The position numbers were made by a program, and so were the translations under genes. Of a stretch of 64,000 nt of DNA, positions 1-64,000 are shown one piece after another (position 1 is the stretch's first letter; every line of letters starts with the position of its first letter). The notes below the pieces were generated by a model. That model made no database searches. It had not been told where the DNA came from and saw nothing but the letters and a program-made list of their open reading frames with translations. This DNA is from Diprion similis (lineage: Eukaryota > Arthropoda > Insecta > Hymenoptera > Diprionidae), in the NCBI RefSeq assembly GCF_021155765.1, contig NC_060115.1, positions 5,188,493 to 5,252,492 on the forward strand. The letters are read 5' to 3'.

Positions 1-584
1 TTGCGACGTGATGGCGGGGCGCTGCATCGTTTCTACAATCGACGCGCATCAGAGACGCGCCATCTTCGAATTTCAAAATTAAAACACCGGATGAAACCAC
101 AGCTATTACTCCGTATGCCAAACTATAATGCCTAAAAATTGAATGATGTATAATACACAAGTTTTTACTTCATATGATACTGGAATTTATGAAATTAATT
201 CATTTGAGAATATTCATGTAACGGAATAGAAATGAGCTAGCAACCAACTTCAGCACTGAGTTCATTGTTGACACAATTAATCAAGTTGCGCAGAAACCAA
301 TATTAGCCTTCGCGCAGCTTCACGTCGAGAAACCAATGCGATGGAACTTTTATTTCATCATGCCGTGTGAACGCCGTATGGAATGAAGATTCGCTTGAAA
401 TGGAGTAACATGTGGCACAATAACCAATAGAAATCTCGCTTTTCCCGCGTTTGTGGTTGCGATCTTACCTTCGAAATAACCTCCTCAGAATTTCCTGATG
501 TATCCGTACTTCATACAAGGCTGATTTCATCGTCCATAACCTCACCAGCACGCGTATAAGATTCGAATATTGCTAAAGCAAATC
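1..584. other. 5' flank of Elp4, no gene recognised
   Basis: I see no supported coding exon here. The stretch should hold the Elp4 promoter and 5' UTR, but I find no TATA box at a convincing distance from the start codon. A minus-strand ATGGCG context near the left edge could be the start of a divergent gene, but its frame closes after a few codons and I do not call it. Confidence 0.4.
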
Positions 585-2015
585 ATGACAAGTAGTGTTC
601 AACTTGCTAAAAGTAAAATCCCTTTTGTGCCAGGAACAAAGCCATCAATCCAGAATGCCCAGCTTCTCGTTTCGACGGGCGTTCCTTCATTGGACCATGT
701 AATCGGTTTGTATATTTTCAAGGTTAATTCAAAAGTCAATAAACAGTTTTTTGAAACCGTATTATAATTACAGGTGGCGGTCTGCCCGTGGGAACGATCA
801 TCCTCATAGGTGAGTTCTGCCTTTTTGAATCATATTTCAGAGTCAAGATTAAGTATGATAATAACATTTTACAGAGGAGGATACCTATGGCAGCTATGGT
901 AAAATTATTCTCAAATATTTCATGGCGGAGGGTGTTGTTTCTTCTCACCAGCTTCTTGTTGCATCCCAGAATATAAAACCGTCACAGCTGGTGGCTGAAT
1001 TGCCAGCAGTTTCAGTCAACTCCATCACCTGTCCTCCACCACAGGATGAAAAAATGCAAATAGCTTGGAGATACCAAAACATGAGGAAAATCGATACCTC
1101 ACCAATAGGAGGACAGCCTTTTGGACACTATTATGACCTCACTAAAACTATCGACAAGGATATTATAGAAGCAGCGAGCATCAAACACTGGGACGGATAT
1201 GATGTGAGATACACAGCAGAATCTTTTGAAAACGATGCTTACGTTGATCTGCTGAAAACTATTCAGGAGAGCATAAAAGATGGCCAATTCTCAATTTCAA
1301 GTGAACCAGAAAAAAGAAATATTCTTCGGATAGCCATTCATTCCTTGGGTTCAAGACTCTGGTCGAATGAGAAAGAAGAAACTACAACCAGTGACCTTCT
1401 GAAATTTTTCTTCTGTCTAAAATCTCTTCTGAGGAACGCATATGCCGTTGCGATGGTTACCATTCCCGCTCATCACTTTGACAACTCCGTACGTTAACAT
1501 ATGTGCAGCCAAGTATAGACCATGGCTTCATTCAATTATGCTCATAACATTATTGTGCTCCTATTTGGAGTCTAAATAATATTTACATAATAAACTATTC
1601 CTTCATAGGACGCAGTGGTAGAGAGAATAGAACATTTGTCAGACATAGCATTGAGGCTGGAGTCATTCGCTGGATCAGCTAAAGAGGCAAATCCTATATT
1701 CAGTGATTACCACGGCCTGTTACACATCCGAAAGTTGGGAGCGTTGAATTCCTTGGCACCCCATTACCCAGAATCCATGGATCTTGCTTTTAAGCTTCGC
1801 CGGAAAAAATTCGTTGTTGAGGTACATGCACATAAGTTTGAACATTGCTTCGTCATTCAAATTAATGAATCGATTTTAGAATAGAGAACCGTTTGTTTCA
1901 GGTGCTACATCTACCACCGGAATTGCCAGGTACAGCTCAAAGGGAACAAGATGAAATTGTGCCATTAACTGGGGGCTGTAGCAGTGGGGCTGGAAAAAAT
2001 CGATTAGACTTTTAA
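585..2015 (+). CDS. Elp4: Elongator complex protein 4 (five exons)
   Basis: Exons are 585-705, 774-809, 875-1488, 1609-1821 and 1902-2015, all with GT-AG introns of 65-120 bp. They sum to 1098 nt (365 residues). Elp4 is a RecA-fold subunit of the Elp4-Elp5-Elp6 ring of Elongator, which acts in modification of wobble uridine in tRNA; this is family knowledge. Visible family marks are an N-terminal block with PGTKPSIQNAQLLVSTG, then LDHVIGGGLPVGTIILIEED where a P-loop would sit (degenerate, no GKT/S), then KYFMAEGVVSSHQLLVASQ. The C-terminal part has NPIFSDYHGLLHIRKL, LHLPPELPG and the terminal G-x-x-x-LDF tail typical of Elp4. The start is the ATG at 585. Length is somewhat below the human protein but nothing appears missing. 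The 3' end lies only about 760 bp from the satellite array. Confidence 0.95.
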
Positions 2016-2158
2016 GGTGTTTACTTGAGTGTCGAAAATTGAAAGTTTCTGACATTGAGAAAAAATGTTCACTTTTTGTATATACTGATAATTTATCGAA
2101 ACAGTTTTGGAAATCCTTCGGAGACGCTCTCGAGCTGAAAACAAGAAAAATGCTGAAT

Positions 2159-2164
2159 AATAAA
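2159..2164 (+). other. Polyadenylation signal of Elp4
   Basis: AATAAA about 145 nt after the Elp4 stop codon, the first canonical signal downstream, giving a short 3' UTR. Confidence 0.6.
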
Positions 2165-2770
2165 CTATGAATAATACGTCTAAGACTGTGTGGAGGTTTT
2201 ACAGCAAAAACTCTATGATATGAAAAAATTTTCCACTCGTCAGCTAACGTAATTGTCTACGTACAGGGAATGTCAACTTGTTCAGAAATACTCTGCTTCT
2301 GAATAATTATAAAGAACCTGAAGAAAATCAAATTCCGTACAAATGTTCTTTACAACTGTGCATTTTTGTTTTCCCGTTAGAAAAGCACATAACTATGTGC
2401 TGGAGAATAAATGACAAGGTTGAACTTTCAATTAGTTGTGGCTAAAACAAGAATCATTTTGCAATTTTAGAATTGTTTGTAAGGTTGGATTTGTCTGATG
2501 TGAACACGACAAAGATATATTTCGGTAAATATTCTTTCTCCGGTTGAATTTGAACTACAATTTGGAGATGCAAACCTTAGGCTTACAAAACATGACACCA
2601 GTAAAACCGATACTGATTGCTTACTTCTATGTGATTGTGAGCTTAGGGTCATGAGGATCAATTTGACAAGCGCTGTAATTAATTCATGATATGCTGAGAT
2701 GAAAGAATTTTACAGAAGTAATCGGCTGAGCAAAGTCTAAACTCACTATGACCAACGGATCGGAAGTGAT
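2165..2770. other. Spacer between Elp4 and the satellite
   Basis: AT-rich sequence with no convincing exon, RNA gene or repeat. It separates the Elp4 3' end from the first recognisable satellite monomer. Confidence 0.5.
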
Positions 2771-2784
2771 ATCTTACGGAATTG

Positions 2785-3180
2785 GAGATGCTTCGTAAAT
2801 CTTCATATTATTGAAATCAAGAACGGAACAATTTCGTCGTATTTTCAAAGCTGGTGGTCCTACTCTGTTTCGGGTGCCGATTTTGCGATCTTGTAAATGC
2901 TGCGTACAATTCTTTGAACCAGTAATCTCAAGTAATTTTGCAAGAAAATTGATTAGCCGCAGTCCCAATACGCTGCGAGCAACGGATCGGAAGTTACAGC
3001 CAAAAAACCGCAGATTTTCAGCGCTATTTATCTGCTGTTGGTCCGACGCTTTTTTAATGTGTTTTTCGAATTTCTGGGGTTCCAATTAGCCAAGTAACGG
3101 TCATACTAATCAATTTGGAGACCGAAGATTTTCGGCTCCAAAAATCGCAAAAAAAGTAAGGCAAACCCCTTTGGATTTGT
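2785..3180. repeat. Left-edge diverged satellite monomer(s)
   Basis: The sequence aligns with the 304-bp unit (CGCAGTCCCAATACGCTGCG, TTACAGCC, AATTTTGC) but carries many substitutions. It shares variants with the right-edge copies that the core lacks: GGATCGGAAGTTACAGCC in place of the core's CCTGTAAAGTTACAGCC, GGGGTTCCAATTAGCCAAG in place of GGGCGTCGAATTAGTCTAG, and an A-rich stretch extended by about 10 bp (CGCAAAAAAAGTAAGGC). This is the pattern expected of old monomers stranded outside the zone of homogenisation. Confidence 0.85.
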
Positions 3181-6100
3181 GACGAAAATTTTGACGATTC
3201 CGAAATGTGCTGCAATGAATTCTTTCAGGCACTATTCCGACGTAATTTTGCAGGGGGAATCGATTGATCGCAGTCCCAATACGCTGCGAGCAACACCTGT
3301 AAAGTTACAGCCGAAAAACTCATGATTTTCGTCGTCATTTCTCTGCTGCTGGTCCTACGCTATTTTTGATGTGTTTTCTGAGTTCCTGGGCGTCGAATTA
3401 GTCTAGAAAACGTCATACGAATCGATTCCCAGACAAAAGATTTTTCGGCCAAAAAAAATCCAAGGCTAACCCCTTTGCATTTTTGGTGAAAATTTCGACG
3501 ACTTTGAAAAGTGCTGCAATTAATTCTGTAGGGCACTATTCCGACGTAATTTTGCGAGAGAAATCGATTAAACGCAGTCCCAATACGCTGCGAGCAACAC
3601 CTGTAAAGTTACAGCCGAAAAACTCATGATTTTCGTCGTCATTTCTCTGCTGCTGGTCCTACGCTATTTTTGATGTGTTTTCTGAGTTCCTGGGCGTCGA
3701 ATTAGTCTAGAAAACGTCATACGAATCGATTCCCTGACAAAAGATTTTTCGGCCAAAAAAAATCCAAGGCTAACCCCTTTGCATTTTTGGTGAAAATTTC
3801 GACGACTTTGAAAAGTGCTGCAATTAATTCTGTAGGGCACTATTCCGACGTAATTTTGCGAGAGAAATCGATTAAACGCAGTCCCAATACGCTGCGAGCA
3901 ACACCTGTAAAGTTACAGCCGAAAAACTCATGATTTTCGTCGTCATTTCTCTGCTGCTGGTCCTACGCTATTTTTGATGTGTTTTCTGAGTTCCTGGGCG
4001 TCGAATTAGTCTAGAAAACGTCATACGAATCGATTCCCAGACAAAAGATTTTTCGGCCAAAAAAAAATCCAAGGCTAACGCCTTTGCATTTTTGGTGAAA
4101 ATTTCGACGACTTTGAAAAGTGCTGCAATTAATTCTGTAGGGCACTATTCCGACGTAATTTTGCGAGAGAAATCGATTAAACGCAGTCCCAATACGCTGC
4201 GAGCAACACCTGTGAAGTTACAGCCGAAAAACTCATGATTTTCGTCGTCATTTCTCTGCTGCTGGTCCTACGCTATTTTTGATGTGTTTTCTGAGTTCCT
4301 GGGCGTCGAATTAGTCTAGAAAACGTCATACGAATCGATTCCCAGACAAAAGATTTTTCGGCCAAAAAAAATCCAAGGCTAACCCCTTTGCATTTTTGGT
4401 GAAAATTTCGAAGACTTTGAAAAGTGCTGCAATTAATTCTGTAGGGCACTATTCCGACGTAATTTTGCGAGAGAAATCGATTAAACGCAGTCCCAATACG
4501 CTGCGAGCAACACCTGTAAAGTTACAGCCGAAAAACTCATGATTTTCGTCGTCATTTCTCTGCTGCTGGTCCTACGCTATTTTTGATGTGTTTTCTGAGT
4601 TCCTGGGCGTCGAATTAGTCTAGAAAACGTCATACGAATCGATTCCCAGACAAAAGATTTTTCGGCCAAAAAAAAATCCAAGGCTAACCCCTTTGCATTT
4701 TTGGTGAAAATTTCGACGACTTTGAAAAGTGCTGCAATTAATTCTGTAGGGCACTATTCCGACGTAATTTTGCGAGAGAAATCGATTAAACGCAGTCCCA
4801 ATACGCTGCGAGCAACACCTGTAAAGTTACAGCCGAAAAACTCATGATTTTCGTCGTCATTTCTCTGCTGCTGGTCCTACGCTATTTTTGATGTGTTTTC
4901 TGAGTTCCTGGGCGTCGAATTAGTCTAGAAAACGTCATACGAATCGATTCCCAGACAAAAGATTTTTCGGCCAAAAAAAATCCAAGGCTAACCCCTTTGC
5001 ATTTTTGGTGAAAATTTCGACGACTTTGAAAAGTGCTGCAATTAATTCTGTAGGGCACTATTCCGACGTAATTTTGCGAGAGAAATCGATTAAACGCAGT
5101 CCCAATACGCTGCGAGCAACACCTGTAAAGTTACAGCCGAAAAACTCATGATTTTCGTCGTCATTTCTCTGCTGCTGGTCCTACGCTATTTTTGATGTGT
5201 TTTCTAAGTTCCTGGGCGTCGAATTAGTCTAGGAAACGTCATACGAATCGATTCCCAGACAAAAGATTTTTCGGCCAAAAAAAAATCCAAGGCTAACCCC
5301 TTTGCATTTTTGGTGAAAATTTCGACGACTTTGAAAAGTGCTGCAATTAATTCTGTAGGGCACTATTCCGACGTAATTTTGCGAGAGAAATCGATTAAAC
5401 GCAGTCCCAATACGCTGCGAGCAACACCTGTAAAGTTACAGCCGAAAAACTCATGATTTTCGTCGTCATTTCTCTGCTGCTGGTCCTACGCTATTTTTGA
5501 TGTGTTTTCTGAGTTCCTGGGCGTCGAATTAGTCTAGAAAACGTCATACGAATCGATTCCCAGACAAAAGATTTTTCGGCCAAAAAAAATCCAAGGCTAA
5601 CCCCTTTGCATTTTTGGTGAAAATTTCGACGACTTTGAAAAGTGCTGCAATTAATTCTGTAGGGCACTATTCCGACGTAATTTTGCGAGAGAAATCGATT
5701 AAACGCAGTCCCAATACGCTGCGAGCAACACCTGTAAAGTTACAGCCGAAAAACTCATGATTTTCGTCGTCATTTCTCTGCTGCTGGTCCTACGCTATTT
5801 TTGATGTGTTTTCTGAGTTCCTGGGCGTCGAATTAGTCTAGAAAACGTCATACGAATCGATTCCCAGACAAAAGATTTTTCGGCCAAAAAAAAATCCAAG
5901 GCTAACCCCTTTGCATTTTTGGTGGAAATTTCGACGACTTTGAAAAGTGCTGCAATTAATTCTGTAGGGCACTATTCCGACGTAATTTTGCGAGAGAAAT
6001 CGATTAAACGCAGTCCCAATACGCTGCGAGCAACACCTGTAAAGTTACAGCCGAAAAACTCATGATTTTCGTCGTCATTTCTCTGCTGCTGGTCCTACGC

Positions 6101-9100
6101 TATTTTTGATGTGTTTTCTGAGTTCCTGGGCGTCGAATTAGTCTAGAAAACGTCATACGAATCGATTCCCAGACAAAAGATTTTTCGGCCAAAAAAAAAT
6201 CCAAGGCTAACCCCTTTGCATTTTTGGTGAAAATTTCGACGACTTTGAAAAGTGCTGCAATTAATTCTGTAGGGCACTATTCCGACGTAATTTTGCGAGA
6301 GAAATCGATTAAACGCAGTCCCAATACGCTGCGAGCAACACCTGTAAAGTTACAGCCGAAAAACTCATGATTTTCGTCGTCATTTCTCTGCTGCTGGTCC
6401 TACGCTATTTTTGATGTGTTTTCTGAGTTCCTGGGCGTCGAATTAGTCTAGAAAACGTCATACGAATCGATTCCCAGACAAAAGATTTTTCGGCCAAAAA
6501 AAATCCAAGGCTAACCCCTTTGCATTTTTGGTGAAAATTTCGACGACTTTGAAAAGTGCTGCAATTAATTCTGTAGGGCACTGTTCCGACGTAATTTTGC
6601 GAGAGAAATCGATTAAACGCAGTCCCAATACGCTGCGAGCAACACCTGTAAAGTTACAGCCGAAAAACTCATGATTTTCGTCGTCATTTCTCTGCTGCTG
6701 GTCCTACGCTATTTTTGATGTGTTTTCTGAGTTCCTGGGCGTCGAATTAGTCTAGAAAACGTCATACGAATCGATTCCCAGACAAAAGATTTTTCGGCCA
6801 AAAAAAATCCAAGGCTAACCCCTTTGCATTTTTGGTGAAAATTTCGACGACTTTGAAAAGTGCTGCAATTAATTCTGTAGGGCACTATTCCGACGTAATT
6901 TTGCGAGAGAAATCGATTAAACGCAGTCCCAATACGCTGCGAGCAACACCTGTAAAGTTACAGCCGAAAAACTCATGATTTTCGTCGTCATTTCTCTGCT
7001 GCTGGTCCTACGCTATTTTTGATGTGTTTTCTGAGTTCCTGGGCGTCGAATTAGTCTAGAAAACGTCATACGAATCGATTCCCAGACAAAAGATTTTTCG
7101 GCCAAAAAAAATCCAAGGCTAACCCCTTTGCATTTTTGGTGAAAATTTCGACGACTTTGAAAAGTGCTGCAATTAATTCTGTAGGGCACTATTCCGACGT
7201 AATTTTGCGAGAGAAATCGATTAAACGCAGTCCCAATACGCTGCGAGCAACACCTGTAAAGTTACAGCCGAAAAACTCATGATTTTCGTCGTCATTTCTC
7301 TGCTGCTGGTCCTACGCTATTTTTGATGTGTTTTCTGAGTTCCTGGGCGTCGAATTAGTCTAGAAAACGTCATACGAATCGATTCCCAGACAAAAGATTT
7401 TTCGGCCAAAAAAAATCCAAGGCTAACCCCTTTGCATTTTTGGTGAAAATTTCGACGACTTTGAAAAGTGCTGCAATTAATTCTGTAGGGCACTATTCCG
7501 ACGTAATTTTGCGAGAGAAATCGATCAAACGCAGTCCCAATACGCTGCGAGCAACACCTGTAAAGTTACAGCCGAAAAACTCATGATTTTCGTCGTCATT
7601 TCTCTGCTGCTGGTCCTACGCTATTTTTGATGTGTTTTCTGAGTTCCTGGGCGTCGAATTAGTCTAGAAAACGTCATACGAATCGATTCCCAGACAAAAG
7701 ATTTTTCGGCCAAAAAAAATCCAAGGCTAACCCCTTTGCATTTTTGGTGAAAATTTCGACGACTTTGAAAAGTGCTGCAATTAATTCTGTAGGGCACTAT
7801 TCCGACGTAATTTTGCGAGAGAAATCGATTAAACGCAGTCCCAATACGCTGCGAGCAACACCTGTAAAGTTACAGCCGAAAAACTCATGATTTTCGTCGT
7901 CATTTCTCTGCTGCTGGTCCTACGCTATTTTTGATGTGTTTTCTGAGTTCCTGGGCGTCGAATTAGTCTAGAAAACGTCATACGAATCGATTCCCAGACA
8001 AAAGATTTTTCGGCCAAAAAAAATCCAAGGCTAACCCCTTTGCATTTTTGGTGAAAATTTCGACGACTTTGAAAAGTGCTGCAATTAATTCTGTAGGGCA
8101 CTGTTCCGACGTAATTTTGCGAGAGAAATCGATTAAACGCAGTCCCAATACGCTGCGAGCAACACCTGTAAAGTTACAGCCGTAAAACTAATGATTTTCG
8201 TCGTCATTTCTCTGCTGCTGGTCCTACGCTATTTTTGATGTGTTTTCTGAGTTCCTGGGCGTCGAATTAGTCTAGAAAACGTTATACGAATCGATTCCCA
8301 GACAAAAGATTTTTCGGCCAAAAAAAATCCAAGGCTAACCCCTTTGCATTTTTGGTGAAAATTTCGACGACTTTGAAAAGTGCTGCAATTAATTCTGTAG
8401 GGCACTATTCCGACGTAATTTTGCGAGAGAAATCGATTAAACGCAGTCCCAATACGCTGCGAGCAACACCTGTAAAGTTACAGCCGTAAAACTAATGATT
8501 TTCGTCGTCATTTCTCTGCTGCTGGTCCTACGCTATTTTTGATGTGTTTTCTGAGTTCCTGGGCGTCGAATTAGTCTAGAAAACGTCATACGAATCGATT
8601 CCCAGACAAAAGATTTTTCGGCCAAAAAAAATCCAAGGCTAACCCCTTTGCATTTTTGGTGAAAATTTCGACGACTTTGAAAAGTGCTGCAATTAATTCT
8701 GTAGGGCACTATTCCGACGTAATTTTGCGAGAGAAATCGATTAAACGCAGTCCCAATACGCTGCGAGCAACACCTGTAAAGTTACAGCCGAAAAACTCAT
8801 GATTTTCGTCGTCATTTCTCTGCTGCTGGTCCTACGCTATTTTTGATGTGTTTTCTGAGTCCCTGGGCGTCGAATTAGTCTAGAAAACGTCATACGAATC
8901 GATTCCCAGACAAAAGATTTTTCGGCCAAAAAAAATCCAAGGCTAACCCCTTTGCATTTTTGGTGAAAATTTCGACGACTTTGAAAAGTGCTGCAATTAA
9001 TTCTGTAGGGCACTATTCCGACGTAATTTTGCGAGAGAAATCGATTAAACGCAGTCCCAATACGCTGCGAGCAACACCTGTAAAGTTACAGCCGAAAAAC

Positions 9101-12100
9101 TCATGATTTTCGTCGTCATTTCTCTGCTGCTGGTCCTACGCTATTTTTGATGTGTTTTCTGAGTTCCTGGGCGTCGAATTAGTCTAGAAAACGTCATACG
9201 AATCGATTCCCAGACAAAAGATTTTTCGGCCAAAAAAAAATCCAAGGCTAACCCCTTTGCATTTTTGGTGAAAATTTCGACGACTTTGAAAAGTGCTGCA
9301 ATTAATTCTGTAGGGCACTATTCCGACGTAATTTTGCGAGAGAAATCGATTAAACGCAGTCCCAATACGCTGCGAGCAACACCTGTAAAGTTACAGCCGA
9401 AAAACTCATGATTTTCGTCGTCATTTCTCTGCTGCTGGTCCTACGCTATTTTTGATGTGTTTTCTGAGTTCCTGGGCGTCGAATTAGTCTAGAAAACGTC
9501 ATACGAATCGATTCCCAGACAAAAGATTGTTCGGCCAAAAAAAATCCAAGGCTAACCCCTTTGCATTTTTGGTGAAAATTTCGACGACTTTGAAAAGTGC
9601 TGCAATTAATTCTGTAGGGCACTATTCCGACGTAATTTTGCGAGAGAAATCGATTAAACGCAGTCCCAATACGCTGCGAGCAACACCTGTAAAGTTACAG
9701 CCGAAAAACTCATGATTTTCGTCGTCATTTCTCTGCTGCTGGTCCTACGCTATTTTTGATGTGTTTTCTGAGTTCCTGGGCGTCGAATTAGTCTAGAAAA
9801 CGTCATACGAATCGATTCCCAGACAAAAGATTTTTCGGCCAAAAAAAATCCAAGGCTAACCCCTTTGCATTTTTGGTGAAAATTTCGACGACTTTGAAAA
9901 GTGCTGCAATTAATTCTGTAGGGCACTATTCCGACGTAATTTTGCGAGAGAAATCGATTAAACGCAGTCCCAATACGCTGCGAGCAACACCTGTAAAGTT
10001 ACAGCCGAAAAACTCATGATTTTCGTCGTCATTTCTCTGCTGCTGGTCCTACGCTATTTTTGATGTGTTTTCTGAGTTCCTGGGCGTCGAATTAGTCTAG
10101 AAAACGTCATACGAATCGATTCCCAGACAAAAGATTGTTCGGCCAAAAAAAATCCAAGGCTAACCCCTTTGCATTTTTGGTGAAAATTTCGACGACTTTG
10201 AAAAGTGCTGCAATTAATTCTGTAGGGCACTATTCCGACGTAATTTTGCGAGAGAAATCGATTAAACGCAGTCCCAATACGCTGCGAGCAACACCTGTAA
10301 AGTTACAGCCGAAAAACTCATGATTTTCGTCGTCATTTCTCTGCTGCTGGTCCTACGCTATTTTTGATGTGTTTTCTGAGTTCCTGGGCGTCGAATTAGT
10401 CTAGAAAACGTCATACGAATCGATTCCCAGACAAAAGATTTTTCGGCCAAAAAAAATCCAAGGCTAACCCCTTTGCATTTTTGGTGAAAATTTCGACGAC
10501 TTTGAAAAGTGCTGCAATTAATTCTGTAGGGCACTATTCCGACGTAATTTTGCGAGAGAAATCGATCAAACGCAGTCCCAATACGCTGCGAGCAACACCT
10601 GTAAAGTTACAGCCGAAAAACTCATGATTTTCGTCGTCATTTCTCTGCTGCTGGTCCTACGCTATTTTTGATGTGTTTTCTGAGTTCCTGGGCGTCGAAT
10701 TAGTCTAGAAAACGTCATACGAATCGATTCCCAGACAAAAGATTTTTCGGCCAAAAAAAATCCAAGGCTAACCCCTTTGCATTTTTGGTGAAAATTTCGA
10801 CGACTTTGAAAAGTGCTGCAATTAATTCTGTAGGGCACTATTCCGACGTAATTTTGCGAGAGAAATCGATTAAACGCAGTCCCAATACGCTGCGAGCAAC
10901 ACCTGTAAAGTTACAGCCGAAAAACTCATGATTTTCGTCGTCATTTCTCTGCTGCTGGTCCTACGCTATTTTTGATGTGTTTTCTGAGTTCCTGGGCGTC
11001 GAATTAGTCTAGAAAACGTCATACGAATCGATTCCCAGACAAAAGATTTTTCGGCCAAAAAAAATCCAAGGCTAACCCCTTTGCATTTTTGGTGAAAATT
11101 TCGACGACTTTGAAAAGTGCTGCAATTAATTCTGTAGGGCACTATTCCGACGTAATTTTGCGAGAGAAATCGATTGAACGCAGTCCCAATACGCTGCGAG
11201 CAACACCTGTAAAGTTACAGCCGAAAAACTCATGATTTTCGTCGTCATTTCTCTGCTGCTGGTCCTACGCTATTTTTGATGTGTTTTCTGAGTTCCTGGG
11301 CGTCGAATTAGTCTAGAAAACGTCATACGAATCGATTCCGGGACAAAAGATTTTTCGGCCAAAAAAAATCCAAGGCTAACCCCTTTGCATTTTTGGTGAA
11401 AATTTCGACGACTTTGAAAAGTGCTGCAATTAATTCTGTAGGGCACTGTTCCGACGTAATTTTGCGAGAGAAATCGATTAAACGCAGTCCCAATACGCTG
11501 CGAGCAACACCTGTAAAGTTACAGCCGAAAAACTCATGATTTTCGTCGTCATTTCTCTGCTGCTGGTCCTACGCTATTTTTGATGTGTTTTTTGAGTTCC
11601 TGGGCGTCGAATTAGTCTGGAAAACGTCATACGAATCGATTCCCAGACAAAAGATTTTTCGGCCAAAAAAAATCCAAGGCTAACCCCTTTGCATTTTTGG
11701 TGAAAATTTCGACGACTTTGAAAAGTGCTGCAATTAATTCTGTAGGGCACTATTCCGACGTAATTTTGCGAGAGAAATCGATTAAACGCAGTCCCAATAC
11801 GCTGCGAGCAACACCTGTAAAGTTACAGCCGAAAAACTCATGATTTTCGTCGTCATTTCTCTGCTGCTGGTCCTACGCTATTTTTGATGTGTTTTTTGAG
11901 TTCCTGGGCGTCGAATTAGTCTAGAAAACGTCATACGAATCGATTCCGGGACAAAAGATTTTTCGGCCAAAAAAAATCCAAGGCTAACCCCTTTGCATTT
12001 TTGGTGGAAATTTCGACGACTTTGAAAAGTGCTGCAATTAATTCTGTAGGGCACTATTCCGACGTAATTTTGCGAGAGAAATCGATTAAACGCAGTCCCA

Positions 12101-15100
12101 ATACGCTGCGAGCAACACCTGTAAAGTTACAGCCGAAAAACTCATGATTTTCGTCGTCATTTCTCTGCTGCTGGTCCTACGCTATTTTTGATGTGTTTTC
12201 TGAGTTCCTGGGCGTCGAATTAGTCTAGAAAACGTCATACGAATCGATTCCCAGACAAAAGATTTTTCGGCCAAAAAAAATCCAAGGCTAACCCCTTTGC
12301 ATTTTTGGTGAAAATTTCGACGACTTTGAAAAGTGCTGCAATTAATTCTGTAGGGCACTGTTCCGACGTAATTTTGCGAGAGAAATCGATTAAACGCAGT
12401 CCCAATACGCTGCGAGCAACACCTGTAAAGTTACAGCCGAAAAACTCATGATTTTCGTCGTCATTTCTCTGCTGCTGGTCCTACGCTATTTTTGATGTGT
12501 TTTCTGAGTTCCTGGGCGTCGAATTAGTCTGGAAAACGTCATACGAATCGATTCCCAGACAAAAGATTTTTCGGCCAAAAAAAATCCAAGGCTAACCCCT
12601 TTGCATTTTTGGTGAAAATTTCGACGACTTTGAAAAGTGCTGCAATTAATTCTGTAGGGCACTATTCCGACGTAATTTTGCGAGAGAAATCGATTAAACG
12701 CAGTCCCAATACGCTGCGAGCAACACCTGTAAAGTTACAGCCGAAAAACTCATGATTTTCGTCGTCATTTCTCTGCTGCTGGTCCTACGCTATTTTTGAT
12801 GTGTTTTCTGAGTTCCTGGGCGTCGAATTAGTCTAGAAAACGTCATACGAATCGATTCCCAGACAAAAGATTTTTCGGCCAAAAAAAATCCAAGGCTAAC
12901 CCCTTTGCATTTTTGGTGAAAATTTCGACGACTTTGAAAAGTGCTGCAATTAATTCTGTAGGGCACTATTCCGACGTAATTTTGCGAGAGAAATCGATTA
13001 AACGCAGTCCCAATACGCTGCGAGCAACACCTGTAAAGTTACAGCCGAAAAACTCATGATTTTCGTCGTCATTTCTCTGCTGCTGGTCCTACGCTATTTT
13101 TGATGTGTTTTCTGAGTTCCTGGGCGTCGAATTAGTCTAGAAAACGTCATACGAATCGATTCCCAGACAAAAGATTTTTCGGCCAAAAAAAATCCAAGGC
13201 TAACCCCTTTGCATTTTTGGTGAAAATTTCGACGACTTTGAAAAGTGCTGCAATTAATTCTGTAGGGCACTGTTCCGACGTAATTTTGCGAGAGAAATCG
13301 ATTAAACGCAGTCCCAATACGCTGCGAGCAACACCTGTAAAGTTACAGCCGAAAAACTCATGATTTTCGTCGTCATTTCTCTGCTGCTGGTCCTACGCTA
13401 TTTTTGATGTGTTTTCTGAGTTCCTGGGCGTCGAATTAGTCTAGAAAACGTCATACGAATCGATTCCCAGACAAAAGATTTTTCGGCCAAAAAAAATCCA
13501 AGGCTAACCCCTTTGCATTTTTGGTGACAATTTCGACGACTTTGAAAAGTGCTGCAATTAATTCTGTAGGGCACTATTCCGACGTAATTTTGCGAGAGAA
13601 ATCGATCAAACGCAGTCCCAATACGCTGCGAGCAACACCTGTAAAGTTACAGCCGAAAAACTCATGATTTTCGTCGTCATTTCTCTGCTGCTGGTCCTAC
13701 GCTATTTTTGATGTGTTTTCTGAGTTCTTGGGCGTCGAATTAGTCTAGAAAACGTCATACGAATCGATTCCCAGACAAAAGATTTTTCGGCCAAAAAAAA
13801 TCCAAGGCTAACCCCTTTGCATTTTTGGTGAAAATTTCGACGACTTTGAAAAGTGCTGCAATTAATTCTGTAGGGCACTGTTCCGACGTAATTTTGCGAG
13901 AGAAATCGATTAAACGCAGTCCCAATACGCTGCGAGCAACACCTGTAAAGTTACAGCCGAAAAACTCATGATTTTCGTCGTCATTTCTCTGCTGCTGGTC
14001 CTACGCTATTTTTGATGTGTTTTCTGAGTTCCTGGGCGTCGAATTAGTCTGGAAAACGTCATACGAATCGATTCCCAGACAAAAGATTTTTCGGCCAAAA
14101 AAAATCCAAGGCTAACCCCTTTGCATTTTTGGTGAAAATTTCGACGACTTTGAAAAGTGCTGCAATTAATTCTGTAGGGCACTATTCCGACGTAATTTTG
14201 CGAGAGAAATCGATTAAACGCAGTCCCAATACGCTGCGAGCAACACCTGTAAAGTTACAGCCGAAAAACTCATGATTTTCGTCGTCATTTCTCTGCTGCT
14301 GGTCCTACGCTATTTTTGATGTGTTTTCTGAGTTCCTGGGCGTCGAATTAGTCTAGAAAACGTCATACGAATCGATTCCCAGACAAAAGATTGTTCGGCC
14401 AAAAAAAATCCAAGGCTAACCCCTTTGCATTTTTGGTGAAAATTTCGACGACTTTGAAAAGTGCTGCAATTAATTCTGTAGGGCACTATTCCGACGTAAT
14501 TTTGCGAGAGAAATCGATTAAACGCAGTCCCAATACGCTGCGAGCAACACCTGTAAAGTTACAGCCGAAAAACTCATGATTTTCGTCGTCATTTCTCTGC
14601 TGCTGGTCCTACGCTATTTTTGATGTGTTTTCTGAGTTCCTGGGCGTCGAATTAGTCTAGAAAACGTCATACGAATCGATTCCCAGACAAAAGATTTTTC
14701 GGCCAAAAAAAATCCAAGGCTAACCCCTTTGCATTTTTGGTGAAAATTTCGACGACTTTGAAAAGTGCTGCAATTAATTCTGTAGGGCACTATTCCGACG
14801 TAATTTTGCGAGAGAAATCGATTAAACGCAGTCCCAATACGCTGCGAGCAACACCTGTAAAGTTACAGCCGAAAAACTCATGATTTTCGTCGTCATTTCT
14901 CTGCTGCTGGTCCTACGCTATTTTTGATGTGTTTTCTGAGTTCCTGGGCGTCGAATTAGTCTAGAAAACGTCATACGAATCGATTCCCAGACAAAAGATT
15001 TTTCGGCCAAAAAAAATCCAAGGCTAACCCCTTTGCATTTTTGGTGAAAATTTCGACGACTTTGAAAAGTGCTGCAATTAATTCTGTAGGGCACTATTCC

Positions 15101-18100
15101 GACGTAATTTTGCGAGAGAAATCGATCAAACGCAGTCCCAATACGCTGCGAGCAACACCTGTAAAGTTACAGCCGAAAAACTCATGATTTTCGTCGTCAT
15201 TTCTCTGCTGCTGGTCCTACGCTATTTTTGATGTGTTTTCTGAGTTCCTGGGCGTCGAATTAGTCTAGAAAACGTCATACGAATCGATTCCCAGACAAAA
15301 GATTTTTCGGCCAAAAAAAATCCAAGGCTAACCCCTTTGCATTTTTGGTGAAAATTTCGACGACTTTGAAAAGTGCTGCAATTAATTCTGTAGGGCACTA
15401 TTCCGACGTAATTTTGCGAGAGAAATCGATTAAACGCAGTCCCAATACGCTGCGAGCAACACCTGTAAAGTTACAGCCGAAAAACTCATGATTTTCGTCG
15501 TCATTTCTCTGCTGCTGGTCCTACGCTATTTTTGATGTGTTTTCTGAGTTCCTGGGCGTCGAATTAGTCTAGAAAACGTCATACGAATCGATTCCCAGAC
15601 AAAAGATTTTTCGGCCAAAAAAAATCCAAGGCTAACCCCTTTGCATTTTTGGTGAAAATTTCGACGACTTTGAAAAGTGCTGCAATTAATTCTGTAGGGC
15701 ACTATTCCGACGTAATTTTGCGAGAGAAATCGATTGAACGCAGTCCCAATACGCTGCGAGCAACACCTGTAAAGTTACAGCCGAAAAACTCATGATTTTC
15801 GTCGTCATTTCTCTGCTGCTGGTCCTACGCTATTTTTGATGTGTTTTCTGAGTTCCTGGGCGTCGAATTAGTCTAGAAAACGTCATACGAATCGATTCCG
15901 GGACAAAAGATTTTTCGGCCAAAAAAAATCCAAGGCTAACCCCTTTGCATTTTTGGTGAAAATTTCGACGACTTTGAAAAGTGCTGCAATTAATTCTGTA
16001 GGGCACTGTCTCGACGTAATTTTGCGAAAGAAATCGATTAAACGCAGTCCCAATACGCTGCGAGCAACACCTGTAAAGTTACAGCCGAAAAACTCATGAT
16101 TTTCGTCGTCATTTCTCTGCTGCTGGTCCTACGCTATTTTTGATGTGTTTTTTGAGTTCCTGGGCGTCGAATTAGTCTGGAAAACGTCATACGAATCGAT
16201 TCCCAGACAAAAGATTTTTCGGCCAAAAAAAATCCAAGGCTAACCCCTTTGCATTTTTGGTGAAAATTTCGACGACTTTGAAAAGTGCTGCAATTAATTC
16301 TGTAGGGCACTATTCCGACGTAATTTTGCGAGAGAAATCGATTAAACGCAGTCCCAATACGCTGCGAGCAACACCTGTAAAGTTACAGCCGAAAAACTCA
16401 TGATTTTCGTCGTCATTTCTCTGCTGCTGGTCCTACGCTATTTTTGATGTGTTTTTTGAGTTCCTGGGCGTCGAATTAGTCTAGAAAACGTCATACGAAT
16501 CGATTCCGGGACAAAAGATTTTTCGGCCAAAAAAAATCCAAGGCTAACCCCTTTGCATTTTTGGTGGAAATTTCGACGACTTTGAAAAGTGCTGCAATTA
16601 ATTCTGTAGGGCACTATTCCGACGTAATTTTGCGAGAGAAATCGATTAAACGCAGTCCCAATACGCTGCGAGCAACACCTGTAAAGTTACAGCCGAAAAA
16701 CTCATGATTTTCGTCGTCATTTCTCTGCTGCTGGTCCTACGCTATTTTTGATGTGTTTTCTGAGTTCCTGGGCGTCGAATTAGTCTAGAAAACGTCATAC
16801 GAATCGATTCCCAGACAAAAGATTTTTCGGCCAAAAAAAATCCAAGGCTAACCCCTTTGCATTTTTGGTGAAAATTTCGACGACTTTGAAAAGTGCTGCA
16901 ATTAATTCTGTAGGGCACTGTTCCGACGTAATTTTGCGAGAGAAATCGATTAAACGCAGTCCCAATACGCTGCGAGCAACACCTGTAAAGTTACAGCCGA
17001 AAAACTCATGATTTTCGTCGTCATTTCTCTGCTGCTGGTCCTACGCTATTTTTGATGTGTTTTCTGAGTTCCTGGGCGTCGAATTAGTCTAGGAAACGTC
17101 ATACGAATCGATTCCCAGACAAAAGATTTTTCGGCCAAAAAAAATCCAAGGCTAACCCCTTTGCATTTTTGGTGAAAATTTCGACGACTTTGAAAAGTGC
17201 TGCAATTAATTCTGTAGGGCACTATTCCGACGTAATTTTGCGAGAGAAATCGATTAAACGCAGTCCCAATACGCTGCGAGCAACACCTGTAAAGTTACAG
17301 CCGAAAAACTCATGATTTTTGTCGTCATTTCTCTGCTGCTGGTCCTACGCTATTTTTGATGTGTTTTCTGAGTTCCTGGGCGTCGAATTAGTCTAGAAAA
17401 CGTCATACGAATCGATTCCCAGACAAAAGATTTTTCGGCCAAAAAAAATCCAAGGCTAACCCCTTTGCATTTTTGGTGAAAATTTCGACGACTTTGAAAA
17501 GTGCTGCAATTATTTCTGTAGGGCACTATTCCGACGTAGTTTTGCGAGAGAAATCGATTAAACGCAGTCCCAATACGCTGCGAGCAACACCTGTAAAGTT
17601 ACAGCCGAAAAACTCATGATTTTCGTCGTCATTTCTCTGCTGCTGGTCCTACGCTATTTTTGATGTGTTTTCTGAGTTCCTGGGCGTCGAATTAGTCTAG
17701 AAAACGTCATACGAATCGATTCCCAGACAAAAGATTTTTCGGCCAAAAAAAATCCAAGGCTAACCCCTTTGCATTTTTGGTGAAAATTTCGACGACTTTG
17801 AAAAGTGCTGCAATTAATTCTGTAGGGCACTATTCCGACGTAATTTTGCGAGAGAAATCGATTAAACGCAGTCCCAATACGCTGCAAGCAACACCTGTAA
17901 AGTTACAGCCGAAAAACTCATGATTTTCGTCGTCATTTCTCTGCTGCTGGTCCTACGCTATTTTTGATGTGTTTTCTGAGTTCCTGGGCGTCGAATTAGT
18001 CTAGAAAACGTCATACGAATCGATTCCCAGACAAAAGATTTTTCGGCCAAAAAAAATCCAAGGCTAACCCCTTTGCATTTTTGGTGAAAATTTCGACGAC

Positions 18101-21100
18101 TTTGAAAAGTGCTGCAATTAATTCTGTAGGGCACTATTCCGACGTAATTTTGCGAGAGAAATCGATTGAACGCAGTCCCAATACGCTGCGAGCAACACCT
18201 GTAAAGTTACAGCCGAAAAACTCATGATTTTCGTCGTCATTTCTCTGCTGCTGGTCCTACGCTATTTTTGATGTGTTTTCTGAGTTCCTGGGCGTCGAAT
18301 TAGTCTAGAAAACGTCATACGAATCGATTCCCAGACAAAAGATTTTTCGGCCAAAAAAAATCCAAGGCTAACCCCTTTGCATTTTTGGTGAAAATTTCGA
18401 CGACTTTGAAAAGTGCTGCAATTAATTCTGTAGGGCACTATTCCGACGTAATTTTGCGAGAGAAATCGATTAAACGCAGTCCCAATACGCTGCGAGCAAC
18501 ACCTGTAAAGTTACAGCCGAAAAACTCATGATTTTCGTCGTCATTTCTCTGCTGCTGGTCCTACGCTATTTTTGATGTGTTTTCTGAGTTCCTGGGCGTC
18601 GAATTAGTCTAGAAAACGTCATACGAATCGATTCCCAGACAAAAGATTTTTCGGCCAAAAAAAATCCAAGGCTAACCCCTTTGCATTTTTGGTGAAAATT
18701 TCGACGACTTTGAAAAGTGCTGCAATTAATTCTGTAGGGCACTATTCCGACGTAATTTTGCGAGAGAAATCGATTAAACGCAGTCCCAATACGCTGCGAG
18801 CAACACCTGTAAAGTTACAGCCGAAAAACTCATGATTTTCGTCGTCATTTCTCTGCTGCTGGTCCTACGCTATTTTTGATGTGTTTTCTGAGTTCCTGGG
18901 CGTCGAATTAGTCTAGAAAACGTCATACGAATCGATTCCCAGACAAAAGATTTTTCGGCCAAAAAAAATCCAAGGCTAACCCCTTTGCATTTTTGGTGAA
19001 AATTTCGACGACTTTGAAAAGTGCTGCAATTAATTCTGTAGGGCACTATTAGGACGTAATTTTGCGAGAGAAATCGATTAAACGCAGTCCCAATACGCTG
19101 CGAGCAACACCTGTAAAGTTACAGCCGAAAAACTCATGATTTTCGTCGTCATTTCTCTGCTGCTGGTCCTACGCTATTTTTGATGTGTTTTCTGAGTTCC
19201 TGGGCGTCGAATTAGTCTAGAAAACGTCATACGAATCGATTCCCAGACAAAAGATTTTTCGGCCAAAAAAAATCCAAGGCTAACCCCTTTGCATTTTTGG
19301 TGAAAATTTCGACGACTTTGAAAAGTGCTGCAATTAATTCTGTAGGGCACTATTCCGACGTAATTTTGCGAGAGAAATCGATTGAACGCAGTCCCAATAC
19401 GCTGCGAGCAACACCTGTAAAGTTACAGCCGAAAAACTCATGATTTTCGTCGTCATTTCTCTGCTGCTGGTCCTACGCTATTTTTGATGTGTTTTCTGAG
19501 TTCCTGGGCGTCGAATTAGTCTAGAAAACGTCATACGAATCGATTCCCAGACAAAAGATTTTTCGGCCAAAAAAAATCCAAGGCTAACCCCTTTGCATTT
19601 TTGGTGAAAATTTCGACGACTTTGAAAAGTGCTGCAATTAATTCTGTAGGGCACTATTCCGACGTAATTTTGCGAGAGAAATCGATTAAACGCAGTCCCA
19701 ATACGCTGCGAGCAACACCTGTAAAGTTACAGCCGAAAAACTCATGATTTTCGTCGTCATTTCTCTGCTGCTGGTCCTACGTTATTTTTGATGTGTTTTC
19801 TGAGTTCCTGGGCGTCGAATTAGTCTAGAAAACGTCATCCGAATCGATTCCCAGACAAAAGATTTTTCGGCCAAAAAAAATCCAAGGCTAACCCCTTTGC
19901 ATTTTTGGTGAAAATTTCGACGACTTTGAAAAGTGCTGCAATCAATTCTGTAGGGCACTATTCCGACGTAATTTTGCGAGAGAAATCGATTGAACGCAGT
20001 CCCAATACGCTGCGAGCAACACCTGTAAAGTTACAGCCGAAAAACTCATGATTTTCGTCGTCATTTCTCTGCTGCTGGTCCTACGCTATTTTTGATGTGT
20101 TTTCTGAGTTCCTGGGCGTCGAATTAGTCTAGAAAACGTCATACGAATCGATTCCCAGACAAAAGATTTTTCGGCCAAAAAAAATCCAAGGCTAACCCCT
20201 TTGCATTTTTGGTGAAAATTTCGACGACTTTGAAAAGTGCTGCAATTAATTCTGTAGGGCACTATTCCGACGTAATTTTGCGAGAGAAATCGATTAAACG
20301 CAGTCCCAATACGCTGCGAGCAACACCTGTAAAGTTACAGCCGAAAAACTCATGATTTTCGTCGTCATTTCTCTGCTGCTGGTCCTACGCTATTTTTGAT
20401 GTGTTTTCTGAGTTCCTGGGCATCGAATTAGTCTAGAAAACGTCATACGAATCGATTCCCAGACAAAAGATTTTTCGGCCAAAAAAAATCCAAGGCTAAC
20501 CCCTTTGCATTTTTGGTGAAAATTTCGACGACTTTGAAAAGTGCTGCAATTAATTCTGTAGGGCACTATTCCGACGTAATTTTGCGAGAGAAATCGATTG
20601 AACGCAGTCCCAATACGCTGCGAGCAACACCTGTAAAGTTACAGCCGAAAAACTCATGATTTTCGTCGTCATTTCTCTGCTGCTGGTCCTACGCTATTTT
20701 TGATGTGTTTTCTGAGTTCCTGGGCGTCGAATTAGTCTAGAAAACGTCATACGAATCGATTCCCAGACAAAAGATTTTTCGGCCAAAAAAAATCCAAGGC
20801 TAACCCCTTTGCATTTTTGGTGAAAATTTCGACGACTTTGAAAAGTGCTGCAATTAATTCTGTAGGGCACTATTCCGACGTAATTTTGCGAGAGAAATCG
20901 ATTAAACGCAGTCCCAATACGCTGCAAGCAACACCTGTAAAGTTACAGCCGAAAAACTCATGATTTTCGTCGTCATTTCTCTGCTGCTGGTCCTACGCTA
21001 TTTTTGATGTGTTTTCTGAGTTCCTGGGCGTCGAATTAGTCTAGAAAACGTCATACGAATCGATTCCCAGACAAAAGATTTTTCGGCCAAAAAAAATCCA

Positions 21101-24100
21101 AGGCTAACCCCTTTGCATTTTTGGTGAAAATTTCGACGACTTTGAAAAGTGCTGCAATTAATTCTGTAGGGCACTATTCCGACGTAATTTTGCGAGAGAA
21201 ATCGATTGAACGCAGTCCCAATACGCTGCGAGCAACACCTGTAAAGTTACAGCCGAAAAACTCATGATTTTCGTCGTCATTTCTCTGCTGCTGGTCCTAC
21301 GCTATTTTTGATGTGTTTTCTGAGTTCCTGGGCGTCGAATTAGTCTAGAAAACGTCATACGAATCGATTCCCAGACAAAAGATTTTTCGGCCAAAAAAAA
21401 TCCAAGGCTAACCCCTTTGCATTTTTGGTGAAAATTTCGACGACTTTGAAAAGTGCTGCAATTAATTCTGTAGGGCACTATTCCGACGTAATTTTGCGAG
21501 AGAAATCGATTAAACGCAGTCCCAATACGCTGCGAGCAACACCTGTAAAGTTACAGCCGAAAAACTCATGATTTTCGTCGTCATTTCTCTGCTGCTGGTC
21601 CTACGCTATTTTTGATGTGTTTTCTGAGTTCCTGGGCGTCGAATTAGTCTAGAAAACGTCATACGAATCGATTCCCAGACAAAAGATTTTTCGGCCAAAA
21701 AAAATCCAAGGCTAACCCCTTTGCATTTTTGGTGAAAATTTCGACGACTTTGAAAAGTGCTGCAATTAATTCTGTAGGGCACTATTCCGACGTAATTTTG
21801 CGAGAGAAATCGATTAAACGCAGTCCCAATACGCTGCGAGCAACACCTGTAAAGTTACAGCCGAAAAACTCATGATTTTCGTCGTCATTTCTCTGCTGCT
21901 GGTCCTACGCTATTTTTGATGTGTTTTCTGAGTTCCTGGGCGTCGAATTAGTCTAGAAAACGTCATACGAATCGATTCCCAGACAAAAGATTTTTCGGCC
22001 AAAAAAAATCCAAGGCTAACCCCTTTGCATTTTTGGTGAAAATTTCGACGACTTTGAAAAGTGCTGCAATTAATTCTGTAGGGCACTATTAGGACGTAAT
22101 TTTGCGAGAGAAATCGATTAAACGCAGTCCCAATACGCTGCGAGCAACACCTGTAAAGTTACAGCCGAAAAACTCATGATTTTCGTCGTCATTTCTCTGC
22201 TGCTGGTCCTACGCTATTTTTGATGTGTTTTCTGAGTTCCTGGGCGTCGAATTAGTCTAGAAAACGTCATACGAATCGATTCCCAGACAAAAGATTTTTC
22301 GGCCAAAAAAAATCCAAGGCTAACCCCTTTGCATTTTTGGTGAAAATTTCGACGACTTTGAAAAGTGCTGCAATTAATTCTGTAGGGCACTATTCCGACG
22401 TAATTTTGCGAGAGAAATCGATTGAACGCAGTCCCAATACGCTGCGAGCAACACCTGTAAAGTTACAGCCGAAAAACTCATGATTTTCGTCGTCATTTCT
22501 CTGCTGCTGGTCCTACGCTATTTTTGATGTGTTTTCTGAGTTCCTGGGCGTCGAATTAGTCTAGAAAACGTCATACGAATCGATTCCCAGACAAAAGATT
22601 TTTCGGCCAAAAAAAATCCAAGGCTAACCCCTTTGCATTTTTGGTGAAAATTTCGACGACTTTGAAAAGTGCTGCAATTAATTCTGTAGGGCACTATTCC
22701 GACGTAATTTTGCGAGAGAAATCGATTAAACGCAGTCCCAATACGCTGCGAGCAACACCTGTAAAGTTACAGCCGAAAAACTCATGATTTTCGTCGTCAT
22801 TTCTCTGCTGCTGGTCCTACGCTATTTTTGATGTGTTTTCTGAGTTCCTGGGCGTCGAATTAGTCTAGAAAACGTCATACGAATCGATTCCGGGACAAAA
22901 GATTTTTCGGCCAAAAAAAATCCAAGGCTAACCCCTTTGCATTTTTGGTGAAAATTTCGACGACTTTGAAAAGTGCTGCAATTAATTCTGTAGGGCACTA
23001 TTCCGACGTAATTTTGCGAGAGAAATCGATTAAACGCAGTCCCAATACGCTGCGAGCAACACCTGTAAAGTTACAGCCGAAAAACTCATGATTTTCGTCG
23101 TCATTTCTCTGCTGCTGGTCCTACGTTATTTTTGATGTGTTTTCTGAGTTCCTGGGCGTCGAATTAGTCTAGAAAACGTCATCCGAATCGATTCCCAGAC
23201 AAAAGATTTTTCGGCCAAAAAAAATCCAAGGCTAACCCCTTTGCATTTTTGGTGAAAATTTCGACGACTTTGAAAAGTGCTGCAATCAATTCTGTAGGGC
23301 ACTATTCCGACGTAATTTTGCGAGAGAAATCGATTGAACGCAGTCCCAATACGCTGCGAGCAACACCTGTAAAGTTACAGCCGAAAAACTCATGATTTTC
23401 GTCGTCATTTCTCTGCTGCTGGTCCTACGCTATTTTTGATGTGTTTTCTGAGTTCCTGGGCGTCGAATTAGTCTAGAAAACGTCATACGAATCGATTCCC
23501 AGACAAAAGATTTTTCGGCCAAAAAAAATCCAAGGCTAACCCCTTTGCATTTTTGGTGAAAATTTCGACGACTTTGAAAAGTGCTGCAATTAATTCTGTA
23601 GGGCACTATTCCGACGTAATTTTGCGAGAGAAATCGATTAAACGCAGTCCCAATACGCTGCGAGCAACACCTGTAAAGTTACAGCCGAAAAACTCATGAT
23701 TTTCGTCGTCATTTCTCTGCTGCTGGTCCTACGCTATTTTTGATGTGTTTTCTGAGTTCCTGGGCATCGAATTAGTCTAGAAAACGTCATACGAATCGAT
23801 TCCCAGACAAAAGATTTTTCGGCCAAAAAAAATCCAAGGCTAACCCCTTTGCATTTTTGGTGAAAATTTCGACGACTTTGAAAAGTGCTGCAATTAATTC
23901 TGTAGGGCACTATTCCGACGTAATTTTGCGAGAGAAATCGATTGAACGCAGTCCCAATACGCTGCGAGCAACACCTGTAAAGTTACAGCCGAAAAACTCA
24001 TGATTTTCGTCGTCATTTCTCTGCTGCTGGTCCTACGCTATTTTTGATGTGTTTTCTGAGTTCCTGGGCGTCGAATTAGTCTAGAAAACGTCATACGAAT

Positions 24101-25490
24101 CGATTCCCAGACAAAAGATTTTTCGGCCAAAAAAAATCCAAGGCTAACCCCTTTGCATTTTTGGTGAAAATTTCGACGACTTTGAAAAGTGCTGCAATTA
24201 ATTCTGTAGGGCACTATTCCGACGTAATTTTGCGAGAGAAATCGATTCAACGCAGTCCCAATACGCTGCGAGCACCACCTGTAAAGTTACAGCCGAAAAA
24301 CTCATGATTTTCGTCGTCATTTCTCTGCTGCTGGTCCTACGCTATTTTTGATGTGTTTTCTGAGTTCCTGGGCGTCGAATTAGTCTAGAAAACGTCATAC
24401 GAATCGATTCCCAGACAAAAGATTTTTCGGCCAAAAAAAATCCAAGGCTAACCCCTTTGCATTTTTGGTGAAAATTTCGACGACTTTGAAAAGTGCTGCA
24501 ATTAATTCTGTAGGGCACTATTCCGACGTAATTTTGCGAGAGAAATCGATTAAACGCAGTCCCAATACGCTGCGAGCAACACCTGTAAAGTTACAGCCGA
24601 AAAACTCATGATTTTCGTCGTCATTTCTCTGCTGCTGGTCCTACGCTATTTTTGATGTGTTTTCTGAGTTCCTGGGCGTCGAATTAGTCTAGAAAACGTC
24701 ATACGAATCGATTCCGGGACAAAAGATTTTTCGGCCAAAAAAAATCCAAGGCTAACCCCTTTGCATTTTTGGTGAAAATTTCGACGACTTTGAAAAGTGC
24801 TGCAATTAATTCTGTAGGGCACTATTCCGACGTAATTTTGCGAGAGAAATCGATTAAACGCAGTCCCAATACGCTGCGAGCAACACCTGTAAAGTTACAG
24901 CCGAAAAACTCATGATTTTCGTCGTCATTTCTCTGCTGCTGGTCCTACGTTATTTTTGATGTGTTTTCTGAGTTCCTGGGCGTCGAATTAGTCTAGAAAA
25001 CGTCATCCGAATCGATTCCCAGACAAAAGATTTTTCGGCCAAAAAAAATCCAAGGCTAACCCCTTTGCATTTTTGGTGAAAATTTCGACGACTTTGAAAA
25101 GTGCTGCAATCAATTCTGTAGGGCACTATTCCGACGTAATTTTGCGAGAGAAATCGATTGAACGCAGTCCCAATACGCTGCGAGCAACACCTGTAAAGTT
25201 ACTGCCGAAAAACTCATGATTTTCGTCGTCATTTCTCTGCTGCTGGTCCTACGCTATTTTTGATGTGTTTTCTGAGTTCCTGGGCGTCGAATTAGTCTAG
25301 AAAACGTCATACGAATCGATTCCCAGACAAAAGATTTTTCGGCCAAAAAAAATCCAAGGCTAACCCCTTTGCATTTTTGGTGAAAATTTCGACGACTTTG
25401 AAAAGTGCTGCAATTAATTCTGTAGCGCACTATTCCGACGTAATTTTGCGAGAGAAATCGATCAAACGCAGTCCCAATACGCTGCGAGCA
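3181..25490. repeat. Core 304-bp satellite array, about 73 copies
   Basis: A head-to-tail tandem array of a 304-bp monomer. The period is exact: diagnostic variants recur at 608, 1520, 1824, 3040, 3344, 4256 and 4560 bp, all multiples of 304. About six copies are 305 bp because a poly-A run has nine rather than eight A. Copies differ by only a few substitutions. Each holds a perfect dyad (CTGTAA-AG-TTACAG), an A-tract after TTTTCGGCC, and CGCAGTCCCAATACGCTGCG. Since 304 is not a multiple of 3 and every frame has stops, the array is not a coding repeat. I found no CENP-B-box match. Monomer length and homogeneity fit satellite DNA, but a centromeric or other role cannot be read from sequence. 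Confidence 0.98.
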
Positions 25491-26060
25491 ACGGATCAAA
25501 AGTTACAGCCAAAAAACTGCAGATTTTCATCGTCATTTCTCTGATGTTGGTCCCACGCTTTTCTCAATGTGTTTTTTGAGTTCCTGGGGTCCCAATTAGC
25601 CAAGAAATGGTCTTACAAATCAATTCGGAGACCGGAAATTTTCGGCTCCGAAAATCGCAAAAAAAGTAAGCAGGGCTAACCCCTTTCGATTTTTGGCGAA
25701 AATTTCGACCACTTTGAAAAGTGCTGCAATTATTCCTATAGGGCACCATTCCGACGTAATTTTGCGAGGGAAATTGATTGAGCGCAGTCTCAATACGCTG
25801 CGAGCAACGGATCGAGAGTTACAGCCAAAAAACGAAAGACGTATTTTTTCAATTTTTCTGCTGCTGGTCTTTGCGTCGTCATTTCTCTGCTGTTGCTTCT
25901 TTGCTTTTGTTCCTGTATTTACTGAGTTCCAGGGTGTACAATTAGTTTAGAAAGGGCCCTATAAATCGATTCTGAGACGACAATTTTTTGGCACTCAAAT
26001 TGACGAAAAAAGCAAGGCTCACCCCTGTGGATGTCTGGAGAATCTTTTGACGATTCCGAA
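25491..26060. repeat. Right-edge diverged satellite monomers
   Basis: About two further units after the core ends abruptly near 25490, where CGAGCAACACCTG becomes CGAGCAACGGATC. They carry the same edge-type variants as the left flank: TTACAGCCAAAAAAC, GGGGTCCCAATTAGCCAAG, and the longer CGAAAATCGCAAAAAAAGTAAG. The last part (25950-26060, with TTTTTTGGCACTCAAATTGAC and GCAAGGCTCACCCC) is more decayed. Confidence 0.85.
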
Positions 26061-26734
26061 AACGCATCAAGACTCATAGCTTATAAACTGAGGATGCTTC
26101 AGTATTCCATCAGATGCCCGACCAATACTATTTTTTATGGTTTCACAACACAATTCACGGTCTTACCATTGGATGCATTCACAAATTCACTTCAGATGAC
26201 AAAGTTCAATTTCCTAATATCGCAATTCAGGCAGTGCTCACCCTCTCGAGCATTGGATCGGAATGTATAGTCAATTCGATAAACTCATGCACAAGGTTCG
26301 CAAAAGGCTGGAGGATAAGAATCACATATTTATAGGTTTCAAGTCTTAGCTGTTTTATTCACATGACTTTATTCTGATACAAGCATTTGTATGCCAGCTT
26401 GCAGTAATTTAACTAGATACCTTGTTGTATACTAGTAATGTCAAAGGGTATGAAAGAGTATGATCGAATATTACATAATCAGTCTGATTATTTAAATGGG
26501 AAAGCGGAGTGCAATGTATGTTATCTTTAGCATAATGATAAAAATATCATATCAGATAGTCAGTTTCGTAGTTAGTAAGTATAGTTTTAGTGTCGACTTG
26601 CTTACAAGCGCAACACATTTTTATAGGATACGATATATTACGTATGACATTGTATTGTCATTATTTCATGTAACCTGATCTAAAATGAATAAATAACATG
26701 ATCTTTATTGATTTAATTCTTACTTTCTTAACTG
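26061..26734. other. Unique spacer between satellite relics
   Basis: AT-rich, with short chance open frames only. I see no coding, RNA or mobile-element signal. Confidence 0.4.
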
Positions 26735-26930
26735 TTGATCCCACTACGCCTTTTTTGCAATCTTCGAGGACCAATTACTCATTAGTCCACGAAGAGTCGT
26801 AATAATAGATCCCGAGACACAAAATTGTTAGCTTCGAAATCCATAAAAAAAAGTAAGACTAATCCCCTTGGGTTTCTGCTGAAAATTGAACGGATTTAAA
26901 AAAATGACGCATTCAGTGTCTACACGCACT
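26735..26930. repeat. Decayed satellite relic
   Basis: Weak but colinear similarity to the edge-type monomer: GATCCCACTACGCCTTTTTT, GACCAATTACTCATTAGTCC, GATCCCGAGACACAAAATTG, CATAAAAAAAAGTAAGACTA, then CCCCTTGGGTTTCTGCTGAA. The order of matching blocks is that of the monomer. Confidence 0.6.
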
Positions 26931-27204
26931 GTATCGCATTATATATGCTGAACAAAAATATTCCGACACATTTTGACCTGTTGCAGAAGTAAAGTAATCG
27001 CCCGGATTCTACGAAATGGCGAAACGAAATAGTAAATCACTAAAATTGGCGCTACTTTTTGATTTCAAATGAAAATTTCTGTTTCGACTTTGATGTGTGG
27101 AGATATACCGTCGAAATCGACTCGGACACCCTTTTAAATGCATGTTTTGAAATCCTCGTGGTGCATTGATTTTTCAATTGATTTTCAGATTGAAAGTATT
27201 CGAT

Positions 27205-27640
27205 TCGGAAAAAAAAACAAAAAAAGAAATCTCACTCTAACCTCTTTCAATTTCATTATCCAAGTTTAGTGGTTATTTTGGTAAAATGCTGCGATCAATC
27301 CACGGAAACTTTATATCAACGTGTTTTTGTGTGAGAAATTCAATATCCGCAGTCTTAACACGCTGCAATTTGAGAATTCCTAATCAATCAAGAAACATTC
27401 TTCCAACTCGATTCTAAGATGAATCGTCATTGACTCTCAAAAATTGGAACAAATCTCACGCAATCGCTATATGTTACTTCCCGTATCAATTATTGGCCGA
27501 TTCTCAAGAATGCTCAAATCATTTTCGTTCAACCATTCCTAATTCCTCAACCGAAACAGCTGGAAAAGAAAGACACGTCATATCTTTTTTCGCCCTGATT
27601 CCGAACTGCCATTTTTACCGTTTTTGTTGAGTTTTCTGTG
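27205..27640. repeat. Second decayed satellite relic
   Basis: Colinear weak matches to the edge monomer: AACAAAAAAAGAAATCTCAC, CTAACCTCTTTCAATTTCAT, AAATGCTGCGATCAATCCAC, GTGAGAAATTCAATATCCGC, AGTCTTAACACGCTGCAA, then CGTCATATCTTTTTTCGCCC and a GTTGAGTTTTCTG block. It covers about one and a half unit lengths. Confidence 0.6.
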
Positions 27641-28188
27641 TCTGAGTGAGTGTAAATTGTTTCAAAAAATCTAATGACGCAGTATTACTGGACTTTGTGG
27701 AGGAGGCTGGGTAGAAATATCGTAACCTAAATTTTTTCGTAATCACTTTTGATTGTAGAATCATCGTTATATCATTTTCACTCTTGTTTTCTAAAATATT
27801 TAGTCATCTAGAACTGAGTGAAGCTAATCCAATTTAATATTTTTTCAATTAAAATTTTTTCAATGTTTGTCATTCAATCACATCATGCTTCACAAATCAG
27901 CTTTTTTAGTTTTGACGATCCTCCACTTTACGTAGGTAAGCAGCTCTTCCAACGAATGCTATATCATGAAGCCTTTTCTCATGTCATACTTAACCAAGAA
28001 GTTTTAAATCTTTGACATTCGATAACCATCGACGTGATGATGAATCATACTCAGAATGTTGGAAATCATCATTCCTTCGTATTCGCGGCTCTCTTTTATC
28101 CGTTCCACGATCACTCGCGACTCGATGCCGACACAGAGGCGTTAGAAAACTGGATTCCACAAGTTCCCGGGATGAACTGATTTGTCCT
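27641..28188. other. Spacer 3' of transporter MCT-A
   Basis: AT-rich and noncoding as far as I can tell. It should contain the 3' UTR of the minus-strand gene ending at 28189; I see no canonical AATAAA in the first 200 nt after that stop. Confidence 0.4.
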
Positions 28189-31100
28189 TCAAGTTCTTGT
28201 CCGAAAATTGTACCCTATGATAATAGCTGCAGCGGCGTATATCCACGCAGCCAGTAAGAAGCAGGCTTGAATAGCGTCTCCAAGGATAAAAATGCCTTGA
28301 AAAAAAAACAAGATTTGTGATTTATACTGGGTTACAAAAATTCAGCATTATATAACCGTTGATATTATATTTGGCATTTACTCACGTGTCAAGGGTATAG
28401 TGACTAGGAGAGCGACACCGACGACGATATCAGTGGCGTCGGATATTCTTGGACATTCTCTCGGCGCCAGGAACTGAAGAGCTGCGGAAGCTGCTCCGCT
28501 TCCAATACCAAGGCCAAGGCTTGCCAGTGTCATGGCATCCAAACTCCTCGAAATCCACGTTACTGAGACATAAAAAATTCAAATTCTCAAAAGACACTCA
28601 GAGGCTGAAGACAAGCGAACCACAATATCCGAAAAGTAAAATTGAAGTGATTTATATCAACTCACAGTAAAGACCAACGGAAGCAAAGAAAGGCCCCCCC
28701 AAAAAGACGAGCTTTGATTTTCCGGACTTTCGGACCAGAGCCACGAGTGGTAGCTCAGTCAAAATTCTGGAGAAGCCACAGAGGCTCATGAGAAAGGCTT
28801 TCTCTTCGACCCTTAGGTCGGGCAGAAGGTGGCTCGCGAAGACTGGCAGAATGGAAATGACAATCGCGACGCCAAACTGGTCTCCGAGCCGGAGGAGAAC
28901 GTTAGCGATAAAAAGCGAATAGGTAAAAGAGGTCATCTCGACGCCTTTCGGCAGGACGCCGATTCCCTTCAAATTCGTATCTCGCGTCTTCTCTTGGAGG
29001 TGCGATTCCCGCCTGTGCTTTTCCTCCTGACGAGAGCCGCCGTTCAGCCGGACTCCCGATTCCTCAGCATCCGGAACTACCACTGTCTGGTTCTCTTCGT
29101 CCTGTTCACGCTCGCTCTCGTATTCCGATTCCTCGGGAATGCCCGGAAGCACCTCGACGTAATAGGAAGGCCGAACTGCGTACGAATCATACTCGATTAG
29201 CTGATAGGCCATCCTGTACTGCTCCAGACTTGGAAGCGTTTCAGAAACCGCGGGTGTTCTGCAGGACAAGGAAAGTGTGAAAATACTTCAACCCTAGCAG
29301 TACAGGCCACCGCCACTCATTAAGGTCGAGTAAAGACGTAAATGTCTCGTACATGGACACTGTCGCGATACCATCGTCTGGATTCTGCGGTTCGTCCTCC
29401 TCGCAAGCGGTTATTGCATTTGGTTTTACCAGCAGGGCTAGTGGTATCGCATGCAGGGTTATTCCGCTCAGAACCAATAGCGCGTACTTAGGTCCAATCC
29501 TGCGGATGAAGAGGCACGCGATTAGCGGCCACAGCGAAAGACCGATTCCAGAAACACCGGTGCCCCAAAGCTTCCAATTTGCTGCACCTTGTGAATGAAG
29601 AAAATAGTACTAGAGAATAAAAGGATCAGGGTGACAAAGCGAGTTGCGCGGTCACTTTACTTGTAATCTGTATAGATATGGTATGCATGGACAGCAATAT
29701 GTATATTGTACATGGCTTAATCGGAAGAAAGAAAGGTTCTGCCAATTTAAAACCAGCAGAATTTTATCACTCTGGTGAAACTTGCTCACTGCAATTCATA
29801 AGTTACCCGAATGAAATTTCATCAGCTTGACCTGGAGACGAACGAGGCCCATTCCTATTCCTCCTAGAACAACATAGGCCACGTTTCCGGCGAGGATCTC
29901 CTGGCAAGAAGCAGCGATGACGGAAACGGCCACCGTTGCGATTCCAAGGATCGTGGTTATCCGACCCCCGTAACCCCCGATTATCCACCTCCAACATGGC
30001 TCTGATGATCAATGAACTTTACAGTGAATTCGGATTGTTGCTGTTGCGCGAGGAGTTAATTTGCGAGTCGCACAAATAGAGTTGATACTAGCAATCAATC
30101 AAACTTGAGGGCATATCGAGGTGCAATCTGCCGATCGTTAAACCAAATTCTTCAATCAAAGGCAACTGGAAGCAGTAAATATTCTATCGAGAAAGAAACC
30201 GCACGAGAAAATAACAACGCAGATTATTCACCGCCTCATCGATATTTCAAGAATTCATTTACGACACCAATTCAACTAGTGTTCGCAACAAGATTGTTAT
30301 GATGAAAATCTTGGAATATATGAGTAGAAAAAAAAGAAAAAATAAATAAACTTAAGTAGGTAATCCGATAAAACTTGAGTCATATATATTCACCTCTCGT
30401 ACGTCTGACAATAAAAAAAACAAACATGTATCATGCAAAGTAATCTGTGCATGGTGCCCACGTGAAAATACATGCGCTACAGTTTTTGTTACGTCTGTAG
30501 AATCACTTAATAATAACCTCTCAATCCGATAAACTATTATACCCTCGAATGCTCAATCCATGTGATCCGCGTTAATCCAATTTTATTGCGATAAAAATAT
30601 ATTCCTAGTTCTATCAACCGTGCCGGCAGAGGCTTATAATGTGGGTTACATGGCAGTCCATTTGCGCTACACCGTCAACCCGATCATGGATTAATGAGTG
30701 GAAAGGTTGCAGACCACCGATACCATCGATAGTTGATTGTGCATTGGAACAGAGCTTAGCATAGGTTAAGATCGGAAAATATGTATTAGCGGTAAGGGGT
30801 GAAAATTGCAAAAATATTTTTTTAATGAAAGAATAACATGAAAAATTACCAGATATGTGACGTGTGACGGCGTAGAAGAGGGGCACGCATATCCGAATCC
30901 AGTCCAGTTCCGTTTCCTCGCGATTTGTTTCTTCGCTGGCCAAGATTCCTTGGGCGAAGAATACGCACTCACTCAGCACCTGTTCACGCGTTCGTTATAT
31001 AATATGCGAATTTTAATACTTGCGGCACATTCGCGTTTTTCTACGCGAGTGCGTAATTTACATGCATACATAGTGTGGATTTAATCGTGAACATTATGCT

Positions 31101-31286
31101 TATTGCCAGCTATATCACCACTCAGTATCGACACTTATTATATGCTTACAAAAGGAGAGACTAAGAGAGAGAGAAAGTGAGACACACACACACACAGCAC
31201 CCAGAATTTCGTATAATTTGCTTGTTCATGTCATATACCTGGACCGCAGACACCGATGTCACAATCTTCCAAGTCTCGAACGACAT
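28189..31286 (-). CDS. Divergent SLC16/MFS transporter, MCT-A (seven exons)
   Basis: Exons in transcript order: 31239-31286, 30850-30979, 29807-30001, 29353-29587, 28666-29258, 28386-28562, 28189-28295 (495 codons with stop, 494 residues). The product looks like a 12-helix monocarboxylate-transporter-type carrier: ETELDWIRICVPLF matches the helix-2 region of SLC16 proteins, GGYGGRITTILGIATVAVS the helix 2-3 loop and helix 3, an acidic loop of about 110 residues follows helix 6, and GLGIGSGAASAALQ matches the conserved glycine helix. Intron phases match MCT-B and MCT-C. Odd points: the helix-1 signature DGGWGW is replaced by SFETWK, and the YFxKxR signature is absent. The donor of the fourth exon is uncertain: 29353 (GTACGA, intron 94 bp) is preferred, but 29311 (GTGGCC, intron 52 bp) also keeps frame. 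Substrate is unknown. Confidence 0.75.
31153..31196. repeat. GA/CA microsatellite
   Basis: An imperfect GA-rich tract followed by about seven CA units. It lies in the intron between the first two MCT-A coding exons. Confidence 0.8.
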
Positions 31287-34200
31287 CTCACATGCTCTTC
31301 CGGTGGTAAACTTTGCTTTTCGATTTCTCTAATTTCTCCTGCACTTCCCTTTTCTATTTTCCTCACTCTATTTCCATCCCTCGAGTCCTTCGATCCTTCT
31401 TCGACGACGAATTTGACGGTACAACTTACGGCAGATCACGGAGATTTCAACGAAAGATTATCTTTGGATTTTCACGTTAAAGGGAGGGAGGGGGCGGAGG
31501 GACGAAGGAGAAAAATACAAGGAAAGTGATGAAATATGAATAGCGGAAATACGATGGATTATGGGAGATCTTTTACGATGGCTGTACACACGATGGACAG
31601 TGGTCAGGTATTGAATGCAGGTCTGTACAAGTGGCAGAAAAATCTTCGGGAACAAACTGTATACAAGTGGGTAATACTCCCGTATATTGTTGATCTTATC
31701 GATATCCAGCTATGAGCATTATCTTATCGCGAACCACGGTCTGCCGTATATACAACGTGCACCCAACATGGGTGACGATGAGCGATGGGTACGGAGGTCC
31801 GTCACCTCGATCGTGTCATTGCTCACGAATATGATTTACACGTACATATTATGCACTCTCGGTGTCCATATATACACGAGTACATTTAATACAAAATTAG
31901 GTATGTGTATACTTGCGTACGAACTCGAGTCTTATCCGCGACTGTTGCCATCGACAGCTGCCGCTGCCGCAGCTTAAGGACAATTTTTTCTTACTCATCT
32001 ATACGTATATATACAGCACGCTTATGTACTTGCTCAACCGCCTTTATTTATTGAGAATAACAAGAACGTGCCAAGTTAGCGTTGTTTGATCGGAATGTGC
32101 TGTAATGTAGCCGCAGAAATACTCCCAGTATCGATCTGCCATGTTGTTACCACTCCTCGCTTCGATTCCTCGAATCAGTGATCGGCTTCGATGGATTTGG
32201 TTAATCGAATGGATTAGTTTGAAAATAAATATTTCATCATTTTATTGGTCGCCGACTATCATACGTGACCCATGTCTAACCTCTAGGATATTTCACGCCT
32301 CGTCTGCGGTGGGAGCGGATAGTCGGTGACGATAATTTTATGTCGAGTTCCAGAAAAGGTACATACGTCATAGCTAATGTACTGGAATCACTTGGCCATG
32401 ATGAACCAGTAGTTTCACAGACGGAGGATTAAAATTAGAAGCCGTGAGCTCAGGCGGCGTCTATACGTTCGGACAAGGGTTATTGCCTGAAATAACACAA
32501 GGCTTCGACACATAGAAATTGTTTTATTGATATACGAACGGAGACAGTATAAACGTCCGAACAGCCTGGATTACAATTAAGATAGCAATTTAATGACGTT
32601 TGCAGATATTTGCGCAGTTGTTTCGCGCGTTGGCATTTTGAAAAAACGCAACCTCACTTATACCCGCCCCACTTTTCCGGCTTCACGTGCCTTTCTGATC
32701 GTTACACGTATCGGACGACAAGAGAAAATATAATGCTGCGTTGGCGATTTGTTGAGTTTCATAGTCGTCGATCGATGTATTAATGAATAACGAGACGTCA
32801 AAGACACTATTATTAAATTTATAAAATAGTGAACATTATTAAGCGTCGCATAATATTGTGACAGTTCTAAATCAAGTGCAAACTGATTGTGTCAGATTTT
32901 GCGATTTTGGGATAAGGGTATGGAGTGATTAAGGTGAAAATTGTTAAGTTAACATAAACTAAATACAAGCGTTGAATCTGGTGACCGGTGCGGACTTATA
33001 AAATAATGAAACGCAATCGGTCTTCACGGTACAACGGAGACCAATCGAGCAATATCGCTACTAATGTCGACTAATATCGAGGCTATCGTAGCTATTCACA
33101 CATTCATGCTCTTCCATGTCCCCGCGTGAATAACAAATTTAAAATATATAAGGTTGTTCCCGTGACAAACGCGCTGCTAGGATTTCGTAACGTCAAAGTC
33201 AATTGCTCTGATTAGATTAGAATTTTAGAGGCGGCTCTGTGCCGTAGCCTCGGCACGCAATTCCGTATCATTAATATTGGCATCACTATTGTTATTATCG
33301 ACATTATTACTTGAATTATTTTTATGATCGTTATACCCCAGCTATGTATAGTTTCTTCTCTATTGAATCATCGAGCAGTGACATGCCCCATATACTCTGA
33401 CACTATTTATATTATAAATGTAAATTTTACCCGCAAAGCTCATGTACCATAATTATTTCACATCATAAGTACGCACAATAAACTTACAATACGCATTAAA
33501 GGTGGTATATTCAATTCCCTATCTTCAATACATCAGCGATCTATCACTGATTTAATCAATCACTCAATACTAGTCGATCGAATAACTTCTACCAACCTGT
33601 GACACCGGAAACGTTGAGATTGATTCTACTATGTCAATCAACAGCCCAGCTCAACTGGAAATATCTTTATGAACTATTTCTTCGCCATCTTATCTCCTAG
33701 GTACTTTCTTCTCTGAAGTATTAGTTTTTCATAACGTGAAAATTTTACCTTGATTTTTCAAGGGTTGATTCTTTTAAAAATTCGTGCCATTATCTACCTC
33801 GATTGGACTCCAGCTATAACGGAAAAGTTGATGAACTTTGCATTGAATAACCGGCTTCTCAAATCCTGATCCTTCCTTTCCCTGTTCCGGAATAGTTTCT
33901 ACTGAACTGCAGAGCACACTCCGGAGTTGTGCGTGCGGTCTGTAATAGCTAGTCACGCTTCTAATTAGATCACTTTCTTATCAATTGACGACTTGTTTTG
34001 AGAGAAATTGAGTGAAACTGATGCGTAGATCCTAGATATGCAGAATGAAAGTAAAACTACTGCAGTAAAGTTGGGCAGGAAAGATAGCCGATGAATTCTG
34101 TAATTCATCAATGTGTCAGTTAGAGTTTGGCTGAAGTATTTTTTTTTTCAATCTGTCGCAAGAATGTTTTATCATTTGAATACAGTAAATTTGTATCCTG

Positions 34201-35638
34201 AATTCAATACTAGGATGAAAAACGGAACAACTCTGGGACAAAAATACTGGAATCGTTGTTACTTTTCATTCGAAAGTTGGTATCTCCCTATATTTAAATA
34301 GCTGGTAACTTTCGCTGCACTCTTGATGCGTTACAAGTTATACAAAAAAACATATTTTATTTTATTCATATCACTATTAGTGAGATATTACGGCATGAAT
34401 TCATCGAGCAGCAACAAATCCTTGATTCAATCTTGCTCCGGCTTTATGGGCGATAAATTTGTACCCATTCTTTTTCATTCTGAAATGCATGAAGATGCAA
34501 TTTGGCCTTCAGTTGTAGTTATCGCGCTATAGCGTCTTTCTTATCGAAATGAAAACTAGTCAACGAATAGTAATTTGTTTATAATTGCACTAGCAGTATT
34601 GATACAGTTAAGAATTGTCGAAGCTCTAGAGCTGCGACGATCCACCGTTGACGGTTCTCCTGCGCATATTGCGTCGAATGGAAATACCTAATTTATACCA
34701 ACTGCCGTTCGATGAAAATGAAATCATTAATGTTTTCGAAAGAGGATTAATCCAACTGGAGTTTTCACTCCTACGCGGAATGCAGATTCAATAGCCTCAC
34801 AGAGTCCAAGCACATAGTAGCAGGTAGACAATTGTGTGCATAACAGAGGTGAGAATTGTTCACTTGGGTTCACAACAGCCGGAAGTAATCAATCCGTGGT
34901 TATCGTGAATCGAAATTGTGATTTGTATGGTATATGACTCGAGTCGTAAACCGCCGTTAGACAAAAGGTGGTAATTTTTTTCTACTCAACGGTCGATAAT
35001 TGGCGTATTTGGCCATGACCGTGAGCTGAGAGTTCGGCATTTCAGGAACTAACCCCGGTGTGCGGAACGTGGGTGAACATTGGAAATGGAAACTTAAAGA
35101 TTCGTCGTAAATTTCAAGCGACGGAGTTTAAATCGAAAGCAGTGAAATTTGTCTGAATGTAGATTCAAATTTTTCCTCCGTCAGCCGAAGTTTACGAACC
35201 AATAAATCTGTCCTTAGCCATCATCAACCTGTAACTGATTCCGATAAGCTCCTCCCGACGTTTCATACCCAGTTACCGCAGCTGATATGGATTTTAACTG
35301 TTGCCAATGAAATGCGAAACGTCTTTCAGAGCTATAAGAAATGTAAAGGAATAAAATCAAACCCCGTTATTCGGGAGTTAAAGTCTTGACGCGTGAAAAT
35401 TAATTATTGATTGTTCGCGGCTGTTATAAAAGACGGTCCCCATTCGTATGAAAATTTTACGTAGCGAGTTTCTGCTTATTGGCTCTGAGATTGGCGACTT
35501 TCAAGTTCTCTGTGGTCCCCCAGACCGTCGTCCTGGAAAACAAAGGCGTGGGTACACGATCTTAATAACATCGGTAAAGTGCTAGGAACCATTTTTGTTC
35601 ACGGCTACAGAGTAATTAAGAACGAATTGATACGTGTT

Positions 35639-35664
35639 AAGTCGTCAAGTCGTCAAGTCGTCGT
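35639..35664. repeat. Short 9-bp direct repeat
   Basis: About three tandem copies of GTCGTCAA plus one base, ending in GTCGTCGTT. Too short to assign a function. Confidence 0.6.
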
Positions 35665-35751
35665 TGCAACCGTCACACAATGCTCCTGTTCTACCGATCG
35701 GCAAACACCTACGCGGTGATAGATGAACGAGAGAAGCGAACGAGAGAGTGA

Positions 35752-35775
35752 AAGAGAGAGAGAGAGAGAGAGAGA
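35752..35775. repeat. (GA)n microsatellite
   Basis: About eleven perfect GA units inside a longer purine-rich stretch (35727-35830), about 400 bp upstream of the mucin-like gene. Long chance frames of RERERE or SLSLSL type across it are artefacts of the dinucleotide repeat. Confidence 0.9.
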
Positions 35776-36104
35776 TAGCAAAGGCTCGAGAAGTTTGAGA
35801 AAGAGAGAAAAAAAGAGGGGAAATAAAGGGGGGAAAAGCCAAGACCCGTACTCATCGGTACTTGGGTATGTTCGGACAACGTGGTGGTGGAGCACAACTG
35901 TAACACACGTTGGAAATTGCGGTGCCTGTTCGCCATCCTCGAACCCATAGAGTCTCGTCTTCGGTCTGCTGTGTAAAACGGTTTTCCTCCTTTTTGGGAC
36001 TTATCTCTTCTCATATTTTGGGTTTAGAGAGCCCAATTGGCAGATAGAAATCGCCAAGCCAGCTAAAATCGGTGTGCGGTGAATTAGTCGCAAGGCAATT
36101 TTCA

Positions 36105-36112
36105 TATTTATA
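36105..36112 (+). promoter_or_regulatory. Possible TATA element of the mucin-like gene
   Basis: TATTTATA about 62 nt before the start codon at 36174. This would place a start site near 36135-36140 and leave a short 5' UTR. The match is imperfect and no clear initiator is seen. Confidence 0.3.
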
Positions 36113-36173
36113 GTGGAAAATTGAGAAGTGCGAGTTGCTCAAACAGTGCCAGAAGGAATATTGAGCTGAAACC

Positions 36174-39100
36174 ATGCAGGCGCGAATCACCCATGGATAT
36201 TTTATAACAGTGGCACTATTTCTGGTAAGCCTGATTCCTGGCTCATTACTATTCTTCTTCTTTTCATTATCTCTGCGTGTTAATTCCTCGACCATTCGAT
36301 AAACAGCCCTTCGAACCATTATCGAAATCCTCCGTTAAAGCTCGCTGTAAATCTGGTGATGGAAAGTACAAAAACAAGGCTTCATACCGATTCGGAAATT
36401 TTCTCTGCGTCGACCTGTGAGTTGGTTTGCAGTTGTTCTTTTTTTCTTCAAAATTTTTTTCGGTTGAGGATTTCTTTCGACTTTTCTGTTTCAAATCTCC
36501 GGCTTTGCCACCAGCTTTGGTACCGCAGTGTAGAGCGAAATTGCAAGCACATTTCGAGCCTACAACGAAATTGTATTTTTGTTGCGAGCTAAGGTACATA
36601 CGTGAACAGATAGCGATGAAAAATTAAATTACATCAAAAAAGAAATTTGTATGGTTACTTTTCTCAAAATGTTTCATTTATAGTTCAAGTATGGTATATA
36701 CTTACCGAAAAAATAATTGAATACCAGATTAAACCGTGTCGTCATTCTGAGAAAGCAATCGCGAAGAAATCAACTTCTTAGCATTTCTAATTAATTTTCG
36801 GGATATTGGTTGCGGTACGCGTATACACAAACACTCGTTAAATCACTTTCAATTTCGACTATATACCAAAGCACTGGTTTGACGATAAATCATTGCCTTG
36901 CAATTATATTCTTAGTTTACGAATAAGTAAGTATACGAAATATACTTTATCAGACACGTAACGTATCGGAATTAGCTCAATTCGCTACAAATATCGCATT
37001 TATGAGTGCTGCAGTTTTTGAGTTTTGACACATGCGTCGATAACGATTTTATTTCAATACGGTCTTATTCAGTGAAACTTGCTGATATTGTGAGTACGTT
37101 CTAAACTGAGAATATAGAAGTAAATGAAAAACAATTATAGTATAAAATCGATGACCTATTATATTCTTGAACAGGCTTGCTGCTGGGTGAATTCGAATGA
37201 CGCGATCCCGCACCGAAGACATTCACATCCGCAAAAGGAGGTATATTTTCGCATCATATTGAATTATCATAGGCCTATTACATATAATTTCTCAAGTAAT
37301 TTTTTATTCTTCATTTTTAATTAAGTTTTTCTATTTTCATAGCTGACACTAACCTTCCTGTTCAGAAGTGGCGTATAACACATATGCATATAACACACAC
37401 GATTGGGCGAAGGGTATCAGCTTAAAATTGGATTTCGAAACACATTTGGTTTTCTTCTTCGATTCATTTTCACATTTATTTTCAGAACGAACATCCGTTT
37501 GCCACCGTTTCAGTTCACGTGATGGGTAGACTTGTTAGCTGTTTTGATTTCAACTTTGTTTTAATATATATCTTTATTTCATCATACATGATAAGACCAA
37601 CCTGTCGAGTTTCCTCGCTTGGTGTTAATATACTTAACGTTTTTCATCGGTTCCATGTGGCTAGCTTGTAATAACGGTATAGTGGTTTTTTCAAAATTCC
37701 CGTTACTCTCTTTCACCTTTTGTTTAGAATTTTTACCGTACTTTTTTCAAACAATCATGATACGTCGAATAATCGTGGTTCGATTATTTTTTACACAATA
37801 ACCAGGTGAGTCATCGGGTCAACCACAGGTCAGCCACGGATGGAACGAGCCTATCTCGCGATGAATTTGGGCGTTTGGATGAAAAGCGAGACCGGAAGTC
37901 GGTACCGACGGGTGGAGGTCATAAATCGAGCTCCTCGAAAAAAGCGCGACATTTGCGGAGTAAAACGAGCAACATCAACGTGAACGTGAACAAAAATATA
38001 ATGTCCTACTTGCCCAGGATCGAGAAACATTCAACTCAATTGGAACATCCGGTTTCCGAGTTTCCATTGACGATGTTGGAGCCTTTAGCAGAACAGGTGA
38101 AAAACTGCACCAACTCCTATAACTCGAATGACAGGAATTCGAGCATCTTCAACGTGAATTCGACAAGTGAGTTGATCAACGTGGGTGACGAGTTCCAAGT
38201 AGCAGGTGAAACCGGGACGAAGAGAACCACCAGCGTACACGTTGGCGTGAACATCACGCTCTGCTGGATAGAGACTACAACCATCAAGGAAGATCACCAC
38301 ACGCAACCAGTCCAAAGGCAAGTGGTGAGAGAGTACACTATATCCTTTGAAAATTCGGCAACCACACCTGAACAGTATCTTGAGCTGGAAGGCGAAGTCG
38401 ATTCAACGAACAGCAGTTTTCCAAAATCTGCCTTGTTTAAAGTAGTAGATGAGAACACTCGGCACAGCTACGTAGTCAACTTCACGAGGGTGAGTCACAC
38501 GAACGACCTCACCGTATGGCAGCACAAGCGAGTCCAGTGCGGTGTAGGCCCCGTTGTCACCACGAACATCATCGTGTGGGCCGAGGAGCATGTTCTGAAA
38601 AAGAGAGTCGAGATCAAGGTCAGTCCCAATGTTCACCGACTCACCGCTATTCCCGTCGAGACCGAATCCTACACCGCGGACTCCAAGGACTGGGGTGTCA
38701 CATCAACAACCACTTTCCCCCTCATCCAGGACTGCGGCCCAGGATCGACCTGCGAGAGCTACGGTGACTGCGCCGACGAAGACTGTGGCTCTTCCTCAAC
38801 TTCCGAGGTAGGCGTCACTGACGACCTTCTGCAGGAACAATCTACCACAGCCTACACACTCACAACACGCTCGGGTAGTTTGGAATCGGACAATCCGTCA
38901 ACTACCTCCACCAAAGACTCGACCACGATGGTTTCAACCGCGTATAACCTGGACTGCGGCCCGGGATCGAGCTGCGAGAGCTACAGTGACTGCGTCAACG
39001 AAGACTGTAGCTCTTCACCAACTCCCGAGGTAGACGTGACTGACGATCTTCAGCAGCAACAATCTACCACGACCTACATACCTCCAACATCTTCGGGTAA

Positions 39101-42100
39101 TTTGGAATCGGAAACTCCGTCAACTACCGCGACCGAAGACTCGACCATTACGGTTTCAATCAAGTATGACCCAGACTGCCGCCCGGGATCGAGCTGCGAG
39201 AGCTACAGTGACTGCGTTGACGAAGACTGTAGCTCTTCCTTGACTTCAGAGGTAGATGTAACTGACGATCTTCCGCAGCAACAATCTACCACAGCCTACA
39301 TACCCACAACACGCTCGGATAATTTGGAATCGGAAACTCCTTCAACTACCTCAACCGAAGACTCGACCACGACGGTTTCAGTCACGTATAACCCAGACTG
39401 CGGCCCGGGATCGAGCTGCGAGAGCTACAGTGACTGCACCGACGAAGACTGTGGCTTGTCCTCGACTTCCGAGGTAGGCGTCAATGACGACCTTCAGCAG
39501 GAACAGTCTACCACAGCCTACACATCCACAACACGCTCGGGTAGTTCGGAATCGGAAAATACGTCAACTACCTCCACCAAAGACTCGACCACGATGGTTT
39601 CAATCACGTATAACCAAGACTGCGGCCCAGGGTCGACCTGTGAGAGCCACAGTGACTGCGCCGACGAAGACTGTGGCTCTTCTTCGACTTCGGAGGTGGG
39701 CGTGACTGACGATCTTCAGCAACAACAATCTACCACAGCCTACATACCCTCAACGACCCCAGGTAAATTGGAATCGGAAACTCCGTTAACCACTTCTACC
39801 GAAGACTCGACCACAATGATTTCAATCACGTATAACCAGGACTGCGGCCCGGGATCGAGCTGCGAGAGCTACAGTGACTGCGTCGACGAAGACTGTGGTT
39901 CTTCCTCGACTTCCGAGGTAGGTGTGACTGAGGATCTACATCAGAAACAATCCACCACGACCTACACACTTCCAACACCCACGGGTAATTTGGAATCAGA
40001 AACTCTGTTAACTGCCACCACTGAAGACTCGACCACGATGGTTTCAATCGCGTATAACGAACACGAAACCAGCAACTATTTTTCACCTCTTGTCTCCGAA
40101 ACATCTACACTGATTACTGATCAGCCCACTGATTTTTCCGAAGTTACAACCGCGTCACTTTCATCGATATATGACATTTCGAACGAGGGCCATGATTACT
40201 CCACTCCGACGTCACTCCAGGAAAGCACAACTTCAACGGTATCGCACGTCAAATCACCTCAATCTACAGAAGATGTCACAGTCTTGAGCATGACGACGGA
40301 TTACTATATAGAACATTCTGTTGAGACTGATGACCAGACGGTGGATTCCACACCAGTTCATGATGATTCGTATTTTAGCTCTACCGAGTCAGATGAAATA
40401 AGCGAATCAAACGTTTCCGACGGAACAACAATGGCCTATGAAAGTGAGGGGTCCAGCGTTAGTTTGATACCATCTGAGCGAACAACAGTTTCTTGGGAAT
40501 ACGAAACCAGCATTGAGACCGGAACCCGTAAAGACGGCCAACAGACCGATATTGAACAAGTTACCGTAACTTTAACGCCTAATAACGGCTCCACTCACAT
40601 CACTGAATCCGACATTGATGATAGTGGTGAATACCTTGGTGAAGAAAATGTGGTGTCTACCACTAAGGCTGACGAAACTAATAATGTAAACGAGTACCTG
40701 CCGAGTGGCACGACTGTCGGTTTACCCGATTTTGAAAGTACCTCGACGAAAACGACGGAAACTGACATTTTGGGTACTGGGTCAACCGAAACCGGAGAGA
40801 TAACTGAAGTTACAATGACTGATAGAATGATTACTGGTTCAACGGACAATTACAGCACAAAAACCGAAATACCAGAAGACGACACACCGGTCGTTTGGTC
40901 AGTGGATAGCAGTACCGCGATAACTCAAATGAAAGAAAGCGAGACCTCGACTGCTGGATCGACTGAAAGCAACACTACGGTGACTGAAACTGATAGGCCC
41001 GGAAATGACTTCACGTCGTCTAACCCAACAGAAGATGATAGCAATATTGCGACTACTGAATCGACGGCGAGTAGTGACGAGTTTACTGAAGCAACTACTA
41101 ATATGACAAGTTCCGCCGATGTGGTGACGTCAGCCCAGTGTGATTCAAGTTCAGAAAATTGCATTCAATTAATCAACTCAACGGTGGTGACGACCATGAC
41201 AGGGTCTATCGAAGAAAGTACCGGCACAATGATGATGGTAACTGATCACGCAATAGAAAGAAATAAGACCACAACTGATCACAACTTGTCAGAAACTGGT
41301 TCTACAGATGCGCATACGACGATAATTGGTGACCACGAATTGGACGCGACGTCTGTAACTACTTCGACAGAGTTCACTAGCACAGCAATAACTACAGACG
41401 AAGTCACCGATATTTCGAATGAATTAGATTCCAGTACAAAGGCCTTTGGTGGTCTTGAATTTGACGCCACTAGTGTTAGCATGTCGACCGGGTTCACCAG
41501 CACGGTGACGTCAGAAGGAGTCACAAATGGATTGATGGAATCGGAAACCAATACAACGGAGGCTAGTGTTCACGAATTGAACGCTACTTCTGTGACCGTC
41601 TTGACAGAATTCACCAGTACGGTCACAACAACAGAGGAAGTCACAATCGAATTGAATGAACTGAACTCTGGTACAACGGTGGGTGGTGCACATGAATTCA
41701 ACACAATGGAAACCAGTAATATACAACCGTCAACGACTCCCTGCACGAATGGCGAGAATTGTCACTCCACATTGTCTAGTGACTGTGATCCCATATCCGG
41801 CGAGTGTAAGACTATTGAATTAAACGAAACAACAGCGACCGCGTTACCTCCTTGCGATTCTGACTCAGAAAATTGCGATCATACTAGGAAAAGCACGACA
41901 AACTCGACCTCCATTATGACCATCAATAATGAACCAACAATTGATCCAAAACAGCACCACATATTAGGACTGAAGATCAAGATCCTGCTTGAGCACGTAG
42001 ATGATAATGACGAGACGCAGAAGCTCGTAGAGGTCGATAAGCATTTACTGTTCAATGAGCAGGCGGATGAAGAAGGGGAACAGACACTGCTTAATCAAGT

Positions 42101-42674
42101 CGTAGCGTTGGACAACAATATCAGTATCCAGACAATTCAAGAGTTACTTAATTGCTCGACTCTAGCGAACTTCACTGGAGATCTGAGTAATACTGCGGCT
42201 GAATATCTTGCGATGCACGACGGAGTAAAAAATATAACTGTTAGCGATTCGGGGAACTCAGACGGTCGCAGAAAAAGCAACGCGAGTTCAATGTCCGAAC
42301 GAGAAATGGATCCAAATTTGAATATGACTCTGCCAGAAATAGTTGATGATATCCATGCCGGATTGAACTACCTTATCACTAAAATACCGTCAAACCGCGC
42401 AATGGAGAATCAGAGCAGAAAAATGATCGAACATGAGATTCCACGATCTGACATCCTGAAACTAATATCAAATCCGCAGGATTATCGCACCAATAATGAT
42501 AGGGTAAAAAGAAACATGGGTATCGAAGATGTAGCAATTAATGGAAAAGATATGCCGAAAGACTTTCAGGAAGTTGGTCACTGGTCCAACGAGCGAGTGA
42601 GAAGGGGGTTGAACAGCGGTCACGTTCGGACTCTCACTGAGTTTACTATCTACAAGGGTCCAGAAGCACAGTGA
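36174..42674 (+). CDS. Secreted mucin-like Ser/Thr-rich protein with Cys repeats
   Basis: Two coding exons: 36174-36224 (17 codons) and 37806-42674 (1622 codons plus stop), joined in phase 0 over a 1581-bp intron (donor CTG|GTAAGC, acceptor ACCAG|GTGAGT). The first exon (MQARITHGYFITVALFL) supplies a probable signal-peptide core. The mature chain has a polar N-terminal part (exon-2 residues 1-305), six 74-residue repeats with C-x5-C-x5-C-x4-C (about 309-752), a long Thr/Ser-rich region with four C-x5/6-C pairs and three 40-residue repeats, and a charged C-terminal domain (about 1380-1540). Two furin-like sites, RVKR (1566-1569) and RVRR (1597-1600), precede a 22-residue tail. Many N-x-S/T sequons and the Thr/Ser content indicate heavy glycosylation. 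I do not recognise a named family. A further small exon inside the intron cannot be excluded. Confidence 0.8.
36225..37805 (+). other. Intron splitting the mucin signal peptide
   Basis: A 1.58-kb phase-0 intron with good donor and acceptor. I see no further exon or RNA gene in it, only AT-rich sequence. Confidence 0.6.
38730..40061 (+). repeat. Six in-frame 222-bp coding repeats
   Basis: Units begin at 38730, 38952, 39174, 39396, 39618 and 39840, exactly 222 bp (74 codons) apart with no indel. Each encodes DCGPGSxCESYxDC (first residues vary slightly) followed by xxEDC, a Ser/Thr stretch, VTDDL-Q-QSTT, LESE and DSTT-VS-YN. Each has four cysteines spaced C-x5-C-x5-C-x4-C, 24 in total. Confidence 0.97.
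41331..41700 (+). repeat. About three in-frame 40-residue repeats
   Basis: Starts at about 41331, 41451, 41568 and 41688 (spacing 120, 117, 120 bp). Units share (H/L)E(L/F)(D/N)ATSV, then (T/G)EFTST or GFTST, then a TTxE(E/V)VT stretch. The fourth copy is partial. They are more diverged than the 222-bp repeats. Confidence 0.8.
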
Positions 42675-42721
42675 TAAATATAGGATACACCAATGATAAT
42701 TGTATTCTAAATGATCGTGCA

Positions 42722-42727
42722 AATAAA
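42722..42727 (+). other. Polyadenylation signal of the mucin-like gene
   Basis: AATAAA about 48 nt after the stop codon at 42674. Confidence 0.7.
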
Positions 42728-42990
42728 GAGTTACGTAGTTACACACGAGTCTTGTACCACGTGGGGAAAATGATGTATTTAGGTTGATGCACATTTAAAG
42801 CGATACTTTATTTGCTCAATTGTTTCACTATATAGCACCTAAATAATGAAAGCAAAAATCCGACTAATTCGGATCATCACGGTGCTATGTGTAAAATGAA
42901 ACCTTGGAATTAGACCGGGTAAATCAGTGACTTATAACTTTCAAACCGTCTAACCGTAGCCCCACTAGCATGTCATAGCAATAAGTCAAT

Positions 42991-42996
42991 TTTATT
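42991..42996 (-). other. Polyadenylation signal of the CBM14 gene
   Basis: AATAAA on the minus strand, about 44 nt past the stop at 43040. The two convergent genes therefore have very short, non-overlapping 3' UTRs. Confidence 0.6.
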
Positions 42997-43039
42997 CAGA
43001 ATAAAATATTTTTAAGTGATCCCCATGAATGTTCTTAGT

Positions 43040-44187
43040 TTAATTTGTACAGGTATACGCAGTCGGTGCAACGCACTTTGATGTTTTTGGATTAAACACC
43101 GTTGTTGTTGGACAAGTGAATTCTTCCATGGTGAAACTTCCGTCGCTATTCAGGGTGCAAAAATAATATGTTTTACACGTTGTGTCCGTAGTTATCGCAT
43201 ATCTACCATATGCAGTGCAGGAAAATATTGTAGTAGTTGCAGCTTCGGTGGTGGTTGCAGCTTCGGTGGTGGATGCAGCTTCGGTGGTGGTTGCAGCTTC
43301 GGTGGTGGTTGCAGCTTCGGTGGTGGTTGCAGCTTCGGTGGTGGTTGCAGCTACGGTAGTGGTTGCAGCTTCGGTGGTAGTCGCAGCATCGGTGGTAGTT
43401 GTAGACTCCGTGGTAGTTGCAGAATCTGTGGTAGTCGTAGCATCAGTGGTAGTTGCCTCGTTGGTGCAGGTATAGGCACTCGAGTTAACGCACTTCGAAA
43501 TTGTTGGATCGAACACCGTTGTCGTTGGGCAAGTTTCATTGTACCGGGTGTAGGTCCCGTCGTCTTCAGGAAAGCACAAATAATAAGACTGGCAAGTTGT
43601 GTCCGTAGTTATAGCATATCTGCCATACGTAGTGCAGTCGTATGCTGCTGTTGTGGTAGTTTCTGTTGCCTCAGTTGTCGTCGTATCTTCTCCGTTTGTA
43701 CAGGTATAAGAAGTCGAGTTAACGCAATTCGCTGTTGTTGGATCGAAGAGCGTCGTCGTTGGGCAAGTTTCATTGTAAACGGTGTAGGTCCCATCGTCTT
43801 CAGGAAAGCACAAGTAATAAGACTGACAAGTTGTATCCGTAGTTATAGCATATCTGCCGTACGTCGTACAGTTATATGCTGCAGCCTCGGAGGTCGGAAT
43901 TAATGCTGTGATACTCGCAGCGATCTGTTGGAAATAAAATTCGAGTTTACAGAGATTCAAGATTGTTCAGTGATAAAAAACTTCCACGTTCTTCAGTCAC
44001 CGAAATTTTTTTTAACTTCGTGGATCAAATCCCTAGCTTGGCTTGGACCTGAAGATCAAACACATTTAGGTATTGAGATTACACTTTAGATGTCCCCATG
44101 AAGACATCAGGTGATTACAGAGGTGTTTGAAAGTTCACTTAGAAGATATAAGATACGTACAATTATCGCAAAGACCTGCTTTTCCAT
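43040..44187 (-). CDS. Secreted protein with three CBM14 chitin-binding domains
   Basis: Two exons, 44161-44187 (9 codons) and 43040-43924 (294 codons plus stop), joined in phase 0 (donor ATT|GTACGT, acceptor CCAACAG|ATCG); 303 residues. Residues 1 to about 25 (MEKQVFAII then IAASITALIPTSEAAA) form a clear signal peptide. Three peritrophin-A/CBM14 domains follow, each beginning CT-YGRYAITTDTTC. In the first domain the later cysteines are spaced C-x5-C-x14-C-x12-C-x7-C, as in the family, with the usual aromatics (SYYLC, TYFC type). Between domains 2 and 3 lies a Thr/Ala linker of about 75 residues built of AATTTE units, probably O-glycosylated. The family binds chitin in peritrophic matrix or cuticle; three domains plus a mucin linker resemble insect intestinal mucins and peritrophins. 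Confidence 0.93.
43231..43460. repeat. 18-bp coding minisatellite (AATTTE linker)
   Basis: About eight near-perfect copies of an 18-bp unit, read on the minus strand as AATTTE, then more diverged copies (TTDSATTTES, TTDA). It encodes the linker of the CBM14 gene. The plus-strand frame of VVVAAS units across it is a shadow. Confidence 0.9.
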
Positions 44188-44219
44188 GATTACTTCATGC
44201 GACGTTGACGTACTCCTCA

Positions 44220-44257
44220 AGAATGATCGAACGATCGGGTAAATCGTCTGCTTTATA
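44220..44257 (-). promoter_or_regulatory. Core promoter of the CBM14 gene
   Basis: TATAAA on the minus strand at 44257-44252, in context CGATATAAAGCAG. TCATTC at the expected distance of about 30 nt could be the initiator near 44225. This would leave a 5' UTR of about 38 nt before the ATG at 44187. Confidence 0.55.
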
Positions 44258-46575
44258 TCGGTTAATAAGCTGAGTAATTCATAGATTGTACGTTTATTGA
44301 ACCAGTAAGTAAGTAAGTCACGTGTGTCATCTAATTATTACATTCAGAATTGTCAGGGTCGTATTTGCCAATAATTAAATTGATAACGTTATTTTATCTC
44401 TCCTTCGGAGTTTTTGAAATTTGATAATTATAGATACACAGCACGTCTTGCAGGTTGAATGTATTCAAGAGAGTCCTGCAAACAAGGTTGCCGGATATCA
44501 ATGCTCTCGCGAAATTCTTCCAATTCCATATTCACGGGGGCAGCCATCCCATTGAATTTCGGTTTCCATTTTGCGAGCGATAATTTTATTCGTATAGATT
44601 GCGAATAGGTGAAAGCAGGAGATTCGTTATGAATTCGTTAGTCGTCTTAAGACCTAATTCAGATTCCATCGAGCAGATGTTCGCCGACTTGGTTTGTTGG
44701 TCGCCTTAACTCGCAACTTGCGGTATCGTCTTTGCGCTCATGCGAAAGTAAAAGTCACCTCGTGAGTTGACCCAGGCTTTTCTCGACGCGTGACACTCGT
44801 TGCTATTCCAATCACGTTGAACCTGTTCCTCTTCCAATTGCACTCGCATTAATTTACTGAGCTGCGATGTGCCTATACTGCCTACGCAAACTGACGAAAA
44901 AATTCAGTGCATTAACAATAACATATCTATCAAGTTTACAGCCGCTCGATTTATGGAGCATTGAAAATGACGCGCCTTGCTAGTGCAGCGGTGAATTTCG
45001 CAGATAAGATATCTTGGCAGTCGTAATAATAAAAAAATTATTTACTCTCGATTCAACCGAGGCCTTTTCGTCGTCACCATATTTGCTTTTTTTTATACTT
45101 TTTATACCCAGGCCTGAAGGACTTAAAAAGTTACAAAAACCTTTATAAATCGCATCAAAGTATGTTTGTCAGTAAATGCCTTGCTCAGGATGCTCCGGTT
45201 GTCAACGACTTTCGTTTCGTCAACCTTTCGTTTGGATTTTCAACACGTTTGGATTTTCAACGCAACGTCACGTTCGCACGTAGCTTCGGTTTCTTCCATT
45301 TCATACCTTTCTTGATACAATCTTTCGGCTTCTCCATTAGCTACCGACACTTATCATCAACCATTTCACCATCCACACGGTTTAGCTACTCTAACGTCTC
45401 ATCTGACACTCACGGTGACAACGATAACGAAAACGACTGACAAGAAGGCACATAACACCGGACGAGGCCATCAAACTCATGACTACTTTCACGTCACTTT
45501 CTGGCGATTTTGTATTCCGCAGGAGCGAGTACTATCCGAAGATTTCCTCATTCTACTACGCGATCCGATCGCTTGCCTGCAGTCTGTCGACGCCAGTGTT
45601 AGGTGCGGCTTTTTCGAGGATCATTCGTACGTCAGCACGTTCCTGAAATATTTATTACACATTATTATATTACGAATTCTAACCTGCTGCGCAGTGGTTA
45701 GGCATCGTTGCATCTGGTATGAACGCTGTGACGATGCTGTAGGATGACTTCGAGATAAACGTAGAGCATTTTTCGTTCCTTGAAACTGCACCGTTCAGGA
45801 TCGGAATTTTAGATAAGACCACTTTGGTGAACCATACTCTCGGCTTTACCCTAATGGTTCGGTCAGATTCCTGCTAGACGAAATAATCATTCGTCTGGAA
45901 TTCGTTTGTGGAATGCCGCGCAGCCCCTTTTTCTCAAGGATCAGTCGGGGTAGAAAATGAAGGCGTCCATTGTTGCTTGCCATGCGCTGGGACCTGTGCA
46001 GCGAGCAGGTAAAATATCACCTACATAAAGTTTTCACGGTGGGCAGGTATGCGGGTGGGTGTTTGTTCAGGTATCCTGAGACCTGGGACCGCTGGCAGCC
46101 CCCCTCCGGAAGAAATGGAGCCGAGGACCACTAGGAGTAGCCTTCGCATGCCTCGTCGAAGGAGAGAATCATGCGTGCCGGGGTTTTCGTCGTGGATATA
46201 AGCAACCCGGGGTACGGGGACGACCGACTCTCTCTTTGACCCTCACCAAGAGCTCGTCTACCTAGTGCTTATACATAATTCCATTCTTCGTCGTCCTTTC
46301 GTTTTGGAACAACGCGCGCTGCACCGTCGCTGTCTATCGGAGCGTTGTGTTACGTAGATTACCAAAATTTTATACTCATCTTATTCTTAGTTTGTACATG
46401 CTTAAGAAAATTTTTCATTCAGGTCAAACGTGAGAAAATATTTCATATCTATGATTCTCATCCCGGGAGATGTGATTTAAGCATTTTAATTATTTTCAAA
46501 TGTGTTTTCAACATTTGTGATTAAATTCAGTGTTTCGCAGTTAATGTGTGATGCTTTACCATAAGGAGAATCAAA
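44258..46575. other. Intergenic region, probable upstream region of the Pro/Ser-rich gene
   Basis: No supported coding exon. An open frame near 45160-45440 lacks splice or family support. The right part should include the promoter and 5' UTR of the gene starting at 46576. Confidence 0.5.
46197..46202 (+). promoter_or_regulatory. Possible TATA box of the Pro/Ser-rich gene
   Basis: TATAAG in context GTGGATATAAGCAACC, about 375 nt upstream of the start codon, followed by a GC-rich stretch and pyrimidine-rich CTCTCTCTTTG. Plausible but not decisive. Confidence 0.35.
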
Positions 46576-49500
46576 ATGGATATCAAAATTGTGAGTAATT
46601 ATATAAATTCTGATCATAATTCTTCCGCAGTATTGTTTTCTGCATGTTAATAAACCTGATCATTTTTGAGAACAGTGTCTGTGGCATGATTTTCCATGTA
46701 ACGTTGTTCGTCAGGTGATATCCTTAGAAATGATCCGATAAGAGGCATTTTGACTGTAACAACTGACCACCGAAATAAATCTAATTTCTTCACATTTATC
46801 ATAGAATTAGCTTAATCGCGTTTCAGCTGATCAATCGTGCAATGGAATACGTACATGGAGCAGAAGAAAGTGTCTTAATATATGTTAGTCGATTCTTCGG
46901 CCAAGGACTCTCAGCGAATCAGCAGTCGTTGAATCCATCAACCGATATACGTGTGTTTGAATGAATTTTGACGTTTCGCACTGAAGCCGCGTTTCAGCAG
47001 AAGTATGTATCTGGGTTTGGCATAAGTCCAAAAGGAAACTTCGCGATACGTGACCTTAATAGTAAACGCAACATAGTCGTTCACACTTTTCTCTCCTCAA
47101 TTCTCGCGTTGCATGGGTGATGAGAATTTCGAATGGACGTGGTCTTCGAACTCGACACAGTTTTCGTTTTTCAACGAAGACAATATATCGCCCCGTACAG
47201 TCGAAAGCCGACTTTGACGAAATTCGACATGGGTCTAACAATTATCAGGAGTACTCTAACTCGGGATCCTCACGTGCTGCTCGATGCGTGCCGACATTGT
47301 CTCTTCCTCTCCTACAGCTTCTGAGCTTCCGTACAGCTCTCGCACGAACCGCCAACCCACTTACCTACATTACACAGCGTCATCCCATGCCGTACTTACG
47401 GATACACATACACTTGATGTGTCCGTATAGTCAATTACTCACGCTACAGTCAGTGGTACTTGCGGATTGTCGTTACCTGCATCGCGGCTCGTTATCGCTC
47501 GCGTGTTGACTGTTGTCGATCTTATGTCACGCGCTTTGAAACTTTCATCTCTATATCTCTTCCTCGACCATGACCCGATCTCATTCGAGTTTTCCATACA
47601 AGGATCATTAAGATGCAGGTCTGAGATCCAGTTCTCAGGGCCACGGTAAATCAGAGAATCCGTAATATTTATAATATCTTATGAAATTTATCTTTGTTGA
47701 TATACCATGCAGGAAAAAAGAACAAAATCCGGTCGGATTTTTTTACCATTGAGTCGAACAAGGTAATGATTGATCTTTTAATTGTACTCCATAAAGCTGT
47801 AAAATGATAAACGAATCCCGAGTAATAGTATCACACCTGCATAAGTCTGGCTTTGACATTGACTCTGACGCCGGTTCTGAACATACGCTTTAAATCTATA
47901 GGTGAGAAAAAATGGCACAGGTGAGATACAAGAATGTGTATTACGAGGGCAAAGAGAATAGAAAAATAGAGAGATAAGATTATCTGGTGCTTGAGCAGCG
48001 TGCGAGACTCTCACGCACCGGCTCTCCCTCTTTTCTTCTCTCTCTCTTGTTATCTCAGTATTTTCTCCACTTCCGCGTGTCTCAGAGCCTTCTTGAATGA
48101 AACTATATCTACGTAGGCAGGTAGGTGTATAAGGAGAGCAGGAGGCCATATCATTTGACGATAAACCGGAAACAGTCGTAGGAAAGTGAACTTCGTGGTA
48201 CATACGTGAATATTAATCGTAAAGCTATCCGAATATTCGAATACAATATGCTGTGAATATAATATTCGACAAAGTCCTAAGCTTTGCATACTGCAGAATA
48301 ATCCATTACTCTGTATAACCGTATCCGTAACCGCGTTATAGAGGCATATTAATAATAGTCACAAAAATTAACGAGGCAGATGATCTTGCAGTTATTTACC
48401 CTTGTTGTTCGTGGCAACGCACGTGGATGGAATAACTGGTTAACGTTTCCCGTACAATTAGCCGAATACTATAAATTTGTAGGATTTACGTTGGCACCTA
48501 ATAGCAAAGTTTTTTATGGTGCCATTTACCTAAGCCGATAAACTGCGACTTGCAAAGTTATACGTCTAAGAAGTTTCTTGTTATGGGTTTAGAAACTGCA
48601 CGTTAATATATATCTGCGATCAGACTGGTCGTAGTGCCTGTGTGACATTAGTTTTCACGCAAGTAAATGACCATGATTAAATATAACATGGAACAAGGAA
48701 AATAAACATGAAAGAACTAACCGTATCCCCGAGATACGACTGAAAAGACGAAGCAATTTCTTTGTCGCCATTACTAGCATTCATCAGTAGTAGGACTGAA
48801 GGGGAAATTGGTACACGGTCTTGTTAGTATAGAAATCGATCTCCAGCTGTAACCTCTATGTGGACGAGTCTACTTACTCTCTACGGGACCATACGTGCAT
48901 TTCTAATTAAACAGCAAATACGAGTGAAAATATCAGAGTGCCGGTAACAGCATGTACGATGGATTCATAATTTTAATCTTCCACATTGCGTACGATGTTT
49001 CAATTTTCGTGTTACTACTCAAGAGTCGAAATTCCGTGACATTTCAATTGGTTTGTTTGAAGGAAGCTTCTACTTGCCGTGACGTTTTATCATCAGAGAT
49101 TAATTGTTATGATATCAAGAATGCCCATGTTTCTATTTTCTTACGGCAGCCGCACTCCAACGCGTTGCGACGAAAGTAATGCCAAAGCGAGCTGTAGCGC
49201 TAATTCACCAGCAACTTTTGCTTTGGCTACTTAGGGCGTCGAAGATAACTTCAGGGATAACGAAGCTAAGACACAGAGCCACACGGCCTGAGAACTCTTC
49301 CACTTTCATTGACCCGAGACTTCTAATCTCTGGGAACCGCAGCTGCGGCCACGATAGATCAGACGTACTTACCACGAATTTTCCTCCATCTACCAAAAAT
49401 TGCCCGTCAACTTAGAGTTTCTACTAATTAAACCTCAGTCTGCGGTTTAACACCTCGCCGTTACTCGACTCAAAAGGGTTTGAGGCGAAAGCGAATGATT

Positions 49501-52500
49501 TGGACTTGCTTAATTAGCTTGATTTCACACCTTAACCAACACTCGAAGGTTGGTCTGGACCGCCCTGCAACTGCATAAAGAATTCTGCGTGAAAATATTC
49601 TTCTAGTAAAACCCACGAGACGTGCAGTATATCCGCTGAGCATGCAGGCAGGTTCTCACGGCGTGACCCACTTAAACGGGGCCCCGAATGGTTTCCTTGT
49701 TCTACACTTGACGCATCCATACGCCGTGTGATCGCTTCACTAGCTTTAACGCCGTCTTCTATCATCCAGACGCGGATCGGGCACCAGAATCATCGTGCAC
49801 AATCAGCAGCTGCACTGCTTTTCTCGCGGTTACCTGCAGTTGCATGGAGGCCAATTTCACCGCCAATAATGCACGCCTACTTTACGAGCAGCCGATACCG
49901 GGTAATAACCAGAGGCACCGATAGCACGTACAGTGTTGGCGCAATGTAATCGGCTATTCAGCCTGCACGCTTTATCGAATCAATTCCGTTCACCGGTGGT
50001 TGGCTAAGCCCCGACTACGTGACCAATAATAAAATACGATTGAAAATTTTTGTTGTAAATAAGAATTTGTCATTGTTTTCGTTTCAGAATTCTACCTGGG
50101 TGGCTCTTGTTCTTGCCATTCTCGTTTTCGACATCCCGACGAGTTCAGCTGGTCACAGGAATCGCGGATCGGGAAGAATCTCTTACAGAAGTCACAATCG
50201 ACGGGAAGTTCGCGACTACCTCGCCCCACCATCACAAGACGCTTTCTACACGAGCTACGGAACTAAGTCGCGTCAGCCGCCTCCGCTGATACCCTATCGA
50301 CCTGGCAGATACTTGGATCCTCCTCCAACTCCGTCGACCGAAGCACCGGGCTACTTTTCTAGGTTCATAAGCTGGATTAATCCATTCGGAGGAACAACTA
50401 CTGCCGCGCCAATCAGCTACTTACCTCCAGAGGGCAAATTGATAGAAAAAAAATACAAGCCATGCAACAGCGTACCTTGGAATCCAATGCCAAATATTGG
50501 TCAGCACGATGCATACCACTCAGGCACGACGAACGTCGAGATCCAACCTAGCGTTGGCCAGGAGGGGAAAAACGACGGTGGGTCAATCAAATCGAGCTAC
50601 TCGGAAGGTATCCGTATTCCCGACTTCAGCTATGGACGTCCCACCAGCTCAGTACCCGAAGGTTTGCAACCGCCACCGGCGGAATTGAGCACATCACTAC
50701 CGATTCCATTTCCTCATTTATACCCGGGCCCAATGCCACCCCTCTTCAAGGCCAAGCCGTTCCAGTCTTTGCCTGAGTTCTTTCAGCCAACGCCTTCGAT
50801 CCAGCTGACATCAGGTCTGCCAGACTTCACTGACCAGTCATTACCGAACTTTTCTGGCCACGAGCAACAGCATCATGACGATGGACACGTGGACGTTCTG
50901 CCCCCAGGTGCAGAGGTCGATATTTCGGGACATGATAGCGAAATTCGCGACACGCCACCCCCTGGATACGGGGTGCCGTCTTTCGAGAATGAAGGGTATC
51001 ATGGAATCGAGTACGGAAGCAGCACGCTGAACGTTGACCAGTCAAAAACAGTTACAGCTAGCTACAATGTCCAACCCCCAGTGACCGTTGAGGTGATTCA
51101 TAGCGTTCCTGCAGCTGAATTTTCAGCGTCGGTCGAGCACCCTGTACACTACGAGGAGTCACCGATTATCGATCTGAGCAAAGACGATCAGAAGGGAACC
51201 CAGGGTCGGGGGCAGCAGAATGGCGGCAGTGATTATACGCCTGGATTAAATCCTCCACCGAATGAAGCTGTCCAGTCCTACAACAGTAATGGCGGAAACT
51301 TACTTGCAGCGGACGCAGCGAAGAACGAAGGCCCTGAAAACTTCTACGGAAGTTCCCTGAACACTAATTCACCCGTGGACTCACTGGTTGCTTCGTCTTC
51401 TACAAACGGGACCATTTCTTCTACCACACCGTCTTACAGCATTCCAAGTGTTGGCGGGCTCCCCGTCAGTCAGGAAACCGGCAAATCAAATGCATATGAA
51501 AGCTTTCCACCCTCGACGGAGAAATTTTTAATATCCGTCCATGATCCAGAGCAGAATTCTCAAGACCAGAGCAAACAGCTGCTGAATGGCTCTACTCTTC
51601 AACAGCAGACTTCGCAGAATCATGGAAACGTCGTTGACAGCTATCAACAGAACATAGAACGACCGTCCAGTGGTCAATCAGCCGTCATCCAAAATCCAGA
51701 ACCTCTTGTCTCATATCGTCCCGATTCGCTCTACGTACCTTATCCCCCGTATTCTGTCACTAACACCCCACAGGCAGACGTGACATCCATTGGAAGCTCC
51801 CAGTCGCCTGCAAGCATTGGTCCAACCACCGAGGAGCCATTCTTAGATGCTCTGCTCAAGTCGTATAACAATTTCAAGCACGAGATGGCTGTCAAGGATT
51901 ATCAGGAAAGACTGAGGGCAGAGATCCAACAGAACCTGGGATCATGGGATTCGCCTACGCTCGGTGGCACGACTTGGGTCTCGCAACCGCAGCCGAGTTT
52001 CGCAGTGCCAGGGAGCATGAATCCCAGCATTTTGCCCGGTGGGAATACGATGAACTCCCAGAATCAGCAGCAACAGTCGGGAGCCAAAAAAAACAAGAAG
52101 GTGATTGAGAAGCATTGTTGTGTATTTTACAATTTTCATAAGTATCGATAACCGTATGGTATTGGAATCGTGTGCCTCATGTCACGTACTTTAAAACACT
52201 TTTTCTTTCAGGTACAGATCATAATTCCTTACACCTCGCAGTACACGCCTAGTCCGTTCCAGCCCATTGCGGATGATTGGAGTGGCCGCGGCCCCCTTGA
52301 GCAGACTCAAGGAAGGAAGGTTCCTATCAATGATGAAGCATATCACAACTATGTTGGGCAAGAGTCCCAGAAGGTTGAGGTCAAGAGGCCATTAAGGCCC
52401 TTGGAAAACCTGTTATCTAAAGAAATTTCCCAGAAACCACTTGTCAAGCAGGCGAATAATTCAATCGACGTCACAAGGCTTCAGAAAAACATCGACAACT

Positions 52501-53601
52501 GGACTATTCAGGTGAGCGAACGATTAGACTATTCTTATTTAGGTCTCATGCAATTCCCACATTCTTAATTGCGATTCGTTTACTTTAGGAATATTCGCGT
52601 GGAATCACTTCGAGCACCGCTCTCCCCAGTTCTTCGCATCCCTACCTTCTCCCGTCTAAGAAAATACCAAACGAATACTTCACCAGCACCCAATCCTCGG
52701 CTCCCCAGGAAAGGATTGACACGAATCAATCTGATTTACCCGGCCTTAACTACAACGATCTCGATCACGAAGGTGCTGCAAGTGGCCGCGTTGATGTTCC
52801 TCATATTCAGGTTACTTTTCAAAGCATTTAATCCCTATAAGCTGAGGTTCGTCATCCGAGATATATTTGGAAGATTGAATTCGACGATGAAGGGCAAAGA
52901 AAAAAATATATATGCCAAAATGTCGCATACAATGTAAATGCAAAACGAGGCATTTTTTTTTTTCGTTTGACCTTCACCGACGATTTTTATTTTCTTACGA
53001 TATTGACTTCAAAACTCGACATTTGTTTTTTGACCAGGTCTTACGCGTTGAGAACGTTCCTAAGTCAAATGAGACTGAGAAAAGCCTGTTGACCATGTCT
53101 ACGACAACAGAGAGTTCAACCCCCGCATCGTCACCTTCATCTTTCGCATCGACGTCACCAACGACGACGACGACTCAACAGTCATGGGCTGAGCTTCCGG
53201 TGTCTATTTCACCGCACAACAACGAACGAGTTTACGTCGTCACCCCACAGCCGGTGAGAACGTCCAAATCAGAAAAATATGAGGTAATCGAGAGAGCCTA
53301 CCAGGTGCTGCCCCAGGCGGTAAATAATCTGGCATCCGCGTCCGTGAGCACTCGTGAAGATTCACCCCTTTGGGGAATCATGGAACACGAAAAATACGCG
53401 AGAAACGAAGAAGAAAATCAAAACGCAACCATCCCGATTCTCTACTCCGGACATTCTAAGGCAAGCACTGATTATTCGAGCCAGAACCAAGTGCGATTTT
53501 CACATGTCGCTGAAAACAAGAATACCTTTTACTTAAATAATAATTTTTCAACTTATTTTTCCAGGTTTCCAACGCGAAACACTGACCATCTTGAAGGATG
53601 A
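46576..53601 (+). CDS. Secreted Pro/Ser/Gln-rich protein of unknown function (five coding exons)
   Basis: Coding exons are 46576-46590 (MDIKI), 50088-52100, 52212-52511, 52589-52810 and 53038-53601, all phase 0, giving 1037 residues. Joining the first two exons creates a textbook signal peptide (MDIKINSTWVALVLAILVFD then IPTSSA), which is the main evidence for the distant first exon. The mature chain is low-complexity and disordered: basic and Arg-rich at first (GHRNRGSGRISYRSHNRR), then Pro/Tyr-rich (PPPLIPYRPGRYLDPPPTPS), Ser/Gln/Asn-rich in the middle, and ending with a Thr/Ser tract and RVYVVTPQP. No known domain is visible. The last exon may contain a GC-AG intron (53461-53564), which would change the C-terminus to VSNAKH. 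Extracellular coat or matrix is an inference from composition only. Confidence 0.8.
46591..50087 (+). other. Large intron splitting the signal peptide
   Basis: A 3.5-kb phase-0 intron (donor ATT|GTGAGT, acceptor TTTCGTTTCAG). Several short open frames lie in it, including about 130 codons at 47117-47509, but none has conserved motifs or splice context. I see no nested gene. Confidence 0.55.
53461..53564 (+). other. Possible GC-AG intron in the last exon
   Basis: The sequence AAG|GCAAGC matches the consensus of rare GC donors, and CTTATTTTTCCAG|GTTTCC is a strong acceptor 104 nt later. Removal gives the C-terminus SKVSNAKH; retention gives a tail of about 46 residues after SK. Both reach a stop. 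Confidence 0.5.
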
Positions 53602-53957
53602 CCCATGGCTGCTCAAACTGTCGAAGTAACTTACGATTGTAACAATTTACGAGTGAACGTGAAGCTTATATAGTATTTATACGTAGATAAAATATGATAT
53701 TGTGATTCTTGTGCGAATGATTTGTGCATGATATAGATGGACAACTTAGATTGCCTACAATAAGACTGTGTTTTAACATTAATATAGTTCATAACGTAGA
53801 TTCTAGGTAGATTATATTAATCCTATGCTTACAATGTAAATGCGCAATATTATGCCATGTGTATATTTCTCGTGCGGCAAGTTTTCCTTTTTCTAGCTCA
53901 AAAGGACCTCGTGGCCAGTTGTATAATTTACTGTACACATGTACTCTACACATACAC

Positions 53958-53963
53958 AATAAA
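53958..53963 (+). other. Polyadenylation signal of the Pro/Ser-rich gene
   Basis: AATAAA in context ACACAATAAAGTTG, about 357 nt after the stop. Confidence 0.6.
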
Positions 53964-54569
53964 GTTGAGATAAGTAAACGGAGAATTTCCAAGCTTCAGT
54001 AATACGTGCCTTTCAAACGTAGATATTTGTAATCCTCTTCTGTCGCTGCTTCTACCAGTCATCAACTTGATCGTCTGACAACTTGATGGCATAAAGATTT
54101 ACAGCACTAACGTAACCACTAGTCGCTATCGCAAAGCGCTTTCTCTGTTCGCCATTAAATCGGTTCACACTTTAATTTGCATTGCTTGCTGTTCGTGTTT
54201 TATTCATTCAGATAAAAAAAATCTCTTTTACTGATATAACGTGACAAGAAATCTTACCCAAATGGACGAGGAAGTTGATAGATGGTTTTTAAGCTTTTTA
54301 TGTCATTCTGAGCCACGTTAGCGACGAGAGGAAGTGAGATCGAGGATTGTTCTTTAGTAGCATTAGGCACTTAATATCATGAGAACTCCAAGCCGGAAGT
54401 CGATGAGAAAAACAGACATTGTCTTTCCTTCCTCTCCACCACCAGTGAGATTCTCTGCGTGTAATTCGACGGCCTACGAAACCTGAGATAAAAATCACGG
54501 GGACCATAATAGTATGCGAAAAAAGTGGTGAAAAAATGTCTGAAGCACCTGTAAAACCTAAGATTAAGT

Positions 54570-54575
54570 TTTATT
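54570..54575 (-). other. Polyadenylation signal of MCT-B
   Basis: AATAAA on the minus strand about 276 nt beyond the stop codon at 54851. Confidence 0.5.
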
Positions 54576-54748
54576 TCGTCTTTTTTTTTGTTGGTTCGTC
54601 GCTTATAAGGTTCAGGTGAGTAAGTGGGAGTCCGTGAGTACCTTAGAGAAGATTTTATTCGTTACTCTGATGATTACCGCTGAAACAACGATAATAATTA
54701 AATTTTTGAGTTCACTGATGTTCAACAACAAAACAAAAAATATCCATA

Positions 54749-54778
54749 TGTATGTATATATATACATATATATATTAC
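54749..54778. repeat. (TA)n-rich microsatellite
   Basis: Alternating TA with TATG and TACA interruptions, inside the 3' UTR of MCT-B. Confidence 0.7.
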
Positions 54779-54850
54779 ATGCATGTGCAGTGAACCGTGG
54801 CTCTGTTCAACAGTGAAAAAAGTCTGAGTTGATAATTCTGCTTTCGTCTT

Positions 54851-57744
54851 CTACGATGTGATTGCTTCCTCATTATTTTCAGCATTTTTTGATCGTCTAG
54901 CAATTATCTTACGTATGATTATTTCCAACGTCCACATCATCACGGTGATAAAAGTTATCCCGTTTATGAACAGCAAGCACAAATCGTAGTTTCCAGTTTT
55001 GTCCCTCAAAAGACCTACGATTAAACATAAAAATCATCTTTTTTCCCATAGCAGGTTTCCAATATCCTATTAACAGCTGTAATAGTACTTCAATGAAATA
55101 TCGTCTATCAAATTCTCTTAATAATCAGTGAAGTCCCAAAAGTATGTAATTTGACAACTCACCGAGCAAGGGACCAAGGATCAAAAGTATGATTCCGTTG
55201 GTTACCATTTGGATCCCGGTAGCTGAAGCGAGTTTTTGTATTGGCACGTAACTGGCTAGTGTCAATGACATGTAAACGGATCGAACCCCCTTTGCAACGC
55301 CGAGACCAAATCCAATTATTACAACACTTCGGAAACCGCTAGCTAAGAAAAGACCTATCGAGAAAAAACGACAGCTCATCTGTAAACACGTCCGGACGGA
55401 TGTGATCCTTGGACCTATTGAACTTTGTTTTGTTACTTACTCAGTCTCGTGATGATCAGTGTAATTAGACTGAGAAGATACATAACCCTAGGTGTTTGAT
55501 TGAGAAACTCTCCAATGAATGGGGCTAGCGCTCTGAAGATCAGATCTGTAACTGCTATGCAGCTCATCACCGTAGCAATCTGTTCCGTGTCGAAGCTCAT
55601 GTCGCTCAGGATGAAAGGTGTCAGAATTGAAAAGTTCAATTCGGCAAATACCGCTATTGACATGCCAAGCATTAAGCTTACGTAGACAGGATCGCGAAGA
55701 AGATCGAAATCGAAGAAAACGACCACCGCATGCAGCATGCGACTTATTCTCGACTTTTCTTTTTTGATATCTTTCTCTTTCGGGTTTCTGAAAATACGTA
55801 AATACATAATATCGGCAGCTAGTCGAGAAGGTCGGGTCAGGACTTACGTTTGCTGATCATCGTCCTCGACATCATCCTCCTCCTCGTGAACAGTTTCTAC
55901 CTTCTTCTTTTGCATCAGGGCTTGGGCCTCACTAGCTCTTCGTTCATCGTCTTTTCCTCCTTCGAATATCTTTATGCTACTACCCAGATTAATTGTGTCC
56001 AAACTTTTCCCTGCAATAATTAAACACTTGCGGATGATCTCGCTGGAGCTGCTTAATATTCAGACTCTTCTACAGCTCATCGAAAACTCACCAGAGCTCC
56101 ACCACTTGTATGTAGGATCGGAACGTTCCACAGGCGTAGCGGCAGTTGATGAACTGTCTACCTGGCTGACACTTCTTCTATATGTTCTTTTGGCTGCTTA
56201 AAACCGGAGTTATTATATTATTGTTGGTTCTTGTAAAAAAGATTAAGCAGTTAATTGCATTTCATAGTGTGTTACCTGGATTCACCGTGTAAGTTATTGA
56301 CGTCTTTCTTGGCACTAGGGTTTCAAAACCGTAGAGACTACCGGAATCAATTTCGTGATCAACGCTGGACATGGTTAGTACGCGTTTTCGTTCGGTTACT
56401 ACTATGTCCTCGATAGATCTGCTCTTGCAGTTCTCGCTGTCATTTCTGTCTTGAAAAATTCATTTCATTTCTAGGCGTTAGTTAATTTAGATTCAAGGAA
56501 ATTTTCATTTCATTATTTCATCCCAAACTATTATTCATCATCGGGATGAAAAAAATTTAACCGATGGAAACAAACAAACAAATATAATACGTCAGGAACA
56601 CGTCATGCTTGAGACGTCATATCAAGTTCTTCACGAGCGATGAATCGTAAAAAATGTAATTAAATGACTATCAAAAAAGCGGTTCTGAGATTACGTCCAA
56701 CACACACTCAAATTGAGTTTAATATAACGTATCTTGTGATTGTAAAATAGCTGATTTGCTCCAAATAGTTCATCAGACATCTGTATATCAACCTTTTTCC
56801 TCAGTTTCGGCGAGCTTCGGGACCGCTTCCGGGTCAGATTCCTCGGTGTCTTCGATCAGATGCCATTGTATTGGCTGCAGAAGAAGAGCTGCTACCACCA
56901 CGTGAAGAACCAAGCCACCCAAGATAAAAGTTGTTCCCTGTCCTCAATAAAAAGGGTAAATGGCACACGGAGAAAAAATGTTAATTGTTTCCTCGTCTGT
57001 GTATCAACAAACTGATAAACACTGAAAGAATTCTTTATGCGAACCGATTCCACGTTGTTGAAGAGATTGCAATACTTACCGTAACATCGTATTTCGTCAG
57101 CAGCACCGATATCAACTGGGGCACTACAATTGGGCCCAGTCCATTCAGAGTCATCGCCAAGGCCACAGCTCGGCCTCTTTTTTTCATGAAGTATGAGTTT
57201 AGAGAAAGAGAAAATGCCGAATTCATTACGGAGGTGCTGATAGCTGAAATGTTGATTGAGTGTGAGTTAATTTTTTCATTTTCGATACATGCCATAGCAA
57301 TTATGCTTCACTTCGAACTCACAGCACACAACGCCGTAGGTTATGATGAAGTAAATAAACGAGTTTGCCCAGGCGCAGAGCGTTAGTCCCAATGAGTAGA
57401 ATATGGCTGCACATAGTGCGACCCTTCTGCATCCGAAGTAACGAAGCAGTGGACCATTAGCAAGGCCCAAGGCCATCCCACAAGCGGAGTTGACATTCAA
57501 AATAATAGAAATGTCTGTTCCCGACATGCCCAGGTCCGCGCAAGTGCCTCTGAAAAGCAGCCCGAATCCTTGCATTACAGGAATTGTACAGATCTGAAGG
57601 AACAAGAATTTGGCTAACGTAAAACTATTTCTCACTGAAACTCACGTATAATTTCAATGAAATAAAACTTACCCCGTTTATAGCGTAAGCTACAACGATC
57701 AGCCATCCCCAGCCTCCGTCCGGTGGAACAAGTTTTTTCGACAT
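54851..57744 (-). CDS. SLC16 monocarboxylate-transporter-like protein, MCT-B (ten exons)
   Basis: Exons in order: 57673-57744, 57323-57593, 57080-57243, 56793-56937, 56276-56449, 56092-56196, 55848-56010, 55441-55787, 55163-55354, 54851-55014; 1797 nt, 598 residues, frame closed at every junction. SLC16 proteins are 12-helix plasma-membrane carriers; characterised members move lactate, pyruvate, ketone bodies or other small molecules. Visible signatures are MSKKLVPPDGGWGW at the N-terminus (helix 1) and YFMKKRGRAVALAM near helix 5. A cytosolic loop of about 190 residues, acidic near its end, follows helix 6 (LLLQPIQWHL). Helices 7-12 begin at FFDFDLLRDPVYVSLMLGMS and include the glycine helix GFGLGVAKGVRS. 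The C-terminus is short and polar. The acceptor of exon 6 is a tandem AAGCAG site, so one alanine may be optional. The substrate cannot be predicted. Confidence 0.92.
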
Positions 57745-58939
57745 GATGCCTTCACTTTGTTTAATTTTAGTAGTCACGTTTCTTTACTTTCTTTATTTAT
57801 TTTTAAATTACAGTTTTGAGGATTTCGTTTGTCAGTACAGATCATTCGGATACCACAACTAATAAAATAGCTGTAAAAATGATTGATTTTGTCAATTTTG
57901 CAACGATGACATTACAAAAATCCAACCGTGAATAACGACGATCCTTTTTACGGGAAATGCTTTATTTTTCTATTGCAGAATACCGGATATATATCTATTA
58001 CAAGATCAGGGCAAGTTAACGAATCACGAAGGTACGTATGCTTGGTCACGACGCGTAGACCTTCTGAATCGAATTATCTTTGCATTCACACGATTTACTG
58101 GCGATATTTGATATGATAACTAGCTTACTCACTCTTGGACCGATATCTGAATAATTTTACCGTGTTCACATACTGTCCCGATACAAGAGATAAGCTTTCG
58201 GCTAATCTAATCGGTTCGTTTCTTCTGGCCTTCACAGTCGCGTCATGATCTGTAACTACTCTACAGATAAAAATCTCTGGTATTATTCGGCCCCAAAATT
58301 TGGCGTATAAGTTAATTCATAATTCCCTGATCACCTCTGGTTTTAAAAAAATTTCAGATTTTTCATTAGTTTAAATTTCTTTTTTCGCAATCCCACATAC
58401 AATTAAGAATTTTATTCTTACCAGTGACTACTAGCTCAACACAAGCTTCTACTTTGCATAGTAGGAAATAAACATTACACAGTAATGATAAACTAGAGAC
58501 TAAGACGAAGATCAAACACGTCCAGAACACATTGTCTCGGTTCGATATAAAATAGTCCTTAGATGAAGATTTGGCTTATCTCCAACTGACCTACCGAAGG
58601 AGAATGATATTCAAGTTTGGTGGCGTCGATTATTGATTAGTTACCAAGTGTAAAAAATAAAATTTATTGTACCAGCAGTTGATTATTTTTTGTACATATC
58701 TCTAGCTAGTATTATAAATTAATTCTAGTTAGATATTATTAGTTACCTAAGGCACGTCATTGGTTTTAAGTTTTATCTTCCAATTACTGAACTATTTTTT
58801 GTGTTCGTGATCCCAAAGACCAGGAATCCAGTATTCAAGTTCATACGTGATAGACCCATGATCGTTTTAGATTCAGGTACACATAGTACCTGCGATACAT
58901 CTGTTAATATTCATACGCGATGAGGCACAGCGTTCCATC
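57745..58939. other. Spacer between MCT-C and MCT-B
   Basis: It should contain the MCT-B promoter and 5' UTR at its left end and the end of the MCT-C 3' UTR at its right. No other exon, RNA gene or mobile element is recognised; the sequence is AT-rich. Confidence 0.5.
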
Positions 58940-58945
58940 TTTATT
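58940..58945 (-). other. Polyadenylation signal of MCT-C
   Basis: AATAAA on the minus strand about 120 nt beyond the stop at 59064. A second copy lies near 58663-58668. Confidence 0.55.
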
Positions 58946-59063
58946 TGCCAACCTATTAATACTGCTGCAGATTTCTATTGAGATCCGTTTTCTTTAATAT
59001 ACATTAAGTTTCGAATTCACCTTTTTTTTCACCGATATTTGCAGTCAAACGACTGTTAAAATA

Positions 59064-62000
59064 TCATTGAAACTTCTCAACGTCTCCGGTGCACTCTTTT
59101 TCAACGGTCCTCTTCCTCTGCCGCCATATGGTCACCCATTTTTCGGTAATCCAAGATATCGACGTCATGAACGTAAAGAAATTTAGAAAATGTAGCATCA
59201 GGGTATAATCGCCGGTCGTGTCACGAACCCAGCCAACAACTGGACCTAAGATTAGGAACATGATGCCACTGAAGATGAGTTGCAGGCCAGTAGCTCCTGG
59301 CAGACGATCGAGAGTCACATGCGTCGGAATAACTAGAGCCATAAATATGGTCTTGAATCCTTTTCCCACCCCGATCCACACGGACAGGAACATCATCATC
59401 GAGTAGCTGTGCATATGGGCGAGAACTGAAAACAAAAGGAAAAGATGAAGGCTTGCGTTAGCTTCCGAGGAATAGTATTTACGGAATATTCGGTCCAGGG
59501 CATTACCGGCACGACCAACTGCCATTAGGCAGACACCGAAGATGAAAAAGAACTTGTTTTGCCATCCGATGTAACCGGCGACAAACGGTATCAACAATCT
59601 GGTTGCAACGTCGACGCCAGCCAGAATTGACATGGCCATTGCCCTTTCCGTTGGGTCAAGACCGTACTCAGCTAAGATGAACGGTGTTAACAGGGAAAAA
59701 TTGATCTCTGCAAAGTTCGCAAACGTCACGCCCATCATCAAGTTCACGTAGCTCAGATCCTTCAGTAGGTCAAGATCGAAGAAGATAACTACCATTTTGA
59801 AGAACCGCTTGTACCATGGTGCTCTGGGGTCGTACTGAAAAATGATTTGATCATGCGCCAATGAATACATCGACTCGAATCGTTGCGTAAGAATATTCAT
59901 TGGGAATGAAGGCATTACTTGACTCGGTTTGCATTCGTCCTCGGTTTCAGCGACTTGATTCTTACGCGCCGTTTCGAAGACTTGAGCCAACCTCCTTTTA
60001 ACGCACTCCTCGTTGTTGCATTTTTCTTTGTTACAACCTTCGTCCATGTGTTCACAGGACTCGCTCACCATAACCAACGGGGAATTGATCGCCGATGGTA
60101 GATTCGAGAGTTTTCGTTTCGGCAGCTTTTCAGAAAGGTTGCTTCGCGATTCGCTCTCGCTGTTTTGCCTGTCGAAAAGAAGTTTTATAATTCAATCATT
60201 CGTAAAAGACGAGTCATTTTTAGAGTGTGAATGGTATACCTGCTCAGTGCTTTGCAGCTTGAATGTCTGCTTAAACTTACTGACGAGTATCTGCTCAAAT
60301 TTTTCTGAGAGTTCTCTCTATTTGATATTTTATTCGAAGCCAAAGAGTTGTTCGAAGCTGCGATTGACTGTCTGGAATACCTGAAAGAAAAAGAAGGATA
60401 TTTTTACCAAAAGTTTTTGTCCTTCTTCAGCGCTACTAGTTCTAGTGCAGGATTCGACTGCAGACAGTCTTTGACTGTTATTAACAAACCATCCATCGTT
60501 TGCTCTTGACATCATCGGTGTTCCGGGGTTGAAGACGTCGATTCCAGAAGCACCGTGTTCCTCGTCATCGTAGTAAAGGTACTGACTGCTGAATTTTTCG
60601 CTGAACCGATTCTCGCTGGCCAATTTTGTACTTCCATTAACATTATCCAAAGATTTGTACTGCGATTCGTTCAGAAGTCCTTCTCCACTTTCATCAGCTT
60701 CGTCAATTTCCTGTTAAAGCAAAACGCAGTCATGGTTCGTGATTCGTCCAAGCTTCGTTGACCAGCGGAAGTAAGTCTGCAGAATCTTACCGGTCGATCG
60801 ATGGCCTTCTTTTTCTTTATATGCCACGAAACTGGCTGCAGTAGAAGGGCGCAGGGAACAGCGTTGAACGCAAAACCGCCAAAAATTAGTACAGTTCCTG
60901 CCACTCCAAAAATCGGCAAAAGCGGAGTGATGATCTGTGGAAAAAGCCAATGCAGATTGACGAGCTATCGGCATCGCTTGACCTTATTTTATGGAAGTGT
61001 GTAAGGACAGGCTGATAAGTGCGTAACGATACTGCGAATCAAAATCGCTACAGAGTGTAGTAGACACTCAGACCCTAAGATAACACAGGCGTCAACTATT
61101 TAATACAACTCTGCAAGGAATTAGACAACACTGATAAGTTACGAGCAAAATGAAATCCCATTCGGTAGCGGGATGAAAAATGAAAATGAAGGGATAGAAA
61201 CTATTCATCTCTTCAGTTGATTACTTTCGTTTGAACAGGTTTGTACTTCCATTGTAACCGGTTTCTCGGACCGGAAATTACTTTCCCTGAATTCTATTCA
61301 CGTTCTTGTGCTCTGCAGTTACCTGGCGCCGCGGCGCTGCGTGTCAATGACCAAATCCAGCTCAACACACAACGGGTATAATTAATGCCAGTGATGGAAA
61401 TTTACGATCTTGATTTAAGGGGGAAACAAAATTGTGAAATCAATGCACTCAAACCCTACTTTTGTTCGAATCGTGACTTGACCGGGTTTTATTATGCTCC
61501 GAGATAAAATCGTATAAATATTTGCCTCGTTATTATTTCCATGTAATGTCTACAACGTTTTATTATGCTTAGTTAATAATAACGTTTTTCCGTGAAAAGT
61601 TGATCACAATTGAGAAAACGACCAAGAATCTGGCAAATCTAGAACGGGAAGCTTCGAATAAATGGATTGCGACTAACGTTACGTAACCATTGTGTCCTTA
61701 GAGGTTTTAAAAGGTTCCAAGCATCTGGCGATGAGTTAATCATCTTTTCTGCCAGTCCCTGATATTACCTGAGGCATGATAATTGGGCCTAGACCAGTAC
61801 ACGTCCAGCTCAGACCCGTTGCAATTCTTCTTTTTTTCTTGAAGTAGGTATTCAAAGCCAACGAGTTTGCTGAGGATGAAATTCCGGTACCCGCACCTAG
61901 GTGCAAAAGTCGTTACTTGAAAATTCTAGTCGATGTAAGATGCTCGGAGAGCTGTATCCATGTTGAACATCTGAACACATACTTCTATTTCATTCGGGTA

Positions 62001-64000
62001 AACTTAAATAAAAATATTTAACTTCAAGCTAAAACTCTGGTTCGTATACCGTACCGAAAAGAATGGAGAAAAATATTAAAATGCCAGTAAAGGTCTTCAT
62101 GGTGGACAAGGTAGTCACGCATATTGCACAGATCAGAGCTCCGGCGAGTGATACTTGTCTGTAACTGAATCTTCTGAAGAGGGGTCCATTGGCCAAACCT
62201 GGGAGATGAGATATGCAGGTCAGAAAAAAGATCGATCAGTATCACATTTACATGATCCGCATATAAGACGTGATCAAGAAGTAACAGCAGTATTTGTGAC
62301 TCGTCGATCATCAATCGGATCAAGAGTTGTTTTCAAGTGAGACACCCGCTTTGGTCGTCGTAATTACATCTGACGATTAGTATACATTTGTTTGTTTCAA
62401 GACCAATAATTTGATTGCTCAATCGGCTTATCTGAACTGGTATTATTTCAGGCGTCTAATCTAGTGTGTATACAATATTAGCTGCTTGCAGACTTATAAA
62501 TGAAAAAGAAAAACAAAGACTTGTGAGATCAACCAGATTATTCTACAGGATATTTCTGCGACACCTAAGTCAGATAGCAATTAACAAATATGATAACCAT
62601 ATACTTGAGATATAATTTAACAGCACGGACTTTTGCACATTTCAACTTAAGGATCTCAGTTAAAAATAAACTTTTTTGATAGTTGTCATAAGATTTTACT
62701 GAATTTGATTTCTTCATGCATGAGGATAACCGTAAGCAAGTACTTGCGATGTTAATTTATGCAGGTATCACAGTAACTTTCACTTTCGAAATTGGTTGAC
62801 TTTCACGATATTCCGTGAACGTGATTTCATTCATGGGTTTGCAATAGAATTGTAGAAAGCAATTTAAACTATCATTTTTACATAGAGTAAGTAAGTACAG
62901 GTATTTTCCACAAGAGAAACACTTCGGGGTTTCTTGCTGGCCTCTACGTGTGTTGTGGTCATGATGCAATTCCATATGATCGCATTTATAATGTGTCATG
63001 CACCAGGTGACCCTACTGAGTCGTTTACATTATTTAACGTTCCTGGGCGTTCCAGACCCACCGCTTGTTCATTTGCCATTTCGGCCGTTTTGCTAATTCC
63101 ACACCCAGGAGTTTGTTGGATGCGTTCAACAATTCGTAGCATATCAACTAATGATTCACTCCAGAAATTATTTGATCACTGATGTTGTTATTTATTTTGG
63201 CTAGCTTGCAAGGCTTCTGAGTAACTGGACATAATCTTGGATCGATCCGGTTGGTTTTTGCTTACATTTTCGAAATGTTAATCGAAGTAAAGAATCATTC
63301 ACAGTTGGGCTACAGAGGCTTACCAATTTATTTTTTACCTCGGTGTAACTTATTGTTAGAGTCTTCACTAGAGAGCGTTCAAATGTTCTACATATACTAA
63401 AGTGAATAGACTTTTTACGCATTTTGTGCGTTCTCTCCAGCAACCGAAGACGGTTGTAGAGAGTTACGTCAGTAATCGATACTCGGCGACGCCGACGTAG
63501 ACGCATTTCCGCGACCCTGTATAACTATCGTCGTCTGGTTTATTTTAGGAATCGTGGTTCGAACCTGTAGCGTTGGCTTATGCAGAGGCATGTTAATGTG
63601 TCTCATGGCCATACTTATACCAGTGAATTTCGACGCCATGCTCGAGACAAAATTATGAGAAGCGTTTGAAAAATAGTCAATCATATATTTGGGCGCGTAA
63701 AAATTTGCGATTAGAATCCGGACACTCACCTATGCATGCAGTCACCGCACTGTTCGTATTGATAATGGTGGTCGTCTGCGCGGAGGTAATTCCAAGATCT
63801 TCGAATTTGTCACGGAATATGATACCGAAGGACTGGAGGACCGGGAATATGCAGAACTGTAATAGGAAACGGGTCAGGACTCAAGTTTCGGAAGATGCAA
63901 TTGATCATTGAAGGAAGAATGTCAACTCACATTGGCGAATCCTGCTCCAAGGACCACAATCCAACCCCAACCCCCATCCGGAGCGATGAACGGTTCTTGC
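59064..64000 (-). CDS. SLC16 monocarboxylate-transporter-like protein, MCT-C (5' end beyond window)
   Basis: Visible exons in order: 63931-64000 (continues past the edge), 63730-63856, 62055-62198, 61769-61896, 60791-60934, 60408-60710, 60240-60304, 59507-60168, 59064-59425; about 667 residues seen. Family marks: APDGGWGWIVVLGAGFAN in helix 1, YFKKKRRIATGL near helix 5, LLLQPVSWHI after helix 6, FFDLDLLKDLSYVNLMMGVT at helix 7 and VWIGVGKGFKT in the glycine helix. The central loop is long (over 220 residues), acidic then Ser/Arg- and Cys-rich (CNKEKCNNEEC). A 1.53-kb intron (62199-63729) holds no gene I can see. The small 60240 exon uses the acceptor at 60305; a stronger-looking acceptor at 60381 would leave a 27-nt intron or break the frame. 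An 81-nt stretch at 59426-59506 is treated as an intron. Substrate unknown. Confidence 0.88.
59426..59506 (-). other. 81-nt frame-preserving intron in MCT-C
   Basis: Donor GCCG|GTAATG and acceptor CCTTTTGTTTTCAG. It has no stop and is a multiple of three, so retention would insert 27 residues. MCT-A and MCT-B both have a phase-1 intron at the same place, which argues that this is an intron. Confidence 0.8.

What the first reader, a model, noticed from the sequence alone, without database searches (positions are those of the whole stretch)
3181..25490. A 22-kb, almost perfectly homogenised 304-bp satellite array close to a housekeeping gene
About 73 head-to-tail copies begin roughly 0.8-1.2 kb from the 3' end of Elp4 and end about 2.7 kb from MCT-A. 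Large homogeneous arrays are usually in heterochromatin; here one lies between apparently intact genes. I cannot assign it to a described satellite family.
Basis: partly seen in the sequence, partly recalled or inferred. Interest (0 to 1): 0.75.

Follow-up and report, generated by a model that had tools for sequence, protein, structure and literature searches.

The report
Recently renewed satellite DNA between genes
About 73 nearly identical 304-base copies sit head to tail between two genes that face each other in what looks like an insect genome, with older decayed copies of the same repeat on both sides; it is a clear but ordinary case of satellite DNA renewed in the middle and decaying at the edges.

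Summary
The array is real: Tandem Repeats Finder gives 2932-25833, period 304, 75.3 copies; 76 units, all direct. 73 core units average 99.5% identity to their consensus, and 16 of 73 match it exactly. It is an old satellite locus whose centre was recently renewed.

Units sharing a variant haplotype lie close together (mean 10.7 units apart; shuffled 24.6; 0 of 5000 shuffles as low), with blocks repeated at shifts of 10, 11, 15 and 6 units: the footprint of local unequal exchange.

It lies between convergent genes, Elp4 (Pfam PAXNEB) and a gene whose MCT label I could not confirm. Low-copy euchromatic satellites near genes, with up to 84 units in one array, are reported in a beetle (PMC10218199, passages), though euchromatic arrays are mostly short (PMC12692304). 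New member of a known kind. No genome was held, so species, genome-wide copy number and a family name stay open, and an assembly error in copy number is not excluded.

The parts
2706..2891 (+). decayed satellite unit, left outer remnant
   Evidence: nhmmer with the unit profile, E 8.2e-7
2932..3241 (+). diverged edge unit m00, older subfamily (about 25-27% from the core)
3242..3268 (+). non-core start of unit m01; left junction at about 3268/3269
   Evidence: six differences clustered at unit positions 11-27, none after
3269..25466 (+). homogenised core: 73 units of 304 or 305 bp, with repeated blocks of units
25467..25492 (+). interval in which the right core-to-old junction lies (unit positions 28-53 of m74)
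   Evidence: alignment
25493..25755 (+). old-type remainder of unit m74 (about 21-22% from the core)
25756..26062 (+). diverged edge unit m75, with an internal insertion
   Evidence: nhmmer E 1.1e-69; 27% from the core
26082..26710 (.). AT-rich stretch (34% GC) without recognisable satellite, splitting the decayed units; possible insertion
   Evidence: absence of hits; GC; no convincing terminal repeats
26711..26930 (+). decayed satellite unit, right remnant
   Evidence: nhmmer E 1e-14
27325..27367 (+). last recognisable fragment of a decayed unit
   Evidence: nhmmer E 1.4e-4
865..2015 (+). 3' exons of Elp4 (PAXNEB), pointing towards the array
   Evidence: Pfam PF05625 in 865-1497 (E 2.2e-44) and 1612-1821 (E 1.5e-19); last exon and stop read by eye
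   Evidence: open frames; no family match

Best explanation
This is a low-copy, gene-proximal satellite DNA locus. An older, heterogeneous array of 304-310-bp units occupied the space between two convergent genes. Its middle was replaced and expanded by one variant, which spread by repeated local out-of-register exchange between nearby units (unequal sister-chromatid crossover, conversion or break-induced replication), while the edges, where exchange is rare, kept older units and decayed. Shown here: the old edges, the homogeneous core, spatial clustering of shared variants and repeated blocks of units. Inferred: the exchange mechanism, that the site persists because the gap between two gene 3' ends tolerates it, and that the array has no dedicated host function.
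For: Diverged and decayed units of one family on both sides, in the same orientation. Core 99.5% to consensus. Repeated blocks: m49-m54 equal m59-m64 (shift 10), m55-m58 equal m66-m69 (shift 11), m29-m30 equal m44-m45 with near-identical m27-m28 and m42-m43 (shift 15), m65-m66 equal m71-m72 (shift 6), and an extra base in every second unit from m03 to m09. Mean distance between units of the same non-consensus haplotype 10.7 against 24.6 when shuffled, 0 of 5000 as low; by single variants 17.2 against 24.7, 0 of 2000. No long frame (at most 82 codons in the repeated consensus), no RNA family, no tRNA gene. The review PMC12692304 states that homogenisation is less efficient at array ends (passage).
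Against: The longest run of matching informative haplotypes, 4, is also the maximum seen among 2000 shuffles, so that one measure alone is not decisive. No genome, reads or sister species, so neither age nor absence of function is tested. One 26-base block is nearly unchanged in the core and two old units (P 0.008 for a window of 26, but 0.10 at 20, 0.26 at 30 and 0.28 at 40), a weak hint of constraint.
Confidence: 0.8

Rival explanations
1. Outlying block of a major centromeric or pericentromeric satellite of this species: the core variant was delivered here from large arrays elsewhere, for example as an extrachromosomal circle, and the host locus is a side branch of a genome-wide family.
For: The core differs from all three old units at 17 sites where these agree, and the left and right old units m00 and m74 are closer to each other (15-16%) than to the core (21-27%). 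Both junctions fall in the same interval of the unit, positions 28-53, with a chance of 0.03 for two independent uniform junctions.
Against: The old units were themselves as different from each other (m74 and m75 27%), so a local unit could be the source. Clustering of variants shows that much of the turnover was local. No CENP-B-box match within 2 mismatches (motif recalled).
Confidence: 0.3
2. Assembly artefact: the copy number, or part of it, is wrong because identical blocks were duplicated or collapsed.
For: Identical multi-unit blocks exist, the longest exact repeat being 2,221 bp at an offset of 10 units; no reads were available.
Against: 33 haplotypes of units in a structured order and old units at both ends are not what a simple mis-join gives; reads longer than about 2.3 kb would meet distinguishing variants (inference).
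Confidence: 0.1
3. The array is a functional element, for example a boundary or terminator between two convergent genes, with a protein binding the conserved 26-base block in each unit, which holds an imperfect dyad CGCAG...CTGCG.
For: Position between two gene 3' ends; the dyad core is kept in m00, in m75 and in the remnant at 27348, and the block has 1 difference in 52 compared positions.
Against: The significance depends on the window length chosen; the left outer remnant does not keep the dyad (alignment); 2 of the 41 polymorphic core sites lie in the block.
Confidence: 0.06
4. The tandem units are the inside of a transposable element such as a Helitron or terminal-inverted-repeat element.
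For: Reviews report satellite arrays inside Helitrons (PMC12692304, passage); an AT-rich stretch of about 630 bp interrupts the right edge.
Against: No convincing terminal inverted repeats around the edges (the longest inverted pairs involve gene sequence or are 70-89% matches); edges fade into decayed units instead of ending sharply.
Confidence: 0.05

Closest known systems
Low- and moderate-copy euchromatic satellites of Tribolium castaneum (TCsat, Cast families; PMC10218199, passages)
   Same: Head-to-tail units of about one or two nucleosome lengths (300-340 bp is one preferred class), arrays of up to 84 units, genes within 5 kb for 35 of 41 satellites.
   Different: No sequence relation was tested; this organism is not identified; here the array is homogeneous to 99.5% with clear old edges.
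Drosophila 1.688 satellite, euchromatic copies (PMC10048060, passage)
   Same: Satellite copies near genes outside heterochromatin.
   Different: Those euchromatic arrays are described as mostly up to six repeats; here about 73.
Alpha-satellite-type arrays with homogeneous core and older edges (PMC8122249, passages; layered structure recalled)
   Same: New variant in the middle, older monomers outside, blocks of units repeated together.
   Different: 22 kb not megabases, between genes, no CENP-B box found, no evidence of centromere activity.

Membership tests
Satellite DNA (tandem non-coding repeat, concerted evolution) | Head-to-tail units longer than about 60 bp | tested here: met
   Period 304, 75.3 copies, all direct
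Satellite DNA (tandem non-coding repeat, concerted evolution) | Non-coding | tested here: met
   At most 82 codons open in the repeated consensus; no Rfam or tRNA match; transcription not testable
Satellite DNA (tandem non-coding repeat, concerted evolution) | Homogenised units, less so at the ends | tested here: met
   0.88% mean pairwise divergence in the core, 21-27% at the edge units
Major centromeric satellite | High genome-wide copy number at centromeres | not testable with these tools
   No genome held
Major centromeric satellite | CENP-B box (found in some, not required) | tested here: not met
   No match within 2 mismatches in the unit; motif recalled
Gene-proximal euchromatic satellite | Array within a few kb of genes | tested here: met
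   About 1.25 kb from Elp4 coding sequence and 2.7 kb from the next open gene
Gene-proximal euchromatic satellite | Euchromatic chromatin state | not testable with these tools
   Only inferred from the gene-containing surroundings
Helitron or inverted-repeat element with internal tandem repeats | Defined element ends | tested here: not met
   No convincing inverted ends, decayed edges; Helitron end motifs were not searched specifically

The most novel reading that the evidence does not exclude
The core entered as a satellite circle of a different subfamily that integrated into the old array by a single homologous crossover in the 26-base block, the longest stretch of identity shared with the left old unit, so that the left junction reads old-to-new and the right one new-to-old at the same place in the unit; local exchange then shaped it. 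This would be a base-resolved scar of circle-borne satellite spread into a gene gap.
Probability: 0.12. Interest if true: 0.45.

Novelty: new member of a known kind. Interest (0 to 1): 0.25.

Why it matters
A compact satellite locus assembled from edge to edge, between genes, gives a readable record of how such arrays turn over: old units outside, new variant inside, blocks copied at shifts of 6 to 15 units. It would be a useful locus for measuring array turnover between individuals and sister species, but it does not change what is known about satellites.

Tried and rejected
Whole-genome count of the unit: no genome is held. Finding the unit in other collections: nothing by exact patterns in viral contigs or prokaryote genomes, nothing by blastn in plasmids or phages. 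Naming the satellite from papers: no paper with all of satellite DNA, 304 bp, monomer and Hymenoptera or 304-bp, satellite DNA, tandem and insect; sequence fragments found one paper, unrelated by its listing; searches on sawfly and hymenopteran satellites gave no match to this unit in the listings. I started from a recalled idea that the source is a sawfly; nothing confirmed it and I do not claim it. Internal dimer of 152 bp: not seen. Nucleosome-like periodicity of AA/TT/TA steps: power near 10.5 bp is low (0.11) with the peak at 11.7 bp, so no support. CENP-B box: absent. Conserved 26-base block: kept as a weak hint only, because the result depends on window length. Transporter identity of the right neighbour: not confirmed. 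Papers: PMC10048060, PMC8122249, PMC5844308, PMC10218199 and PMC12692304 were seen as passages only; all others as listings.

Full report
Tandem Repeats Finder reports one dominant array in the window, 2932-25833, period 304, 75.3 copies, 98% matches. An anchor of 26 bases, allowing 6 substitutions, finds 76 units, all on the + strand and none on the - strand; of 75 spacings 67 are 304, 6 are 305, one is 311 and one 316. Such an array is far beyond chance.

The array has layers. Units m01-m73 (3242-25439) form a core with on average 1.41 differences from the consensus; 16 of 73 are identical to it, there are 33 haplotypes and mean pairwise divergence is 0.88%. Outside lie m00 on the left and m74-m75 on the right, 21-27% from the core over positions 54 onwards. 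Farther out a profile search finds decayed units at 2706-2891, 26711-26930 and 27325-27367, with a further one below the inclusion threshold at 27129-27301. That search covered 1-3241 and 25440-64000 of the window; its other hits are the edge units themselves. About 630 bp of AT-rich sequence at 26082-26710 separates two of the right units.

The core records its own history. Units m49-m54 recur as m59-m64, m55-m58 as m66-m69, m65-m66 as m71-m72, and m27-m30 as m42-m45 with three added private changes; an extra base marks m03, m05, m07, m09, m10 and m20. Among 56 pairs of units with the same non-consensus haplotype the mean distance is 10.7 units, against 24.6 (s.d. 2.8) when the order is shuffled, and 0 of 5000 shuffles is as low; for single shared variants 17.2 against 24.7, 0 of 2000. 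A less sensitive measure, the longest run of matching informative haplotypes, is 4 against a mean of 1.4 and a maximum of 4 in 2000 shuffles. Independent mutation after one uniform amplification would not cluster variants; local out-of-register exchange does. This mechanism is inferred from the pattern.

Both changes between core and non-core sequence fall within unit positions 28-53: m01 differs from the core only at positions 11-27 and m74 only from position 54 on, apart from one core-type variant at position 24. This stretch of 26 bases is the longest run identical between the core and the left old unit; the next is 24 bases. If junctions fell uniformly and independently, the chance of the same interval would be 0.03. 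One homologous insertion or an in-register expansion of one new unit would both give this. Over positions 54-269 m00 and m74 differ by 15%, and each from the core by 27% and 22%; 10 sites group m00 with m74, against 4 and 1 for the other groupings, and 17 sites set the core apart from all three old units. But m74 and its neighbour m75 differ by 27%, so the old array was heterogeneous and could have held the ancestor of the core.

Function. The unit has no long open frame, no RNA family at Rfam's thresholds, no tRNA gene, no CENP-B-box match within two mismatches and no 10.5-bp periodicity. The 26-base block is nearly unchanged between the core, m00 and m75, but the test gives P 0.008 at window 26 and 0.10, 0.26 and 0.28 at windows 20, 30 and 40. 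The dyad within it survives in the remnant at 27348 but not in the left outer remnant. I treat a binding site as possible and unproven. The most likely reading is a neutral array tolerated between the 3' ends of two genes.

Neighbours. Elp4 is confirmed by two PAXNEB matches. The gene on the right could not be confirmed as a monocarboxylate transporter; two of the open frames at 55-58 kb resemble MFS_1 below Pfam's cut-off. The genes and a peritrophin-type chitin-binding protein (CBM_14) suggest an arthropod; no call identifies the species.

Comparison. PMC10218199 (passages) describes 46 low-copy satellites of Tribolium castaneum whose longest arrays hold 5 to 84 repeats, mainly in euchromatin, with units favouring 140-180 or 300-340 bp, and genes within 5 kb for 35 of 41. 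PMC12692304 (passages) says that homogenisation is weaker at array ends and that euchromatic satellites occur mostly as short arrays; PMC10048060 (passages) says homogenisation is less efficient in shorter, dispersed arrays. With about 73 units this array is at the long and homogeneous end of that range, not outside it. I therefore call it a new member of a known kind.

Limits. No genome or reads were available. The longest exact internal repeat is 2,221 bp, so long reads should resolve the array, but that is an inference about an assembly I could not inspect.

Noticed in passing
37773-42674 (+): Open frame of 1633 codons, Thr/Ser-rich, with six copies of a 222-bp in-frame coding repeat (38726-40058); no Pfam family.
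   Followed up: partly
43040-43966 (-): Mucin-like protein with chitin-binding CBM_14 domains separated by TTTEAA-type repeats (18-bp tandem repeat).
   Followed up: partly
55125-60713 (-): Several transporter-like open frames; two resemble MFS_1 below Pfam's cut-off (E 2.6e-6 and 0.0028).
   Followed up: partly
63201-63524 (-): Weak match to a retrotransposon gag domain (E 0.0047, below cut-off) at the right end of the window.
   Followed up: no
26082-26710: AT-rich stretch of about 630 bp inside the decayed right edge of the satellite; possibly an inserted element.
   Followed up: partly
3242-25439: CpG observed/expected is 1.45 in the array and 1.15 in the rest of the window tested, so no sign of CpG loss in either.
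   Followed up: no
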